From NCBI GenBank assembly GCA_032622095.1, contig CP136066.1, positions 205,118,978-205,182,977 of the forward strand: a DNA stretch of 64,000 nucleotides, read 5' to 3'. The stretch comes from Siphonodentalium dalli (lineage: Eukaryota; Mollusca; Scaphopoda; Gadilida; Siphonodentaliidae). A model generated the notes under the pieces. It searched no databases. It saw only the letters and a program-made list of their open reading frames with translations, and was not told where the DNA came from. Positions 1 to 64,000 of the stretch are shown here, in pieces (the stretch's first letter is position 1; the number at the start of each line of letters is the position of its first letter). The position numbers were made by a program, and so were the translations under genes.

Positions 1-843
1 AAACACTAAGATTGGAAAATTACCAACTTTTACTGGTTGAAAAAAATCAAACAATGAGAACAATGCCAACCTATATATGGTGTCAAATTAATGTCCAACT
101 AATGTTGTGTCATGCATGAAATTTCCGACTGCTGGAATGTACCAAAGTTTAGTTTAGATATATTTATTTCAAATATATGTCAAATTTAGATAACACATGA
201 TATATAACACATACATTTGTTTATACATACAAAGGAATTGGGGGACAAGTACTGACTCACTTAAGGGTACCCCCTCTCCCATATGTTATTACACTGAAAA
301 AATAAATAATTAGTAATGGCAAAGCAACATGACTACCAAAACAAGTTGAACATATATACAGATCACTGGACACCCCCTCTCCCGAGTTAGTCATAAGTTT
401 GTATATGTATTTATTTAAAATCGGGTTTGTTTGTTGCGTTTGTTGGCTTGTACGTATCATTATTTGAAACAGTTAGTCAAAATAATCCTGATTTTCCTCA
501 CGTATGAATGACTGCACAGCTTAGCAAATTGTACCAAAGTTCGGGTGGGGGTCGAGACACCCAATCAACCCCTGTCGTCACGTCCCTGTTCAACTGACAA
601 GTTTCGTGTGTTCTTCACAACATCTTCGGAATTTGATTCAGGAGGCCTAGAGCTGTCACGTTTAGATATGCTTGCCATCATCAATAAACACACTTTAACT
701 TGAAAAAAAAAGATGCGATTAAGTCGGATTGGCAGCAAATTATGTGCCGTGTATATACACATATAAGAAAAGCATGACTTTCACAACAAACATGAACTTT
801 ATAATATAAGATACAAATGATACTTGTGTCAAATACATGAGCC
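1..843. other. AT-rich stretch, no gene seen
   Basis: Short reading frames on both strands lack family motifs, splice context or codon bias that I can recognise. I see no repeat with clear ends here. Confidence 0.5.
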
Positions 844-1250
844 ATGTTTGACGCTGGGAGAACATTAAACATAGTTTCGGAGACCACGTGGATTTCAAAA
901 TCTGACCTAGAATCGGGAATTAGCCCCGCCCCCGTAATCGGCTTCGGATTCTCAATCCGGATTTTAGCGAAATTACGACTCTGTCGAATACGTCTCGAAT
1001 GCAGTAATCTGAATGATCACTTATACCAAAATCACTTGCAGGATAATTCCGATTGTACTTATTGTGGCCTATGACAGAGACCACAGAACACTTCTTCTTT
1101 TATTGTCGAAAGTTCACGAACGAACGAACGAACGATATGCTTTCAAGGTCTTCGCAACAGACCATGTTTAAATGAACTTATTAAAGGATCACTATCATTA
1201 CCAATAGATCATAACATTGATATCTTCGCAAGAGAACAGACATATATTCT
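844..1250 (+). pseudogene. Non-LTR retrotransposon ORF2 C-terminal fragment
   Basis: The frame from 844 reads a basic stretch with LAKLRLCRIRL followed by DCTYCGL. After a one-base shift near 1070 it continues with TEHFFFYC. This CxxC...H...C arrangement after the reverse transcriptase is typical of the tail of jockey/CR1/I-like LINE polyproteins. No RT motifs are present and stops follow, so it is a 5'-truncated, decayed copy. A short cgaa microsatellite lies at about 1119-1134. The assignment rests on the zinc-binding tail only. Confidence 0.5.
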
Positions 1251-1595
1251 ACTTACAAAAAGATTTGCGACTAACTGAGAGAAAACAAACTATACTATCA
1301 GCAATGCGGTAACCCTTGTCTTCTTGAACGGATTGGTGGGAGGGGGGCTATAGGTGCTGAGGGGAGGGCAGACAGGAAGCTATATATATATCCATTAATA
1401 ATTCGCAGTCAACATAACTCAATTATATATTAATGATAAACCAGTTATCGCCCATTGCCATGACTGGATATCCAATGGGGAAATGACAAATATAAGCTTA
1501 TAAAGCTTACAGTCAGATCCTTTTCTCACATCTTATATGCTGGGACATGCGTGTTAACATTTTGTAATAAATATATGTGTTTAATTAAAATTGTA
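1251..1595. other. No gene seen
   Basis: AT-rich flank of the Polinton insertion with no recognisable gene. Confidence 0.5.
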
Positions 1596-1601
1596 CATGT
1601 A
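1596..1601. repeat. Left target-site duplication of the Polinton
   Basis: The hexamer catgta directly precedes the terminal agtagtattggcgg. The same hexamer follows the mirror-image right end at 18818-18823. A 6-bp duplication is the known hallmark of Polinton integration. Confidence 0.92.
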
Positions 1602-2140
1602 AGTAGTATTGGCGGACACTCTGGCCCACCCCGTCGCTGCGCGACACTCTGGCCCTGGCCAGAGTGTCCCGCAGGATTTGGTTTGCATTTTTTCTGGCCC
1701 ACCCACCTCGCTGCGCGACACTCTGGCCCGGGCCAGACTGTCCCGCAGCGAGGGGGTGGGCCAGAAAAAATTCAAATCAAATCCTGCGGGACACTCTGGC
1801 CCGGGCCAGAGTGTCGCGCAGCGAGCGGGTGGGCCAGAGTGTCCCGCCCAGGGTCTGTCCAGAGGTTGTGTTACATTATAAAGAGTAAGGCGAGCGCTTC
1901 GAAGGATTTTTTGACAGAAAAGAGCACAATTTACAAATGTATCGATTTTCCTCGGATTATAATGCCAGTGTGGTAAGCGAAGGGCGCTCCCCTTCGCTGT
2001 ACACATTGAACTTAGAATAATACCGAGAAAAAATAGATGTGTTAGTAAATTGTGCTACTTTACCAGTGCATTTTTTTAACAAAAGCGAAAGTCTTCGAAT
2101 AAATTCGAAGACACTAGCATTGTAAAATGTACTTGCAGAA
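1602..2140 (+). repeat. Left terminal inverted repeat of the Polinton
   Basis: It matches the reverse complement of about 18290-18817 along most of its length. The outer 240 bp are GC-rich and themselves palindromic, for example gacactctggcc followed by its complement at about 1793-1818. The inner part carries an AT-rich hairpin (gtcttcgaataaattcgaagac). Reading frames across it on both strands are artefacts of the palindrome. Confidence 0.9.
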
Positions 2141-2261
2141 GTTACCTTTCAGTGAAATGTTATGAGATAATGGTAAAATGGTAAAGATAAAATTTTCCCG
2201 AGTCAAATCGGTGTTTTATTCATAGAAATATGATGTTTTTGACAAAAAAGTAAAACAGCTG

Positions 2262-2340
2262 ATTTGACGTTCGGAGAAAATTGGTAGAAAAACTCAATGA
2301 CGTCGTCAACGAGGCCCGCGCACCCCATATATTTGATCCT
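2262..2340 (+). promoter_or_regulatory. Promoter module A (TGACGTCGTC class)
   Basis: The block contains ttgacgttcgg, then ggtagaaaaac, then tgacgtcgtcaacga at 2298, a GC-rich gcccgcgc and a TATA-like catatat about 70 bp before the ATG of gene A. The same order of elements occurs before genes B, C and D. The core resembles a CRE/ATF site (established consensus TGACGTCA). Its use as a promoter is inferred from position and repetition. Confidence 0.65.
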
Positions 2341-2397
2341 CGAAGATGTTAACGTTATTACATGCGTAAAATTGTAACGTTAGCGTTATTTTGAAAC

Positions 2398-2847
2398 ATG
2401 GATCCAGTAACGGAATTTCTCAAGACTATTGATGTGCAGTACGACCATGTTCCTGCAACAACGCAGATTTCGACTCCACTGTATGCAGGCAATATAACAC
2501 CACGGATAGAACATCAACAGGTACCAATGGTGTATCCGCGAACGGATCAACAACCAGTGTATACACCGCCGGTGAAAACACAACAAATGACTCAACCTGT
2601 TATATACCAAGTTATCAACAGTTCAAAATGGGAAGAACAGACAAAATTGTTACGGAATATTTGTCCGGAAATGAAGGATTTACGAAAGCAATTAACACAG
2701 AAACCGGTTGAATGTACAATCAACTTGAAACCTCACACGGTTGACATACCAATTGAGGTACATGGTTTCCAGAAAGAACATACGAAGCGATCAACATTTG
2801 GATCACTCGGGAAAGATTTAACAGTGATGAAGAAACAAAAGAAATGA
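2398..2847 (+). CDS. Polinton accessory protein A, unknown function
   Basis: The intact 149-residue frame starts at the first ATG after promoter module A and stops 20 nt before a histone-type stem-loop. The N-terminal 70 residues are rich in Pro, Gln and Thr. Residues 75-105 look helical and charged, and the C-terminus is basic (ends KKQKK). I do not recognise a family. No signal peptide or membrane segment is evident. Its place next to the left inverted repeat, outside the core block, is where adintovirus-type elements keep variable accessory genes. A role in host interaction would be a guess. Confidence 0.65.
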   Translation: MDPVTEFLKTIDVQYDHVPATTQISTPLYAGNITPRIEHQQVPMVYPRTDQQPVYTPPVKTQQMTQPVIYQVINSSKWEEQTKLLRNICPEMKDLRKQLTQKPVECTINLKPHTVDIPIEVHGFQKEHTKRSTFGSLGKDLTVMKKQKK

Positions 2848-2867
2848 TTTTTTATATTATTTTAAAC

Positions 2868-2911
2868 GGCCCTTTTCAGGGCCACTTAAAATTCACGAAA
2901 GATACGCTCTG
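2868..2911 (+). terminator. Histone-type 3' stem-loop and downstream element, gene A
   Basis: The sequence at 2868-2883 is GGCCCT-TTTC-AGGGCC: a perfect 6-bp stem with a 4-nt loop, preceded by AAAC and followed by AC. It fits the replication-dependent histone mRNA consensus GGYYCUUHUHARRRCC. A purine-rich gaaagatacgctctg starts 14 nt later, at the position of a histone downstream element. No AATAAA lies between the stop codon and this structure. Confidence 0.8.
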
Positions 2912-3111
2912 TATTATGCTATATGAAGATCGTATTATAGATATGAAGGGTGGTAGTGGTTTTTTTTTGTATTGTTAAGGAAGTATTCTTTGATATATAT
3001 ATATATAAATTATGTGAAGATTCTCTCCAAGTTCATGATGAATGAATTTGGTTTGAAGAAATTATGTGAACATTATCTCCAAGTTCAGGAAGAATGAACA
3101 AATCGTACAGT

Positions 3112-3163
3112 AGCAATTTCAGAGCGTATCTTTTAAAAAATTTGTGAGGCCCTGAAAAGAGCC
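3112..3163 (-). terminator. Histone-type 3' stem-loop and downstream element, gene B
   Basis: On the minus strand, 3163-3148 reads GGCTCT-TTTC-AGGGCC (one G-T wobble) after CCAAAAC. The element aaaagatacgctctg follows about 16 nt later and is nearly identical to those downstream of genes A and C. It lies about 145 nt after the likely end of gene B. Confidence 0.78.
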
Positions 3164-3306
3164 GTTTTGGATGGTTTCAAAAGAAACCGCACGATGTGTT
3201 TGTGTTTGAATACAGCTGAAAGTTGTCATGGGAACGTCGCAACCAAATGGCACAATTGCATGGCTGGCCTGTCTGTATCCCCCAGAGCGGCAAGAATTCG
3301 TAAACT

Positions 3307-3605
3307 CTATGCCCTGAGAAGATTATGATAGACCGCTGCAGTGATGTAGCCGCAAGTCACACCATCAATCTTGATGTCCCCAGCAATCTTGTGTGTCGGA
3401 ACCACCGTGGTGGCAATCCAAAGACTTGATCTCTATTGTCCGTCATCAGCATAACGGTGTACCTGTAGATATCAAAGAAGTTATCTACAGTACCCGTTTC
3501 TGCTAAACTCAAAGCCTTCCATATCATCTGTGCTTCATCCCCAAACACACCTCTCACCAGCATCCCATCCTCCAAATAGCTTCGATACAGATCACGGTAA
3601 TCCAT
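3307..3605 (-). pseudogene. Polinton accessory protein B, probable paralogue of gene D
   Basis: The minus-strand frame starts MDYRDLYRSYLEDG at 3605 and is open to 3357. Coding-like sequence in another frame continues to a stop at 3307, so one frameshift near 3420 is likely. The start follows promoter module B on the minus strand and the gene points toward gene A. Spacing and composition of the first 70 residues resemble gene D: M[DE]Y, a SY pair, then a W-containing helix and a G...F segment. Family unknown. Confidence 0.5.
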
Positions 3606-3639
3606 TTCGGTATGAATGAAGAATGGGGATATCTGGTTT

Positions 3640-3716
3640 TTTTTATTGAAAACGCGCAGACGTCACCGACGACGTCATGCGTTTTTTCTACCAAATTTCT
3701 CCGAACGTCAAATCAG
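3640..3716 (-). promoter_or_regulatory. Promoter module B (TGACGTCGTC class, minus strand)
   Basis: Read on the minus strand it gives ttgacgttcgg, ggtagaaaaaac, atgacgtcgtcgg and gcgcgttttcaa, in the same order as module A, about 35-110 bp before the ATG of gene B. With about 120 bp of flank it mirrors 2140-2320 and belongs to the inverted copy of the terminal region. Confidence 0.62.
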
Positions 3717-4130
3717 ATGTGTTTCTTTTTTTGTCAAAAACATCATATTTCTATGAATAAAACACCGATTTGACTCGGGAAAATTTGATCTGTACCATTT
3801 TACCATTATCTCATAACATATTTCACTGAAAGGTAACTTCTACGAGTACATTTTACAACGCTAGCGTCTTCGAATTTATTCGAAGACTTTCGCTTTTGTT
3901 AAAAAAATGCACTGGTAAAGTAGCACAATTAACCAACACATCTATTTTTTCTCGGTATTATTCTAAGTTCAATGTGTACAGCAAAGGGGAGCGCCCTTTG
4001 CTTACCACACTGCCATTAGAATCCGAGAAAAAATCGATACATTGGTAAATTGTGCTCTTTTCTGTCAAAAAATCCTTCGAAGCGCTCACCTTACTCTTTA
4101 TAATGTAACACAACCTCTGGACTGATGAAT
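3640..4130 (-). repeat. Internal inverted copy of the Polinton terminal region
   Basis: This segment is the reverse complement of about 1861-2325, including the gtcttcgaataaattcgaagac hairpin and the segment ending near the promoter module. It has the same orientation as the right terminal repeat. The outer GC-rich part is replaced by a shorter ctctgacc-rich palindrome (4140-4210). Together with 1602-2325 it makes a 2.5-kb mirror-image unit holding convergent genes A and B. Confidence 0.85.
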
Positions 4131-4271
4131 CCTAACCTGGGACCTGTCACTCTGGCCCACCCCTTCACTGACTGCCACTCTGACCCATGGGTCAGAGTGA
4201 CAGCCCAGGTTCTGATACCTGTCACTGACACACACCACATCGCTCGAGGTATTCTGGAAAAAAGAAACACA

Positions 4272-4350
4272 CTTGAATTGACGTTCGGGAAAATTTGGTG
4301 AAATATGCAATGACGTCGTCAGCGGCGTCCGCGCGTTTCATATAATATGG
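4272..4350 (+). promoter_or_regulatory. Promoter module C (TGACGTCGTC class)
   Basis: Contains ttgacgttcgggaaaa, a gcaatgacgtcgtcag core at about 4308, gcgtccgcgcgttt and a clear TATA-like tcatataatatgg at 4338, 30-40 bp before the ATG of broken gene C. Same order as modules A, B and D. Confidence 0.68.
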
Positions 4351-4380
4351 AGCGCAGTGTATCGTTTTTTTATCTTCAAA

Positions 4381-4717
4381 ATGTTCTCTAAACTAAAAAC
4401 TTCTCTGCCGATGCTCGATTAAAGCATTGGCAGAATAATGTTAGAGATTCGGAGAGCCATAAGATAGCCATTAGAGCTGGAGTTCAAGAATTCCTGCAAA
4501 GACGGAGACCCAGTCCTCCCAAGGTGTATGTGGAAACTCCAGAGTGGAACCCACGTATAAGGAGGGGGCATTATATCCAGATTTGTCTGAATATAATCCT
4601 CTAAGACCACTGCCAAGGTGGATTACCATTGAGGCAGCGAAATACGTGCGGGGTCCATACTGGAGACCCTCATACAACAAGGGAGGACTTTATCCTGATT
4701 TGTCTGAATTTTATTGA
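4381..4717 (+). pseudogene. Broken Polinton accessory gene C
   Basis: An ATG at 4381 follows promoter module C. The coding signal moves from frame 1 to frame 3 near 4419 and to frame 2 near 4570, ending at a TGA at 4715-4717, which implies two indels. The pieces are rich in Arg, Pro, Trp and Tyr, and a short motif (YPDLSE) occurs twice in the C-terminal half. It ends 19 nt before a histone-type stem-loop. Family unknown. The composition would suit a nucleic-acid-binding or virion core protein, but that is inference. Confidence 0.55.
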
Positions 4718-4736
4718 CTCGGCAAACAATTTAAAC

Positions 4737-4780
4737 GGACCTTTTCAGGGCCACCCAATTTTTTCAAAAGATACGCTCTG
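4737..4780 (+). terminator. Histone-type 3' stem-loop and downstream element, gene C
   Basis: Positions 4737-4752 read GGACCT-TTTC-AGGGCC followed by ACCCA, the usual histone 3' flank. The third stem pair is mismatched (A opposite G), in keeping with a decayed gene. The downstream element caaaagatacgctctg begins about 15 nt after the stem. Confidence 0.75.
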
Positions 4781-4822
4781 AAATTGCTAAAAAACGTAAC
4801 AAATAAATAAAACAAATAATAT

Positions 4823-4828
4823 TTTATT
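4823..4828 (-). terminator. Polyadenylation signal of the zinc-knuckle gene
   Basis: AATAAA on the minus strand, about 26 nt after the stop of the gene at 4854-5408. That gene therefore uses an ordinary poly(A) signal, unlike its convergent neighbour C. Confidence 0.55.
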
Positions 4829-4853
4829 CACTATTTTTAACTTTCTTGGAAGA

Positions 4854-5408
4854 TTATCGCGATAAACGTCTTTTTCTCTTTCTGCTAGACAAAGTGTTTT
4901 GCTTAATTTCAGTATCGTTAGTGCTTTTGGCTACAGCGTTAATCACTTCCATCTGCGAATCCTCCGTGTTTAGAATAGTGATTTCATCATTTGACACCTC
5001 GGTTGAGGCGTATAATTCACAACTCTCAGTTTTCACATCCGCGATCTCGTTAATTGACATCGCGGTTGAGTTCCATTGTTCCCCACTTTCAGCTTTCATA
5101 TCCGCTATATCATTAGTTAATGTCTCAGTTTGATCAATGTTAATAACATCATATGGTGTGAGATCATCGTTGTCTGATGTGTGCGTCCAAGTAGACTTCC
5201 CACGAGTAGATTCACTCAGCGTCAATGATGATTTTTTCATCTGACCAATCTTCTTTTTCGTAGTGCCATCACATTGAAAAGCCCAATGTGAACTCGAATT
5301 GCATCTAAAACAGTTACCGTATGGTGGTACCCACTTTGTATTCTTTAAAACTTCTAATGCAATTTTTCGTAAATGCTGTATGTTGTTACTCTGCAATCGT
5401 GGATCCAT
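4854..5408 (-). CDS. Zinc-knuckle (CCHC) accessory protein of the Polinton
   Basis: Intact 184-residue frame on the minus strand. Residues 33-46 contain NCFRCNSSSHWAFQC, a C-X2-C-X4-H-X4-C knuckle known from nucleic-acid-binding proteins. Ahead of it is a short helical N-terminus. After it come a Ser/Thr- and Asp/Glu-rich central region and a basic C-terminus (SRKRKRRLSR) that could act as a nuclear localisation signal. It is transcribed away from the polymerase from the shared palindromic promoter at 5441-5557. Such divergence from PolB is common for regulatory or early genes, but the function is not known. No lesion is seen. Confidence 0.65.
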   Translation of the reverse strand: MDPRLQSNNIQHLRKIALEVLKNTKWVPPYGNCFRCNSSSHWAFQCDGTTKKKIGQMKKSSLTLSESTRGKSTWTHTSDNDDLTPYDVINIDQTETLTNDIADMKAESGEQWNSTAMSINEIADVKTESCELYASTEVSNDEITILNTEDSQMEVINAVAKSTNDTEIKQNTLSSRKRKRRLSR

Positions 5409-5440
5409 TGTGAGCGTTCGGTGCGTTATTCAGTCGTCAG

Positions 5441-5557
5441 TGAAATGACGACGTGATGAAAAAGCGCGTCACTTTTATGCTCTGACACGGACGATGACTG
5501 CGCATGTCCGTGTCAGAGCATAAAAGCGACGCGATTTTTCATCACGTCGTCATTTCA
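5441..5557. promoter_or_regulatory. Palindromic bidirectional promoter between the zinc-knuckle gene and PolB
   Basis: Arms 5441-5491 and 5506-5557 are inverted copies with about two mismatches over 51 bp, around a 14-bp centre. Each arm contains tgaaatgacgacgtgatg and a TATA-like cataaaag facing the adjacent gene. Start codons lie 33 bp outside the left arm (5408) and 3 bp outside the right arm (5560). The symmetry would give both genes the same promoter elements at almost mirrored distances. Confidence 0.72.
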
Positions 5558-5559
5558 CG

Positions 5560-8500
5560 ATGAAGCGCCTTGTGCCATATTCAGATAGCGAAAGCGAACG
5601 AGATAATAGAAAGAGAGTGCGACTGGATGATGACTGTAAATATTATACTATAAAAAATCTGACCGATAAATACTCGAAGAAATTTAAAACAGCATCAAAG
5701 AAATTCAACGTCACATTTCAAGAATTTCATCAACCATTTCAAACTGTTCACAGAATTTTCAAAGATCTGGTGAACAGTTTGAAAGATGAGTGTGATGCAG
5801 GACCAAAAGATCAAATGAGAATTTCCATCTTTCATCCAGGGCTAGATCTAGCGATTCACGTCCCGTTCACTGAAGCAAAAGACCTGACGGGTGAATTATT
5901 GCTTGACAACATAGAAAAAGTTGCACAATCGAACAAAAAATTCAAAATTCATGACGGACAGAAGACATTTGACATCACTGTCACGCATATGCCTACAGGG
6001 ACCGCAAGACATACCTTACATTATGGAGCATTAGGTGAATAAATTCAAATGAAAACAGTAAAGAAAAGTATTCTTCTGATTAAGAACGTAGAAGATAACA
6101 TGTGTTTTGCGAGGGCTGTCGTTGTTGGTATGTGTAATACTGACAACAAAGATACAGCTGAATGGAAGCAACAATGGAAACGGATTACGAGGCCAGCAAG
6201 ACCTCCACAACGGGAAGCTGCGAAGTCATTGTTGGATAAAGTGGGTTTATCACACGACACCAGTTGCGGGGTTGAGGAATACAAAATTATTCAGGAACAA
6301 CTATATCCTGAGTATGTTATAAAAATACATAATCAATTTGCTGACGAAGGCTTTCTTTTTCAACCACCACCAGTTGGGAAAGAAAGTAAAGTTGTCCATC
6401 TATATTTCAATGACAACCACTACGATGTGATCACAACTGTCACGGGATTCCTTGGATGTGCTTATTACTGTGAACAATGTAATGTCGGATCGAGCAACAG
6501 ATGTGATCATATATGTCCATATAAGTGTATGTGTTTCGAGGGTCAGATATGTCCCTTTGAACGATGGATACACTGCATCAAATGTAAGAGGACTTTTAGA
6601 AGTAAACGATGTCTCGACAATCATTTGAAAAAATCATCAAAACAAGACAAAACTATTTGTGATATGATACACAAATGTCAGAAATGTGGGGTTGAAATCG
6701 TCACACGAAAGGATAGAAGACATATCTGTTCGGGAACAAAGAAGTGTAAATAATGTAAGGAAATCGTCGCATCAGATCACAGATGTCATATCCAACAGTA
6801 CCAAAAGAGAGAAACACAGAAAGAAGTAAAGGTACCATTCATATTTTTTTATTTTGAATGTCAACAAGATACTGGTGTTCATATACCCAATTTTTGTGTT
6901 GCACAAACTGCTTGTGAAAAGTTTATATGTAAACCCATTGATGAAATATGCATATCATGTGATTCTGTACTGCCAAACAGAGAATATGTTTTTAAAGGTG
7001 AGAATGTATTGGAAAGATTTTGTAAATGGTTGTTTGACACCAACGACCATAAAGGTACAACATGTATTGCTCACAATGCAAGAGGTTACGATAGTCAGTT
7101 CCTCTTACATTACTTGGTGAACAATGGAAATTCAAAACCTAATGTTATTATGAATGGTAACAAAATACTGAGTTTACAATGCAATTGTGTTAGAGTAATC
7201 GATTCATTGAGTTTCATCCCAATGGCATTATCTAAATTTCCAAAAACATTCAAACTTGAAGAAATGGCTAAAGGTTATTTTCCACATTGGGCAAATACAC
7301 AGGACTTTCAGAATTACGTAGGACCATATCTAGACAAAAAATACTATAAACCTGAAATCATGTCTGAGGAAAATAGGACTTCATTTCTCAAATGGTACGA
7401 AGCTAGGGGTGGGGATATTTTTGATTTCCAAAAAGAAATTCAAAAGTATTGTAAATCAGATGTAGACATTTTAAGACGTAGATGTGGCAAATTCAGACTA
7501 TGTGTAATGGAAACTGATCAAATAGATCCATTCCGGGAGGCAATAACATTAGCTCAAACCTGTAACCTTGCATGGAGAAAAAATTCATTACCAGAGAATT
7601 CTCTAGGTATAATTTCAGACGCTGGATATCCACAAGCGCGTAAATTTTCAATGAAAGCAATTCGATGGCTACGGTACATTGCTACAAAACAAAATGTAAA
7701 CATAAAACATGCTTTATATGGTGGTGAAGTTAAAATAGGCAGACATTTTGTTGATGGTTATCATGCAAAATCAAGCACAGTGTATGAAATGTATGGGTGT
7801 TTTTTTCTTGCTGTCCTACTTGCTATCCAGATAAAACCGCCGAAACCCATACAGTAATATAACAATGCATGAATTGTATGACAAAACAATAGAAACGGAA
7901 ACTGAAATCAAAAGCTTGGGATGCAAATTAATATGCATCTGGGAACATGACCTGGATAATAAATGTAAAGCAGACACAAATTTAAAACAGACTATGGATC
8001 AATTCTATTTGCACCAAGACCCAATTAAACCAAGGGAAGCATTATTTGGTGGCAGGACTAATGCTCTAAAATTATATCATGAAATAGAACCAACATCTAA
8101 ACAGGAAATAAAATATATTGATATATGCAGTTTGTATCCTAGTGTGAATAAATATAAGGAGTACCCTCTTGGCCATCCTGCAATTCTAAGTCAGGAACAA
8201 ATAGGAGACATCAAATCCTACAAAGGACTCATTAAATGCAAAGTATTACCTCCAAATAAATGGTACATTCCAGTGCTACCGATCCACTGTAATAACAAAA
8301 TGATATATACATTGTGTAAAACTTGTGCAGAAAATGAAAGTGGACAGTGTAGTCATAAAACCGAACAGCGTGCTTTAGTTGGAGTTTGGACGCATGTAGA
8401 ATTGTTCAAAGCAATAGAATTGGGTTACCAAATTCTGGAAGTGTATCAAGTTTGGCATTGGACTGAGTGGTCGGTCAAAGTATACAGGGATTACATTGAT

Positions 8501-9319
8501 AAATACCTCAATTAAACAAGAAGCAAGTGGATATCCAAATTCTGTTAAAAGTGAAGAAGATAAAGATAAATACATTAAAGATTATTATGAGGTTGAAGAT
8601 ATCAAACTTGAAAAAGAAAAAATCGAAAAAAAAACCAGGACTCCGCCAGTGTGCAAAATTAATGATAAATTTCATATGGGGAAAAAATGCACAAAATAAT
8701 ATTCTTACTAAAACTGAATATATCTCAGAACCATCCAGATATTTGGAACTATTAACTGATAAACATATCACCGTCAAAGCAGTTGAAATTTTTGAACAGG
8801 ATAAATTCATATTATTCAGCTATGAAAATAAAACCGATATTATAGAACCACATCCATCTACCAATGTAGCTGTTGCATCATTTGTCACAGCATATGCACG
8901 CTTGGAGTTGTATAAAGTTTTAGAAAAACTCCAAGATAGGGTGTTGTATTTCGACACCGATAGTTGTATGTATATTTTCGATCCAGAAAAAGAAAATATC
9001 AAAACCGAAGACAGCTACCTTGGTAAATGGACTGATGAACATCCGGATGCTAAAATCATGAAATTTGTAGGGTTAGGACCGAAAAATTATGGATATCAGT
9101 ACATGAAAGATGGTGTCGTAAAATCTGTATGTATGGTCAAGGGTATCACTCTGGATTAAAACTAAGCAGCAAATAAATTTTCAACGTGTCATAAACTATC
9201 CATGCAGAATTAAACACACAAAGAACCGAGAAGTAATTAGTGAAGAGCAAACAAAAACATTCCGATCTGTGTACACCAAACGACTTGTTGTGGGTGAATA
9301 CAACACAATTCCTTATTGA
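5560..9319 (+). pseudogene. POLB: Protein-primed family B DNA polymerase, disrupted
   Basis: One long coding region with in-frame stops at 6040 and 6751 and frame changes near 7805-7860, 8510, 8635 and 9150. The N-terminal part includes a DNMCFARA block typical of Polinton polymerases and a cysteine-rich zinc segment (about 6460-6740). Exonuclease motif II is AHNARGYDSQF (about 7070) and motif III is YCKSDVDIL (about 7447). Polymerase motif A is DICSLYPS (about 8121), motif B a weak KLMINFIWGK (about 8656), motif C YFDTDS (8947). The exonuclease motif I position reads FFYFE at 6844-6858, with Tyr where relatives have the first metal-binding Asp. About 1250 codons fits the family. This copy cannot encode an active enzyme. 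Confidence 0.93.
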
Positions 9320-9344
9320 TGGAATTGATGTGTTACCAGCAGAG

Positions 9345-9914
9345 ATGCTTTTGAAAATTTATAATAACTTGATCGAAATGTCAAAAATGGATCAAGAAAT
9401 CAAACAAGAACTTAAGCAAACTTGGTTTTTGAGGGAAAGTAAAATTATAGTGCAGACTTTGCTGAACGGACATTTCTCAGAGGGGCAGAGTCGACTGAGA
9501 TGTTTGATTGAGAGATCAGAATTTGAAACTGATTTCTTAATGGATATATTGGATCAACTGTTTTCAGATTATTGGATATTGCATGGTGCTCCTAAAAACG
9601 AAATAAACGAAATTCGTGAATTAGTTGAAAATAATTTTATTCGTTTTGCTGAATATCAAGACAGGATTCTCAATGAAAAAACTTTGAAATTCGAAGAGGT
9701 GACGAGAATATATGGATTCATTATTCTCCGAGAACCATGTACAATTTTCACTGCTGAAGAGTTATTTGAAGAAAAGGTGTCTTTGGATTATATTGTAAAA
9801 ACCACTAGACCTATTCCAGATTTAGATAATGAACTCATATGTACATTTGGAATAATCTGGAGTTATGGTGACTTTTCATTAAAAATAAAAAAGGTTGATT
9901 CCGAAAAATCCTAA
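9345..9914 (+). CDS. Unknown Polinton protein with a weak F-box-like start
   Basis: A long open frame overlaps the end of PolB. The first in-frame ATG is at 9345, and the frame is open upstream to 9240 without an ATG. Just ahead of and across this ATG it reads VLPAEMLLKIYNNL, which fits the LPxExLxxIxxxL start of an F-box, so the true start may lie upstream or have been lost. The rest is acidic and predicted helical with no motif I recognise. It lies between PolB and the ATPase in the plus-strand core block and is open to its stop. Confidence 0.5.
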   Translation: MLLKIYNNLIEMSKMDQEIKQELKQTWFLRESKIIVQTLLNGHFSEGQSRLRCLIERSEFETDFLMDILDQLFSDYWILHGAPKNEINEIRELVENNFIRFAEYQDRILNEKTLKFEEVTRIYGFIILREPCTIFTAEELFEEKVSLDYIVKTTRPIPDLDNELICTFGIIWSYGDFSLKIKKVDSEKS

Positions 9915-9945
9915 TCAGTCTTACATGATCTGTCTCAGGGCAAAC

Positions 9946-10595
9946 ATGGACGAATCATTGTTGTTCAAACATCCCTGTAACATTTTCATATCGGGGCCAA
10001 GTGGTTGTGGTAAAACAGATTTTGTTAAGAAATTAATCGAATATAAAGATGATTTGTTCAAACCTGTTCCAAACAAAGTCGTTTGGTGTAACAAAGAATG
10101 GCAAAATACCTATAGTCAGATGCAAGAATTTCACAATATTCAATTTATAAATGGAATACCAGATGATGACAATGAACTTGTCGATGACACAGACTTACCG
10201 CACCTCGTCGTTTTGATGACATGTTAGGTGATAAAGATGAAGAAAAAATTATGTTGTAGTTTACAAGAAAAGAACATAACAGAAATACGTCTGTTATTTA
10301 CATAACCCAAAACATGTTTCAGAAATCTAAAGCGAGTAGAACTTTGAGTTTGAATGCACATTACATGGTATTATCTCAAAGTGTGCGTGATAAAGGCCAA
10401 ATAAAAATTCTTGCCTCTCAAATGCAAATACCTCATTTAATGCAAGCATATGGTGATGCAACTTTAACCAATCATGGTTATTTACTACTCGATTTTCACC
10501 CAAAAACGGATACATCGTTGAGACTTAGAACTGATATTTTCCATCGCTGGCTCACAAATGACGATCGAGGTGCGGTAATATATTCATCGGTATAA
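9946..10595 (+). pseudogene. ATP: FtsK/HerA-type DNA packaging ATPase (A32-like), disrupted
   Basis: An ATG at 9946 gives residues 17-24 GPSGCGKT, a Walker A motif. A Walker B-like LVVL followed by two Asp codons sits at a frame change near 10214, and an in-frame TAG follows at 10257. The C-terminal half is open from about 10314 to the stop at 10595 and includes QNMFQ and SQSVRDKGQ segments typical of Polinton ATPases. The family packages viral genomes into capsids. The two lesions inactivate this copy. Confidence 0.88.
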
Positions 10596-10631
10596 AGATA
10601 AGTGTATCAACATAATATTTTATTTCCAATC

Positions 10632-11194
10632 ATGGAGTCGCATGAAGCAGTCTTGAGTGTATTTTCGACTATCGCTAAATTAATACTTGATGATCACTTA
10701 AAGCTTACAAAGCAGACACGAACATTCCTGCAAAAACACAAAAAAGAGCTGAAGAAACTCATATCGATTCAAAAAAGAAAATACTTTTAAAAACTGGTGG
10801 AGGTGGTTTTCTCGGTGGAGTTTTGATCAGAAGTCTTCTCAGACAAAAAGAAAATAAATCAATTGCACGAGTTAGATCAAATAGAGTAAATGCTACTCGA
10901 GTAAATTCTACGATTGCACAGCGAGCTAGCACAGTCAGAGTAAATTCTACAATTGCACAGCGAACTACTCCAGTTAGAGTAAATTCTACTGGATTAAATT
11001 CTACATTTGCTAGATTTCAACCACTCAACGATAATGGTCGGCAATCAATTCCATCAATTCAAGAAGCAGAACATTACCCGTTGGTTCAACGATACTCAAA
11101 AATTATGAATCTTTCAAACCCATCGAAATTAGCTTTGATGGAATTTGATCGTAATTTTAATAAATGTAAAGTAAAAAGTAATTCAGTCATTTGA
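10632..11194 (+). pseudogene. Basic virion-type protein with RVNSTIAQR repeats
   Basis: Starts MESHEAVLSVF at 10632 with a Lys-rich helical N-terminus. The frame shifts near 10780 into a glycine-rich GGGGF segment and an Arg-rich region. A 9-residue unit (RVNSTIAQR and variants) recurs two to three times at about 10885-10990. Position between the ATPase and the capsid block, charge, and a hydrophobic Gly-rich patch resemble small adenovirus-core-like proteins of Polintons. That is an analogy, not a motif match. Confidence 0.55.
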
Positions 11195-11217
11195 CATTCA
11201 ACTGTTGAAGAGTAAAG

Positions 11218-11559
11218 ATGGCGAAAAAAACTCCACTGATTAAAAAATATGGTAGTTTTGTAATGGCTATGAATCAGGCACCAACTCATTTTCGGAAAAA
11301 AATGATAGAAGATGCCACAAAGAGAGTGATTGATTGCATGCCAGAATGCTGTAAAAATATTTTAAAAGGCAATGTAAAACTAACAGTAGCTCAGAAGCGC
11401 AAACTTCGTCCGAGGTGTAGACACCTCAGAGAACTTGCAAGTAAATCAACATCTGGGAAACGAAAAAAACTAATTTTAAACCAGAAAGGAGGTTTTTTAC
11501 CACTTCTTATGCTAGCACCATTGCTTGGTAAAGCAGTCGCTGGAATACTTCGCGGTTAA
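11218..11559 (+). CDS. Small basic virion protein with GGFLPLL tail
   Basis: Intact 113-residue frame. The N-terminus is basic, the middle has a conserved-looking Cys cluster (CMPECCKNIL), and the end is KGGFLPLLMLAPLLGKAVAG, a glycine-led hydrophobic tail. Polintons and adenoviruses have small Arg/Lys-rich proteins with a GGFLP hydrophobic stretch (pX/pVI-like), so a core or membrane-active minor virion protein is plausible. It sits directly between two other virion-type genes; the next ATG is 3 nt after its stop. Confidence 0.65.
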   Translation: MAKKTPLIKKYGSFVMAMNQAPTHFRKKMIEDATKRVIDCMPECCKNILKGNVKLTVAQKRKLRPRCRHLRELASKSTSGKRKKLILNQKGGFLPLLMLAPLLGKAVAGILRG

Positions 11560-11561
11560 AC

Positions 11562-12760
11562 ATGAAGAAAATGGTCGCTGTTCCCTTCAAAATGTTGGAT
11601 AACATTAAAAAATGGAGAATGAGTCTAACTAATCCGAAATGATCACCTAATCCTGAAATTACGAATGTTTCAAAACTAAGCAGAGAATTGAATTCAGTTT
11701 CTGATCAAAATTTGTCAGAATCTGAGAAGGTTAAATTATATGGTACAACTTTGCACAAATTGAAAACTTCTAAAAAATCAGTTAGAGCTATTTCAGCCCC
11801 GAAAACAGAACAACCATTTAATCATCATCATAGAGATGTGCTAGAAAGTATTCCGTTAAAGATGAGAAGAAAAGCTAAACAATTTTTACAACTGATTTCA
11901 AAACATCCACAAATGAAGTTTGATGAACATGGACAATTAAAATATGGTGAAAAAGTTATTAGAGGATCAAATATTGTTGATCTCCTCAATGATATTGTAC
12001 GACAAAGAAAAGGTTTCGAACCAACAGGTTGTCAAAGCTTTTCACAAGGTTTGAGCGAGCTTAAAGGTACTCAACCCGATAAAACTCCTCTCAATTACTA
12101 TTTCAATGGCTTCGGGGGTCAAAAATATTTGATTCGAATCGAGGAAGTCACCCATCAAAGCTCAGATTTGTTAGATATCGATTTTAGAAATCTATTATTT
12201 TTCATTATCGGGAATACTATCTGGCCCAGAACTCAGTCAAAATTGCGTTAAAATTACCACTTGATTTTAGAGTTATTCATCCTTGTCTGTTTGAATAGAT
12301 TTGGAGTACATATCCAGAGCAGATTACGGCAGTTATTAGTACACATCTCGAGAACATAACAAATTTGAAAAATCAATATCTAATAACTCTGAGCTTTGTT
12401 TGATGGGTTCCTCGACTCGAATCAAATATTTTTTACCCCCAAAGCCAAAGAAATAGTAATATAGGACCCTCTGATCGGATTGTTGTTGTTGGAATCTGTT
12501 GAGATGGGGACCCTCTTTACGGGTTGAGTACCTTTAATGTACCTCAAGATTTTGTAGGGAACAGAAACTGCTGGCTTTGGATTAAAAAACATTTGAAAGA
12601 TGATTCAGATGATGATTTTGAAACTTCGGTACAAAGCATAACACCAAAACAATTTGATTCTCATCGATTCACACCAATGAAAGGTATAAAAGCAAGACAT
12701 TCAAAAACTAAAATAGCAAAGGGTATTAAAACAGAAAAATCACAATGGGATCAATACTAG
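11562..12760 (+). pseudogene. Conserved Polinton protein upstream of integrase, split by a MITE
   Basis: An ATG at 11562 runs in frame to a TGA at 11640. The same frame then continues to 12060, where a TTAA-flanked element (12065-12533) interrupts it, and coding resumes at about 12538 to the stop at 12760. Recognisable blocks include SIPLKMRRKAKQFLQLI and GSNIVDLLNDIV, which I associate with a hypothetical protein found in many animal Polintons next to the integrase. The insertion plus duplicated TTAA is 473 bp, which explains the frame change. Biochemical role unknown. Confidence 0.7.
12065..12533. mobile_element. TTAA-type MITE inserted in the Polinton
   Basis: The element is bounded by TTAA at 12061-12064 and 12534-12537. 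Its ends are aggtactcaacccg and cgggttgagtacct, with imperfect inverted repeats of about 150 bp. A TTAA target duplication is characteristic of piggyBac-type transposition. Related copies lie at 51180-51631 and, truncated, at 31310-31459. No transposase frame inside. Confidence 0.88.
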
Positions 12761-13828
12761 ATGAACAGTTATCTAAAATTTTCTATAATCCGATGAAAGT
12801 TGGAAGTTATGGCGGTGTAAAGAAGCTTTTTGATGAAGCGAAAAAGCAAAATAAAAAAATTAAACTCATAGATGTGAAGAAATGGTTTCAAGGTCAGTCG
12901 ACATATACTTTACACAAACCAATAATTCGAAAATTCCAACGTAGAAAGACTGTTGTAGCTGGGATTGATATTCAATGGCAGGCAGATTTAGCTGATCTTC
13001 AGAATTTGAAAAAACATAATGATAATTACAGATATCTGTTGTGTGTGATAGACGTTTTTTCAAAATTTGCGTGGGTATTGCCAATCCACGATAAATCTGG
13101 ACAAACTGTGATCGAATCATTCAGGAAAATTTTGAAATCTTCAAAACGTAAACAAAAATCGTTTCAAGCTGATAAAGGTTCTGAATTCAAAAATGAAAAG
13201 TTTTTGAAATTCTGCGATCAGAAAGCATTCATTTCTTCACAACTGAGAATCCAGAGACTAAAGCAAGTATTGTCGAACGATTTCAAAGAACTTTAAAAAC
13301 TCGTATGTGGAAGTATTTCACACACAATAAAACTTCAAGATATATTGATGTTTTATAGCCCCTAGTCGATTCTTACAACAATAGTTATCACCGCAGCATA
13401 AAATCGAAACCGTCGGCAGTTACTTTGAAAACTGAAGCTGAAATTTCCAAAAATCTATATGGAACAGGGAATAAAAAAGGAAAATCTACACTGAAAGTGG
13501 GTGACTTGGTTCTATCAACAAAACCAAAAGAACATTTGAAAAGGTTTATTTACCAAACTGGACTCGTGAAATTTTCAAAGTTGATAAAATTTGCAAAACT
13601 AATCCAATAACATACAAAGTTTCTGATCTTGATGGTGAAGAGATTGGTGGATCATTCTACAAACATGAAATCCAGCATATAAAAGACAGTAAGGTGTATG
13701 AAATAGAATCAGTTATTGATAAAAGAACGAGAAGAGTGGGTGGTAAAACAGTAAAAGAAATTAAAGTTCATTGGCTTGGATATCCAGAAAAGTTTGACAG
13801 TTGGATCCCAGCTTCAAAGTTAGTATAA
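12745..13828 (+). pseudogene. INT: Retroviral-type integrase with C-terminal chromodomain, disrupted
   Basis: Starts at 12745, overlapping the previous stop by 16 nt. The rve catalytic domain shows the first Asp in QADLADL (residue 81), the second in QADKGSEF (residue 143) and the glutamate codon at 13275-13277, after a frame change near 13245. An in-frame TAG follows near 13357, and another frame change lies near 13550. The C-terminus (about 13690-13828) has the chromodomain pattern VYEIESVID...HWLGYPE...DSWIPASKL, with its aromatic positions retained. Polinton integrases usually carry such a domain, thought to guide insertion to modified chromatin. Confidence 0.92.
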
Positions 13829-13841
13829 AACAGAATTTACC

Positions 13842-14099
13842 ATGTTGAAAAATCATTCAGATTCAATTAATCTCGATGAACCATCACAATTTAAATTATG
13901 TGGTGAAAAAGTTGCTAAGAACCAAGTCACCTACTTCACGCAGATAATTATTATTTATATCATAATAATTACATCTATTGTACACATTAGTATCCAGAGC
14001 GCAAACAAAGAATTGTGGCTTATTCTTCTAAGTAGTTCTCTAGGTTATATTCTACCAACACCTGCACTCAAATTATTGAAAAATACTGAGAAAAAATGA
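13842..14099 (+). CDS. Small two-helix membrane protein of Polintons
   Basis: Intact 85-residue frame. Residues 29-50 form a strongly hydrophobic helix (QIIIIYIIIITSIVHIS) and residues 58-76 a second (LWLILLSSSLGYILP). Lengths and motifs match a small conserved membrane protein that lies between integrase and minor capsid genes in many animal Polintons. The function in the virus is not established. Its stop overlaps the start of the next gene. Confidence 0.7.
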   Translation: MLKNHSDSINLDEPSQFKLCGEKVAKNQVTYFTQIIIIYIIIITSIVHISIQSANKELWLILLSSSLGYILPTPALKLLKNTEKK

Positions 14100-14943
14100 A
14101 TTTATTCTACATAACTCTCATGAGTGATAGTTAAATTTCACTTTACCCAGCCAACTCACAATGTTGTTTCGCAGTGAAATTACCAAAAACCATACATATT
14201 GATAAAGAGCTTTGGGAAGTTGCAATGGTTGAACTAATTGTACCCTCAGAAACATACAACATTATTGGAGATGCCTGCAAAATAAAAATAAAAACTTCTG
14301 TTCCAAGAATTTTACAATATTTGAATAAGATACCAATGAGTGATGTAGTAATTTCAAAACCAGAAAATGGTATAGAATTAAAAATACCAGAAGGAGCATA
14401 TTCTGGTGGATCACATTTGACAGATACAATTCAAGGTGTAATTGATAGTACAGTAAGCAGCATGATTCCAGAACTGAAATTCGAATTCGGATATTCCAAA
14501 GCACAACAACGAGTTAAAATTTCAATCAATAGTTATACCAAAGTAGGTATTGTACTCCCCAGAGCTCTTTTGGATAAACTTGGTTACAGAACAGAATCAA
14601 ACACTGTCACATTTGCTACTCCTTCAATAACATTTCCATATCGAGTTGATTTAAATGCGGAGCATAATCAATTGTTTGTTTATTCTGACATTGCTGATTA
14701 TACAATTCTTAGTGATGTTGAAGCACCGATATTACGAGTGACAACATTCGAGAGTAAAAGAATACATGATGGTAAACATATTAAGCATGACTTCAAAACT
14801 TACATTATGTACCAGTATCAAAGTCTAGCTTTGATACCATAAATGCATATATAACTGGTGTTAGTGGCAAACCAATTCAGTTTATTGGTGGAAAGTCTAT
14901 GGTAAAGTTGCAATTCCGACGCGGAGGTAATTTGTATTTATGA
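14096..14943 (+). pseudogene. Minor capsid (penton-type) protein, disrupted
   Basis: An ATG at 14096 overlaps the preceding TGA. An in-frame TAA at 14132 interrupts the short N-terminus, and the main body is open from 14174 with LPKTIHIDKELWEVAMVE, the characteristic opening of Polinton penton-like proteins (single jelly roll). The frame changes near 14815 and the coding signal runs to a TGA at 14941-14943. The order penton-type, pVI-like, major capsid is typical of these elements. Confidence 0.82.
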
Positions 14944-15277
14944 TGATCCCCGTGTATAGAGGCGTACCTAGACAGTATGGAAATGGAATTGGTTCACTAT
15001 TCAAATCTGCAATGAGAACAGTAGTACCGTTTCTAAAACCTATTGGTCAGATTGCTAAACAACAAGTATTCAAGCTTGGACTTGCTGCAGCTTTGGGAAA
15101 CAATAAAGAAAATATCAACACCTTTTGGGGTAAACAATAAAGAAAATATCAACACAAAATGGCATAAATAGATCATCGCGACCTTTGAAAAATCAGTCTT
15201 CTCGCAAAGGAGTTAGAAGTAAGTCCATTAAAACGCCTGTAAAGAAATCAAAACGATCTCTCGATATATTTGATTAA
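14940..15277 (+). pseudogene. pVI/pX-like minor virion protein, frameshifted
   Basis: The ATG at 14940 overlaps the penton stop (ATGA). The N-terminus RGVPRQYGNGIGSLFKSA is followed by an amphipathic helix with Val/Pro/Leu-Lys pattern, as in small Polinton proteins compared with adenovirus pVI or pX. A tandem duplication of 31-34 nt at 15091-15155 shifts the frame. A basic Ser/Arg/Lys-rich tail ending KRSLDIFD continues in another frame to 15277. Confidence 0.65.
15091..15155. repeat. Short tandem duplication that breaks the pVI-like gene
   Basis: The block ending aaacaataaagaaaata plus tcaacac occurs twice, at 15091-15121 and 15122-15155, with 3 nt of difference in length. The length is not a multiple of three. 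Confidence 0.85.
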
Positions 15278-15279
15278 TC

Positions 15280-16583
15280 ATGATGATGCAAAATGGATCA
15301 TGCGAATGCAGCAAGTCCGAGTTAGATGCTTCTGATGTTCCACAAACAATGACAACGATGTTGGAATCACAATGGATAGAACATCACCCGATTAGCTCTT
15401 TGAATAATTCCGCACCAGTAGAATTTGTAATTCCACCTCAAACTGAAAAATGGACAGATGTAGATCAATCATATTTGTACCTGAAATTCAAAATCACAAA
15501 AGCAGTTGGAACAAACTTGGTTGATGGTACTGATGAAATTGCGCCTATTAACAACTTTTTCCATAGCATGCTCAGTAGTATCGATATTTACCTAAATAAC
15601 AAACTTGTAATGGCGAACGGAGATACCTATCCTTATCGAGCCTACATGGAAAATCTCTTAACTTATTCTCGTGAATGTAAAGAAAATCAACTTGCCGCAC
15701 TAGAAATGTGGTACCCCGACACCGCTAAACAGTTCACCGAAAACATTAAACTGGTGGTTATGATGGATTGAAATCTCGCCAAGCAATCATAGCAGGTAGT
15801 AAAACGGTAGAATTGTGTGGTCGTTTACACACAGATATATTTCTACAAGAGAAATACTTACCAAATGGAATTGAGATAAGAATTCGTCTCAATAGAGCGA
15901 ATCCAAAATTCTCTTTAATTGGTCAGGCCAACGGAAAAATAGTATTTGAAACGGCAGTTTTCAATGTTCGTGCAATTACGCTGATGCCAGTAGTAGCAAA
16001 TAACTTGAACCAAACAATAATACAGAAAAATATGAAAATACCGATTAGAAGAGTTGAAGTAAAAACATTCCCTATTGGTGCAGGGCTTAGATCAAAAATT
16101 GAAGATCACCTTTTTCAAGGACAATTGCCAAAGTGACTTTTCATTGGCTTGGTATCAAACAAAGATATGAATGGCGATATTGAAACGAACCCATTTCATT
16201 TCCAACACTTCAATCTGAAAAAACTTGAAGTTAGTCAGGACGGACATATCATCCATAACCGACCATTTGAACCAAACTTTGAATCAGAACAATGCCTAAG
16301 ATCTTATTTATCACTGTATCAGTCTTCCGGTATGTTTGGACAAAACAAATCCTTTGGTTTGAATCTCGAAAAATACATGAATGGTTATTGTTTCTGGGGT
16401 TACGACCTCACACTTGACCAAGGAGCAGAGGAAGTACATTTGCATCCTATTAAAACCGGTAACATAAGGTTAAAGCTTCAGTGTGCTGCAGCTCTAGCTT
16501 CAGTGATCAACGTGATAGTCTATGCTGAGTTCGATAATCAAATTGAAATCAACAGTTTGAGAGAAATAATAACAGATTATTAA
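15280..16583 (+). pseudogene. MCP: Major capsid protein (double jelly roll), disrupted
   Basis: Starts at 15280. The N-terminal jelly-roll half has VEFVIPPQTEKWTDVDQSY and FFHSMLSSIDIYLNNK, blocks I recognise from Polinton major capsids. A one-base frame change lies near 15755, and an in-frame TGA at 16134-16136 precedes the C-terminal half, which ends with a VIVYAEFDNQIEI strand and a stop at 16583. The length of about 434 codons is in the usual range. The protein forms the hexon-like shell in related virions; this copy is non-coding in practice. Confidence 0.88.
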
Positions 16584-16587
16584 AAAC

Positions 16588-16868
16588 ATGGATGAATTGC
16601 ATTTGGAGGAAAAAAATTGAGACTGGAAGTTGGAGGACTCGATTTCATTCCATATGTTTCTATCCTTGACAAAGTTCGGAAAACTTTCGAGAAATGTTTC
16701 GTTCATGAAATACAAAATCAAATTTCAAAAGAAGTGACACTCAATTGTGAATGATGTAAAATAGATCATACAAGTCAGACACGACATTTACTTTGTCTTT
16801 GGACACCACCTATACAATGGGTAGATATGTTCATTGATATAGCACTACTTAAATTGAACATCTACTGA
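16588..16868 (+). pseudogene. Small unknown Polinton protein, disrupted
   Basis: The ATG lies 5 nt after the major capsid stop. A run of A near 16612 carries a frame change, and an in-frame TGA lies at 16752-16754. Segments such as LEVGGLDFIPYVSILDKV and a Cys/His-containing stretch (TSQTRHLLC) suggest a small zinc-binding protein. Family not recognised. Confidence 0.42.
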
Positions 16869-16871
16869 GTT

Positions 16872-17045
16872 ATGGAACAATGGTATCCAGAAATAGAATC
16901 ATTTACACCACAAGAGAAATTTGAGGCATTCAAACTTTGGAAAGATATAAAGGAAGTTGTTCATGCAAACTGTAACTAATTTAATTCGTTTTTTGTTGAC
17001 TTGTGGTCTGAAAAAGTTAAAAAATACTACGAAGATGAACACTAG
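16872..17045 (+). pseudogene. Small helical Polinton protein, one stop
   Basis: Opens MEQWYPEIESFTPQEKFEAF at 16872 and shows a Trp/Lys-rich helical pattern. An in-frame TAA lies at 16977-16979, after which the same frame stays open to a TAG at 17043-17045, overlapping the protease start. Unknown function. Confidence 0.4.
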
Positions 17046-17517
17046 CGAACTTCAGCATATACTAGACAAATCATCCTACCTATGTTCATTGTATGGTGTG
17101 GTGTGTGCAAAAGATCAGTTACCACACGAGAAACCTCATCATGTAAAAGCATACATAGTAAATACACATAAGTCAGAAAAGCCAGGAGAACACTGGTTTG
17201 CAATTTTCTTCAATGGGAATATTGCAACATATTTCGATTCGTTTGGGATACCAGTTATTGATAAATATATCAAATCATTTATTCAAAGAAATTCGATCGA
17301 ATGTAAAATAAACGTTGGGCGGTTTCAACATCACGGCACAAACGTGTGTGGTATCTACTGTATATTTGCTTTACATTTCTTGAAAAGCGGATATGGTATA
17401 AAAGTATTAGTTGAAATGAATTTTTATGGTGACTACTTCAAAAATGATAGAAAAGTATTTGATTGGTTTCATAGAAATATGTTGATTGTTAATGATGAAA
17501 TGATTTACCAAATGTAA
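17035..17517 (+). CDS. PRO: Adenain-like cysteine protease (maturation protease)
   Basis: Intact 160-residue frame. The catalytic set of the adenovirus protease/Ulp1 (C5/C48) fold is visible: His53 in GEHWF, Asp68 in ATYFDSFG, Gln98 in RFQHHGTN and Cys105 in TNVCGIYC. Length and spacing fit the Polinton PRO family, which processes virion precursors. It is the last gene of the plus-strand core block and is followed by AATAAA at 17601. No lesion is seen, in contrast with the neighbours. Confidence 0.92.
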   Translation: MNTSELQHILDKSSYLCSLYGVVCAKDQLPHEKPHHVKAYIVNTHKSEKPGEHWFAIFFNGNIATYFDSFGIPVIDKYIKSFIQRNSIECKINVGRFQHHGTNVCGIYCIFALHFLKSGYGIKVLVEMNFYGDYFKNDRKVFDWFHRNMLIVNDEMIYQM

Positions 17518-17600
17518 ATTATGTTCATTGCATTACCAATTATTGATTGTAAATATGATAATTTCATGATCAGTTGTAAATATGTTGATTCTTAATTCAA

Positions 17601-17606
17601 AATAAA
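17601..17606 (+). terminator. Polyadenylation signal of the core gene block
   Basis: AATAAA lies 84 nt after the protease stop, with a T-rich tgttgttga and gtgtctgttttt downstream. Core genes thus appear to use ordinary cleavage and polyadenylation. Confidence 0.6.
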
Positions 17607-17693
17607 AGTTATGTTGTTGAAAAACAGTGTCTGTTTTTAATGATCGTCTTCGGCATTGTCGATGAAGATCTTAATTCACCAAAAAAGAAAACA

Positions 17694-17772
17694 CATTTGA
17701 AATATCATTCGGGAAAATTGGTAGAAAATCACAATGACGTCGCCAACGACGTCCGCGCGTTTTACATATAAC
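17694..17772 (+). promoter_or_regulatory. Promoter module D (TGACGTCGTC class)
   Basis: Contains catttgaaatatcattcggg, ggtagaaaatcac, atgacgtcgccaacgacg, tccgcgcgtttt and a TATA-like acatataac at 17764, about 40 bp before the ATG of gene D. Confidence 0.66.
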
Positions 17773-17806
17773 AAACATCCAGTTTAGCGCATATCATTTC
17801 TCCACG

Positions 17807-18238
17807 ATGGAATACCCTAAAACTGATCTTGGATCTTATGTCAGAGCCATCCGTGTATCGGCCCCGAGGGACATTGCGGTGTGGGAGACCATTTCCTGGG
17901 CAGTGTATGGTGCAGGTGAAAAGTTCTGTGAACTATTCACTTTTACCTGTGCAACATGGGCTCGCAATCCTACACTGTTCAGTGGACAGGAGACAGAACA
18001 CATCGAATGGCTTGGGACAACAGGTGTCTTACTTGCGGTGGTGGCAACCCTTCTGCAGAGAAAGCTCGTGTTTTGGAAAAAGAAAAAGCAGTACAGATTA
18101 GACGTATCCCCATTGAAGGGTGTGAGTATACCGCAAGGTATATTTCCACCTCTCATCGAGGGTTCGCTTGTGTTTCGGGAGTTGGATCAAGAGGATGGAT
18201 TTGAGTTCCTAAAGACCCCTTATCCACTTTTCTTGTGA
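17807..18238 (+). CDS. Polinton accessory protein D, unknown function
   Basis: Intact 143-residue frame between promoter module D and a histone-type stem-loop 13 nt after its stop. It opens MEYPKTDLGSYVRAIRV. Residues 25-50 look helical with Trp and aromatic residues, residues 75-90 form a hydrophobic helix (TTGVLLAVVATLLQRKL), followed by a Lys cluster (FWKKKKQYR), so a single membrane segment with a basic flank is possible. The N-terminal third resembles gene B. Family unknown. Confidence 0.62.
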   Translation: MEYPKTDLGSYVRAIRVSAPRDIAVWETISWAVYGAGEKFCELFTFTCATWARNPTLFSGQETEHIEWLGTTGVLLAVVATLLQRKLVFWKKKKQYRLDVSPLKGVSIPQGIFPPLIEGSLVFRELDQEDGFEFLKTPYPLFL

Positions 18239-18251
18239 TCTAACGTAAAAC

Positions 18252-18295
18252 GGCCCTTTTCAGGGGCCACCCAAAACCTGCTATCAGATGGCTCT
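18252..18295 (+). terminator. Histone-type 3' stem-loop, gene D
   Basis: Positions 18252-18268 read GGCCCT-TTTC-AGGGGCC followed by ACCCA. One extra G bulges the 3' arm. A diverged downstream element (atcagatggctcttg) sits about 14 nt later, aligning with agatacgctctg of the other three. Confidence 0.72.
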
Positions 18296-18817
18296 TGCAT
18301 GCACATTTCACAGCGCTAGCGTCTTCGAATTTATTCGAAGACTTTCGCTTTTGTTAAAAAATGCACTGGTAAAATAGCACAATTTACCAACACATCTATT
18401 TTTGCTCGGTATTATTCTAAGTTCAATGTGTACAGCGAAGGGGAGCGCCCTTCGCTTACCACACTGGCATTAGAATCCGAGGAAAAATCGATACATTTGT
18501 AAATTGTGCTCTTTTCTGTCAAAAAATCCTTCGAAGCGCTCGCCTTACTCTTTATAATGAAACACAACCTCCGGACAGACCCTGGGCGGGACACTCTGGC
18601 CCACCCCCTCGCTGCGCGACACTCTGTCCCGGACCAGTGTCCCGCAGGATTTGGTTTGGATTTTTTTCTGGCCCACCCATGCACCTCGCTGTCCAGAGTG
18701 TCCCGCAGCAAGGTGGGTGGGCCAGAAAAAATCCAAACAAAATCCTGCGGGACAATCTGGCCCGGGCCAGAGTGTCGCGCAGCGAGGGGGTGGAACAGAG
18801 TGTCCGCCAATACTACT
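18290..18817 (-). repeat. Right terminal inverted repeat of the Polinton
   Basis: Reverse complement of the left end with scattered substitutions and small indels in the GC-rich palindromic part. It ends ccgccaatactact, mirror of the left start. Confidence 0.9.
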
Positions 18818-18823
18818 CATGTA
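18818..18823. repeat. Right target-site duplication of the Polinton
   Basis: catgta, identical to 1596-1601. Confidence 0.92.
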
Positions 18824-18920
18824 TGCAGAGACTTGTTATTGAGAATAAAATATTGTTTACACTAAATCAGCCAAAATAAACCCCTAAACTACCCCAGCTA
18901 CACCACCTTAACACATACTT

Positions 18921-19354
18921 AGAGCACAATCCCATTGTTGCAATCGTTCCCTGGTTTTTGGTAAAGCACACCGATTCCCAAGGCTGGCGAATGAATAGTT
19001 CAATGATTACCCCATTGTTAGGCACACTCAACTCACAACAGACAAATCGCACGGTCGCTTCGAAGTAGCTTCAATTACCAGGGGCACGAACAGCGCTCTG
19101 CTTCCCCCAAACACACTGCCATTATACGCCGTTACTATGTATGCACCTCTAATATACTAAGCAGGCACATATATAGGGACGGCGTATAAGGGGAGTGCGG
19201 GTGGGGGGATGCACGTTCTCTTGTATAATAACTGAAGCTACATTGAAACGACCGCGCGATTTGTTTGTTAAGAGTTGGGCGTCTCGAACAATGGGATATC
19301 ACTGAAATATTAGTTTGCCAGCCTTGGGAATTGGGTGTGATTTACCAAAAATAC
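18921..19354. repeat. Foldback element, copy 1
   Basis: The left arm begins agagcacaatcccattg and carries ttttggtaaagcacaccgattcccaaggctgg. The inverted arm lies at about 19221-19354. The centre near 19145 is itself palindromic (cttcccccaaaca against its counterpart, tatacgccg against cggcgtata). No coding. Confidence 0.7.
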
Positions 19355-19905
19355 AATATATATACATACATCAACAGGACGAACGCAGGGGGTGGCAATA
19401 GTAACACATGCATTGGTTGAATTATTTATTAACTAGTAGAATAATTACATTTATTATAATTATTCCACAAAACTAATCCAGTTCCGAAAATATTCTCAGG
19501 ACCACTAATCCAACGATGAAAGTAAACGAATTAACATTTACATTTAGAACCACTAAATAGTGATATATCCAATAATCCAACAGAATCACCACTTCACTAT
19601 ATAGCGCTCCACATATCCGATATAACTAACAATAGAACTTGTATCTGGAGAATCTGGAGGAACCAATGGACTATTATGGTAGTAATTTCGAAACAGTTTC
19701 TTGAAAAGGCGACACGTTTGTCACATAATAATGATGTGCAGCATTACCTTTGGCAAAACGTAGTTGGTTGTTGGTTACAGGTCCAAATTCCATGTCATCA
19801 TTCTGGGAGACAGACTTCTTCGGAATTCATGATCCACTTATACAATGTATATAATAATAGTAAGACACAATCATGCGACTCCAAACACATCTGCGAGTGA
19901 CTTGG
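19355..19905. other. No gene seen
   Basis: AT-rich sequence between two foldback elements. The short frame at 19676-19900 has no recognisable motif. Confidence 0.45.
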
Positions 19906-20125
19906 TTTGTGAAAACGCGTCACACGTTAATCCGTGTCGCTTCGGACATATTTATTCACATTCAACGGCGATCACTGCATGGGTAATCACGATGATTGGT
20001 GTGGCTAACGGGTCATTGTGTTCATCTCGGCCAGCGCACGGATTGTACGTCGTGTTCAACTTACGATCAATTGCGTATTTCGAGATAATCGCATTATGTG
20101 CGGTCAATTGTGCTCTAAGTAGGTC

Positions 20126-20206
20126 AGAGCACGCGAATAGTTCTTTACCAGAATAAATCTCGTCTCCGACTCGATTTATTCTGGTAAAGAACTATTCTTG
20201 TGCTCT
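20126..20206. repeat. Hairpin agagcac...gtgctct, copy 1
   Basis: Arms of about 33 bp (agagcac, ttctttaccagaataaat) around a 15-nt loop (ctcgtctccgactcg). Confidence 0.75.
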
Positions 20207-20931
20207 AACCATTACTTAACGGCATCTCTTTGGAGAACGGATTAGTCACACCTGACCCGAAATCCACGCCATCGGCGAAGTGGGAATCTCCCTAGCTAGC
20301 CTATTTTATTCATATTAGAATATTTCATTGTCTGTATCATAAGTTTATTGCCATACATGCTTATTCAACATTTCAGCAATTGTGTGTTGTTATCTGTGTC
20401 CACTGCCAGAATATATACACAGGGTTACCCACTAACATAACACATGTAATAATTGTACAAACTTTCTGATATGTTCTGTACATGCATCGATACACAAATA
20501 ACCACACATCCCTTGCCCAAAAAGTGACCAACGCCTTCACGACACGTTTCCAGCTTGCAGCAAATACACTAAACTGTTAGTTTCTCGGTTCTCTTATACG
20601 ACATTTGAATTGTTTTCGGCTGGCATATATATTCTCTTTGTTATTTGTTCTAATTTGGAGGTCTAAATAGTGCACGAAATAACAGAATAATAATCAGGCC
20701 ACAATTGTCGATCTTCGTTACATGGTTCTTGTATGCAAATGCAAAGTACGTTTCTAATAACATTTAGTCCATTCAAGTACGCAAATACCGAGTACGTTTT
20801 AAATCACATTTACTCTATCACCTCCTACGACAGGGCCAGATATGCTTGACAAGATACAGCCTAAGAGGCCGTAATAACCACTGATACAATACAACGCTCA
20901 TAACATGACGCACGCAAACTATGTAATGGTT

Positions 20932-21012
20932 AGAGCACAAGAATTGTTCTTTACCAGAATCAATCGAGTCGGAGACGAGATTTATTCTGGTAAAGAACAA
21001 TTCGCGTGCTCT
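20932..21012. repeat. Hairpin agagcac...gtgctct, copy 2
   Basis: Inverted copy of the hairpin at 20126-20206, with the same arms and loop. Confidence 0.75.
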
Positions 21013-21051
21013 GACCGACTTAGAGCACAATTGATCACACATAATGCAATA

Positions 21052-21744
21052 AACTGGAAATGTGCCTTGCGATGGCCGCGATTGGACACAATAGCCGGTT
21101 AGCCACGCCCAAAAACGTGATTAACATGAACTGAATGTGAATAGATATGTCCGAAAAAACACGGACTGTTCCCACTTTGAAGCGCCCGTGCGATTTGTTT
21201 GTTATGAGTTTCGGGTGCCTAACAATGGGATAATCATTTAACTATTCCTTCGCCAGCCTTGGGAATTGGTGTACTTTACCAAAAATCAGGGAACGATTGC
21301 AACAATGGGATTGTGCTCTAATTCATATTAACCCATGGTATCTCACCCACCGGTTTGGAAGTAGATATGGATGATTTCTAATGAGTCGCAATTATATACG
21401 AGATTTATTAACCGAGTGTACTATATTTGATTAGAGCACAATCCCATTGTTACAATCGTTCCCTGAGTTTTGGTAAAGCACACCAATTCCCAAGGCTGGC
21501 GAAGGAATAGTTCAGTGATTATCCCATTGTTAGGCACACGCAACTCATAACAGACAATCGCACGGGTGTTTCAAAGTTGAACCAGTCCGTGTTGTTTCGG
21601 GCATATCTGTTCACATTCAACGGCGATCAGTTCATGTTAATCACGTTGTTGGGCGTGGCTAACCGGCTATTGTGCCCAATCGCGGCCAGCGCACGGATTG
21701 TGCGTCGTGGTCAAAACACACTCATGCAGTGGCACATTTCCAGT
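21052..21744. repeat. About 690-bp foldback palindrome (copy 2 of the family at 18921)
   Basis: The left arm (21052 to about 21330) and right arm (about 21430 to 21744) are inverted copies around a roughly 100-bp centre. Both hold cccaaggctggcgaaggaatag or its complement and end at actggaaatgtgcc / ggcacatttccagt. The right side is cut by an insertion at 21745. Confidence 0.72.
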
Positions 21745-21849
21745 CAATCATTCGTGTTCCGACCGCTGACGAGAGAGGACGTCCTGGATTGAGCGCTCCA
21801 GGACTTAGCTAGCTCGCTCAGCGATCGGATTACTGACTTCGGCCGGACA

Positions 21850-22407
21850 ATGGATTCGTCTTTAATCCCCGCCGAAGTCAGACACGCACTCAACTCACTC
21901 CACGTGGATCCCTGCCTGGCCTGGACTTTACGCAGTTCGGGTAGCCACGTGGAGCTTTTTATGGAATTCCGGGTTACGCCATCACGGTCCTTTTCAGGAC
22001 CCTCTAATGGAGGTAACCCGGATGCTGGAACCCACCAGCAACAGACCTCCACTGGAGGGGCGACCACCAAGAGAAAGAAGCCAAAGAGAAAGACACCATC
22101 GCGCCGCCGCAGGAACGCCGACAGGAAGGCCAGGTGGATCAAGAGGAAGGCTGAGAGACACCCAGCTACCTCCCACTTGGCCACGGAACAACAACAGCAG
22201 CCCTCTGTCGTCGTACCTGAATCCAACATCAGCGGAGATGACAGGAACGCCGATGTCACCCCGGCCGTTCCTGTCTCTGACTTTGTGGTGTTAATGGAGG
22301 CCCTGCCACCACTACCACCGTCTCCTTACCCGGATGCTGCGGAGGACTATAATCCAGCGACACCGAGACCTCTGGGGTGCTATTCACCGGCTGGGTTTAT
22401 AATATAG
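21850..22407 (+). CDS. Basic protein of the 3.7-kb insertion
   Basis: An open frame of 185 residues. The N-terminal 40 residues include WTLRSSGSHVELFMEF, a pattern I associate with hypothetical proteins in invertebrate mobile elements. Residues 70-105 are strongly basic (KRKKPKRKTPSRRRR), then Gln-, Ser- and Pro-rich. A nucleic-acid-binding, gag- or ORF1-like role is inference. Downstream sequence (22410-22570) has related DNA in inverted orientation at 24800-24998. Confidence 0.4.
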   Translation: MDSSLIPAEVRHALNSLHVDPCLAWTLRSSGSHVELFMEFRVTPSRSFSGPSNGGNPDAGTHQQQTSTGGATTKRKKPKRKTPSRRRRNADRKARWIKRKAERHPATSHLATEQQQQPSVVVPESNISGDDRNADVTPAVPVSDFVVLMEALPPLPPSPYPDAAEDYNPATPRPLGCYSPAGFII

Positions 22408-22409
22408 TC

Positions 22410-23439
22410 CAGGTAGTTTTACGAGGCGACGCTCAATGCGAAGCTATCGGTGGACATATCGATGGGAAGACATCGCCGCGCGGTATATGATTATCCGATC
22501 AAGGCGATTGGCGTCAATCATAGATTGACCATCGGTCACATAAACATGCTGCGTGTAACAGTACACGTTTGGTTCATTTCAACAATGAGCAACCGAGGAA
22601 AATTACGTGGGGCAAAATATACCACCGACGACATGGGGGGGGTCTACAAAACAAAATTAAGTATATAGGGCTGGTGTGGGTGGGTGGTTCAGAGGCCGAA
22701 ACAATCGTGCTTGTAAATTTACAAGTACTGACCATGTAATGTTGTTTGTAAGCATGTTAATATAATGTTTGTTGGCATATGGCTATATAGACAGCTATAG
22801 TGACTAATATAGCCTCAGATTTAGCAACCTTCTGGATTTCACAGGATCCCGTCCCACTTCACAGTGGAAAACCGTAATTTAGTAAAAAAAAAATAATATA
22901 TTACCCAGTTGTATTACCCAAATAAAAGTAATAAAATAAAATAAAAACTGTATCACAAATACTACATGGCGAATACTCAATGATGACTAGATATCATTAA
23001 CCCGATTGTTGCATAACATGAAATTGAAAAGGGTATCTCATAAATTTCTAATGTCTGAAATACTGTCTTGTTCTGGCGTGCAATCACATTAATTCCTTCT
23101 GGTTATTTCTCATCTTTAATGATTGCAAGTAATATTAATTTGCAACACTTATCCAAATAAAACTGAATTGGTTATGATAAATGACCGTTACTGTTTATTG
23201 TTCAGACAATCCCAACTGAAGGCGACGCTATTCTCCTTGAATTTACGAACTTCATCTTGAAGCTTAAATACTGCTCAACAAGACTAAACTTAAATACTAA
23301 TTGTATACTGTTATCGCCTACAAATAGATGAACTGAAATAATGTGATGCATTCAGATGCTTCGAGAAATGACATTCTTCAATGTCTTCAAAGTCAAACTA
23401 AAATCAAGAATAAAATCTGACTGAGACTATACTGCAGAA
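22410..23439. other. No gene seen
   Basis: Interior of the insertion. AT-rich sequence after 22680 with a poly(A)-rich run near 22885, and no coherent frame. Confidence 0.4.
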
Positions 23440-23900
23440 TCTAGTGCACAAATATACATACAAATGGTTGAGTTATAATAATGCAAAATGTGTTTACGGA
23501 TGGAACCAGGTTGGTAGCTCTGGTATGCATCGACAGGCGAAACCTGTGATGTGCAGTAATATCTGCATACATCCTCCCCTATCATTCAGGTCTATCACCA
23601 TACCAAACCACTTAAAAATTCGACAACCGACACTTCAACTTATATTGCAAAAAACTGTGTACGGATTGAATTTCATAAACAGGGCCCATGGATAACTCTG
23701 GTAGGCATTGGTGCTCACAGTCCGTGATATTATGCATATTCGTTCCCCATTTCTGGTCCGTCACATGTCATAGAACATCAAAATATGACAACCGACTCTT
23801 GAGTTATAACGCAAAATGTTTGTATGGACGGACGCATGGGCGGCTCGAGACGTCAACTATATACCCGCCGACTAATATCGGGGGTATAATAACCATGTAT
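23440..23900. repeat. Degenerate tandem repeat, units of about 170 bp
   Basis: Three related units each contain ttgagttataa or similar, gcaaaatgtgttt/ctgtgtacgg/atgtttgtatgg and a tatgcatc/catattcg segment. No coding. Confidence 0.45.
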
Positions 23901-24452
23901 CTATGTGTATACCTAACCAAAACAATTCCCCTCCTCACCACCCCGGTGGATAAGACTAAAGAGTTCTTTGACCATGCACAAATAATTGTAGAACCCCTGA
24001 CCTGTTTAGCACTATTTACTCTGGCCAGTGTTCTCTCTCAGACTAAACACGCTCGGTATATAAAGGCTATAATGCGGTCTAAGGCAATTTGTGACATACA
24101 GTGTACATACACAATGCTTTATTATTGTTGTTAGATACTGAAAAACCAGGACACATCTGGAAATAAAGTTTATTTTTCGTTTTTCTGACCTGTGATTTGC
24201 CGATTAAGCATGTTATTGCTTGAGTCTTAATTTTACACAGTTTGCACCAACAAAGGACAGTGGAATGGGATTGAAAGGCAGTTAACACAGTTATTGGAGA
24301 ACGGCTGAAAAAAACTCTTGAAATTTGGATAAAAACATGAGAAAAGGGGTGGGTCCCTAACATTTGGAGGAAAAAATTTGCACAAATGGGGTGGTGGGTC
24401 CCTCGGGTTGGAAAAAACGTTTTGGGCCCTATATGTGCAATTGTTTTCCAGA

Positions 24453-24478
24453 CCCCCCCCCCCCCCCCCCCCCCCCCC
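24453..24478. repeat. Homopolymer C run (26 nt)
   Basis: An uninterrupted C tract. Polyproline and polyglycine frames that cross it are not genes. Confidence 0.95.
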
Positions 24479-24977
24479 ACTGCCGACGAGCGTAAAACGT
24501 TTTTGGGCATTGTGGAGAGAAGAATACAAATATTAAAGAACAAAGAAACTGGCACCATTCACCAGCGCCGGAAAAATGATGCATGGAAAGAAATTTCTTT
24601 GAAAATGGCCAGGAAATATCCAAACAGAACCAAAACACACAAAAAAATCTTCTGAGACGTTATCTTCTCGGCTCTTCATTTTCACACTGTGCTAATTAAA
24701 AAACCTCATTAATATCAATGAAACTCATTCTGCAGATGTATAAACGCCAGCATGAGTCTCCACACAATTATACCAAAAAATTATACCGCTATACATGCCG
24801 ATTGTGGCCGGTGAGAGTTCATGAATTAGTCGTGAGACGGCGTCAATGGACAAGTGACAAATCTGATAGATTGGATCAATCACACCATCGACATCGTGTG
24901 TCGTTTGCGCTAAAGCGAAGATACCTTTGCGTTCAGCCGCTACCAAATAAACTACCTGGTTTATAAAATAGTCTCGC

Positions 24978-25346
24978 TTGGTGAATAGCACCCCAGGTGT
25001 CCCCCGGCAGCATCGCGGAAGAGGAGCAGGAAGCAACACCCCTGCTCCTGTCGAAGATGAAATCCAACAGTACCTGAGAAAACAGAGAATTCAACATCAA
25101 CAGTTAATGGACGAACAAGAAGAGAAAAATAGAGAACATGACAGAAGAGAACAACAAGAAGAATCACAACGATACAAAGAAGAACAAGAACAACGAGTCC
25201 AACAACTTATACAACAACAACAAAAATACCTGACATCTCCACCATCTTCGACGGAAAAATCAAATCCGAAGAAAAGAAGGAAAAAGAAAAAAATGACAAA
25301 CTCTTTGAAAAAAAAATGCCTTTTTTTTGTGTATCATTTAAAATAA
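24978..25346 (+). CDS. Coiled-coil protein near the 3' end of the insertion
   Basis: An open frame of 122 residues. After a Gly/Arg-rich start (RQHRGRGAGS) residues 30-85 are Gln/Glu/Arg-rich with heptad-like spacing, consistent with a coiled coil, followed by a basic KKRRKKKK stretch. AATAAA overlaps the stop region at about 25342. Function unknown. The Gln/Glu richness can also arise from low-complexity sequence, so expression is uncertain. Confidence 0.35.
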   Translation: MVNSTPGVPRQHRGRGAGSNTPAPVEDEIQQYLRKQRIQHQQLMDEQEEKNREHDRREQQEESQRYKEEQEQRVQQLIQQQQKYLTSPPSSTEKSNPKKRRKKKKMTNSLKKKCLFFVYHLK

Positions 25347-25441
25347 AAGCTAAAAATGAGGGGTTAGGGAAAGGGTCATTCGACCCTTTCGAGGATCCCG
25401 GGGTTAGCCCCCCCAAACCACAATCCCTGCACATTTCCAGT

Positions 25442-25530
25442 TGATTGCATTATGTAGGATCAATTGTGCTCTATGTCGGCCAGAGCACGCGAATAATTCT
25501 TTACCAGAATAAATCTGTCTTCGACAATAA
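25442..25530. repeat. Resumption of the interrupted foldback element
   Basis: Matches 20085-20170: tgcattatg, gatcaattgtgctcta, agagcacgcgaata, ttctttaccagaataaat. It diverges after gtcttcgac. Confidence 0.6.
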
Positions 25531-26044
25531 TTTTCGTATAGAATTGCGACGAATTTTAGATCCTTTCGCTCGTAATCACATCTCAGTAAGGAAAAACGAT
25601 CTCGAAACGGCTGGGGTTATACAAAAATTGATTTCCTTATCACAACCAAGGAGGAAGTAAAGACACCTTCAAGAAAAAATATAGTTCCAGTTTAAATGAA
25701 ATGTGTCTTTGCATGTTGACAGAATTATTCAACCAACCTTATCACCCATGTTTATCTCACAGTCAACACTAAAAAACCCAACAAAAATCGATTATCATAA
25801 TTATAATTATCATAATAGCAACCACAAGCGCGCGATGGTGCTTATACCTTAGGCGCAGGTGAATTATGACGTCATATAATTTTATATATATATTCCATAG
25901 CGATGAACCAAATTATGGTGGGGTGTTTGTCTGGTCCCGCCGCCCCGGACTATAAACCTTGCCAACGCTCTGCCGTATACGTCGTTACGCCCCCCGGGTG
26001 TATACTAATGTATACATTGTTGGTTGGATACTCATAGTTCAAAG
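25531..26044. other. No gene seen
   Basis: A short frame to 25660 (RIELRRILDPFARNHIS) looks mildly coding-like but is not recognisable. The remainder is AT-rich. Confidence 0.35.
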
Positions 26045-26640
26045 TAACTCTTTGTATACCAAGTTTAAGTTTAATTTAAGTTTAAGTTTAATAGGCAAAA
26101 CATCCTTATAAGGACAGTATGCAAACATAATAATATATAGTTGTACATTAAACAATATAATAAATGATATAATAATAGATGGTAATATATAACCATTTAA
26201 GTAAAGCTGAATGTGCATAGGGTCGTCTCGTCTTCATTTATTCATTGCTTATGAGGCGATGCTCATCGCGTGCGGAAAATAATTTTCGGATTATATGACA
26301 TATTGAAGTGCATGAATTTGAAATATTGTTGGATAGGATTTTGACAAGCTGTTCAGTTTGTGTCATGTTTTCAAAGTCTGGGAACTGTGACTTCATAAGA
26401 GTTATTAGTTCGAGCCGCGGTGTGCGGTAAGCAATACATTCCAAAAGAAAGTATTTTTCATCTTCAATGGCATCATCGGAACAAAATATACATAGTCTTT
26501 GTTCCAATGCCGTCGGTGGTTGGGTGTGGCGTCCCCTTTCAATAGCCAGTTTATGATTACTTATACGCAGTCTGCAGAGGCGGACTGGCCGATCGGGAGA
26601 CCGGGAAAATTTCCGATGGGCCGGATGTCGTGTGGGGGGG
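26045..26640 (-). pseudogene. Non-LTR retrotransposon 3' end
   Basis: The minus-strand frame from about 26580 to 26238 reads IERGRHTQPPTALEQRLCIFC, then EDEKYFLLEC. This is the CxxC...H/Y...C zinc tail after the reverse transcriptase of CR1/jockey-like LINEs. A 3' region of about 190 bp follows and ends in an (aacttaa)n-like simple repeat near 26050-26090, typical of such elements. It is 5'-truncated; no RT motifs are present. Confidence 0.6.
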
Positions 26641-26649
26641 GGGGGGGGG
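26634..26649. repeat. Homopolymer G run
   Basis: Sixteen G. Confidence 0.95.
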
Positions 26650-28139
26650 TATATGTGGTTGGGCCGCAAATGAAACCGACGTGGGCCGCCACATGCATGT
26701 GTTGTTTAACCAGCCTAATTGGCTAATCGTAATTTTGTCATTAAATGAACTTGTCAGCATATAACGCCACGTAAAGACCCCGTTAATCTCGAGATGTTAA
26801 CGGTAACTCCCAGCTGTAAATCCCACAAAAAATCTCACGACCCCCTCCCGGACCCTCCCCCAATTGAAATTTCCAATACAATAGGAACGCTTCAGTTGAG
26901 GCCAGTCTAGATGCTAGGATTAGCGATTTTCTTGTATAGTTTTCAATATGTTCTCACCCCGGGCCGAACAACCATGGACAGCGCGGTGTGTCCTGGTCTC
27001 TTGTCCGTAGCCGTGTGCATTTGTCTGGAGTTAGACCGCTAGATGTTAGAATTGATGCAATTTTTCCAGTGATTTTTCAGGTAAAAATATCTGAATGGTC
27101 TCTCATACCGGGAATATATAGAACCATGGTTTATTAATATATAGGATATGAGGCCAGAGCACTGACGTGCAAGGGTGCAAATGCAATTATGCAAAAACAT
27201 GTATTTGGTCTCATTCTGATTCAAGGGCGGGGATGTGCAGTTGGAATTCCCCAAGGTGGACACCCCCTGAACAGATTCTGATTCAAGGTGGGGTGCAGAT
27301 GGGCCGGTATTATATTAATTTCCCGGGCCGGTTTTTTTTACCAAGTCCGCATCAGTCTGGGTGAACGTCGACTCTATATTTGAAATCTAGAATATTGTAA
27401 TGAATATTTAGGTATGAGTTTACTCAGACTGAGTCCGCCTCTGATCCCGGACATTTCTCCATCCATGGTTACATGGTGACACTTGTTATTTTTATTTTAT
27501 TTTTTATTTTCTATTTCATTTATTGTTAATGTTGCTGGTTGACAATTTCGCATTGTACATATGACTGAATCAATTTGCCACGTGAAGATGAGTTTTACTC
27601 GCGACATAAAGCACCCTGACAATCTTTGAGTTTGAAGAGGCTAAAGTAAACACCACCTGCTGGGTAAAAAACAAATACAGCCAGTCCGGTGAACTATAGG
27701 ATTAACCCTCACTATACAAGCCCCTGCCCTTTGGAATTTAACGCCATAAGCATGAGTGCCACCATGAACAGAACAGTATATAGTGACCCTTTTAATAGTA
27801 AATACTCATTGACGAGTAGTTTCCAAAGGAAATGGTCAGATAATAAGTTCAACAAACGACAATATGACAGGAATCCTTCAAGCATTTTTATTATTGTTTA
27901 TAAACAATTCCTGTGTATAATTGTATAACTGGGTGAATAATTCATTTAGTATAGAAAGGGTTTAAACAGCTTCTGTAACTTTTAAATTTTACTTCTTTTT
28001 CGGTAGTATTTTTCAGAAAAGTGTTTTAAATTAAACCTTCCCACCATCAAATTTATGGAACCATATGAAACTATATGGATACACCATTGTTCACGTATCC
28101 ATGTAAGTAATATATATGTTTGCCTATATATGTAAGTTA
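26650..28139. other. No gene seen
   Basis: Unique-looking AT-rich DNA. A doublet around cagattctgattcaagg(t/c)gggg occurs near 27215-27300. No recognisable coding. Confidence 0.4.
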
Positions 28140-28760
28140 TATGTGTGTGTTAACACACGCGTGTAATGGTTTATGTATTTGAGGGTATGCAAATGTATGT
28201 TCTTTGGTTTTTATGTTTACCCATACCATAGTATGGTAAACATAGTGTCGTTGTCCGGTTTGACAACTCGTCGTTAGTCCCGTCCGTCTGTCTGTCTGTC
28301 TGTCGGTAGACACTTTACGCATGGTGCGATAACTGAAATATTTTCTATCTGATCGGAACCAAACTTTGTATATGAATTTCTCAGCACCAAACACAGATCG
28401 AGTTTGAATATGGGTTCGATCCTAGTTTTATTTTTACGGAGTTATGGCCCTTTTTCGACTTAGAATTCATGCATGCTACCATAACTCAAAAAATTTTTAT
28501 CTGATCAGAATCAAATTTGGTATGCAAGTTTCTCGGACCAAAATACAGATCGAGTTCGAATATGGGTTTGATCCGATATTTTTTAATGGAGTTATGGCCC
28601 TTTGACATGGAATTTCTGCATATTTTGATAAATCAACCATTTTTCAACTGATAAGAACCAAATTTGGTATGCGAGTTTCTCAACTCAAAATACAAATCGA
28701 GATTGAATATGGGTTAGATCCAGCATTTTATACCAGAGTTATGGCCTTTTTCAACTAAGA
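28140..28760. repeat. Degenerate tandem repeat, about 150-bp units, with ctgt microsatellite
   Basis: Units share ataactcaaa..tttttatctgatc.gaacc, aaatttggtatg.aagtttctc, cagatcgagttcgaatatgggtt and gagttatggccctt. About three units follow a gtctgtctgtctgtc run. A partial copy lies at 29120-29350. Confidence 0.6.
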
Positions 28761-30059
28761 ATTGAACAGATAACCATAGCAGTCAACAACTAATTGATTA
28801 CCAGCAGTATCACTTTAGCTCTGTGAGAGACAAACAGTAAATCTGAGTTATTGATAATTAGAGTTATTTTTAGACATTAGCGTAACCAGATATATGTTTT
28901 TGAGCGACAGGACACTGGCTTACAGGCTGTAGCTCTATCTAATTAATTTGCACTCTTACTCCGTGTTTCTGAGAAGGTTTCTATGCCAGGAAAGATGGGA
29001 ATAAATTGTGTTTTATCACATATTTTGTCATGTTTGTCCAGTGTTTCACAGACAAAAAAATCAAATGCATGCCTATGCTGGTGGAGATGGGGAAATTGAT
29101 ACTTTAATACCCACAAAAGACTAATTTTTATGTTTACCCATATCATAGTATGGAAGTGTCAACATCCGGATTGACCAACTGTCATTAGTCCATCCATATG
29201 TTTGTCTGTGGACACTTTACGCATGGTGCGATAACTCAAACATTTTTTATCTGATCGGAACCAAATTTTGTGTATGAATTTCTCAGCACAAAAGACAGAT
29301 CGAGTTCGAATATGTGTTTGATCAGACAATTTTTAACTGTGGCTCTTTTTTCGAAAAAAAATAATATTCACTCTTAAAAAATAAATTTAGTTTGAATTCC
29401 TTGCCCTATTTAACATAAGCCTGTGATTTATTGACAGCTCTGCTGTATAACATATATTAATCGGTCAGCAGTGAGGTGTTTATCTTGATTGCTGTTGTGG
29501 GTAGAATTTGATACATTATCATTATATTGGAATCTCTTGATCAAGTATTGCATGTCCAGGTCACCTTTTCACATTTAAGGCTGTGGTGGTTCAGCATTAC
29601 ATATCCTGTTCCAGTGCATTCTCTTATATAAATGTGAGTGACACATAAATTCCAGTAATTTGTGTTATGTGCATTGTCTATAATAGTACCTAACAGTATA
29701 CTCTATAATTCAACATCAAAACTCTCATTTATAATTCCGATCAGAGTAATTTACTATCGCCAAGGGATGGGTTAACATCTGCCGATCGTGATCGGCCTCT
29801 CGTTAGTGTATGGTATTAGGCTTCAGGCCAAAAAAAGTTTCTGCATTTTCAAGGGCTTGAGACCTTTTGCACCATAACGCATTAGAATGCGTGATTGTTG
29901 TATTCAAACACATGTGTTAACGTGAAATTTGGTGCAGACTGCAATGGACTGCATTGATTTTTTTTTCGGAGCTGATCGGAGCTCACGGGGAATTGGTGAT
30001 ATTTCCCCATAAGCTGGTGTTAATGCTAATCCTTATGGGAGGCCCTTTTCACATTTATT
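28761..30059. other. Partial repeat copy, otherwise no gene seen
   Basis: The piece at 29120-29350 repeats the 28200-28560 sequence. The rest, including 29360-30059, shows no coherent frame. Confidence 0.4.
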
Positions 30060-30190
30060 TGTTATTTGCGATTGAGCACGAATATTTGCGCTTAAGCGTA
30101 AATTATTTGCGCTTAAGCATAAATCATTTTCACTCAAGTGCAATTTACTTTCGCTTAAGCGTAAATCATTTGCGCTTAAGTGAAAATACC
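30060..30190. repeat. Short tandem repeat around gcgcttaagcgtaaat
   Basis: Five or six imperfect 20-22-bp units with a cgcttaagcg palindrome. A half copy lies at 31260-31290. Confidence 0.65.
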
Positions 30191-30676
30191 TAACACTCCC
30201 TTACTCCCCTCCGATTGTGAATGTTTGAGTCCATCTCATAGTAGTAGCTCCATACAGATTCAAAAGTTGAAGGAAAAAAAACAACATATTTCCATATGTA
30301 TATCAGCATTTTTTGCCATGGTGTCTCAATAATTGGTGCCTCACTACCAGAGCTCTTGTATATTTTATTTAAGGACATTTCCTACACAGATATATACCAT
30401 TCCTATGGCCATAAAAATGGCATTAGGGGTTACTGGGGCCTCGCATGGTGTACTTATTGACTTGAAATAGGGGGGAAATCCTACTTTCATATTATCAGCA
30501 TCCCAGAGATCTAGTATATTTTATAGAAGAGACATATCTTGCACAGATCTATACCCATTTAAATACCCACTATTTAAATAAAAGAATCATCACACATAAC
30601 AATCACGCCTAAATAAACCTTCTAATCCTGTATTTTTAATGCACGGATTCTAGGACGCGACGCGTGTAATAAACAC
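30191..30676. other. Dispersed repeat, no gene seen
   Basis: Positions 30570-30640 are related in inverted orientation to 54930-55015 (aataaaagaatcatcacac, ccttctaatcctgtattttta). Confidence 0.4.
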
Positions 30677-30825
30677 AAAACGACACGATGTGTAAATGGG
30701 TTTGTCGATACGGCACTCGTGCTGTCGCGGAAGGATAGAACTCGAGGCGCAAGCGCCTCTCGTTCTATCCTTCCGCGACAGCACTCGTGCCGTATCGACA
30801 AACCCATTTACACATCGTGTCGTTC
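30677..30825. repeat. Near-perfect 149-bp palindrome
   Basis: Arms of about 74 bp run from aacgacacgatgtgtaaatg inward to ggcgc with a 3-nt centre, with almost no mismatch. It contains cggaaggatagaac and its complement. A related single arm without the palindrome is at about 54898-54930. Confidence 0.85.
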
Positions 30826-30827
30826 TG

Positions 30828-30882
30828 TGTATATATGGGAGTCGACCATAGGTCGCCTCGCATATATAAGAGAATGCATTGG
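30828..30882. repeat. Hairpin repeat (tatataagagaatgcattggc family), copy 1
   Basis: Inverted repeat around gtcgaccataggtcgcc. It abuts the large palindrome at 30825. Confidence 0.65.
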
Positions 30883-31309
30883 CCTAACAATTTTTCATCA
30901 TTTGTTATTATTATTATTTATTTTTTTTACAATTTTTATAATTTTCTCTTATATTCTTTAACTATTTCAGTGCCAGACTTATTTTGTAGGTTTAATGCCA
31001 GGGAATCTTACGTTTTGCATGTGTATCAAAATTATTACTATGAATACTTGGTGATAGTTTTGAGATATAACATGCCCCTATGGTTTTATCCAGTTCGTTT
31101 TTAAATTCGCTATAGCATGCTTAAGCATGCCCCAAAAAAATAAACCCCAATTTAGGTACGATTTTATCAGCCCTGACAGACCGTAAATTAGGGCCGATGG
31201 CACTGAAAGAGTTAAAATTAATTCAGGGGGGCAATGCATATATATGAATTTGTTGGGGCCTAAGCGTAAATCATTTGCTCTCAAGCACAAATACCTTGCG
31301 ATCAAATTT

Positions 31310-31459
31310 GTCCGTTAATTTCAAATATCGATATCTGATCATTCTGAGCTCTGAAGGGTGGGTTCCTCGACTCAAATCAAATTTTTTTTTACCCCCCCCC
31401 CCCCCCCGAAGCCAAAGAAATAGTAATTTAGAGGTGCTTAATCGGATTCAGTACCTTTA
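31310..31459. mobile_element. Truncated TTAA-type MITE
   Basis: Matches one inverted-repeat arm of the 12065-12533 element, including gaagccaaagaaatagtaat and the terminus ttcagtacct next to TTAA. The other end is missing. A C run interrupts it. Confidence 0.65.
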
Positions 31460-31779
31460 ATGCTCCCTCATGTGACGTCACATGAGAGACTACAGCAGCA
31501 GGCAATGTCACACTTGAAAGGCTGACGCTATTGGCTTTTATCTACCGACGGTAATCAATAAGTGATCGACTGTACCATCGGAGCTGAACATTTGTATATA
31601 GAGGTAATTTGACCCCGAAAATATGACAGGTGCCGTTGACATCAGACGTCTTAAAAGGCCACTAATTAGTACAATAAAATTATTAATTATATAACCTATA
31701 AATGGTTGCAATCAGGTCGGTGAAAATTGTAACATGGTGGTAAATTTACCCATATAGTGTAACGAGTTAGATGCATTTG

Positions 31780-32210
31780 ACTGCAGACGACTTAAAGGGG
31801 CAAATATTAGCAATAAAGAGCGTTCGTTATCAGCTTAGAAGATATGTAGGAAAATTGGTACATATGGGTCACCACTCACCAGACCAGGGGAATGCCATGG
31901 GATGGGCGTGTTTGAACTTGATGTTTAACAGCAGATTACTAAAGAGGGACTAATCAATTATATCATCAATAAAGAGCGTTTATGTCAACGGGACCTAGCA
32001 TGTATAAACACGACGCAACATACATGTAACCTCTGACTAATAGTCATCCTGTCATACAATGGTTTTACCTGACATATTTCTGGACTTATAATAAACGCTC
32101 TTTATTTGTCATATAATTTATTAGTCCCCCTTTATGTCAACGGGATCTAGTATATGTAAACACGATGCAACATGCATGTAACCTCTGACTAATACTCTTC
32201 CTGTCACTGA
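31780..32210. repeat. Repeated aataaagagcg / acatgtaacctctgactaat units
   Basis: The segment with tatgtcaacgggacctag and gtaacctctgactaata occurs at 31978-32050 and again at 32130-32205. An inverted agcgtttat/ataaacgct pair flanks the intervening part. Confidence 0.5.
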
Positions 32211-32219
32211 TGAAAGCTT

Positions 32220-33030
32220 ATGGGTTGGGGGTCTAATGGTAAACATCAAAGGGGGTGCCTATTGGCACCAATCATGGCATCAACCTGGCACTACTCTAAG
32301 ACCGTCCAAGAATGTTCCAAGGCGATTCTAACAAAGTACCATATACGGTTCCAAGTTTGGTTGGTACCAGAGGTTCTTGGGAGAGAATGGTACCGATCTG
32401 CAAGTGTTCAAAGACTGAGAAACAAACAGCGGTGGGTGTGGTATAGGTTCATAAATGCTATATGGCACCGATCTGGAAGTGTTCAAAGACTGAGAAACAA
32501 GCAGCGGGGTGTGGTATAGGTTTATAAATGCTATATGGCACCGCTTGGCAGTGATCATGAAAGTACTCAAAGACCGTCCAAGAACATTCAAATTTATGTT
32601 TTGAAGCTATGAGGGCTTTAAAATGGGTTGGGGCCCTAATGGTAAACATCAAAGGGTGTGCCTATTGGCACCTATCATGGCATCATCCTGGCACTACTCT
32701 AAGACCGTCCAAGAATGTTCCAAAGCGATTCTAAGTTCCATATACGGTTCCAAGTTTGATTGGTACCAGAGGTTCTTGGGAGAGAATGGCACCGATCTGC
32801 AAATGTTCAAACACGTACGTGAATATTAAAGGGAGGTGATGCAATCTCTGTGTACGTTCGTAATATGTGTATTACGTTATCTAATGTCAGATTATGTATA
32901 TCACGTGATAACCTCGATGAACGATGGGATAGCTTCAGCCCTGAATATTAAAGTGAGACAATACGCTCGCGTTGTTAAAGACGGCCATCTCAGTGTGTGA
33001 ATATTAAAGGGACATGAGGTACTCAGTGTG
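32220..33030. repeat. Duplicated 0.4-kb block, copies 1 and 2
   Basis: The sequences tggtaaacatcaaaggg, ggcactactctaagaccgtc and ggttcttgggagagaatgg occur at 32220-32420 and 32620-32800. The second copy continues through ttcgtaatatgtgtattac and gctcgcgttgttaaagacgg to 33030. A third copy is at 36575-36985. Confidence 0.75.
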
Positions 33031-33539
33031 AATGCTAAGGTGCTGTGATACAATCTCGGGCGTGCATGTTAACGTGACACGAGGCAATCTCGCTGTATGA
33101 ATATTAAAGGGAGACAAAGCGCTCACAATGCAAGTTAATGGGAGGTGATGCAATCTCGGTGTGTGAATATTAAAGGAACACAATGCAATCTAAAGGGACG
33201 CACGGCACTCGCAGTGGGTGTAAGTTAAAAGGACACACAACAAAATTAGAACTAAAATTAAAAAAAAAATATCAAACTTTCAAAAGTAAATTTTTTTTCA
33301 AAAATTTAAAGAAAAAGTTTAAAAACTTCAAACACTTGAACATTTTCAAAAAATTCAAAAAATCAAAAATTTCAATTTTTTTTAAATTGCAACAAAAAAA
33401 AAATCAAATTTTCCAAAAACTTCAATTTTTTTTCAAAAATAAAAACAAAAAACTCCCGAATAATAAAACAAAATGTCCGGTCAAAAATGGCACGCGCGGC
33501 CCCTCCCATTTTTTTTGGCGGGGTTTTTTTTTTTTTAGT

Positions 33540-33800
33540 AGCAACTCAGCAAGGAGGGAGAGGCAAAAAGAGCAACTGAGCAAAAGGGGAGAGGGGAAGA
33601 GATCAACTGAGCAATAGGAGAGGGGAAAGAGCAACTGAGCAAGAGAGGAGAGGGAAAAGAGCAACTGAGCAAGAGAGGAGAGGGAAAAAGCAAGAGATGA
33701 GGTGGAAAAGAGCAACTGAGCAAGGAGGGAGAGGCAAAAGGGGAGAAGGGAAAAGAGCAATTAGCAATAGATGAAAAGGGGAAAGAGCAAATGTGCATTC
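33540..33800. repeat. Purine-rich tandem (gcaactgagcaagagagg)
   Basis: Imperfect 30-40-bp units with strong A/G strand asymmetry. Reading frames on the minus strand here are low complexity. Confidence 0.75.
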
Positions 33801-34039
33801 CAGGAAAGGGAAAAAGAGTCTTTAAAAAATCAGTTTTTTGATGCACGATCCCCCCTTACTAAAAAAAAAACCCGCCAAAAAAAGGGGAGGATAGGGCCGC
33901 GCGCGCCATTTTTTACCTAATAACAATAACTCTAAAAGATAAATAGAGGTACGAACGCGGCGAGTTTATAATACCACACCATATTCTCTCTTCTTTTCGA
34001 TCATACATGGACGATAGTTCTTCCCCGTAATTTGAGATA

Positions 34040-34663
34040 ATGCACCGGTGCCATTTATGTGGAAAGATCTTATCGACGAACTACAATCTACAAAGACATA
34101 AGAATAGTAAACACGGAGTTATGTCAAGAACGAAGAACGATATATTCGGGCGATACGATACTGCATATGACCGTGAAACGGATATAGATTCTGACGAAGA
34201 TGAACGGGAAACGATATCAGATTCGTCAGATTCGGATGATGATACTGTCGCCGGTAGTAAAGCGGTAATCGGCCTTAAGAAAGCTGCGCAATGTGCCGGC
34301 GAGATGGACACATTCAAAAGTATGTTGAAACGCGTCAACGATGATGCGGAAGCGATGGCCGCCTGGTCTGATAAGGTTGATCGACAGATGGAAGAAGAGA
34401 GCATGTCGGAAGAAGAGGCTGAGGAAAAAGCTCAATGAGAATGCATCGACACAGAGTTTGATATCTTTCTCAAAAGTTACAGACGATTGATAGAATACCA
34501 GTATCGATTGAAAACACCCCCCATACATAACACTATCATGAAGAAAATGGTCAAGCTGACCAAACTCGGCTATAATAATGAATGGGCTGCGGATGAAGCG
34601 ATGAGGAAATTCAAGAAACTCTTAGAAATAAATCTAACGATTGAAGATTCAGACAATGATTAA
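34040..34663 (+). pseudogene. C2H2 zinc-finger protein of the inverted-repeat element, one stop
   Basis: An ATG at 34040 opens MHRCHLCGKILSTNYNLQRH, and the finger has C-X2-C-X12-H-X4-H spacing. Residues 45-75 are highly acidic (DSDEDERE, SDSDDD), then helical to a TGA at 34436. The same frame remains open beyond it (IDTEFDIFLKSYRRLIEY, then KLTKLGYNNEWAADEA) to a TAA at 34661, so an in-frame stop is likely. A TATA-like gtttataatacc is about 70 bp upstream and AATAAA is at 34669. Gene plus long inverted repeats suggest a virus- or transposon-derived unit. Family not identified. Confidence 0.55.
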
Positions 34664-35189
34664 ATTTAAATAAACTTCATCAAAATGTTATTCTCGTCTT
34701 TGTTATATATTCATATTTGGATGGGAGACTATATGGATGAGATAAGAGCCCGAAACTTTTTCAAAATTAGTAAATTTTATCTTAATTCGTGAAAAATTTG
34801 AAAATTTAAAAATAATTGTTTTTATAACCCTTCAAAAATTTGGAAAATTTGATTTGATTTTGTTGCAATTTAAAAAAATTTGAAATTTTTTGAAAATGTT
34901 CAAGTTTTTGAAGTTTTTAAACTTTTTCTTTAAATTTTTTGAAAGTTTGATATTTTTTTTTGAAATTTTAGTTCTAATTTTGTTGTGTGTCCTTTTAACT
35001 TACACCCACTGCGAGTGCCGTGCGTCCCTTTAGATTGCATTGTGTTCCTTTAATATTCGCACACCGAGATTGCATCACCTCCCATTAACTTGCATTGTGA
35101 GCGCTTTGTCTCCCTTTAATATTCATACAGCGAGATTGCCTCGTGTCACTTTAACATGCACGCCCGAGATTGTATCACAGCACCTGCTT

Positions 35190-35440
35190 TTAGCTGTGGT
35201 GCCTGCTGTTTTGCCTTTGTCGTTGTCTGTATTCCAGTCCTCTCTGTTGTTGATGCCAATGTTGATGATGACGTGTCGAGGTGTCTTTTCTGGCTTCGAT
35301 TTCAGTTTGTGGGCCATGTTGCAGAAATGACCTAAATTGCCACCTGGATAAGAAGCAATACAAACATTTTTGGGAGGATCGACATCGATCCGGGACACAT
35401 TAGAAGAGCCTAAAATAACAACAGGTTTTTTTTATCTGTT
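35190..35440 (-). pseudogene. SGNH-hydrolase-like fragment
   Basis: The minus strand reads VVILGSSNVSRID near its start and HVIINIGINNRED later. GSSN and GINNR resemble blocks I and III of SGNH/GDSL esterase-like domains that occur in invertebrate retroelement ORFs. It is cut at the junction with the 2.15-kb element at 35185. Fragment only. Confidence 0.4.
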
Positions 35441-35519
35441 TAGGGAAGGACCAATCCTTCTTAGGGCCAGGTTGACGAAATTAAAAAAATTTGGATACCT
35501 TAGGTGATGTTGATAATAC

Positions 35520-35720
35520 CTCGGCAATACCTCGTCTGCACATGCGCGAAGCTGGCGCCGCACGGGCTCGCCAATACGACAACGATGACCGCCTGGTCAA
35601 ACTACACACACGTACCAAGTTTCGTCCCGATCGGTCGAGAATCGTAGATTTGTATAAATGACAGACATACAGACAGACATACAAACATACAGAGGTCTTC
35701 AAAATATATATGAGATGTAT
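35520..35720. repeat. Dispersed repeat ending in acagacag microsatellite, copy 1
   Basis: Shares catgcgcgaagctgg, gccgcacgggctcgccaatacg, ccgcctggtcaaactacac and ccaagtttcgtcccgatcgg with 41430-41600. Confidence 0.65.
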
Positions 35721-36189
35721 ACATTTTTGTGAAGCTAAGACGTAACGCCACCTTTCTGTGCCAAAATTGGAATTCCTCATCCAAGATGGTAGCCAATCTG
35801 GCGGCCGGATGTGATTTATTTTTTACGTTTTTTACTAGTATTTTAAAGACAAGTTTCTGCTGTTTGGAACTGTTTGAGAATTGTGACTTTATTTTGTATT
35901 TAGCATGTTAAATGGCCTTCTTTGAAGCAATGAAATATGCCATTCATGGGATCCCAACCCATTCCGATCACTCAAAAATTAGATTTTACAGAACGCGGTA
36001 TAACATATCACAAAATATCACCATTGGGATTCTAGTCATATTTCATCAAGAAATTGGAAGAATTACGCAATGTAAGTGATGCTTTCTATTTTGTATTGAT
36101 ATTCCAACTCAAATGTACCTAAAGTTATCACTTTGGCTCAAAATGGTGACCAATATATATTGTCCCAGCATACCGTGCAACTGCTTACA
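35721..36189. other. No gene seen
   Basis: AT-rich; no motif recognised. Confidence 0.4.
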
Positions 36190-36580
36190 AGTTGTGGTTG
36201 ACGCACGCAATTGACTATTATGTCTAATATACATTGGATACTAACATTTCTGATGCGTATTGGTTAATTGGTACTATTTTAACCACTGAAATCACCAGAA
36301 TTAATCGAATTGTTATGTCACAAACTTTACATAAAAAAGCGGCAAAAACTCACTGTTCATGTTTGAACCATTTTTTAAAAGTAAAATGGAACTATCTTTG
36401 GTATCAAATGTGTTTATTGTTTTGATATGGGCTAACTGTGTCACACTGGGGTGTTTTAGAAAATATTGCTCAAGGTGGCTTGCAAAATGGCAACCAAATT
36501 TGGTAAAATGTTGATTTGTCACATATATTTCGAACATTATTCACTGCTGTTCCGAAAAGGTAGCAGATTGTGACTCACTT
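36190..36580. repeat. Dispersed repeat, inverted relative to 42125-42490
   Basis: Contains gttccgaaaaggtagcag, ttgtgactcacttgg, gcaaccaaatttggtaaaa and catttctgatgcgtattgg. Each recurs as the reverse complement at 42125-42490. Confidence 0.7.
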
Positions 36581-36985
36581 GGGCCCTAATGGTAAACATC
36601 AAAGGGGTGCCTATTGGCACCTACCATGGCATCATCCTGGCACTACTCTAAGACCGTCTAAGAATGTCCAAAGCGATTCTAAGTTCCATATACGGTTCCA
36701 AGTTTGGTTGGTACCAGAGGTTCTTGGGAGAGAATGGCACCGATCTGCAAATGTTCAAGCACGTAAGTGAATATTAAAGGGAGGTGATGCAATCTCGCTG
36801 TACGTTCGTAATAGGTGTATAGTGTACGTTCGTAATATGTGTATTACGTTATCTAATGTCAGATTATGTATATCACGTGATATATTAAATATTAATATTA
36901 AAGTGAGACAATACGCTCGCGTTGTTAAAGACGGCCATCTCAGTGTGTGAATATTAAAGGGACATGAGGTACTCAGTGTGCTTCA
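36575..36985. repeat. Duplicated 0.4-kb block, copy 3
   Basis: Same order of sequence as 32625-33030, with a short internal duplication of gtacgttcgtaata. Ends at the boundary of the region upstream of the Penelope-like element. Confidence 0.75.
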
Positions 36986-37259
36986 TTTTCAGGAAATAAA
37001 TATCTCATTTAGTTTAGATTCTAGGGACCAGGAAGTTCTGCGTGCCATTAACAGCCAAGCTCGTCAGACACAGAACCTCAAGGTCATACAGGCAATACCC
37101 CCCCCCCCCCCGCGACTTTCACGTGGAGAATGACAACATCCACTGGACATCACAGACGGCGGCGAACATCTACCACGGCTGGACTAACATCTTTAAAGGT
37201 CATTTAAACTAATTCATCAGAAGGGCAAGGGCATCAGCCATGCGGAAAGAGTCGGTCTC

Positions 37260-39579
37260 GGCACCGAGATAGTCAATCTTGTACCCGACCTTTCCCTGAG
37301 CGCTGGTGAGAAATCAATACTTAGGTATGGTCTAACCTTTGTTCCTACCCCACCCGATCTCAAAGAAACACCACATGTGGTTGAGACGGAGGATGGAACA
37401 TTAGTTTACCAGACTCTATGTATGCCATGGAAATGAACGGCGGTCCAGCAAGCATGCAATTTAGGGAAGTAACAGCTATGGCTGATTTCTTTCGCAATTC
37501 TACAGGTTTAAAAGATCAATTTAAAGAACCTTCGATGTGGACGCCCACTGATCGCCAGATTGACAACTCAATTCCCGAGGTCGCTGGCTTAGTCAAAACC
37601 GACATTACAAATTTACCAAAATTTCACAACGAGGATAACCTCACTAAAGTTGAAAGAACTGCACTAAAAACCCTTCGCAGCAATAAAAACATTGTAATCA
37701 AACCTTGGGACAAAGACAGCTCGCTCGTCATCATGTCTAAAGAAAATTACATTCAGGAAGCGACGCGCCAATTAAGCAACACTAAATATTACAAACCATT
37801 GGATGAGCCAATTTGGAAATCCAATGTTTTAAAATTCAATCTCATTCTCAAAAGCTTGCTGGACCAGGACGTTTTAAAGAAAAAACATGTTCAGTATCTA
37901 ATTGCAAAACCTGAATACAATAAAAGGACATTTTATTTGCTACCTAAAATACATAAACCTTTGAGCTGTTGGACTAATCCATACACACCACCCGGACGCC
38001 CCATCATCAGCGACGTGGGCTCGGAGTCGTACCACATTTCGGAGTTTATTGATTTCTATTTGAAACCAATTGCTACCCGCCATCCGAGCTATCTAAAAGA
38101 CACGGAGGACTTCCTCATTAAATTGTCGAAAATTTAAGTTCCATCTTCTGCTTACCTAATTAGTCTCGACGTGGAATCTATGTATACAGATATTGGAATC
38201 GATGCCGGATTAAAGTCAATTAAGAATGCATTTGATTTCCACCATGATCCTCATAGACCTGGAGATGAACTACTTCAATTATTAGAACTTTCTCTTAAAG
38301 GGAATGACTTTGAATTTAATGGACGATATTATTTACAGGTCTCCGCTGCAGTATTGGCAAGAAGTTTAGTACTAATTTTGCCTCAATTTTTGTTGCAGAG
38401 TGGGAGAAAGGCGCCCTAGCCAAATCTGACAAACAACCATTAGCCTATTATAGATTCTTGGACGACATATTTATCATTTGGACTCATGGTCTGGATGAGT
38501 TTAGGGTGTTCTTGAACATCTTGAACAGTCATGATGAATCAATCAAACTCAAAGAATCAATATCGCAAACCAGCATTGATTTCCTTGATTTAACAATATT
38601 TAAGGGCCCACAATTTACTTCATGCAACATTTTAGATACAAAACTTTTTACGAAACCAACGGACTCTCACCAGCTTCTTCATCGTAAATCTTTCCATCCG
38701 CCAAAACTTTTCAATGGATTGATTAAATCTCAAATCATTCGATACCACCGGAACTGCACGAACAGAAGCGACCTAAATCAAGCTTGGTCAGTGCTGTTCC
38801 AGGCTTTACGACCGCGCGGCTACTCTAGTAGATTACTGCGCCAAGTAAAGTCCGAAACTCTCAGAGAATTGGAATCGTTACGCCATGACCCAACATCGAC
38901 TGAGCCAACAAGGATACGGCCCAACCGGCCGGTGTTGGGTAATGGTTCAGCCTCATTTTGTCACAAAAAACGATGTTACATCAATACAATAGGATATATC
39001 AATACTAGTAACACTTTCACCAGCGAACAAACACGCATATCGTATCAAATGCATAGCGAACTTAATTGTGATTCTAAAAATGTAATTTACTTAATCACAT
39101 GCAAAAGATGCCGTATACAATATGTTGGACAAACAAAAACCTCTCTCAAAGTTAGAATGTCTAATCATCTTTCCAGTGTTCGCAAAAAACTCGACATGCA
39201 AATTTCCGATCATTTCAACTCATCTAATCATGACATTAAATCCCATTTCAGCTTTCAGCCAATAGAACAGACACCAATTCTAGCCGACGAAGACCAAACC
39301 GATTCAATACGCCTAGAACGCGAAAATCATTGGATGGGCGTACTTAAAACATATCTTCCGTTCGGACTTAACATTGACTACAAATGTGTTTCTCGAAATT
39401 TCTTGTGCTTTCCTCTGATCTACAATCGTAGAAATGTTGAAATCGCAAACATTTTCAGAAAAAACTTTGCATTATTAAACACTAAATTGACCGAGCCTCT
39501 CGACAAACGGGTTATTATTGCCTACAAGAAAAATCCCAGTTTGAGAGATATGCTCGTTAGATCTAGACTCAGACCTTGA
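37260..39579 (+). pseudogene. Penelope-like element: reverse transcriptase and GIY-YIG endonuclease
   Basis: Coding signal begins upstream of 37418 (LSAGEKSILRYGLTFVPTP near 37300) and changes frame near 37415. The main body is open to a TAA at 38135, continues in the same frame to about 38340, shifts, and runs to the stop at 39579. RT blocks include FYLLPKIHKP (about 37930), PPGRPIISD and the catalytic YRFLDDIF at about 38450. The C-terminal endonuclease has NVIYLITCKRC and IQYVGQTKTSL (about 39080-39140), the GIY-YIG core with its CxxC. An RT linked to GIY-YIG defines Penelope-like elements. At least one stop and two frameshifts make it inactive. Confidence 0.9.
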
Positions 39580-39699
39580 TTAACACGCAGTTCAATTAGC
39601 TTTTTAGCAATTTCAACATCATTATCCTTTGTTTGTGCTCAACACAATAATTTATGTTAATTTCCGACACAACCTAACAAAATTTAGCTAGTTCCATAG

Positions 39700-39785
39700 A
39701 AATAATTACATAAGAAATCGGATAACCGACCTGTGCCAGCGCAAATAATTACATAAGAAATCGGATAACCGACCTGTGCCAGCGC
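39700..39785. repeat. 43-bp tandem duplication
   Basis: aaataattacataagaaatc plus ggataaccgacctgtgccagcgc occurs twice, at 39700 and 39743. Confidence 0.9.
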
Positions 39786-39797
39786 TCTCCACACTTT

Positions 39798-39799
<2 letters not shown>

Positions 39800-39882
<83 letters not shown>
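39800..39882. repeat. (TA)n microsatellite
   Basis: About 40 TA units with one tatagctata interruption. Confidence 0.95.
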
Positions 39883-39886
<4 letters not shown>

Positions 39887-40039
39887 GGGAATGACTTTAT
39901 GATCCCTGGTGAGGCTAATGTGTATACAAGAAGTGATGTATTATCATGAATGTTGAGAAAATATTTGCCGGGAGTGACTATATTGTCATCGTTGGGGTGT
40001 ATATGTATATCTTGAGTGCCTATATGGCCATGCATGTGG

Positions 40040-41110
40040 CAAATATATACATACTAGCAGGTGGACCCGACTTCGTCCGGGCTGTTTCCCCTCTGATTTT
40101 CGGCGAATTGCGAGATTTGACCTTGAATTGTCCATTTTGAAGGTCAAGGTCAGGTGGGGTCACGATTTGACCCGTCCAAAACACTGCCCGGACAAAAGTA
40201 CCCGACAAAAGTACCCGTCGAAATCCATCCGGTTTTACCCGATTTGACCTTGAATTGGTCCGGGCTGTTTCCCCTCTGCTTTTCGGCGAATTCCCCTCTG
40301 CTTTTCGGCGAATTGCGCGATTTGACCTTGAATTGTCCATTTTGCAGGTCAAGGTCAGGTGCGGTCACGATTTGACCCGTCCAAAACACTGCCCGGAAAA
40401 AGTACCCGTCGAAATGCATCCGGTTTTACCCGATTTTACCTTGAATTGATCAATTTTGAAGGTCAATGTCAGGTCGGGGTTCCGGCTAGCTGGTGGACCC
40501 GTCTTCGTCCGGGCTGTTTCCCCTCAGCTTTTCTGCGAATTGCGCGATTTGACCTTGAATTGTCCATTTTGAAGGTCAAGGTCAGGTAGGGTCACGATTT
40601 GACCCGTCGAAAACACTGCCCGGACAAAAGTACCCGACTAAAGTACCCGTCGAAATCCATCCGGTTTTACCCGATTTGACCTCGAATTGATCATTTTGAA
40701 GGTCAAGGTCAGGTCGGGGTCACGATTTGACCCGTCCAAAACACTCAGTGGACAAAAGTAACCCTACGTATCAAATTTCGTCGAAATCCCATCAAAATTC
40801 GCGATTTGACCTTGAATTGACCCGATTTCAAGGTCAAGGTCACATCGCACGTGCAAACGAATAGGCTCACGACACTCCCCATACGAAAGTATCCCTAGAC
40901 ACTAATTTTCATCGAAATCCCGTGATACTCGGGCGTTCGACCTCGAAATGACCCGATTTCAAGGTCAATGTCACGTCGCACGGGCAAATTAACAGGCCCA
41001 TACCACTCCCCGGCCGAAAGTACCCCCACATACCAAGTTTCATCGAAATCGGCTCTGCCGTTTTCGAGTCCATCGCGAACACACAGACAGACAGACAGAT
41101 TTCCCAAAAT
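40040..41110. repeat. Tandem array of about 180-bp ttgaccttgaattg units
   Basis: At least five units contain cgatttgaccttgaattg, ttttgaaggtcaaggtcagg, tttgacccgtccaaaacact and acaaaagtacccgtcgaaat. The array ends with ccaagtttcatcgaaatcgg and an acagacag microsatellite. Confidence 0.7.
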
Positions 41111-41600
41111 ATATAATAGACTAGCCGATGAGCCCGACGTTGTCCGGGCTATTCAAAAACCAAATTTCGATAGCTCCACCCGTTTCCGAGATCTCGTCTG
41201 CGCATGCGCGAAGCAGGCGTCGCACGGGCTCGGCGACCCGATAAAATTCGTATCCGGGGCAAGATACATTCACATAGCAAATTTCAAGTCGATATCTCCA
41301 CCCGTTTCCGAGATCTGGTCTGCGCATGCGCGAAGCTGGTGTCGCACGGGCTCAGCGACCCGATAAAATTCGTATCCGGGGCAAGATACATTCACATAGC
41401 AAATTTCAAGTCGATAGCTCCACCCGTTTCCGAGATCTCGTCTGCGTATGCGCGAAGCGGGCGCCGCACGGGCTCGCCAATACGACGTTGACGACCGCCT
41501 GGTCAAACTACACACACGTACCAAGTTTCGTCCCGATCGGTCGAGAATTGTAGATTTGTATAAATGACATACATACAGACAGACAGACAGACAGAGGTTT
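41110..41600. repeat. Tandem 125-bp units with acagacag microsatellite, copy 2
   Basis: Three units with ccacccgtttccgagatctc, tctgcgcatgcgcgaag and cgataaaattcgtatccgg, then the part shared with 35520-35720. Confidence 0.7.
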
Positions 41601-42124
41601 TCAAAATATATAGGAGATACACGGAGTGACTGTATTACCAATAGTGATGCGAATAGGACTACAAGATGTTACTGTGTGTTCACTAATGTAGTGAATAGGC
41701 ATACATGTCGTGACTATATGGTCATGGGTTAGGTGTAGGAGTATACCTGGTTGGCCTGCGTGTTTACTCACGGCTATATGGCCATATGTTGGGTGTATGG
41801 GCATACCCGTGTGTGCTGTATAGTAGTGGGTGAGGTGTATGTGTATAAATCGAGTGACATGTTCATTTATGTGGTGTTCATGTATATATGGAGTGACTGC
41901 ATGATCGCTATATAACTCAAGGATATGTTAACCGATAGAGAGATCATATCAGAGTGTCTCCACCTTAATGGCGTTATAGGTGTGCAATACGAAGGAAACG
42001 GTTTTCATGACGATATATAGTTTTCGGCAAAACTTCATACTGCATCCCTTAAAATGATTTTTCATGCCTCATAAAATACTGGGGACAACCATAATATAAC
42101 ATTTGGTTGTCAGTTGATTAAGTA
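41601..42124. other. No gene seen
   Basis: Loose tandem arrangement of ggtgtatg...gtatacc pieces at 41640-41900. No coding. Confidence 0.4.
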
Positions 42125-42490
42125 GCATGTTTAATAACCAAGTGAGTCACAATTTGCAACCTTTTCGGAACAACTTAGAATAATGTTAGGAATAAATGTG
42201 ACAAATCAACTTTTTACCAAATTTGGTTGCCATTTTGTAAACCATCTTGAGTAGTTTTGTCTAAAACACCTCAGTGTCAAATATTTAATATATATCAAAA
42301 TAAAAAGAACATTTGATACCAAAGATTTTTTTTTGGCGGATTTTTATGCCAAGTTTGTGATTTAAAAAATCCCATAATTCTGGTAATGTCAGTGGTTAAA
42401 ATAGTAAAAATTAATCAATGTGCATCAGAAATGTTAGTATTCAATGTGTATGAGACAGAACAGTCAATTTTATTCATCAACCACAACTGG
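42125..42490. repeat. Dispersed repeat, inverted partner of 36190-36580
   Basis: See 36190-36580. The two inverted copies bracket the Penelope-like element and the tandem arrays. Confidence 0.7.
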
Positions 42491-44119
42491 ACAGGTGGTG
42501 CAGAGATACATATATGTTGAATGTTGGTGAAACGGGTTTCCGTAGAATAAAATTATTTGTAGTCGTGACGTCATTGATATTTGTGCACACAGAACCATGT
42601 GCTGTTTGTTATGAAAGTCGGTGCAGATGATTGCTGTAAGAAAGTTTTTTCTGTCAGATTTCCGCGGGACATATCGCGATGGGAATGATCACTATCAAAT
42701 TTCAATATCATGACATCTGACTATGGACAAGGAGCGACTCACTGACCTTTCGGAAACCGGTGCTTTGGTTAGTCGACATAGAAATTTTAGATTCCAATTT
42801 CGACATCGAGAAATGAGTGGCATACAAATTACAATCATATTCATAATATATAATAATAATATATTAAACAATGCTGAATGCACAATCCACTGAATGTGAC
42901 TGAAGAATGGAACAAATTCACGGGGTCCGTGACTACCCGACCCGAGACGCCCCGCCCCCTTTCACTCCGAGACAACCCGCCCCTAAAATTAATTAGTGGT
43001 AATTAGTGGCTAATTAGGAGGTGTGACTGTGAGGGGATTTACAGGTATATGAGATGTTAGTCCCACAAATTAGACTACAGTATTCGGATTAATACATATT
43101 TTAATATTTGGACATTTAGTCACTACCTATATAGATACTTATACTTATTGCAGACTGAATATATACATGTATACCCATATCAAACATATGTGCTCCCATA
43201 AGGATGGTTCTCCTGATACAGGAGGAATGTACAGAGAAGTTCCAGTTCCTACCAATATTTTGCAAGTGTGGTCAGATTAAAATCTGTATTAAAAATCCTA
43301 AGAACGACAACTCTTGAAAAACCTACGAACTCTACACCTTCCGTCCTTCTGTACTATAAAGTTCAACTGTTACTATTGCGAAGAGTTACAAGAAGTATGA
43401 TAACGGAACAATTAACAATGATGATGATGAGTCAGATAAATGTAGTTGGTAAAAAGCGATATATAACACACCTACATGGTAACATAATGTTGAAATTCTT
43501 GAAGCAGTATTGAACTCAAATAAATTGCCATTTGAGGCTTTTACTAGTTCAGATCATGTACTTTTTATGGCAGTTATTCATTTCCACTCAATTTGTATAC
43601 TAGTACTTGTTTAGAATGCTCTCACCAAAATTTTCCTTTCAAAACTATGAATAAAGTCATCTTTTTGGTAATTTACCTGTATATTGTTATAAGGTATGCT
43701 TGATGTGTGCTACAGATAGCATAGATTCATTCATGTGGTGTACCATCTTAACATTTAAGTTTTCTGTGTAGGTCCATCTAAATTGATTTGGCGGTGTCAT
43801 ATGTTATTTGGTGCTTTTCTTTATGACGAAGTTTCCCAATGTTGAGACTTATCTTTGTCCAACAATAATTTTCCTCATTTCATTGGTAAGTGAGCAATAC
43901 ATGTATATGGCACCTCCGATTTTCAAAATTAACAGACTGGATGTTAACGTGATTAAAGTAATAATTTTTAACGTCAGATGTGATTAGGTTAGCTGCTAAT
44001 TTAATTTGGGGATAATTGTGTTGATTGATTAAAAGTGGGGGCGGGCTAACTGTGGCCATACAGGTTATTAAATACTTAATTGAACTTAGCTTCAGATGTG
44101 AGGTATTAATCAAAGCTTA
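42491..44119. other. No gene seen; possible decayed coding near 43200-43500
   Basis: Coding-like scraps (FLPIFCKCGQIKICIKNPK, then KTYELYTFRPSVL after a stop) at 43230-43370 suggest an old degenerate element. I cannot assign it. The first coding exon of STYX is not visible here. Confidence 0.35.
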
Positions 44120-44465
44120 CCGCTATACTTAAAGTAATTGACCACCAATAACGTGGTGTCACCCCGTTAATATGGCAGTACTATACCGCGGTATCCTCCA
44201 ATACCGCGGTACTGATACCGCTTGTTAACCCGAACAAGTATGTGTGAGTAAATACCTCCCCTAAAAGAGTTCCATGAAAATCACCGCGGTATTCAACAAA
44301 ATTAATGCGGTGCCCGCTAAAAGACCACGGTATCATTATCGCCCAATACCGTAACTCCACGCCATGACCGTCTCGATACCGCTACCGTTTATTACCGGTA
44401 TCACTGCGGTCATGACCGGGGTATCACCCCGTTTTTCTGGTCAATTACTTTGAGAATAGCGGTAC
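44120..44465. mobile_element. MITE rich in taccgcggta palindromes
   Basis: Ends are taccgctat.ct.aaagtaattgacca and its inverted form at about 44440-44465, a TIR of about 27 bp with three mismatches, with subterminal ggtgtcaccccg/ggggtatcacccc. Internal taccgcggtatcc palindromes repeat. Confidence 0.6.
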
Positions 44466-44681
44466 CTGACAGCTTAATCAAGAATTGAAAACCTCACACT
44501 ATCTTGACAAAGTTAGTTTGAGCTTAATTGTCATTTTTAAGTTTAAAAAAATTAATTTGTTATCACTTATTGTGACATGTGACATGTCATAAGGGTGGGA
44601 ATGACTGTGGAATGTTTGATTTCAGTAGATTAGGAAACTGCTTGTAACCCGTTTGAAACTGATGTTGATTGATCTTTTCAG

Positions 44682-44714
44682 GACTGGTCCTACAGCATGC
44701 GAAGAGATATGCAG
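44682..44714 (+). CDS. STYX: STYX exon a
   Basis: tttcag acceptor, gcag/gtact donor. 33 nt, phase 0: DWSYSMRRDMQ. Confidence 0.85.
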
Positions 44715-47700
44715 GTACTAGTACTAAGTTGAAAGTTCCACATACATGTACCTCGATGTAATTCGCAGCCATCTGGTGAAAATTATTTTCATTTGAGTTA
44801 GAACTAAATTATGCAATAATATAGCATGCCTTGTTCAACCATTCTTTATCATTTATGGTTTATCTTTTACTGATATACTCAATCTATTATCAAACACTGC
44901 AATAACTGTTTGATTGAACAGTAAATTACCTTTCATTGATGCTGTGGATCTATGCTCGTAAATATTATACCATTTTGACTTTTTATATGCCAATTTTATA
45001 ATCATACACCCATTTAAAAAAATATGACATATTATTTTATTGGTCTCCCCATCTGTTCGCTTTTGATTTCTGGATGAAAACTTGAGTAAGTCTAAACTGA
45101 ATGGAAAGAATTTGGTATGTTAATTTACTAGCCCAAAATACAGATCAAGTTCAAACTTGGGTTCTACTCCCCAATTTGCATCAGAGCTTAAGTTTTCTGT
45201 GTTGGAATTACGATGGGCATATTTTGCCATGCCCTAGCGATGCTATTGTTAAATCTCTGAAGTCCAGATTTCATAAATTGTCATAAGAAATAATGTGTTC
45301 AATATTGAATTGGATGGCGACACAGCTTTATTGCAAATTTGAACATTATATTAATTAGAAAAAAATCTTTGAGTTAAATTACTGCTATTTTAGGTAAATT
45401 TTTGCTTTATTTTACAGTCATCGGCAAAGCAGTCAATATTGCAGAATGTTGTGAAAATAATTCAATCTAAAACAACAAACTACTTTTAAAATTTATTTTA
45501 TAGGAAGTGATTCCACGGTTATATCTAGGACCATATGCAGTTGCCATGAGAAATAAGGTAGCATAATGTTCATTATTATAACTAATACCTAGAATAACCT
45601 AGAATATTGAACATGTTTCGAATTGAATTGTAGATAATATGACCATCTCTACCAGTTTATAGCAATGGAGAGATGGTTCTAACACATGTTTTATTATATG
45701 GTAGTTCTCCAGTTTTCAAAAGCTCATTTTCAGGAATATCTCTATAGTATATGTGACCCGCCATATCAAATCCAGTCGTAAGTCGGGATTTTTTTACCCT
45801 GTGCCAATGCATTCTCTTATATATGCGAGTCGACTATAGGTCGCCTCGCATATATAAGAGAATGCATTGGCCTAACAATTTTTTACAATTTTAATAAATT
45901 TTTCTTGTATTCTTTAACAATTTTATACTTTCACCCATACAGAGCCCCAGACAAACATGAGCAGACGACACTCTTCTATATGCTTCTATATATGTGTGGC
46001 CACAGTGTGGGGCTCCTTGCAGGGTAATGGATGTTTTTTATTTTATGTCCTAAAAATTGTAAGAAACATTTATTTAAAAAAAATGATAACAAATTGTTAG
46101 GCCAATGCATTCTCTTATATATGCAAGGCGACCTATGGTCGACTCGCATATATAAGAGAATGCATTGGCACAGGGTAAAAAAAAATCCCGACTTACGACT
46201 GAATTTGATATGGCGGGTCACATATTGTCGTTATTTAATGGCATGCTTCTTTCTTGTGCACATACATGTAACATAATAGAGAATCATTACAATACTGTAA
46301 AACCTCTACAAACCGAACATGCTGAACTTTTGTTCGTTTAATAGAGGTGTTTGGTTTATAGAAAACATGAAATTGCCATCACAATGACGAAAATCAAGAC
46401 AAAAATACTCCCAACATGAATACTGTAACTTGAATAAACAACACGAAAAATTATTTATGTAAATCTGGCGATGCATGCATACATATAAAACAAACATAAA
46501 CTTTAAAAACCGACTTTATGAAGAATTTGTGGAAGTTTTTTAATTACATGCTACGCTCTTTTTAGTTTCTATTATGGCCTTTGCATGGTATAGATTGTAA
46601 ATCGTTTATAAACTTGAATTGAATTAAATGATGTGTACAACGGCTGTATAACCTCGGGTTCTATTCTTCTGGGTGAAATGTTTTGGTGACAAATGTAAAA
46701 CAGCAGATTTTCAGGAATCTAGTTTTTTATATTGACAGCACTTGTGAAATATCCATTCAACTTTAATGTATCAATTGATGTAAAGACAGACTGCCAATGA
46801 TGTATTGTAACTGTGAATTCTTAATTCTTCATTAAAAGTGTGAAACATAGCGATCTAATCTAACAAATGTTATTATTGTCGGGCTAAAAGCTTTAGCCGT
46901 ATAAAAGAAAACTGATTTAGAATATACTAGTAAGTTATATAATGGCATGTGTATTCCATGGTGCATGCATATTTGGTTTCCGGAGGTCAGAATTAACATG
47001 TCGGGTCACTTACTAACTCAATAGTCCCTTTTTGGGTTTGGAATGGAGAGGTTCTGGATTACTGAGGTAATTATTAGTGATATTACACTTGGTTGAATTC
47101 TGTCTGGATTGGGCAGTTTGTTCGTAATGAAGAGGAATTTGGTTTATAGAGGGTTCGGTTTGGAGAGGTTTTACTGTACTGAAGAAATATGTCAAACCTT
47201 GTCTGTTGTTACTATGAAGTTGAAATTTATTTAAATTTTCTTCCCTAAAACTTTCTTCTATGTTCACTTTTTTTTGTGCAGCTCGATACATTGCAGAAAT
47301 GTGGGATCACTCATATTGTATGCATAAGGCAGAATGTGGAGTCACATTTCATCCGTCCCAATTTCCCGGACCATTTCAAGTGAGTAAAATACTTGTATAT
47401 TGAGGATTTCCCTCTTTTCAATTGGGTACCGTGTTCAATGCTATTAAGTCCATTATGAACACTGATATTTATATTGTCTCATCTACAGTGTGGATGTTGA
47501 TGGTATCATGTATGGCAGACTTAGTGTCGGAGCAGTGCATAAAATTTGAAGTGAAAAATCGTGTCATTTGTGTACAGGTTAATACGCAAAATAAAAGGCT
47601 ATCAAATGCCTCCCTCCCCTTCATTGGAGGGAACAAAATATACATATTTTACTTCTTGGTAGTGTAGATAAACACTCCAAATATTTTGCTTTGAAGAGTG

Positions 47701-50700
47701 ATTGGCATGACATGCGTAGTGGTAGTATCTCATTCGATAGCCCCCTTAACTCTATATAGTTTATAGAATCACAATTAAACTTTGCCTTCCACAAGGAAAG
47801 GCTAGTTTAATTAATTAATTAACTGGTATTCAGGATACACCCTCTCTATTAACTGGTATTCAGTATGCACCCCTCTCTATTAACTGGTATTTGGGATTCA
47901 CCCCTCTTTGTTAACTGGTATTCAGATACACCCCTCTCTGTTAACTGGTATTCAGTATGCACCCCTCTCTGTTAACTGGTATTTGGGATTCACCCCTCTT
48001 TGTTAACTGGTATTCAGATACACCCCTCTCTGTTAACTGGTATTCATGATTCACCCCTTTCTGTTAACTGGTATTCATGATTCACCCCTTTCTGTTAACT
48101 GGTATTCATGATTCACCCCTCTCTGTTAACTGGTATTCACGATTCACCCCTTTCTGTTAACTGGTATTCATGATTCACCCCTTTCTGTTAACTGGTATTC
48201 AGTATGCACCCCTTTCTGTTAACTGGTATTTGGGATTCACCCCTCTTTGTTAACTGGTATTCAGATACACCCCTCTCTGTTAACTGGTATTCATGATTCA
48301 CACCTCTCTATTAACTGGTATTCAGTATGCACCCCTCTCTGTTAACTGGTATTCAGTATGCACCCCTCTCTGTTAACTGGTATTTGGGATTCACCCCTCT
48401 TTGTTAACTGGTATTCAGATACACCCCTCTCTGTTAACTGGTATTCAGTATGCACCCCTCTCTGTTAACTGGTATTTGGGATTCACCCCTCTTTGTTAAC
48501 TGGTATTCAGATACACCCCTCTCTGTTAACTGGTATTCAGTATGCACCCCTCTCTATTAACTGGTATTCAGATACACCCCTCTCTGTTAACTGGTATTCA
48601 TGATTCACACCTCTCTATTAACTGATATTCATGATTCACACCTCTCTGTTAACTGGTATTCATGATTCACACCTCTCTGTTAACTGGTATTCATGATTCA
48701 CACCTCTCTGTTAACTGGTATTCAGGATTCACCCCTCTCTGTTAACTGGTATTCAGGATTCACCCCTCTCTGTTAACTGGTATTCAGGATTCACCCCTCT
48801 CTGTTAACTGGTATTCATGATTCACACCTCTCTGTTAACTGGTATTCATGATTCACCCCTCTCTGTTAACTGGTATTCAGGATTCACCCCTCTCTGTTAA
48901 CTGGTATTCAGGATTCACCCCTCTCTGTTAACTGGTATTCATGATTCACACCTCTCTGTTAACTGGTATTCAGGATTCACCCCTCTCTGTTAACTGGTAT
49001 TCAGGATTCACACCTCTCTATTAACTGGTATTCGGGATTCACCCTCTCTGTTAACTTGTATTCATGATTCACCCCTCTCTGTTAACTGGTATTCAGGATT
49101 CACCCCTCTCTGTTAACTGGTATTCAGGATTCACCCCTCTCTGTTAACTGGTATTCAGGATTCACCCCTCTCTGTTAACTGGTATTCATGATTCACCCCT
49201 CTCTGTTAACTGGTATTCATGATTCACCCCTCTCTGTTAACTGGTATTCAGGATTCACCCCTCTCTGTTAACTGGTATTCAGGATTCACCCCTCTCTGTT
49301 AACTGGTATTCAGGATTCACCCATCTCTGTTAACTGGTATTCTGGATTCACCCCTCTCTGTTAACTGGTATTCATGATTCACACATCTCTGTTAACTGGT
49401 ATTCATGATTCACCCCTCTCTGTTAACTGGTATTCATGATTCACCCCTCTCTATTAACTGGTATTCAGGATTCACCCCTCTCTGTTAACTGGTATTCAGG
49501 ATTCACCCCTCTCTGTTAACTGGTATTCATGATTCACACCTCTCTGTTAACTGGTATTCAGGATTCACCCCTCTCTGTTAACTGGTATTCAGGATTCACC
49601 CCTCTCTGTTAACTGGTATTCTGGATTCACCCCTCTCTGTTAACTGGTATTCGTGATTCACACCTCTCTGTTAACTGGTATTCATGATTCACACCTCTCT
49701 ATTAACTGGTATTCAGTATGCACCCCTCTCTATTAACTGGTATTCAGTATGCACCCCTCTCTGTTAACTGGTATTTGGGATTCACCCCTCTCTGTTAACT
49801 GGTATTCAGTATGCACCCCTCTCTGTTAACTGGTATTTGGGATTCACCCCTCTCTGTTAACTGGTATTCAGTATGCACCCTCTCTGTTAACTGGTATTCA
49901 GTATGCACCCATCTCTGTTAACTGGTATTTGGGATTCATCCCTCTCTGTTAACTGGTATTCAGTATGCACCCTCTCTGTTAACTGGTATTCAGTATGCAC
50001 CCCTCTCTATTAACTGGTATTTGGGATTCACCCCTCTTTGTTAACTGGTATTCAGATACACCCCTCTCTGTTAACTGGTATTCATGATTCACACCTCTCT
50101 ATTAACTGGTATTCAGTATGCACCCCTTTCTGTTAACTGGTATTTGGGATTCACCCCTCTTTGTTAACTGGTATTCAGATACACCCCTCTCTGTTAACTG
50201 GTATTCATGATTCACACCTCTCTATTAACTGGTATTCGGTATGCACCCCTCTCTGTTAACTGGTATTCAGTATGCACCCCTCTCTGTTAACTGGTATTTG
50301 GGATTCACCCCTCTTTGTTAACTGGTATTCAGATACACCCCTCTCTGTTAACTGGTATTCAGTATGCACCCCTTTCTGTTAACTGGTATTTGGGATTCAC
50401 CCCTCTTTGTTAACTGGTATTCAGATACACCCCTCTCTGTTAACTGGTATTCATGATTCACCCCTTTCTGTTAACTGGTATTCAGTATGCACCCCTTTCT
50501 GTTAACTGGTATTTGGGATTCACCCCTCTTTGTTAACTGGTATTCATGATTCAGGGGGGGGGGGGTAGCATGTCCTAACTAGAATACCTCATAAACATAG
50601 GTTTTATTTGCAGATGGCATGTGACCCAATTTAACAACTTGATTTCTATTGCCATCACCAAATTAGCTCACATTAATTTAGCAGTATGAATCACGTGGTT

Positions 50701-53700
50701 GACACATTAGCCTAACAATATTTACCTTGACCTTGTAAGCCAGCACATTCTCTTATATGTGCGAGGCTCTTTATGGGAGACTCGCAATAATAAGACAATG
50801 CATTTTCCACAGGATCTTTTATTCTGCAACAGAGCGGCTTCCGTCATGAATGGGTTAAAATATGTCTCGGATACTGGTGCTTAGCAAATCGTGTGTGGTC
50901 TCCGCCATCTGAAAAGACTGTAAATACTCATTGCATTTGATCTTCCTCTTACAGATACCTTGTGCTCGATGTAGCCGATAGCAGTACTGAGAACATTATT
51001 CAACACTTCAATAAGGTACCGGAAAATTTATTACTTGCCACTTGAAAATTGCACAATGACCACAATCATCGACAATGACGTAATTGGTTTGTATTGTCTG
51101 AGGATAAGAGAAATATTTGCATTGAACATTTTGAAAACTTCTTTATGGCAGTGCAATAAAAGATAGAAACGAACATTAAAGGTACTCAATCAGAATTAAC
51201 ACTCCAAAATTACTATTTCTTTGGCTTTGGGAGTAAAGAATATTTTATTCGAGTCGAGGAACCCACCCATCAAAGCTCAGAGTGATCAGATATCGATTTT
51301 TGAAGTTTGTTATTTCTCGAGATGGGCAATTAAATGTGGCCCAGAAACACGTGGTCAAACGGATGGTCTCAGAAAAATTGCAGCTGAAGATGGATAACTC
51401 TAAAATCAAGTGGTAATATGGCCAAATTTCGTGATACTTAAGTGATAATACGGCCATATTTTGTTGAACAAAATGTTGATAAATAACAAGTTTTGGGAAA
51501 TTTGATACCATAGTTGACAGTGGTTAGCATTATTTTGTTGCAATAAATCATTTCTGATAACTAAAGCGTATTTTGAAGAAATGTTGTTGTATCTTGATGA
51601 TATGGGGACCGTCTGATCGGATTGAGTACCTTTAACTTGATGTTATTATCAGGTAATCGTCAGACTGCCAACTATAGCGAAACAATCATTGCTCTATTAT
51701 TTATCGTATGATGCTTGTTCCATTTAGATTTATTCTCTATTCATATGTTTACAGGTACGAGATTTTCTGGATGAGTGTTATGAACAGAATGGATGTGCTT
51801 TAGTTCATGGTAATGCTGGCATTTCAAGAAGGTCAGTTGCAAGCCTTGAAATTGTGTGTCTGTCATTTGCAGAATGAGGTCCCCAGAGGGTGAATTTAGT
51901 GATGCTACCCCGCATAGCGGGCTAGCATCACCAAATTCACCCTCTGGGGACCTCATTCTGCTTACACCTCAGCAGAATGAGGTTCCCAGAGGGTGAATTT
52001 GGTGATGCTAGCCCGCTATGCAGGGTAGCATCACTAAATTCACCCTCTGGGAACCTCATTCTGCAAATGACAGACACACTATTTCAAGGCTTGGTCAGTT
52101 GAGTCATTTTCAAATGGTTGGTGCATATCTAGCACTGACAGTGGAAGTCTTGAGCTTGGTTCTAGAGCCCTTGTGCCATCCACTCGAATGTGGTCAGGGA
52201 CGTGGCTAGTATTAAAACGATTTGTTGATTATTCGACGTCGATGAATTGTTCACCAAAAGTCGACTCCAGAATCCCAAGTTGATTATTTGCATTTATATA
52301 TTAAATTGAGCATGCACTATATTTTAAGGGAACAATGATACAATATACCAACAACGGCACAGTGTTAAAATAAAAGCTGCACTATTTAGTAGAATTACTT
52401 ACACAAACACCAGTTATGAAATCGACAATTTTGCTAATAAATAAACATCGTTGCACGATGGCAGATCAAAGATCAGCCACACTTGGAATCCTTTGATGTT
52501 CTTTCAAGTTGTGCCCTAGAGCATTCTGTCAAAAAAATATCAAGCAGTTTAGAAACTGTATTTACTGAGTATAGGACGTCTGTGTAAAGGGTGTTCTGTG
52601 GAATCCGTTGCATTGTGCATTGGCACATTTTTGTGTTGTAATTGGAATGCAGATAATAACACTAAGGCGTTTTCATACATGACAAAGAGATTCTATTTTC
52701 AATGCAAAGTCGTAACACATACCTTATGTGGTAATTAAGTGTGTGCGTCATGATGTTTCTTATTTTTCAATTGATATATTATAGCGTCTCTCTGCAAAGA
52801 AAAGGAAAGTCAACTTTATTGATATTCCAGTAACAGTTAGAGCTGTTGGAATTTGACAGGTTTGACATTGGCTTGGCCGCTATGAGCGATGTGCAATTGT
52901 TGGATTGTAGACTGTTTGAATCTCGCGCCAAGTTGTGACCCTTGAGCAAGGTCGCTCGTACTGTGTCTGCTTTGCACCACCCATGCGTTATAAGGGTACC
53001 TGAGCCGTGAAAGATCTTGTCAGTATGCTAGCCATATGGTATCCTGGCATACTCCCGGCTGTACCTCCCCCTGTCCCCGGGGAGCAGTAGATGGTTACTG
53101 AATGTTCAGGCTCATCAGGGTAATAATTGTAAAACATTGAGCGCTTTGGGCCTCATGGGAAAGGCGCTTTACAAATGCTATACATTATTATTATTATCAT
53201 AGAACTCATTTATAACAGATAGATTGATTTGCAATATTCAATGTTGAACTGATCAGCTGCAATCGGACGCTCAATGCACCTGTGTGAATAAACAGATAGT
53301 GTCATCTCAATGCAATGCAGTCTAAACTACTTTATAATATCATGCCTAATGTTGCTTGTGTTATCTTTCCAGCGCAGCTTTTGTGATTGCGTACCTCATG
53401 GAGAAGTTAGATCTGTCGTATAAGTAAGTAGATATGAGTATAAATCAGTTATAACATATATTATAAGTAAGTGGAGATGATCATGATTTCATCAGATACA
53501 CATCAGTTATAACAGAAGTTTTGGGCTGATGCAGCTAGCTGGTGTGTTTTTGTTTTCAATTTCTAAACAGTTGAGGTTCTAACAGAAAGATGTAACAATA
53601 TATTTAAATGGCCGCATTTTCCCTCAAATTATGAGTTGTTGACCAATTTCCTTTGAGTTGTCTTCAGAATCTTTCATCTGATTTGATTCGAAATTGGGTG

Positions 53701-56700
53701 TCGTGATTCAAATTGTATCGAATCATTGGCACAAGTTGCGTTCTCATTAATTCAACAGACCACTATGCTTTTTCGCGAAGATATATTATGATCCCAATAA
53801 AAGACCACACATGCAAATAACACTGTTGTTGACTGAGATGTACTATAGACCACCAAAGCATTGTAAGACTCATTTCACTGTCTTCAATATTGCTTCTGAT
53901 AATGTTTCATTATTGTATAGCAGAGATGGCCACAAAGGATGGGCACTTAATATTAAGTTAGATATGCTTTTGATCCATTTATATATAATATTTACATTGT
54001 ATACTGCCGATCACTTATCATTGTTATTAAAATTATGAGTTAAAGGGGTACTGTACACAGAGATAGGCAATTTTTTTTTTTACTCCCATTGAAATAACTT
54101 TCAAGTTAGATTGTGTTCGTGTTATATGAGTTTCGTATAAACCTAATTTAGCGAAGAAAATATTGATCTTGGAAAGAAAAATATTACGATTTCAAACTAC
54201 GCGCCATGTTTTTGACCTTCACCGGAGAAGACGCAGGTCTCAGGAAGAACCGGAAGTTTATTGCTCACAGCTTCGATTGATGCATTCAATCTCTTCCATC
54301 GAACAATCTCACTCCCTATAAAAGTACTTGACGCTTTATGACTCTTGTTTCTTTCTCCTTTTTTCCGAATCGGTTATAACGGGCCTTCCTTTTGCAGGTA
54401 ACATGTTTTGTTTGCAACTCAATAATGTTCGCGAACGGTCGTCAATAAAAGACACGCAGCAGATGCGATTTCAAGAACGGTAACTCGTAATGGCATAATT
54501 CGCCATTTTATGACTCAAGCCATAAATGAATTTATATTAAATAATTCAATTTTACTTTTACGATAGCCTGTTATTAACCGGAACGTTTTGAGTAGACATC
54601 GTCGACTCAAATTAGTTATTTTATAATATAATATTCATATTAGATCTCTATTGTCACCGGGAATTTATTGAAATTGGTGTACATTACCCCTTTAAATGAG
54701 CAAATTAATACTTTAAGAGAAAACAATACAAAAAAAAAATTCCAATCCACAAACATGTATGACTTCAGTACATACATGATTGATTAACTGGTTCAACTAT
54801 TGCTTGAAATGTGTTTTGATCTAAATCAATTGGCTCAACTTGTGTTCATTGCTTTTTAAGGAACTAACAATTTTGATGGTAAAGTTAATACACAGAATGA
54901 CACGATGTGTAAATTGGTTTGTCGATACAGAATTAAAAATACAGGATTAGAAGGGTTATTTAGGCTTATACAGGGCATCTTTGTCACGTGTGATGATTCT
55001 TTTATTTAAATAGTTCCAGTTTCATGGTTGAGGCGAACGTCATGTACGTCATTTTACGTCAACGAGATGCGTATGGAACATACGTTCCATATGGATTTGT
55101 AAATATGGAACAGCAATAACACTGTACGTTTAGGAACAATCGTGTAATAAATGATGGTTTTTTTCTAAATTCAGCCCGGTTAGGCCCCGTCATTGGAAAC
55201 ACTAACTAGGCATCGTGCCATTTTCAAAACGCGAAGACTTCTTAGCATACTAGAATCTTGGTGCCCAACTAAAAGCTTCACTTGAGTAAATGGAATTCCC
55301 TCTGCCAAAAAATAGAGAAAATTTTATGACAATGTTTACATTAGGCCACATGTTTCTCAGGCACGTTTATTTTCAAAACAAGGGGGGAGGCAGGTATTTA
55401 TTTTAGACCAAAATTTACCGGGAGGCAGGTTTTTATGTCTGAATTTTTATGGGGAAAATTTTGCGGGAGGCAGGTTTTTATATGTGACTTTTTACAAAAA
55501 AAATTATATTGGGAGGTGCGCTACGAGATGCCTGTTCAAGATTCAAGATGCCAAAATGTGTCTCCCTTCATAGGTGGATGAAAAAATTGATATATAATAT
55601 ACTACCATGCAGTACATGTATGGCAAATTGATATTAATAACATTGACTGAACTGAATTATTTAAGTGATATTTAAAATATTCAGTTCAGTCAATGCTATT
55701 AATATCAATTTGCCATACATGTACTGCATGTAGTAGAATTTAAAACTAGTTTTTAATATACAGCATGGAGATTTGGATTTTGGGGGTAAATTAAAATATG
55801 ACTGGCTGTTTTGATTTTGATTGAAATTTTAATGTAAAATAAAAAGTGAATGGAAGGTGCAGGTAATCCATCTGTACTACTGTGCTATTGGTTTTTCGTA
55901 TATTTATTTGGAAGAAGCGGCCAACTATGTCCGCAACTTCAGCCGCATTCAGCTCCATCGATACACGGTCGAACTCATCCGTCTTTCGTTTGGAAACACT
56001 GACATTTACGCCAAATTACGGAACTCTCATCACATTCACAATGAACGGATTTATCCTTCATAAAATTGTGTTGTGTCGGAAGTGTCTATGTTGATTATCC
56101 TCCATGGAATCAATACATGTCCATTTTCAATCACGAAAATATTTAGCAGCGCCAAGTTTTTGGTTGGCAATTATCGCAATACGGCAGGGGAACACTGACG
56201 TTCGTACTCATATTTCACCAATTTTTGTACCTAGCTTGTACCTAAGTTTCACGGGAAAATGGCTAATTTGATTCTATTTGTCGTTATATACATATTTATC
56301 ACCCCATTATTCATTTTCATAAAAATAAAATAAAAGAAGCCGAAGATGACATGTGCAATATGTTTGAAGCATGAATTTGGCGATAAGTTGTTATCAGAGT
56401 ACGTTATACTTGTGATGGTTACGTTACGCACACAGTGTTCCCCTATCGTATTGCGATAATCGCTAACCCATGTTTTTTGAGGTGGTGCGTTCGATATGCG
56501 TTCGGAGTAGTTGGAAGTAGAGTTATCCCTCTATAACCAATGACCGGCTTACTGCAGTTACACACATGATATAAACGGAACACGCGGTGCACATTTATAG
56601 CAGGCGGGCACTTTATATACTTTTTATTTTCGTTGTCGAATAAAAAGCTCCCAGCGGCGGATTTTTAAGGGGGGCGGCGGTGCCTGAGAAACATAATTAA

Positions 56701-57651
56701 GTTAATGTGGTCTTATTAACCCTTAAATGACAGAAACTGATGCAGCATTTAAGATCTAGTAAGCCAGTGCATTCTCTTGTATATGCGAGGCTCTCTATGG
56801 GAGACTCGCATATATAAGATAATGCATGGCACAGGATCTTTAATGCTGCACCAGTTCCTGCCATGAAAGGGTTAATTGTTTCTAAGACAATTTTGTTTTA
56901 AAATTGGGTTAAATATTCAATGCCAATGAGCAGCACTGGTGCAGCATTAAAGATCCTGTGCCAGTGCATTTTCTTATATATGTGAGTCTCCCATAGGGAG
57001 CCTCACATATATAAGAGAATGCGCTGGCTTACAAGGTTCAAGGTAAATATTGTTAGGCAATGCATTCTCTTAGATATGTGAGTCTCCCATAGGGATAATG
57101 CATTGGCACAGGGTTTTGCAAAAGTTTAGGAAGCTCATGTCATGGAAGGTTTAAACAATACTATGGAAATACAGTAATGCCCTAAATAATCGACTCCTTA
57201 ACCACAGCAGAATTATGGGTAACTTTTCAGGATTTAGTAGGAAATATGGCTAATTGACATCCTTTGGAAAGCTCTCACTGAGAGCTTTCCGATGACTGGC
57301 AACAAGCTATATTTCTGGCTAAATCCTGAAAAATTACCCATAATTCTGCTGTGGTTAAGGAGTCGATTATTTAGGGCATTACTGTATGTATATTTAGGTT
57401 TCTCAAGCTTTATAAATGTACATCATGGCATGAAGAAAGTCTGTTATGATATCTAAGACACAAACAAATATAAATTTTAATGTTTCACTCACTTTGGGTA
57501 ATCACTGGCCAGAAAAAAAACCCTACAATTTGCTAGATGTGATGACCACACATATAAACCCACTTACCTCTATTCCAGAGCAGCATATGCTGTAGTTCAA
57601 CAGAAGAGATTCTGTGTCAGTCCTAATGAGGGATTTGCTAACCAGTTGCTA
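44682..57651 (+). CDS. STYX: STYX pseudophosphatase, seven exons, partial
   Basis: Seven plus-strand exons with AG/GT borders join in phase to 149 codons: 44682-44714, 45504-45557, 47282-47379, 50955-51015, 51755-51831, 53373-53423, 57579-57651. The product follows animal STYX from its DWSYSMRRDMQ block through the dual-specificity phosphatase-like fold. The signature loop reads HGNAGISRS: Gly stands where active phosphatases have the catalytic Cys, the defining feature of STYX, which binds phosphorylated targets such as ERK without hydrolysing them. A first coding exon (short N-terminus) and the C-terminal exons (after ...FANQLL) are not found in the window. Introns total over 12 kb and are full of repeats. 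Confidence 0.93.
45504..45557 (+). CDS. STYX: STYX exon b
   Basis: Acceptor tttatag, donor aag/gtagc. 54 nt: EVIPRLYLGPYAVAMRNK. Confidence 0.92.
45803..45871. repeat. Hairpin repeat, copy 2
   Basis: gccaatgcattctcttatat...atataagagaatgcattggc within the left arm of the MITE at 45752. Confidence 0.8.
46101..46169. repeat. Hairpin repeat, copy 3
   Basis: Same structure within the right arm of the MITE at 45752-46222. Confidence 0.8.
46295..47176. mobile_element. Tc1/mariner-pogo-type non-autonomous element
   Basis: Ends ctgtaaaacctctacaaacc and its inverted form ggtttggagaggttttactg lie between TA dinucleotides (46293-46294, 47177-47178). A CAGTAAAACCTC-like terminus and TA target are known for pogo/Tigger elements. 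No transposase seen in the 0.88 kb. Confidence 0.7.
47282..47379 (+). CDS. STYX: STYX exon c
   Basis: Acceptor ttttgtgcag, donor ttcaa/gtgagt. 98 nt, includes CGITHIVCIRQNVESHFI; leaves phase 2. Confidence 0.92.
47817..50553. repeat. 31-bp minisatellite, about 88 copies
   Basis: Unit ttaactggtattca.gattc plus acccctctctg, with variants at positions 14-20 and in the ctctctg/ctctttg end. It lies in the STYX intron between exons c and d and ends in a G run at 50554-50565. No unique spacers, so not a CRISPR. Confidence 0.95.
50739..50808. repeat. Hairpin repeat, copy 4 (diverged)
   Basis: gccagcacattctcttatat and its degenerate complement around ctctttatgggaga. Confidence 0.6.
50955..51015 (+). 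CDS. STYX: STYX exon d
   Basis: Acceptor cctcttacag, donor aag/gtacc. 61 nt, YLVLDVADSSTENIIQHFNK. Confidence 0.92.
51180..51631. mobile_element. TTAA-type MITE, full copy in the STYX intron
   Basis: TTAA at 51176-51179 and 51632-51635, ends aggtactcaatcag and gattgagtacct. Same family as 12065-12533. Confidence 0.88.
51755..51831 (+). CDS. STYX: STYX exon e (signature loop)
   Basis: Acceptor gtttacag, donor aagaag/gtcagt. 77 nt, includes GCALVHGNAGISR. A foldback element begins 9 nt after the exon end. Confidence 0.93.
51840..52092. mobile_element. Foldback element with 9-bp target duplication at a splice donor
   Basis: ggtcagttg at 51831-51839 and 52093-52101 flanks a double hairpin built from cagaatgaggt.cccagagg and gggtgaattt.gtgatgcta. 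The ends are caagccttgaaat and atttcaaggctt. A 9-bp duplication is usual for Mutator-like elements. No transposase. Confidence 0.82.
52102..52860. other. Intron sequence, no gene seen
   Basis: AT-rich; no repeat with clear ends recognised. Confidence 0.4.
52861..53198 (+). mobile_element. tRNA-derived SINE
   Basis: A box A-like tggcttggccgc at 52869 and box B-like gtttgaatctc at 52914 have RNA polymerase III promoter spacing. The 3' end has attgagcgctttgggcctca, gggaaaggcgctttacaaatgc and an (att)n tail, the widespread tail of marine animal SINEs. In the STYX intron between exons e and f. Confidence 0.75.
53373..53423 (+). CDS. STYX: STYX exon f
   Basis: Acceptor tctttccag, donor ataa/gtaagta. 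51 nt: AAFVIAYLMEKLDLSY. Confidence 0.9.
   Translation, partial: RSFCDCVPHGEVRSVV
54044..54691. mobile_element. Second TTAA-type MITE family
   Basis: TTAA at 54040-54043 and 54692-54695 flank ends aggggtactgtacac and gtgtacattacccct, with one mismatch in 15. Interior non-coding. Different from the aggtactcaa family. Confidence 0.8.
55600..55735. repeat. Hairpin of about 60-bp arms
   Basis: catgcagtacatgtatggca through cattgactgaactgaat and its complement around ttatttaagtgatatttaaaat. Nearly perfect. Confidence 0.8.
56167..56463. mobile_element. MITE with gcaattatcgcaatacgg ends
   Basis: Inverted ends of about 30 bp (gcaattatcgcaatacgg, aggggaacactg and complements). 297 bp, non-coding. 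Confidence 0.7.
56763..56830. repeat. Hairpin repeat, copy 5
   Basis: gccagtgcattctcttgtat...tatataagataatgcatggc around ctctctatgggaga. Confidence 0.75.
56961..57110. repeat. Hairpin repeat, copies 6 and 7
   Basis: A full hairpin at 56961-57027, and a second with a shortened right arm at 57055-57110. Confidence 0.7.
57172..57384. mobile_element. TA-type MITE, 213 bp
   Basis: Ends CAGTAATGCCCTAAATAATC and its complement between TA at 57170-57171 and 57385-57386. The arms extend about 85 bp. Tc1/mariner-type. Confidence 0.88.
57579..57651 (+). CDS. STYX: STYX exon g
   Basis: Acceptor ctattccag, donor cta/gtaagt. 73 nt, includes VVQQKRFCVSPNEGFANQ. Confidence 0.9.
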
Positions 57652-57686
57652 GTAAGTGCTTAATAAATAACTGATTTAGTTTTCAC

Positions 57687-58115
57687 CAAGCCTGCAAATA
57701 GTGTGTCTGTCAATTGCAGAATAAGGTCCGCAGAGGGTGAATTTAGTGATGCTATCCCACAAGGTGATGGCCAAATTGACCCTCTGGGAACCTCATTCTG
57801 CTTAGGCCTCAACTGCTGTGGGAGACCTAGGATCAGATTGAAGTTCCCCAGTTGAAGTGGGTGATGTTCACCCATTAGTCACCTCGATTATACATTTTAT
57901 CTTCTGCAAATTAGGGAATATAGAAACTTCCCAGAAGTAACTAAAAATAATGTTAATTTGAGACTATAGAGACTTTCCAGAAGATGAGGCTTAAGCAGAA
58001 TGAGGTCCCCAGAGGGTGAATTTGGTAATGCCAGCCCACTGTGCAGGACAGCGTCACTGAATTCACCCTCTGGGAACATCATTTTGCAGATGACAGACAC
58101 ACTATTTCCAGACTT
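57687..58115. mobile_element. Foldback element, second copy
   Basis: Ends caagcctgcaaatagtgtg and cactatttccagactt, same family as 51840-52092. Flanks agttttcac and agtcgtcac agree at 7 of 9 positions. It begins 35 nt after STYX exon g. Confidence 0.7.
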
Positions 58116-59025
58116 AGTCGTCACAGATATTTGTCCGTGGAAATGTTTGTTACCCGACTAAAAAATCAAGTAAATTCTCGTCTGAAGGAATTAAACATAG
58201 GATATTCATTGAATTAACACCACAAATTTGAATTAAAGGCTCATACTTTATCGACTGAATTTAAAAGTTAAAACGACCGGTGATCATTTTATTCAACAGC
58301 TTATACAATTAATTACTGCAATCAGTATGAGAAGTCATTGAATTATTATTGCTTCAAAGTTCCATGTCTAAAATCATGTGCATGCATCCACCAACAATTT
58401 CCTTTAGCTCACCCTACAGCCACATCTCTTGTCCGATCGTCACCAAACTTCATATGGATCTTTGGGGTGACATCTAGATAGGAGCCATCAATTTATTCCA
58501 AAATATCACTAAAAAATATTCGCCACATCTTGGATTTCAAATTTGAATCCATCGCCACACCCGCAGCCAGCATTTATTGTAGATTTGTTTTGAAAATTCA
58601 CAGGCATGTTTAGAGCAATCAAGTTTCTGAATTTTGTTGAAAATAAAATGGCCGCCAGTGGCCATCTTGGAATTTACTCTTTCCATGACTAAATTCTTCT
58701 CCACATCTTACAGGCTACATCCCTCATCCGATTGTCACTAAACTTCATATGGATCTTCATTGTGACCACTAGATGGGAGCCATAAAATTTTTCCAAATTT
58801 TGTTGAAAACGATCCAATTGAGTACAAAGCTTCATATGGCTCTTCAGGTTGAAAGTTCTCTTGTATTACCTAAACATTTAAACTTTCCGCATTCATTATC
58901 GATCCATTGACTGAAATGTATGAGATTATCCCCTCTCCAATTGTAGCTACAGTGTCATTGACACTTTCATTCCTTTCTATATTATTTATAAGCACCAATA
59001 ATCTCATCAATTACTAGTATTTTTG
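58116..59025. other. Intron sequence with a repeated 75-bp segment
   Basis: gtcaccaaacttcatatgg and agat.ggagccat occur at 58438-58490 and 58735-58780. No gene. Confidence 0.4.
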
Positions 59026-60541
59026 CCCCAGATAAATATAATCATGTCTCCCTTCAGATAAATATAATGTCTCCCTTCAGATAAATATAATCATGTTTCC
59101 ATTCAGATAAATATAATCATGTCTCCCTTCAAATAAATATAATATGTTTCCCTTCAGATAAATATAACCATGTCTCCCTTCAGATAAATATAATATGTTT
59201 CCCTTCAGATAAATATAATCATGTCTCCCTTCAGATAAATATAATCATGTTTCCCTTCAGATAAATATAATCATGTCTCCCTTCAGATAAATATAATCAT
59301 GTCTCCCTTCAGATAAATATAATCATGTTTCCCTTCAGATAAATATAATCATGTTTCCCTTCAGATAAATATAATCATGTTTCCCTTCAGATAAATATCA
59401 ATATAATCATGTCTCCCTTCAGATAAATATAATCATGTTTCACTTCAGATAAATATAATCATGTTTCCCTTCAGATAAATATAATCATGTCTCTCTTCAT
59501 GTTTCCCTTCAGATAAATATAATCATGTTTCTTCCCAGATAAATATAATCATGTTTCACTTCAGATAAATATAATCATGTGTCCCTTCAGATAAATATAA
59601 TCATGTTTCACCCCAGATAAATATAATCATGTTTCCCTTCAGATAAATATAATCATGTCTCCCTTCAGATAAATATAATCATGTCTCCCTTCAGATAGAT
59701 ATAATCATGTTTCCCTTCGATAGATATGATCATGTTTCCCTTCAGATAAATATAATCATGTTTCTCCCCAGATAAATATAATCATGTTTCCCTTCAGATA
59801 AATATAATCATGTTTCCCTTCAGATAAATATAATCATGTTTCCCTTCAGATAAATATAATCATGTTTCCCTTCAGATAAATATAATAATGTTTCCCTTCA
59901 GATAAATATAATCATGTCTCTCTTCATATAGATATAATCATGTTCCCTTCAGATAAATATAATCATGTTTCCCTTCAGATAAATATAATCATGTCTCCCT
60001 TCAGATAAATATAATCATGTTTCTTCCCAGATAAATATAATCATGTTTCCCTTCAGATAAATATAATCATGTTTCCCTTCAGATAAATATAATCATGTCT
60101 CCCTTCAGATAAATATAATCATGTCTCCCTTCAGATAAATATAATCATGTTTCCCTTCAGATAAATATTATCATGTTTCCCTTCAGATAAATATAATCAT
60201 GTCTCCCTTCAGATAAATATAATCATGTCTCCCTTCAGATAAACATAATCATGTTTCCCTTCAGATAAATATAATCATGTCTCCCTTCAGATAAATATAA
60301 TCATGTTTCCCTTCAGATAAATATTATCATGTTTCCCTTCAGATAAATATAATCATGTCTCCCTTCAGATAAATATAATCATGTCTCCCTTCAGATAAAC
60401 ATAATCATGTTTCCCTTCAGATAAATATAATCATGTCTCCCTTCAGATAAATATAATCATGTCTCCCTTCAGATAAATATAATCATGTTTCCCTTCAGAT
60501 AAATATAATCATGTTTCCCTTCAGATAAACATAATCATGTT
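59026..60541. repeat. 26-bp satellite array 1, about 58 copies
   Basis: Unit cagataaatataatcatgt plus ctccctt (or ttccctt). Low divergence, occasional shortened or cccc variants. Confidence 0.95.
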
Positions 60542-62183
60542 TTATGGTTTATGGCAATTATGCCAAAGGGGATGTCAGGAATGATAACTTATTGGCAAGG
60601 TCCGCAAGCACCACACCGACACACCGAGCAGGCAGATAAAAACCCGCGTGATGCATCGACTGGTAACCGGAAGGCGTGAACCCACGGCTATCTAAAAGTC
60701 AACAAAAACAGTTAGGATAGTAGAACGGTTGATTATTCATCGGTTATGTGAAGTTTTAATTATGCGATAATAGTATAAGGCATATACATGTATATATTGA
60801 GTATACAGAGAAGTTACACACCCATAGTTACACAAATATAGATAAAGGTCATCGTAGCATGCATTGGATGAGTATATATACCTGTAGTTCCCGATAAATA
60901 TTGTTAAAGGTCATCGTAGTGTGCATTGGATGAGAATATATACATGTAGGTCCCGATAAATATAGTTAAAGGTCATCGTAGTTATTAGATGTATGGATAT
61001 TGTTTGCAAATTCCCAAATATATGTTTATGACGTATATTACCACATTTCCATCCATAGTTATGATGCATAGTAACCCTCCCCATTTATGTATGATGTATA
61101 CGTCGCACATCTTACAGTTATAATGTATATCACTCCTTTCCCATTAGTTAAGTTCTATGTCAACATGTTAACGTGTATGTCAGATATGATAATTTGGGCA
61201 AACTATATATAGTTGAAGGTTATCGTCTCTTATTGGACGAGCAGTTACTCATAATATCGTTAAGGGTTATCGTTGCCTATAGGATGAAAATTGTTAGTAA
61301 ATTCATAAATATATGGATAGAGTTAAATGGTTTCCATAGATGCATACATACAGCAACAGTTTATCGCTGTCAGATATTATATATTTTGATTTTATAAACC
61401 TTATTATAAATGGCACACCTTTTCTGGTGGTATGTTTGTGTATATGTTTATTGTTATGCAGTGTTTGACTATCAGTATATCCTGATGGTTTTGGAGGAAA
61501 AATAAGTCCGTATTAAAATAAATAATAAATAAACACATCTTCATGCAACACAGCAGCCCCGGGTCAAAGGGCAACCATGCAGCAAGCATCCACACATCAC
61601 ACGACAACATGTCCATCTTACACTTGTCATGATAATTGATAAATAGGGCTGTTGTTAGTAAGTAATTCAATTACAAACCTATACATATGACATGGTGAAC
61701 GCTCTTTACGTAGAGTATATAACAGTTATGTATATATATGGTATACATCGGTTGGAATTGTGTTCAAAGTTCCCATGCATACAATTTGTTATCGTGATAG
61801 CAGACAAAAGCGTGGGCCATCCCACATACAGGTATACAATCAACATCCATACGTTAAAAGGTTTGTTGGTTAACGGGTCCTGTTTCTAAAGTGGTGTTGA
61901 CATGTGGAACTATGTAAACATGTCATATTTACTGTATTTGAGTGTTTATTTTTTTAGTGTTTATTTTTTGACTTATCGTACTAGCTTGATAACACAGAAG
62001 GAATCAATTGTTTGGAAAATGTTTACTAAGTCCGTTCCGAAATCATATTTTTGTACCGAAAGTTGGTCCTATAAAAAAATGTTTGGCCACAGCAGCTCAT
62101 CAGGTACACCTCTGGTCTATAACAGATATAAAGCAATCTGTTATTTCATATATGGTTTCGGGAGTTAAGTGCACGACCTTATA
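60542..62183. other. 1.64-kb segment between satellite arrays
   Basis: Starts with a tatggtttatggcaattatg segment and has loose tandem units with aaaggtcatcgtag and gcattggatgag at 60840-61000. The open frames are short and not recognised. No further STYX exon identified. Confidence 0.45.
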
Positions 62184-64000
62184 ATCATGTTTCCCTTCAG
62201 ATAGATATAATCATGTTTCCCTTCAGATAAATATAATCATGTTTTCCTTCAGATAAATATAATCATGTTTCCCTTCAGATAGATATAATCATGTCTCCCT
62301 TCAGATAAATATAATCATGTTTCCCTTCAGATAAATATAATCATGTCTCCCTTCAGATAAATATAATAATGTTTCCCTTCAGATAAATATAATCATGTCT
62401 CCCTTCAGATAAATATAATCATGTCTCCCTTCAGATAAATATAACCATGTTTCCCTTCAGATAAATATGTTTCCCTTCAGATAAATATAATCATGTTTCC
62501 CTTCAGATAAATATAATCATGTCTCCCTTCAGATAAATATAACCATGTTTCCCTTCAGATAAATATGTTTCCCTTCAGATAAATATAATCATGTTTCCCT
62601 TCAGATAAATATAATCATGTCTCCCTTCAGATAAATATAATAATGTTTCCCTTCAGATAAATATAATCATGTCTCCCTTCAGATAAATATAATCATGTCT
62701 CCCTTCAGATAAATATAACCATGTCTCCCTTCAGATAAATATAATCATGTTTCCCTTCAGATAAATATGTTTCCCTTCAGATAAATATAATCATGTTTCC
62801 CTTCAGATAAATATAATCATGTTTCCCTTCAGATAAATATAATCATGTCTCCCTTCAGATAAATATAATCATGTTTCCCTTCAGATAAATATAATAATGT
62901 TTCCCTTCAGATAAATATAATCATGTCTCCCTTCAGATAAATATAACCATGTCTGCCTTCAGATAAATATAATCATGTCTCCCTTCAGATAAATATAATC
63001 ATGTTTCCCTTCAGATAAATATAATCATGTCTCCCTTCAGATAAATATAATCATGTCTCCCTTCAGATAAATATAATCATGTCTCCCTTCAGATAAATAT
63101 AATCATGTCTCATTCAGATAAATATAATCATGTCTCCCTTCAGATAAATATAATCATGTCTCCCTTTAGATAAATATAATCATGTCTCCCTTCAGATAAA
63201 TATAATCATGTCTCCCTTCAGATAAATATCATGTTTCCCTTTAGATAAATATAATCATGTTTCCCTTCAGATAAATATAATATGTTTCCCTTCAGATAAA
63301 TATAATCATGTTTCCCTTCAGATAAATATAATCATGTCTCCCTTCAGATAAATATAATCATGTCTCCCTTCAGATAAATATAACCATGTCTCCCTTCAGA
63401 TAGATATAATCATGTCTCCCTTCAGATAAATATAACCATGTTTCCCTTCAGATAAATATAATCATGTCTCCCTTCAGATAAATATAGTCATGTTTCCCTT
63501 CAGATAAATATAATCATGTCTCCCTTCAGATAAATATAATCATGTCTCCCTTTAGATAAATATAATCATGTCTCCCTTCAGATAAATATAAGCATGTCTC
63601 CCTTCAGATAAATATAATCATGTTTCCCTTCAGATAAATATAATCATGTTTCCCTTCAGATAAATATAATATGTTTCCCTTCAGATAAATATAATCATGT
63701 CTCCCTTTAGATAAATATAATCATGTTTCCCTTCAGATAAATATAATCATGTCTCCCTTCAGATAAATATAATCATGTCTCCCTTCAGATAAATATAATC
63801 ATGTTTCCCTTCAGATAAATATAATCATGTCTCCCTTCAGATAAATATAATCATGTTTCCCTTCAGATAAACATAATCATGTTTCCCTTCAGATAAATAT
63901 AATCATGTCTCCCTTCAGATAAATATAATCATGTCTCCCTTCAGATAAATATAATCATGTTTCCCTTTAGATAAATATAATCATGTCTCCCTTCAGATAA
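62184..64000. repeat. 26-bp satellite array 2, at least 70 copies, cut by the window end
   Basis: Same unit as array 1. Composite variants such as aaatatgtttcccttcagat recur at about 62465, 62565 and 62767. Confidence 0.95.

Follow-up and report, generated by a model that had tools for sequence, protein, structure and literature searches.

Histone-type 3' stem-loops on non-histone accessory genes of Polintons in a scaphopod mollusc genome

The prevailing view is that only replication-dependent histone mRNAs have the histone 3' end, and we know of no earlier virus that uses the histone pathway for non-histone genes. We found no description in the literature of histone-type 3' ends on Polinton genes. 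Term searches of two Polinton and adintovirus papers (PMC11071296, PMC8097293) gave no match for stem-loop or polyadenyl, and that of a review of viral histones (PMC9145170) none for these terms or for SLBP. In Potato spindle tuber viroid, a subviral agent, according to PMC6827988, loop 27 has a loop sequence identical to that of the histone loop and plays roles in replication and trafficking, no plant SLBP being known.

The window, that is, the whole 64-kb stretch of DNA that was analysed, contains one complete Polinton insertion (1602-18817) with inverted ends and a 6-bp target duplication (Table 1). The terminal inverted repeats and the target duplication are those of a Polinton/Maverick (adintovirus-like) element, as is the integrase of the retrovirus type (rve) recognised by PF00665. 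PF03175 is found in two pieces of the window PolB (8.8e-22 at 7865-8512; 7.9e-6, just under the cut-off, at 8587-9156) and in the PolB of another Polinton family in this host genome (3e-38). This second family also brings the homologue of the protease above the PF00770 cut-off, and a chromodomain (PF00385) above cut-off was seen only there. The putative packaging ATPase of the window gives a weak Adeno_IVa2 match (20.1 bits against a cut-off of 21), and the capsid candidates gave no usable Pfam match.

Table 1. Coordinates of the element, its genes and their 3' signals in the window
Feature	Position	Strand	Remarks
Target-site duplication, left	1596..1601	.	CATGTA flanks both sides; 15-nt perfect terminal inverted repeat
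Left terminal inverted repeat region	1602..2321	+	inverted repeats I2, I3, I4, I9, I10; direct family D4
Promoter module of gene A	about 2245-2331	+	inner end of left terminal repeat region
Gene A	2398..2847	+	149 aa, open in window copy; homologous to second-family gene A
Stem-loop A	2868..2883	+	GGCCCTTTTCAGGGCC; RF00032 33.8 bits
Downstream element A	2900..2911	+	AGATACGCTCTG; exact in 35/39 copies
Downstream element B	3120..3131	-	AGATACGCTCTG; exact in 26/38 copies
Stem-loop B	3148..3163	-	GGCTCTTTTCAGGGCC, one T-G wobble; RF00032 24.5 bits
Gene B, broken	3177..3605	-	36% over 146 positions in tblastn, the query being B of the second family
Promoter module of gene B	3640..3731	-	repeats I9, I14, I21, I23
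Promoter module of gene C	4258..4345	+	TGACGTC, TATA; direct-repeat family D4
Gene C, frame broken early	4381..4717	+	C-terminal part: tblastn 46% over 26 aa, E 3e-4
Stem-loop C	4737..4752	+	GGACCTTTTCAGGGCC, one A-G mismatch; RF00032 26.8 bits
Downstream element C	4769..4780	+	AGATACGCTCTG, then AAATTGCTA, much as in host H2A/H2B
Gene E, zinc-knuckle-like	4854..5408	-	comparison gene without stem-loop; zinc knuckle below Pfam cut-off
Divergent promoter region of E/PolB	5440..5558	.	palindromic; inverted repeat I12; without the A-D module
PolB gene region	5560..9159	+	several broken frames; no stem-loop
Integrase (rve)	12745..13296	+	PF00665, E 7e-11
Adenovirus-type protease	16963..17517	+	last core-block gene; PF00770 below cut-off; AATAAA at 17601
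Promoter module of gene D	17682..17768	+	direct-repeat family D4
Gene D	17807..18238	+	143 aa; weak similarity to gene B
Stem-loop D	18252..18268	+	GGCCCTTTTCAGGGGCC; RF00032 23.8 bits
Downstream element D, divergent	18286..18297	+	AGATGGCTCTTG; not significantly host-like
Right terminal inverted repeat	18296..18817	-	repeat analysis of the element
Target-site duplication, right	18818..18823	.	CATGTA flanks the 15-nt perfect terminal inverted repeat

The short accessory genes A to D of the window, like A to C of the second family and one additional gene there, X, can be read as a repeated cassette made of a promoter module, a gene and a histone-type 3' end. This anatomy recurs from gene to gene, is conserved between both families and is absent from the core stretches examined. 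The promoter module is common to the loop genes; E and PolB have instead a palindromic divergent promoter, with a similar layout in the second family. The module of gene B lies where an inverted copy of part of the terminal repeat (copy at 3654-4125) has its inner end. Genes A and B are convergent. Gene A has at least 150 scored matches in the genome; the window gene B carries an in-frame stop after 82 codons as well as gaps, and the tblastn partner of the C-terminal part of gene C is the second-family C protein. None of the loop genes was recognised as a histone, and neither Pfam, PHROGs and NCBIfam names (through the second-family proteins only for C and X) nor, for A and B/D, a PDB search gave a usable match. 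An initial impression that B/D are OTU-like found no support, and the AlphaFold2 model of gene D (mean pLDDT 40) was useless. Neither the right end of one second-family element nor guessed positions beside four first-family copies showed a gene D.

The original prediction had placed a stem-loop of the histone mRNA type behind each of these four genes, and the sequence has all four at the positions and strands of Table 1, in sense orientation relative to their genes. AAAC, expected before all but one of them, in fact precedes all four. The ACC(C)A-like flank announced after three is exact (ACCCA) at C and D, but reads ACTTA at A and TCACA at B. A downstream element had been expected 14-16 nt on; AGATACGCTCTG lies 16 nt past the stem at A, B and C, but the fourth copy is only AGATGGCTCTTG, 17 nt past the stem. 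The distances of 13-20 nt after the stop given for A, C and D were measured as 20, 19 and 13 nt, and B also obeys this rule, with its loop 13 nt past the end of the homologous frame, because the homology to the related gene runs to 3180 despite the early stop. The mismatch of loop C is absent in 6 of the 7 other copies read, and loop D has one extra G in its 3' arm.

Chance hairpins are ruled out by position, orientation, repetition and shuffles. A relaxed pattern (two mismatches) has 6 matches in the 64 kb against 0.95 expected, a number that 0 of 100 shuffles reached, and a stricter one, chosen after the sites had been seen, has 4 matches in the element (0 of 1000 dinucleotide shuffles). Two pattern matches outside the element, at 21986-22001 (within an ORF) and at 44670-44685 (two mismatches), have no RF00032 match; the former was set aside for its place outside the element and in an ORF. 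With AGATACGCTCTG alone and two mismatches allowed, 3 matches are found for 2.34 expected, which is not above chance; this element was therefore rejected as evidence by itself, and what counts is its fixed position beside the loops. The Rfam scan of the window returned nothing at gathering score, whereas RF00032 searched with E up to 10 has exactly four matches, loops A to D (E 5.8e-6 to 0.032), at 23.8-33.8 bits and below the cut-off of 34.

Taken literally, this is one of the outcomes that the original prediction had named as refuting it, namely RF00032 scores under threshold at all four sites, but the second-family relatives pass: there, the loop is carried by the homologous A, B and C and by gene X, above the cut-off, as the recurrence foreseen in related elements would have it. 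The genome scan reduced 409,530 first-look candidates to 75 scored matches, all over 34 bits, and 12 of these 75 listed matches lie in 11 second-family loci (34.8-44.2 bits). The top five (43.2-44.2 bits) are ends of second-family non-histone genes, and the histone clusters reach up to 42.2 bits, below these five; that the top matches might be host histones was rejected, these loci (L001-L005) being without a histone ORF. The two families are 52-59% identical in polymerase parts (52% over 541 positions in the N-terminal part of PolB, 59% in two later pieces), and identity is 27% over 83 aa for A, 36-38% for B and 32% for E. Within this comparison of two families in one host genome, their signal could come from one shared ancestor.

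AAAC precedes 47 of the 47 pattern-matching loops of the 11 second-family loci. The sense placement just after stop codons also holds, since 34 of the 47 loops lie 12-22 nt past the stop of a same-strand ORF of at least 60 aa and 10 more at 41-59 nt, while 3 have no such stop within 60 nt; about 6% would be expected by chance, as these stops number 212 over about 210 kb of strand. The third stem pair is exchanged from C-G to T-A in 10 of the 47, and only 17 carry ACC as the flank behind the loop. These loops are near-palindromic as DNA, and with A and B being convergent, one could think of a hairpin acting in replication, packaging or transcription stop that would merely resemble the histone loop. 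We find this barely credible, as 44 of the 47 loops are sense-oriented after stops, all are preceded by AAAC, a downstream element comes after, and the same string is present in the host histone genes.

That downstream elements would be comparable to those of host histones is borne out for several of them, which resemble the H2A/H2B elements, and for these the cassette 3' end as a whole is like the host H2A/H2B 3' end. When the region after the loop is compared to host H2B, no more than 1 of 2000 shuffles reaches the value of window B and C or, in the second family, of C, X and B (L013); for A of that family the result is marginal (76), and window A (629), D (739) and second-family B (L018; 207) are not significant. 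Against host H4, counts are low only for B, C and X (1, 12 and 24 of 2000). A search for the host U7 with RF00066 (E<=0.001) gave no match, the controls being equally silent.

Among 39 copies of loop A, 27 are exact, 11 have small changes and 1 is lost, and among 38 of loop B, 22 have GGCCCTTTTCAGGGCC, 3 the window form and 13 other changes. In the young first family, conservation of the loop (0.965) is not above that of coding third positions (0.960), with 0.937 for the stop-to-loop gap, 0.933 for the later flank and 0.992 for the downstream element; since the loop does not evolve more slowly there, we left this out as support. Together with the H2B-like flanks and the duplication of cassettes within the element, this rate would suit a functionless relic, taken from a host histone gene a single time and copied with the cassette. 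Such a relic is nevertheless very improbable, given that the 16-nt loop is intact across families whose polymerase parts are 52-59% identical and whose proteins and flanks have diverged, and that several genes hold it at a similar distance.

Downstream of A and B, the sense strand is free of AATAAA and ATTAAA over about 900 nt, and so is the remainder of the element downstream of D. Behind C, in contrast, AATAAA occurs at 4802, 50 nt past the loop. This signal, and the dual 3' processing of host H2A.X named in the title of PMC7807067, would fit an auxiliary use, in which the loop binds SLBP for translation timing or stability and the mRNAs are (also) polyadenylated. We judge this unlikely, as A, B and D have no such signal close downstream inside the element, and A, B and C keep a downstream element and a spacing that SLBP binding alone does not need. 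The core block ends at its own AATAAA after the protease gene, as originally read, and in one second-family element neither 6 kb of core genes nor the right end showed a histone-type signal. E and PolB/core, with their other promoter and ordinary AATAAA, thus point to two viral gene classes under separate 5' and 3' control.

As its testable predictions were borne out, we regard the original interpretation, with its proposed SLBP/U7 processing, as supported. The cassette 3' end comprises AAAC, a 6-bp stem closed by TTTC, in many cases a flank resembling ACC, and a host-like downstream element. SLBP would bind the loop, the U7 snRNP would base-pair with the downstream element, and CPSF73 would cleave a few nucleotides past the loop. 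The loop-gene mRNAs would then have no poly(A) and be made and translated mainly in S phase, like those of histones. From the sequence, we hold it to be very likely, as one joint proposition, that the window element is an endogenous Polinton of an adintovirus-like lineage and that the host SLBP/U7 processes the mRNAs of one of its gene classes, which thus lack poly(A) and are probably linked to S phase. It is also likely that the common promoter module and the SLBP/U7 3' end define a viral regulon under host histone-mRNA control, with S-phase-tied, poly(A)-less mRNAs, the core genes being polyadenylated.

If this is true, it would be the first virus known to us with the histone pathway on non-histone genes, and sequencing of poly(A)-selected RNA would miss the transcripts of the loop genes. 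Such a lineage, in which one loop gene has left at least 150 relics and the signal serves several different proteins, would allow the requirements and effects of this signal to be tested in nature: is it sufficient for S-phase expression, and does it serve to escape poly(A)-based control or to use dividing, germline or embryonic cells? The loop also allows a Polinton gene class to be recognised by reading the sequence. Six IMG/VR contigs match two loop patterns but were rejected as relatives (three look phage-like by their ORFs, and three showed no Polinton-like gene near the loop), and queries with single integrase or PolB proteins retrieved no relative from this database.

Compared with the replication-dependent histone 3' end (RF00032; SLBP/U7 snRNP), the Polinton signal is alike in loop, stem, preceding AAAC, short genes, a downstream element about 16 nt on and, at 3 of the 4 window genes, the lack of a nearby poly(A) signal in the element. 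It differs in following non-histone genes of a mobile, virus-like element, mostly 12-22 nt past the stop, whereas the same count gives 29-35 nt for 8 host histone loops. Potato spindle tuber viroid is a plant RNA agent whose loop lacks an extended stem and involves no mRNA 3' end. The viral histones of bracoviruses and giant viruses are likewise a case of viruses using histone biology, but here only the mRNA ending is used. Finally, the element shares with known Polinton/Mavericks and adintoviruses its PolB, rve integrase (with a chromodomain in the second family), adenovirus-type protease, inverted ends and 6-bp target duplication, and differs from them in an accessory gene class that ends in histone 3' ends.

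The window carries one complete Polinton-like insertion, whose span is delimited by its inverted ends and by the CATGTA on both sides. Its rve integrase is recognised by PF00665 (7e-11), its PolB is broken and matches PF03175 in pieces, and the matches to an adenovirus-type ATPase and protease are weak. Part of the terminal repeat is also found as an inverted copy inside the element, where it bears the promoter of gene B, so that the short genes A and B converge, with repeats facing each other on either side of the pair. Gene B is weakly similar to gene D, another short gene (25% over 89 positions, E 6e-5), a resemblance that suggests an old duplication; a named family was sought for both, and none was matched.

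Features of the window and of the fetched second-family loci, with their positions
Feature	Sequence	Positions	Remarks
Polinton-like element	window	1602-18817	inverted ends, outermost 15 nt perfect; CATGTA on each side
Gene B	window	3177-3605	
Inverted copy of terminal repeat (part)	window	3654-4125	inside element
Palindrome	window	5440-5558	53-bp arms
Gene D	window	17807-18238	
ORF with an arginine-rich stretch	window	21850-22407	
Loop-like string	window	21986-22001	within the ORF at 21850-22407
ORFs, possibly Penelope-like	window	37418-38137, 39049-39579	
Tandem stem-loops of gene X	L013	4105-4148	
Short tandem repeat	L070	1424-1771	also in L012-L022

Genes A, B, C and D were predicted to end in histone-type 3' stem-loops. 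All four stem-loops are present, and a scan of the window with RF00032, at E up to 10, matched exactly these sites. Their scores (33.8 bits for A, 26.8 for C, 24.5 for B and 23.8 for D) lie below the gathering score of 34, whereas 12 sites in a second, diverged Polinton family of the same genome lie above it. The AAAC motif, which the original prediction placed before all loops but one, precedes all four. As for the downstream element, the putative U7-pairing site, AGATACGCTCTG stands 16 nt past the loops of A, B and C, and a divergent form is found at D. The spacing of 13-20 nt between stop and loop holds for A, C and D, for which it was proposed (20, 19 and 13 nt), and extends to B (13 nt); the frame ends of B and C were set by the end of homology to second-family proteins, since both frames are broken in the window copy. 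A pattern picked post hoc from these sites matched the element 4 times, and 1000 shuffles produced no match.

Searching the host genome with RF00032 (2.23 Gb, 9 contigs) gave 409,530 first-look candidates, of which 75 were scored, all above the cut-off. The top five of these (43.2-44.2 bits) fall at loci with non-histone ORFs. Fourteen regions were fetched, around 14 of the listed places: 11 belong to the second Polinton family and 3 are histone clusters, which taken together contain H2A, H2B and H4. The second-family loci hold 12 of the 75 scored matches (34.8-44.2 bits); histone-cluster matches reach 42.2 bits, and the remaining scored matches fall in the same two cluster regions, an assignment made by position and not gene by gene.

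A pattern scan of the 11 second-family loci, which counts pattern matches only and leaves decayed loops aside, found 47 loops, 2 to 5 per locus, every one preceded by AAAC. Thirty-four lie 12-22 nt past the stop of a same-strand ORF of at least 60 aa, ten lie 41-59 nt past one, and three have none within 60 nt; as ORFs in all frames were taken, some of these stops may be due to chance. For the most part, the ten more distant loops look like the second of two loops arranged in tandem after X, a further loop gene of this family. In most of the loci, X bears tandem stem-loops, GGCCCTTTTCAGGGCC then GGTCCTTTTCAGGACC, with the downstream element after the second. By the same count, 8 of 11 host histone loops stand 29-35 nt past a stop; the other three have no such ORF, and two of these are near a locus end.

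Between the two families, the N-terminal part of PolB is 52% identical over 541 positions and two later pieces 59%; identity is 36-38% for B, 32% for E (a gene without a stem-loop) and 27% over 83 aa for A (E 5e-5), and C is recognisable in a 26-aa stretch only. MDPxTEF is common to six A proteins, which also agree at other, invariant residues. Protein comparison found no counterpart of X in the first family, to which the window element belongs; neither this comparison nor the right end of one element revealed a gene D in the second. Despite this divergence, the loop and AAAC are alike in both families, which argues for constraint; the first family is young and its copies provide no such evidence. 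The third stem pair is exchanged from C-G to T-A in 10 of the 47 second-family loops, and the flank past the loop is less constant (ACC 17, AAA 9, AAC 9, ACA 9, ACT 2, AAT 1).

Window gene A gave 150 scored matches in the host genome, out of 483 first-look candidates, and 39 of them, including the window copy, were analysed. Loop A is exact in 27, slightly changed in 11 and lost in 1. Among these first-family copies it is no better conserved than coding third positions; its downstream element, exact in 35 of 39, is conserved above them (0.992). For gene B, 38 of the 39 loci could be aligned, with GGCCCTTTTCAGGGCC in 22 and an exact downstream element in 26. For gene C, 22 loci were examined and the anchor was found in 9, representing 7 distinct copies, 6 of which have both loop and downstream element exact.

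The genes with and without loops also differ in their signals. One promoter module (TGACGTC, TATA-like) is common to A, B, C and D, and a somewhat similar one is common to the loop genes of the second family. In both families E and PolB diverge across a palindrome and lack the A-D module; the second-family palindrome, at a like place, is a different one, and Rfam gave sub-threshold miRNA precursors on that of the window. No sense-strand AATAAA or ATTAAA occurs for about 900 nt past A and B. Past D there is none inside the element either, and the first AATAAA to follow is in flanking DNA at 18844; gene C has a signal of this type 50 nt past its loop. The core block ends, as proposed, at AATAAA (17601). 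No histone-type loop was found in 6 kb of core sequence, and the right terminus of one second-family element likewise showed none.

Some neighbouring features can be mentioned here. The arginine-rich stretch of one window ORF looks similar to ORFs within the host histone clusters (L023, L024), perhaps through a common repeat. Two other ORFs look like reverse transcriptase and GIY-YIG parts of what is presumably a Penelope-like element. A short tandem repeat with a MAQYPPVGGT-like translation adjoins second-family elements, apparently at their termini, and the first-family termini carry a related-looking CACTCTGGCCCACC repeat.

Viral and host 3' ends have in common AAAC, the loop and a AAAAGATA-like stretch; often they also both have ATTGCTA at a greater distance downstream. 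Nine viral ends were compared past the loop with host H4, H2B and H2A, using 2000 mononucleotide shuffles each. Against H2B, 0 or 1 shuffles did as well for B, C, second-family C, B of L013 and X, compared with 76 for second-family A, 207 for B of L018, 629 for A and 739 for D; five of the nine ends thus clearly resemble H2B in sequence. Against H2A the counts were lowest for X (0), B of L013 (1), second-family C (2), C (4) and B (9), and higher for second-family A (88), A (258), B of L018 (292) and D (393); against H4 they were low for B (1), C (12) and X (24) only. The A-D promoter module was not seen by eye in the host histone promoters of two clusters (L024, L025), so that only the viral 3' end is host-like. 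An RF00066 (U7) search gave no match at E<=0.001, and controls were equally silent.

The anatomy of these viral 3' ends is repeated, conserved and host-like. Histone mRNAs are matured by SLBP, which binds the loop, and by the U7 snRNP, which pairs with the downstream element; the transcript is cut past the loop and receives no poly(A). By analogy, SLBP most likely binds the viral loop and U7 snRNP most likely pairs with the viral downstream element, so that the viral mRNA would most likely be cleaved past the loop and lack poly(A); its expression is probably also coupled to S phase. Polinton-like relatives sought in IMG/VR gave no match. Among the papers listed from the open-licence literature, a scope outside which most subscription journals lie, no title or abstract beginning describes a virus or transposon gene that carries a histone stem-loop, and an earlier description may exist elsewhere. 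Of three related papers, that on adintoviruses has 2 term matches for histone and none for stem-loop or polyadenyl (PMC11071296), that on vertebrate Mavericks none for histone or stem-loop (PMC8097293), and that on viral histones none for stem-loop, SLBP or polyadenyl (PMC9145170). A loop identical in sequence to the histone one does occur in a plant viroid, as loop 27, where its role is reported to be a different one (PMC6827988).
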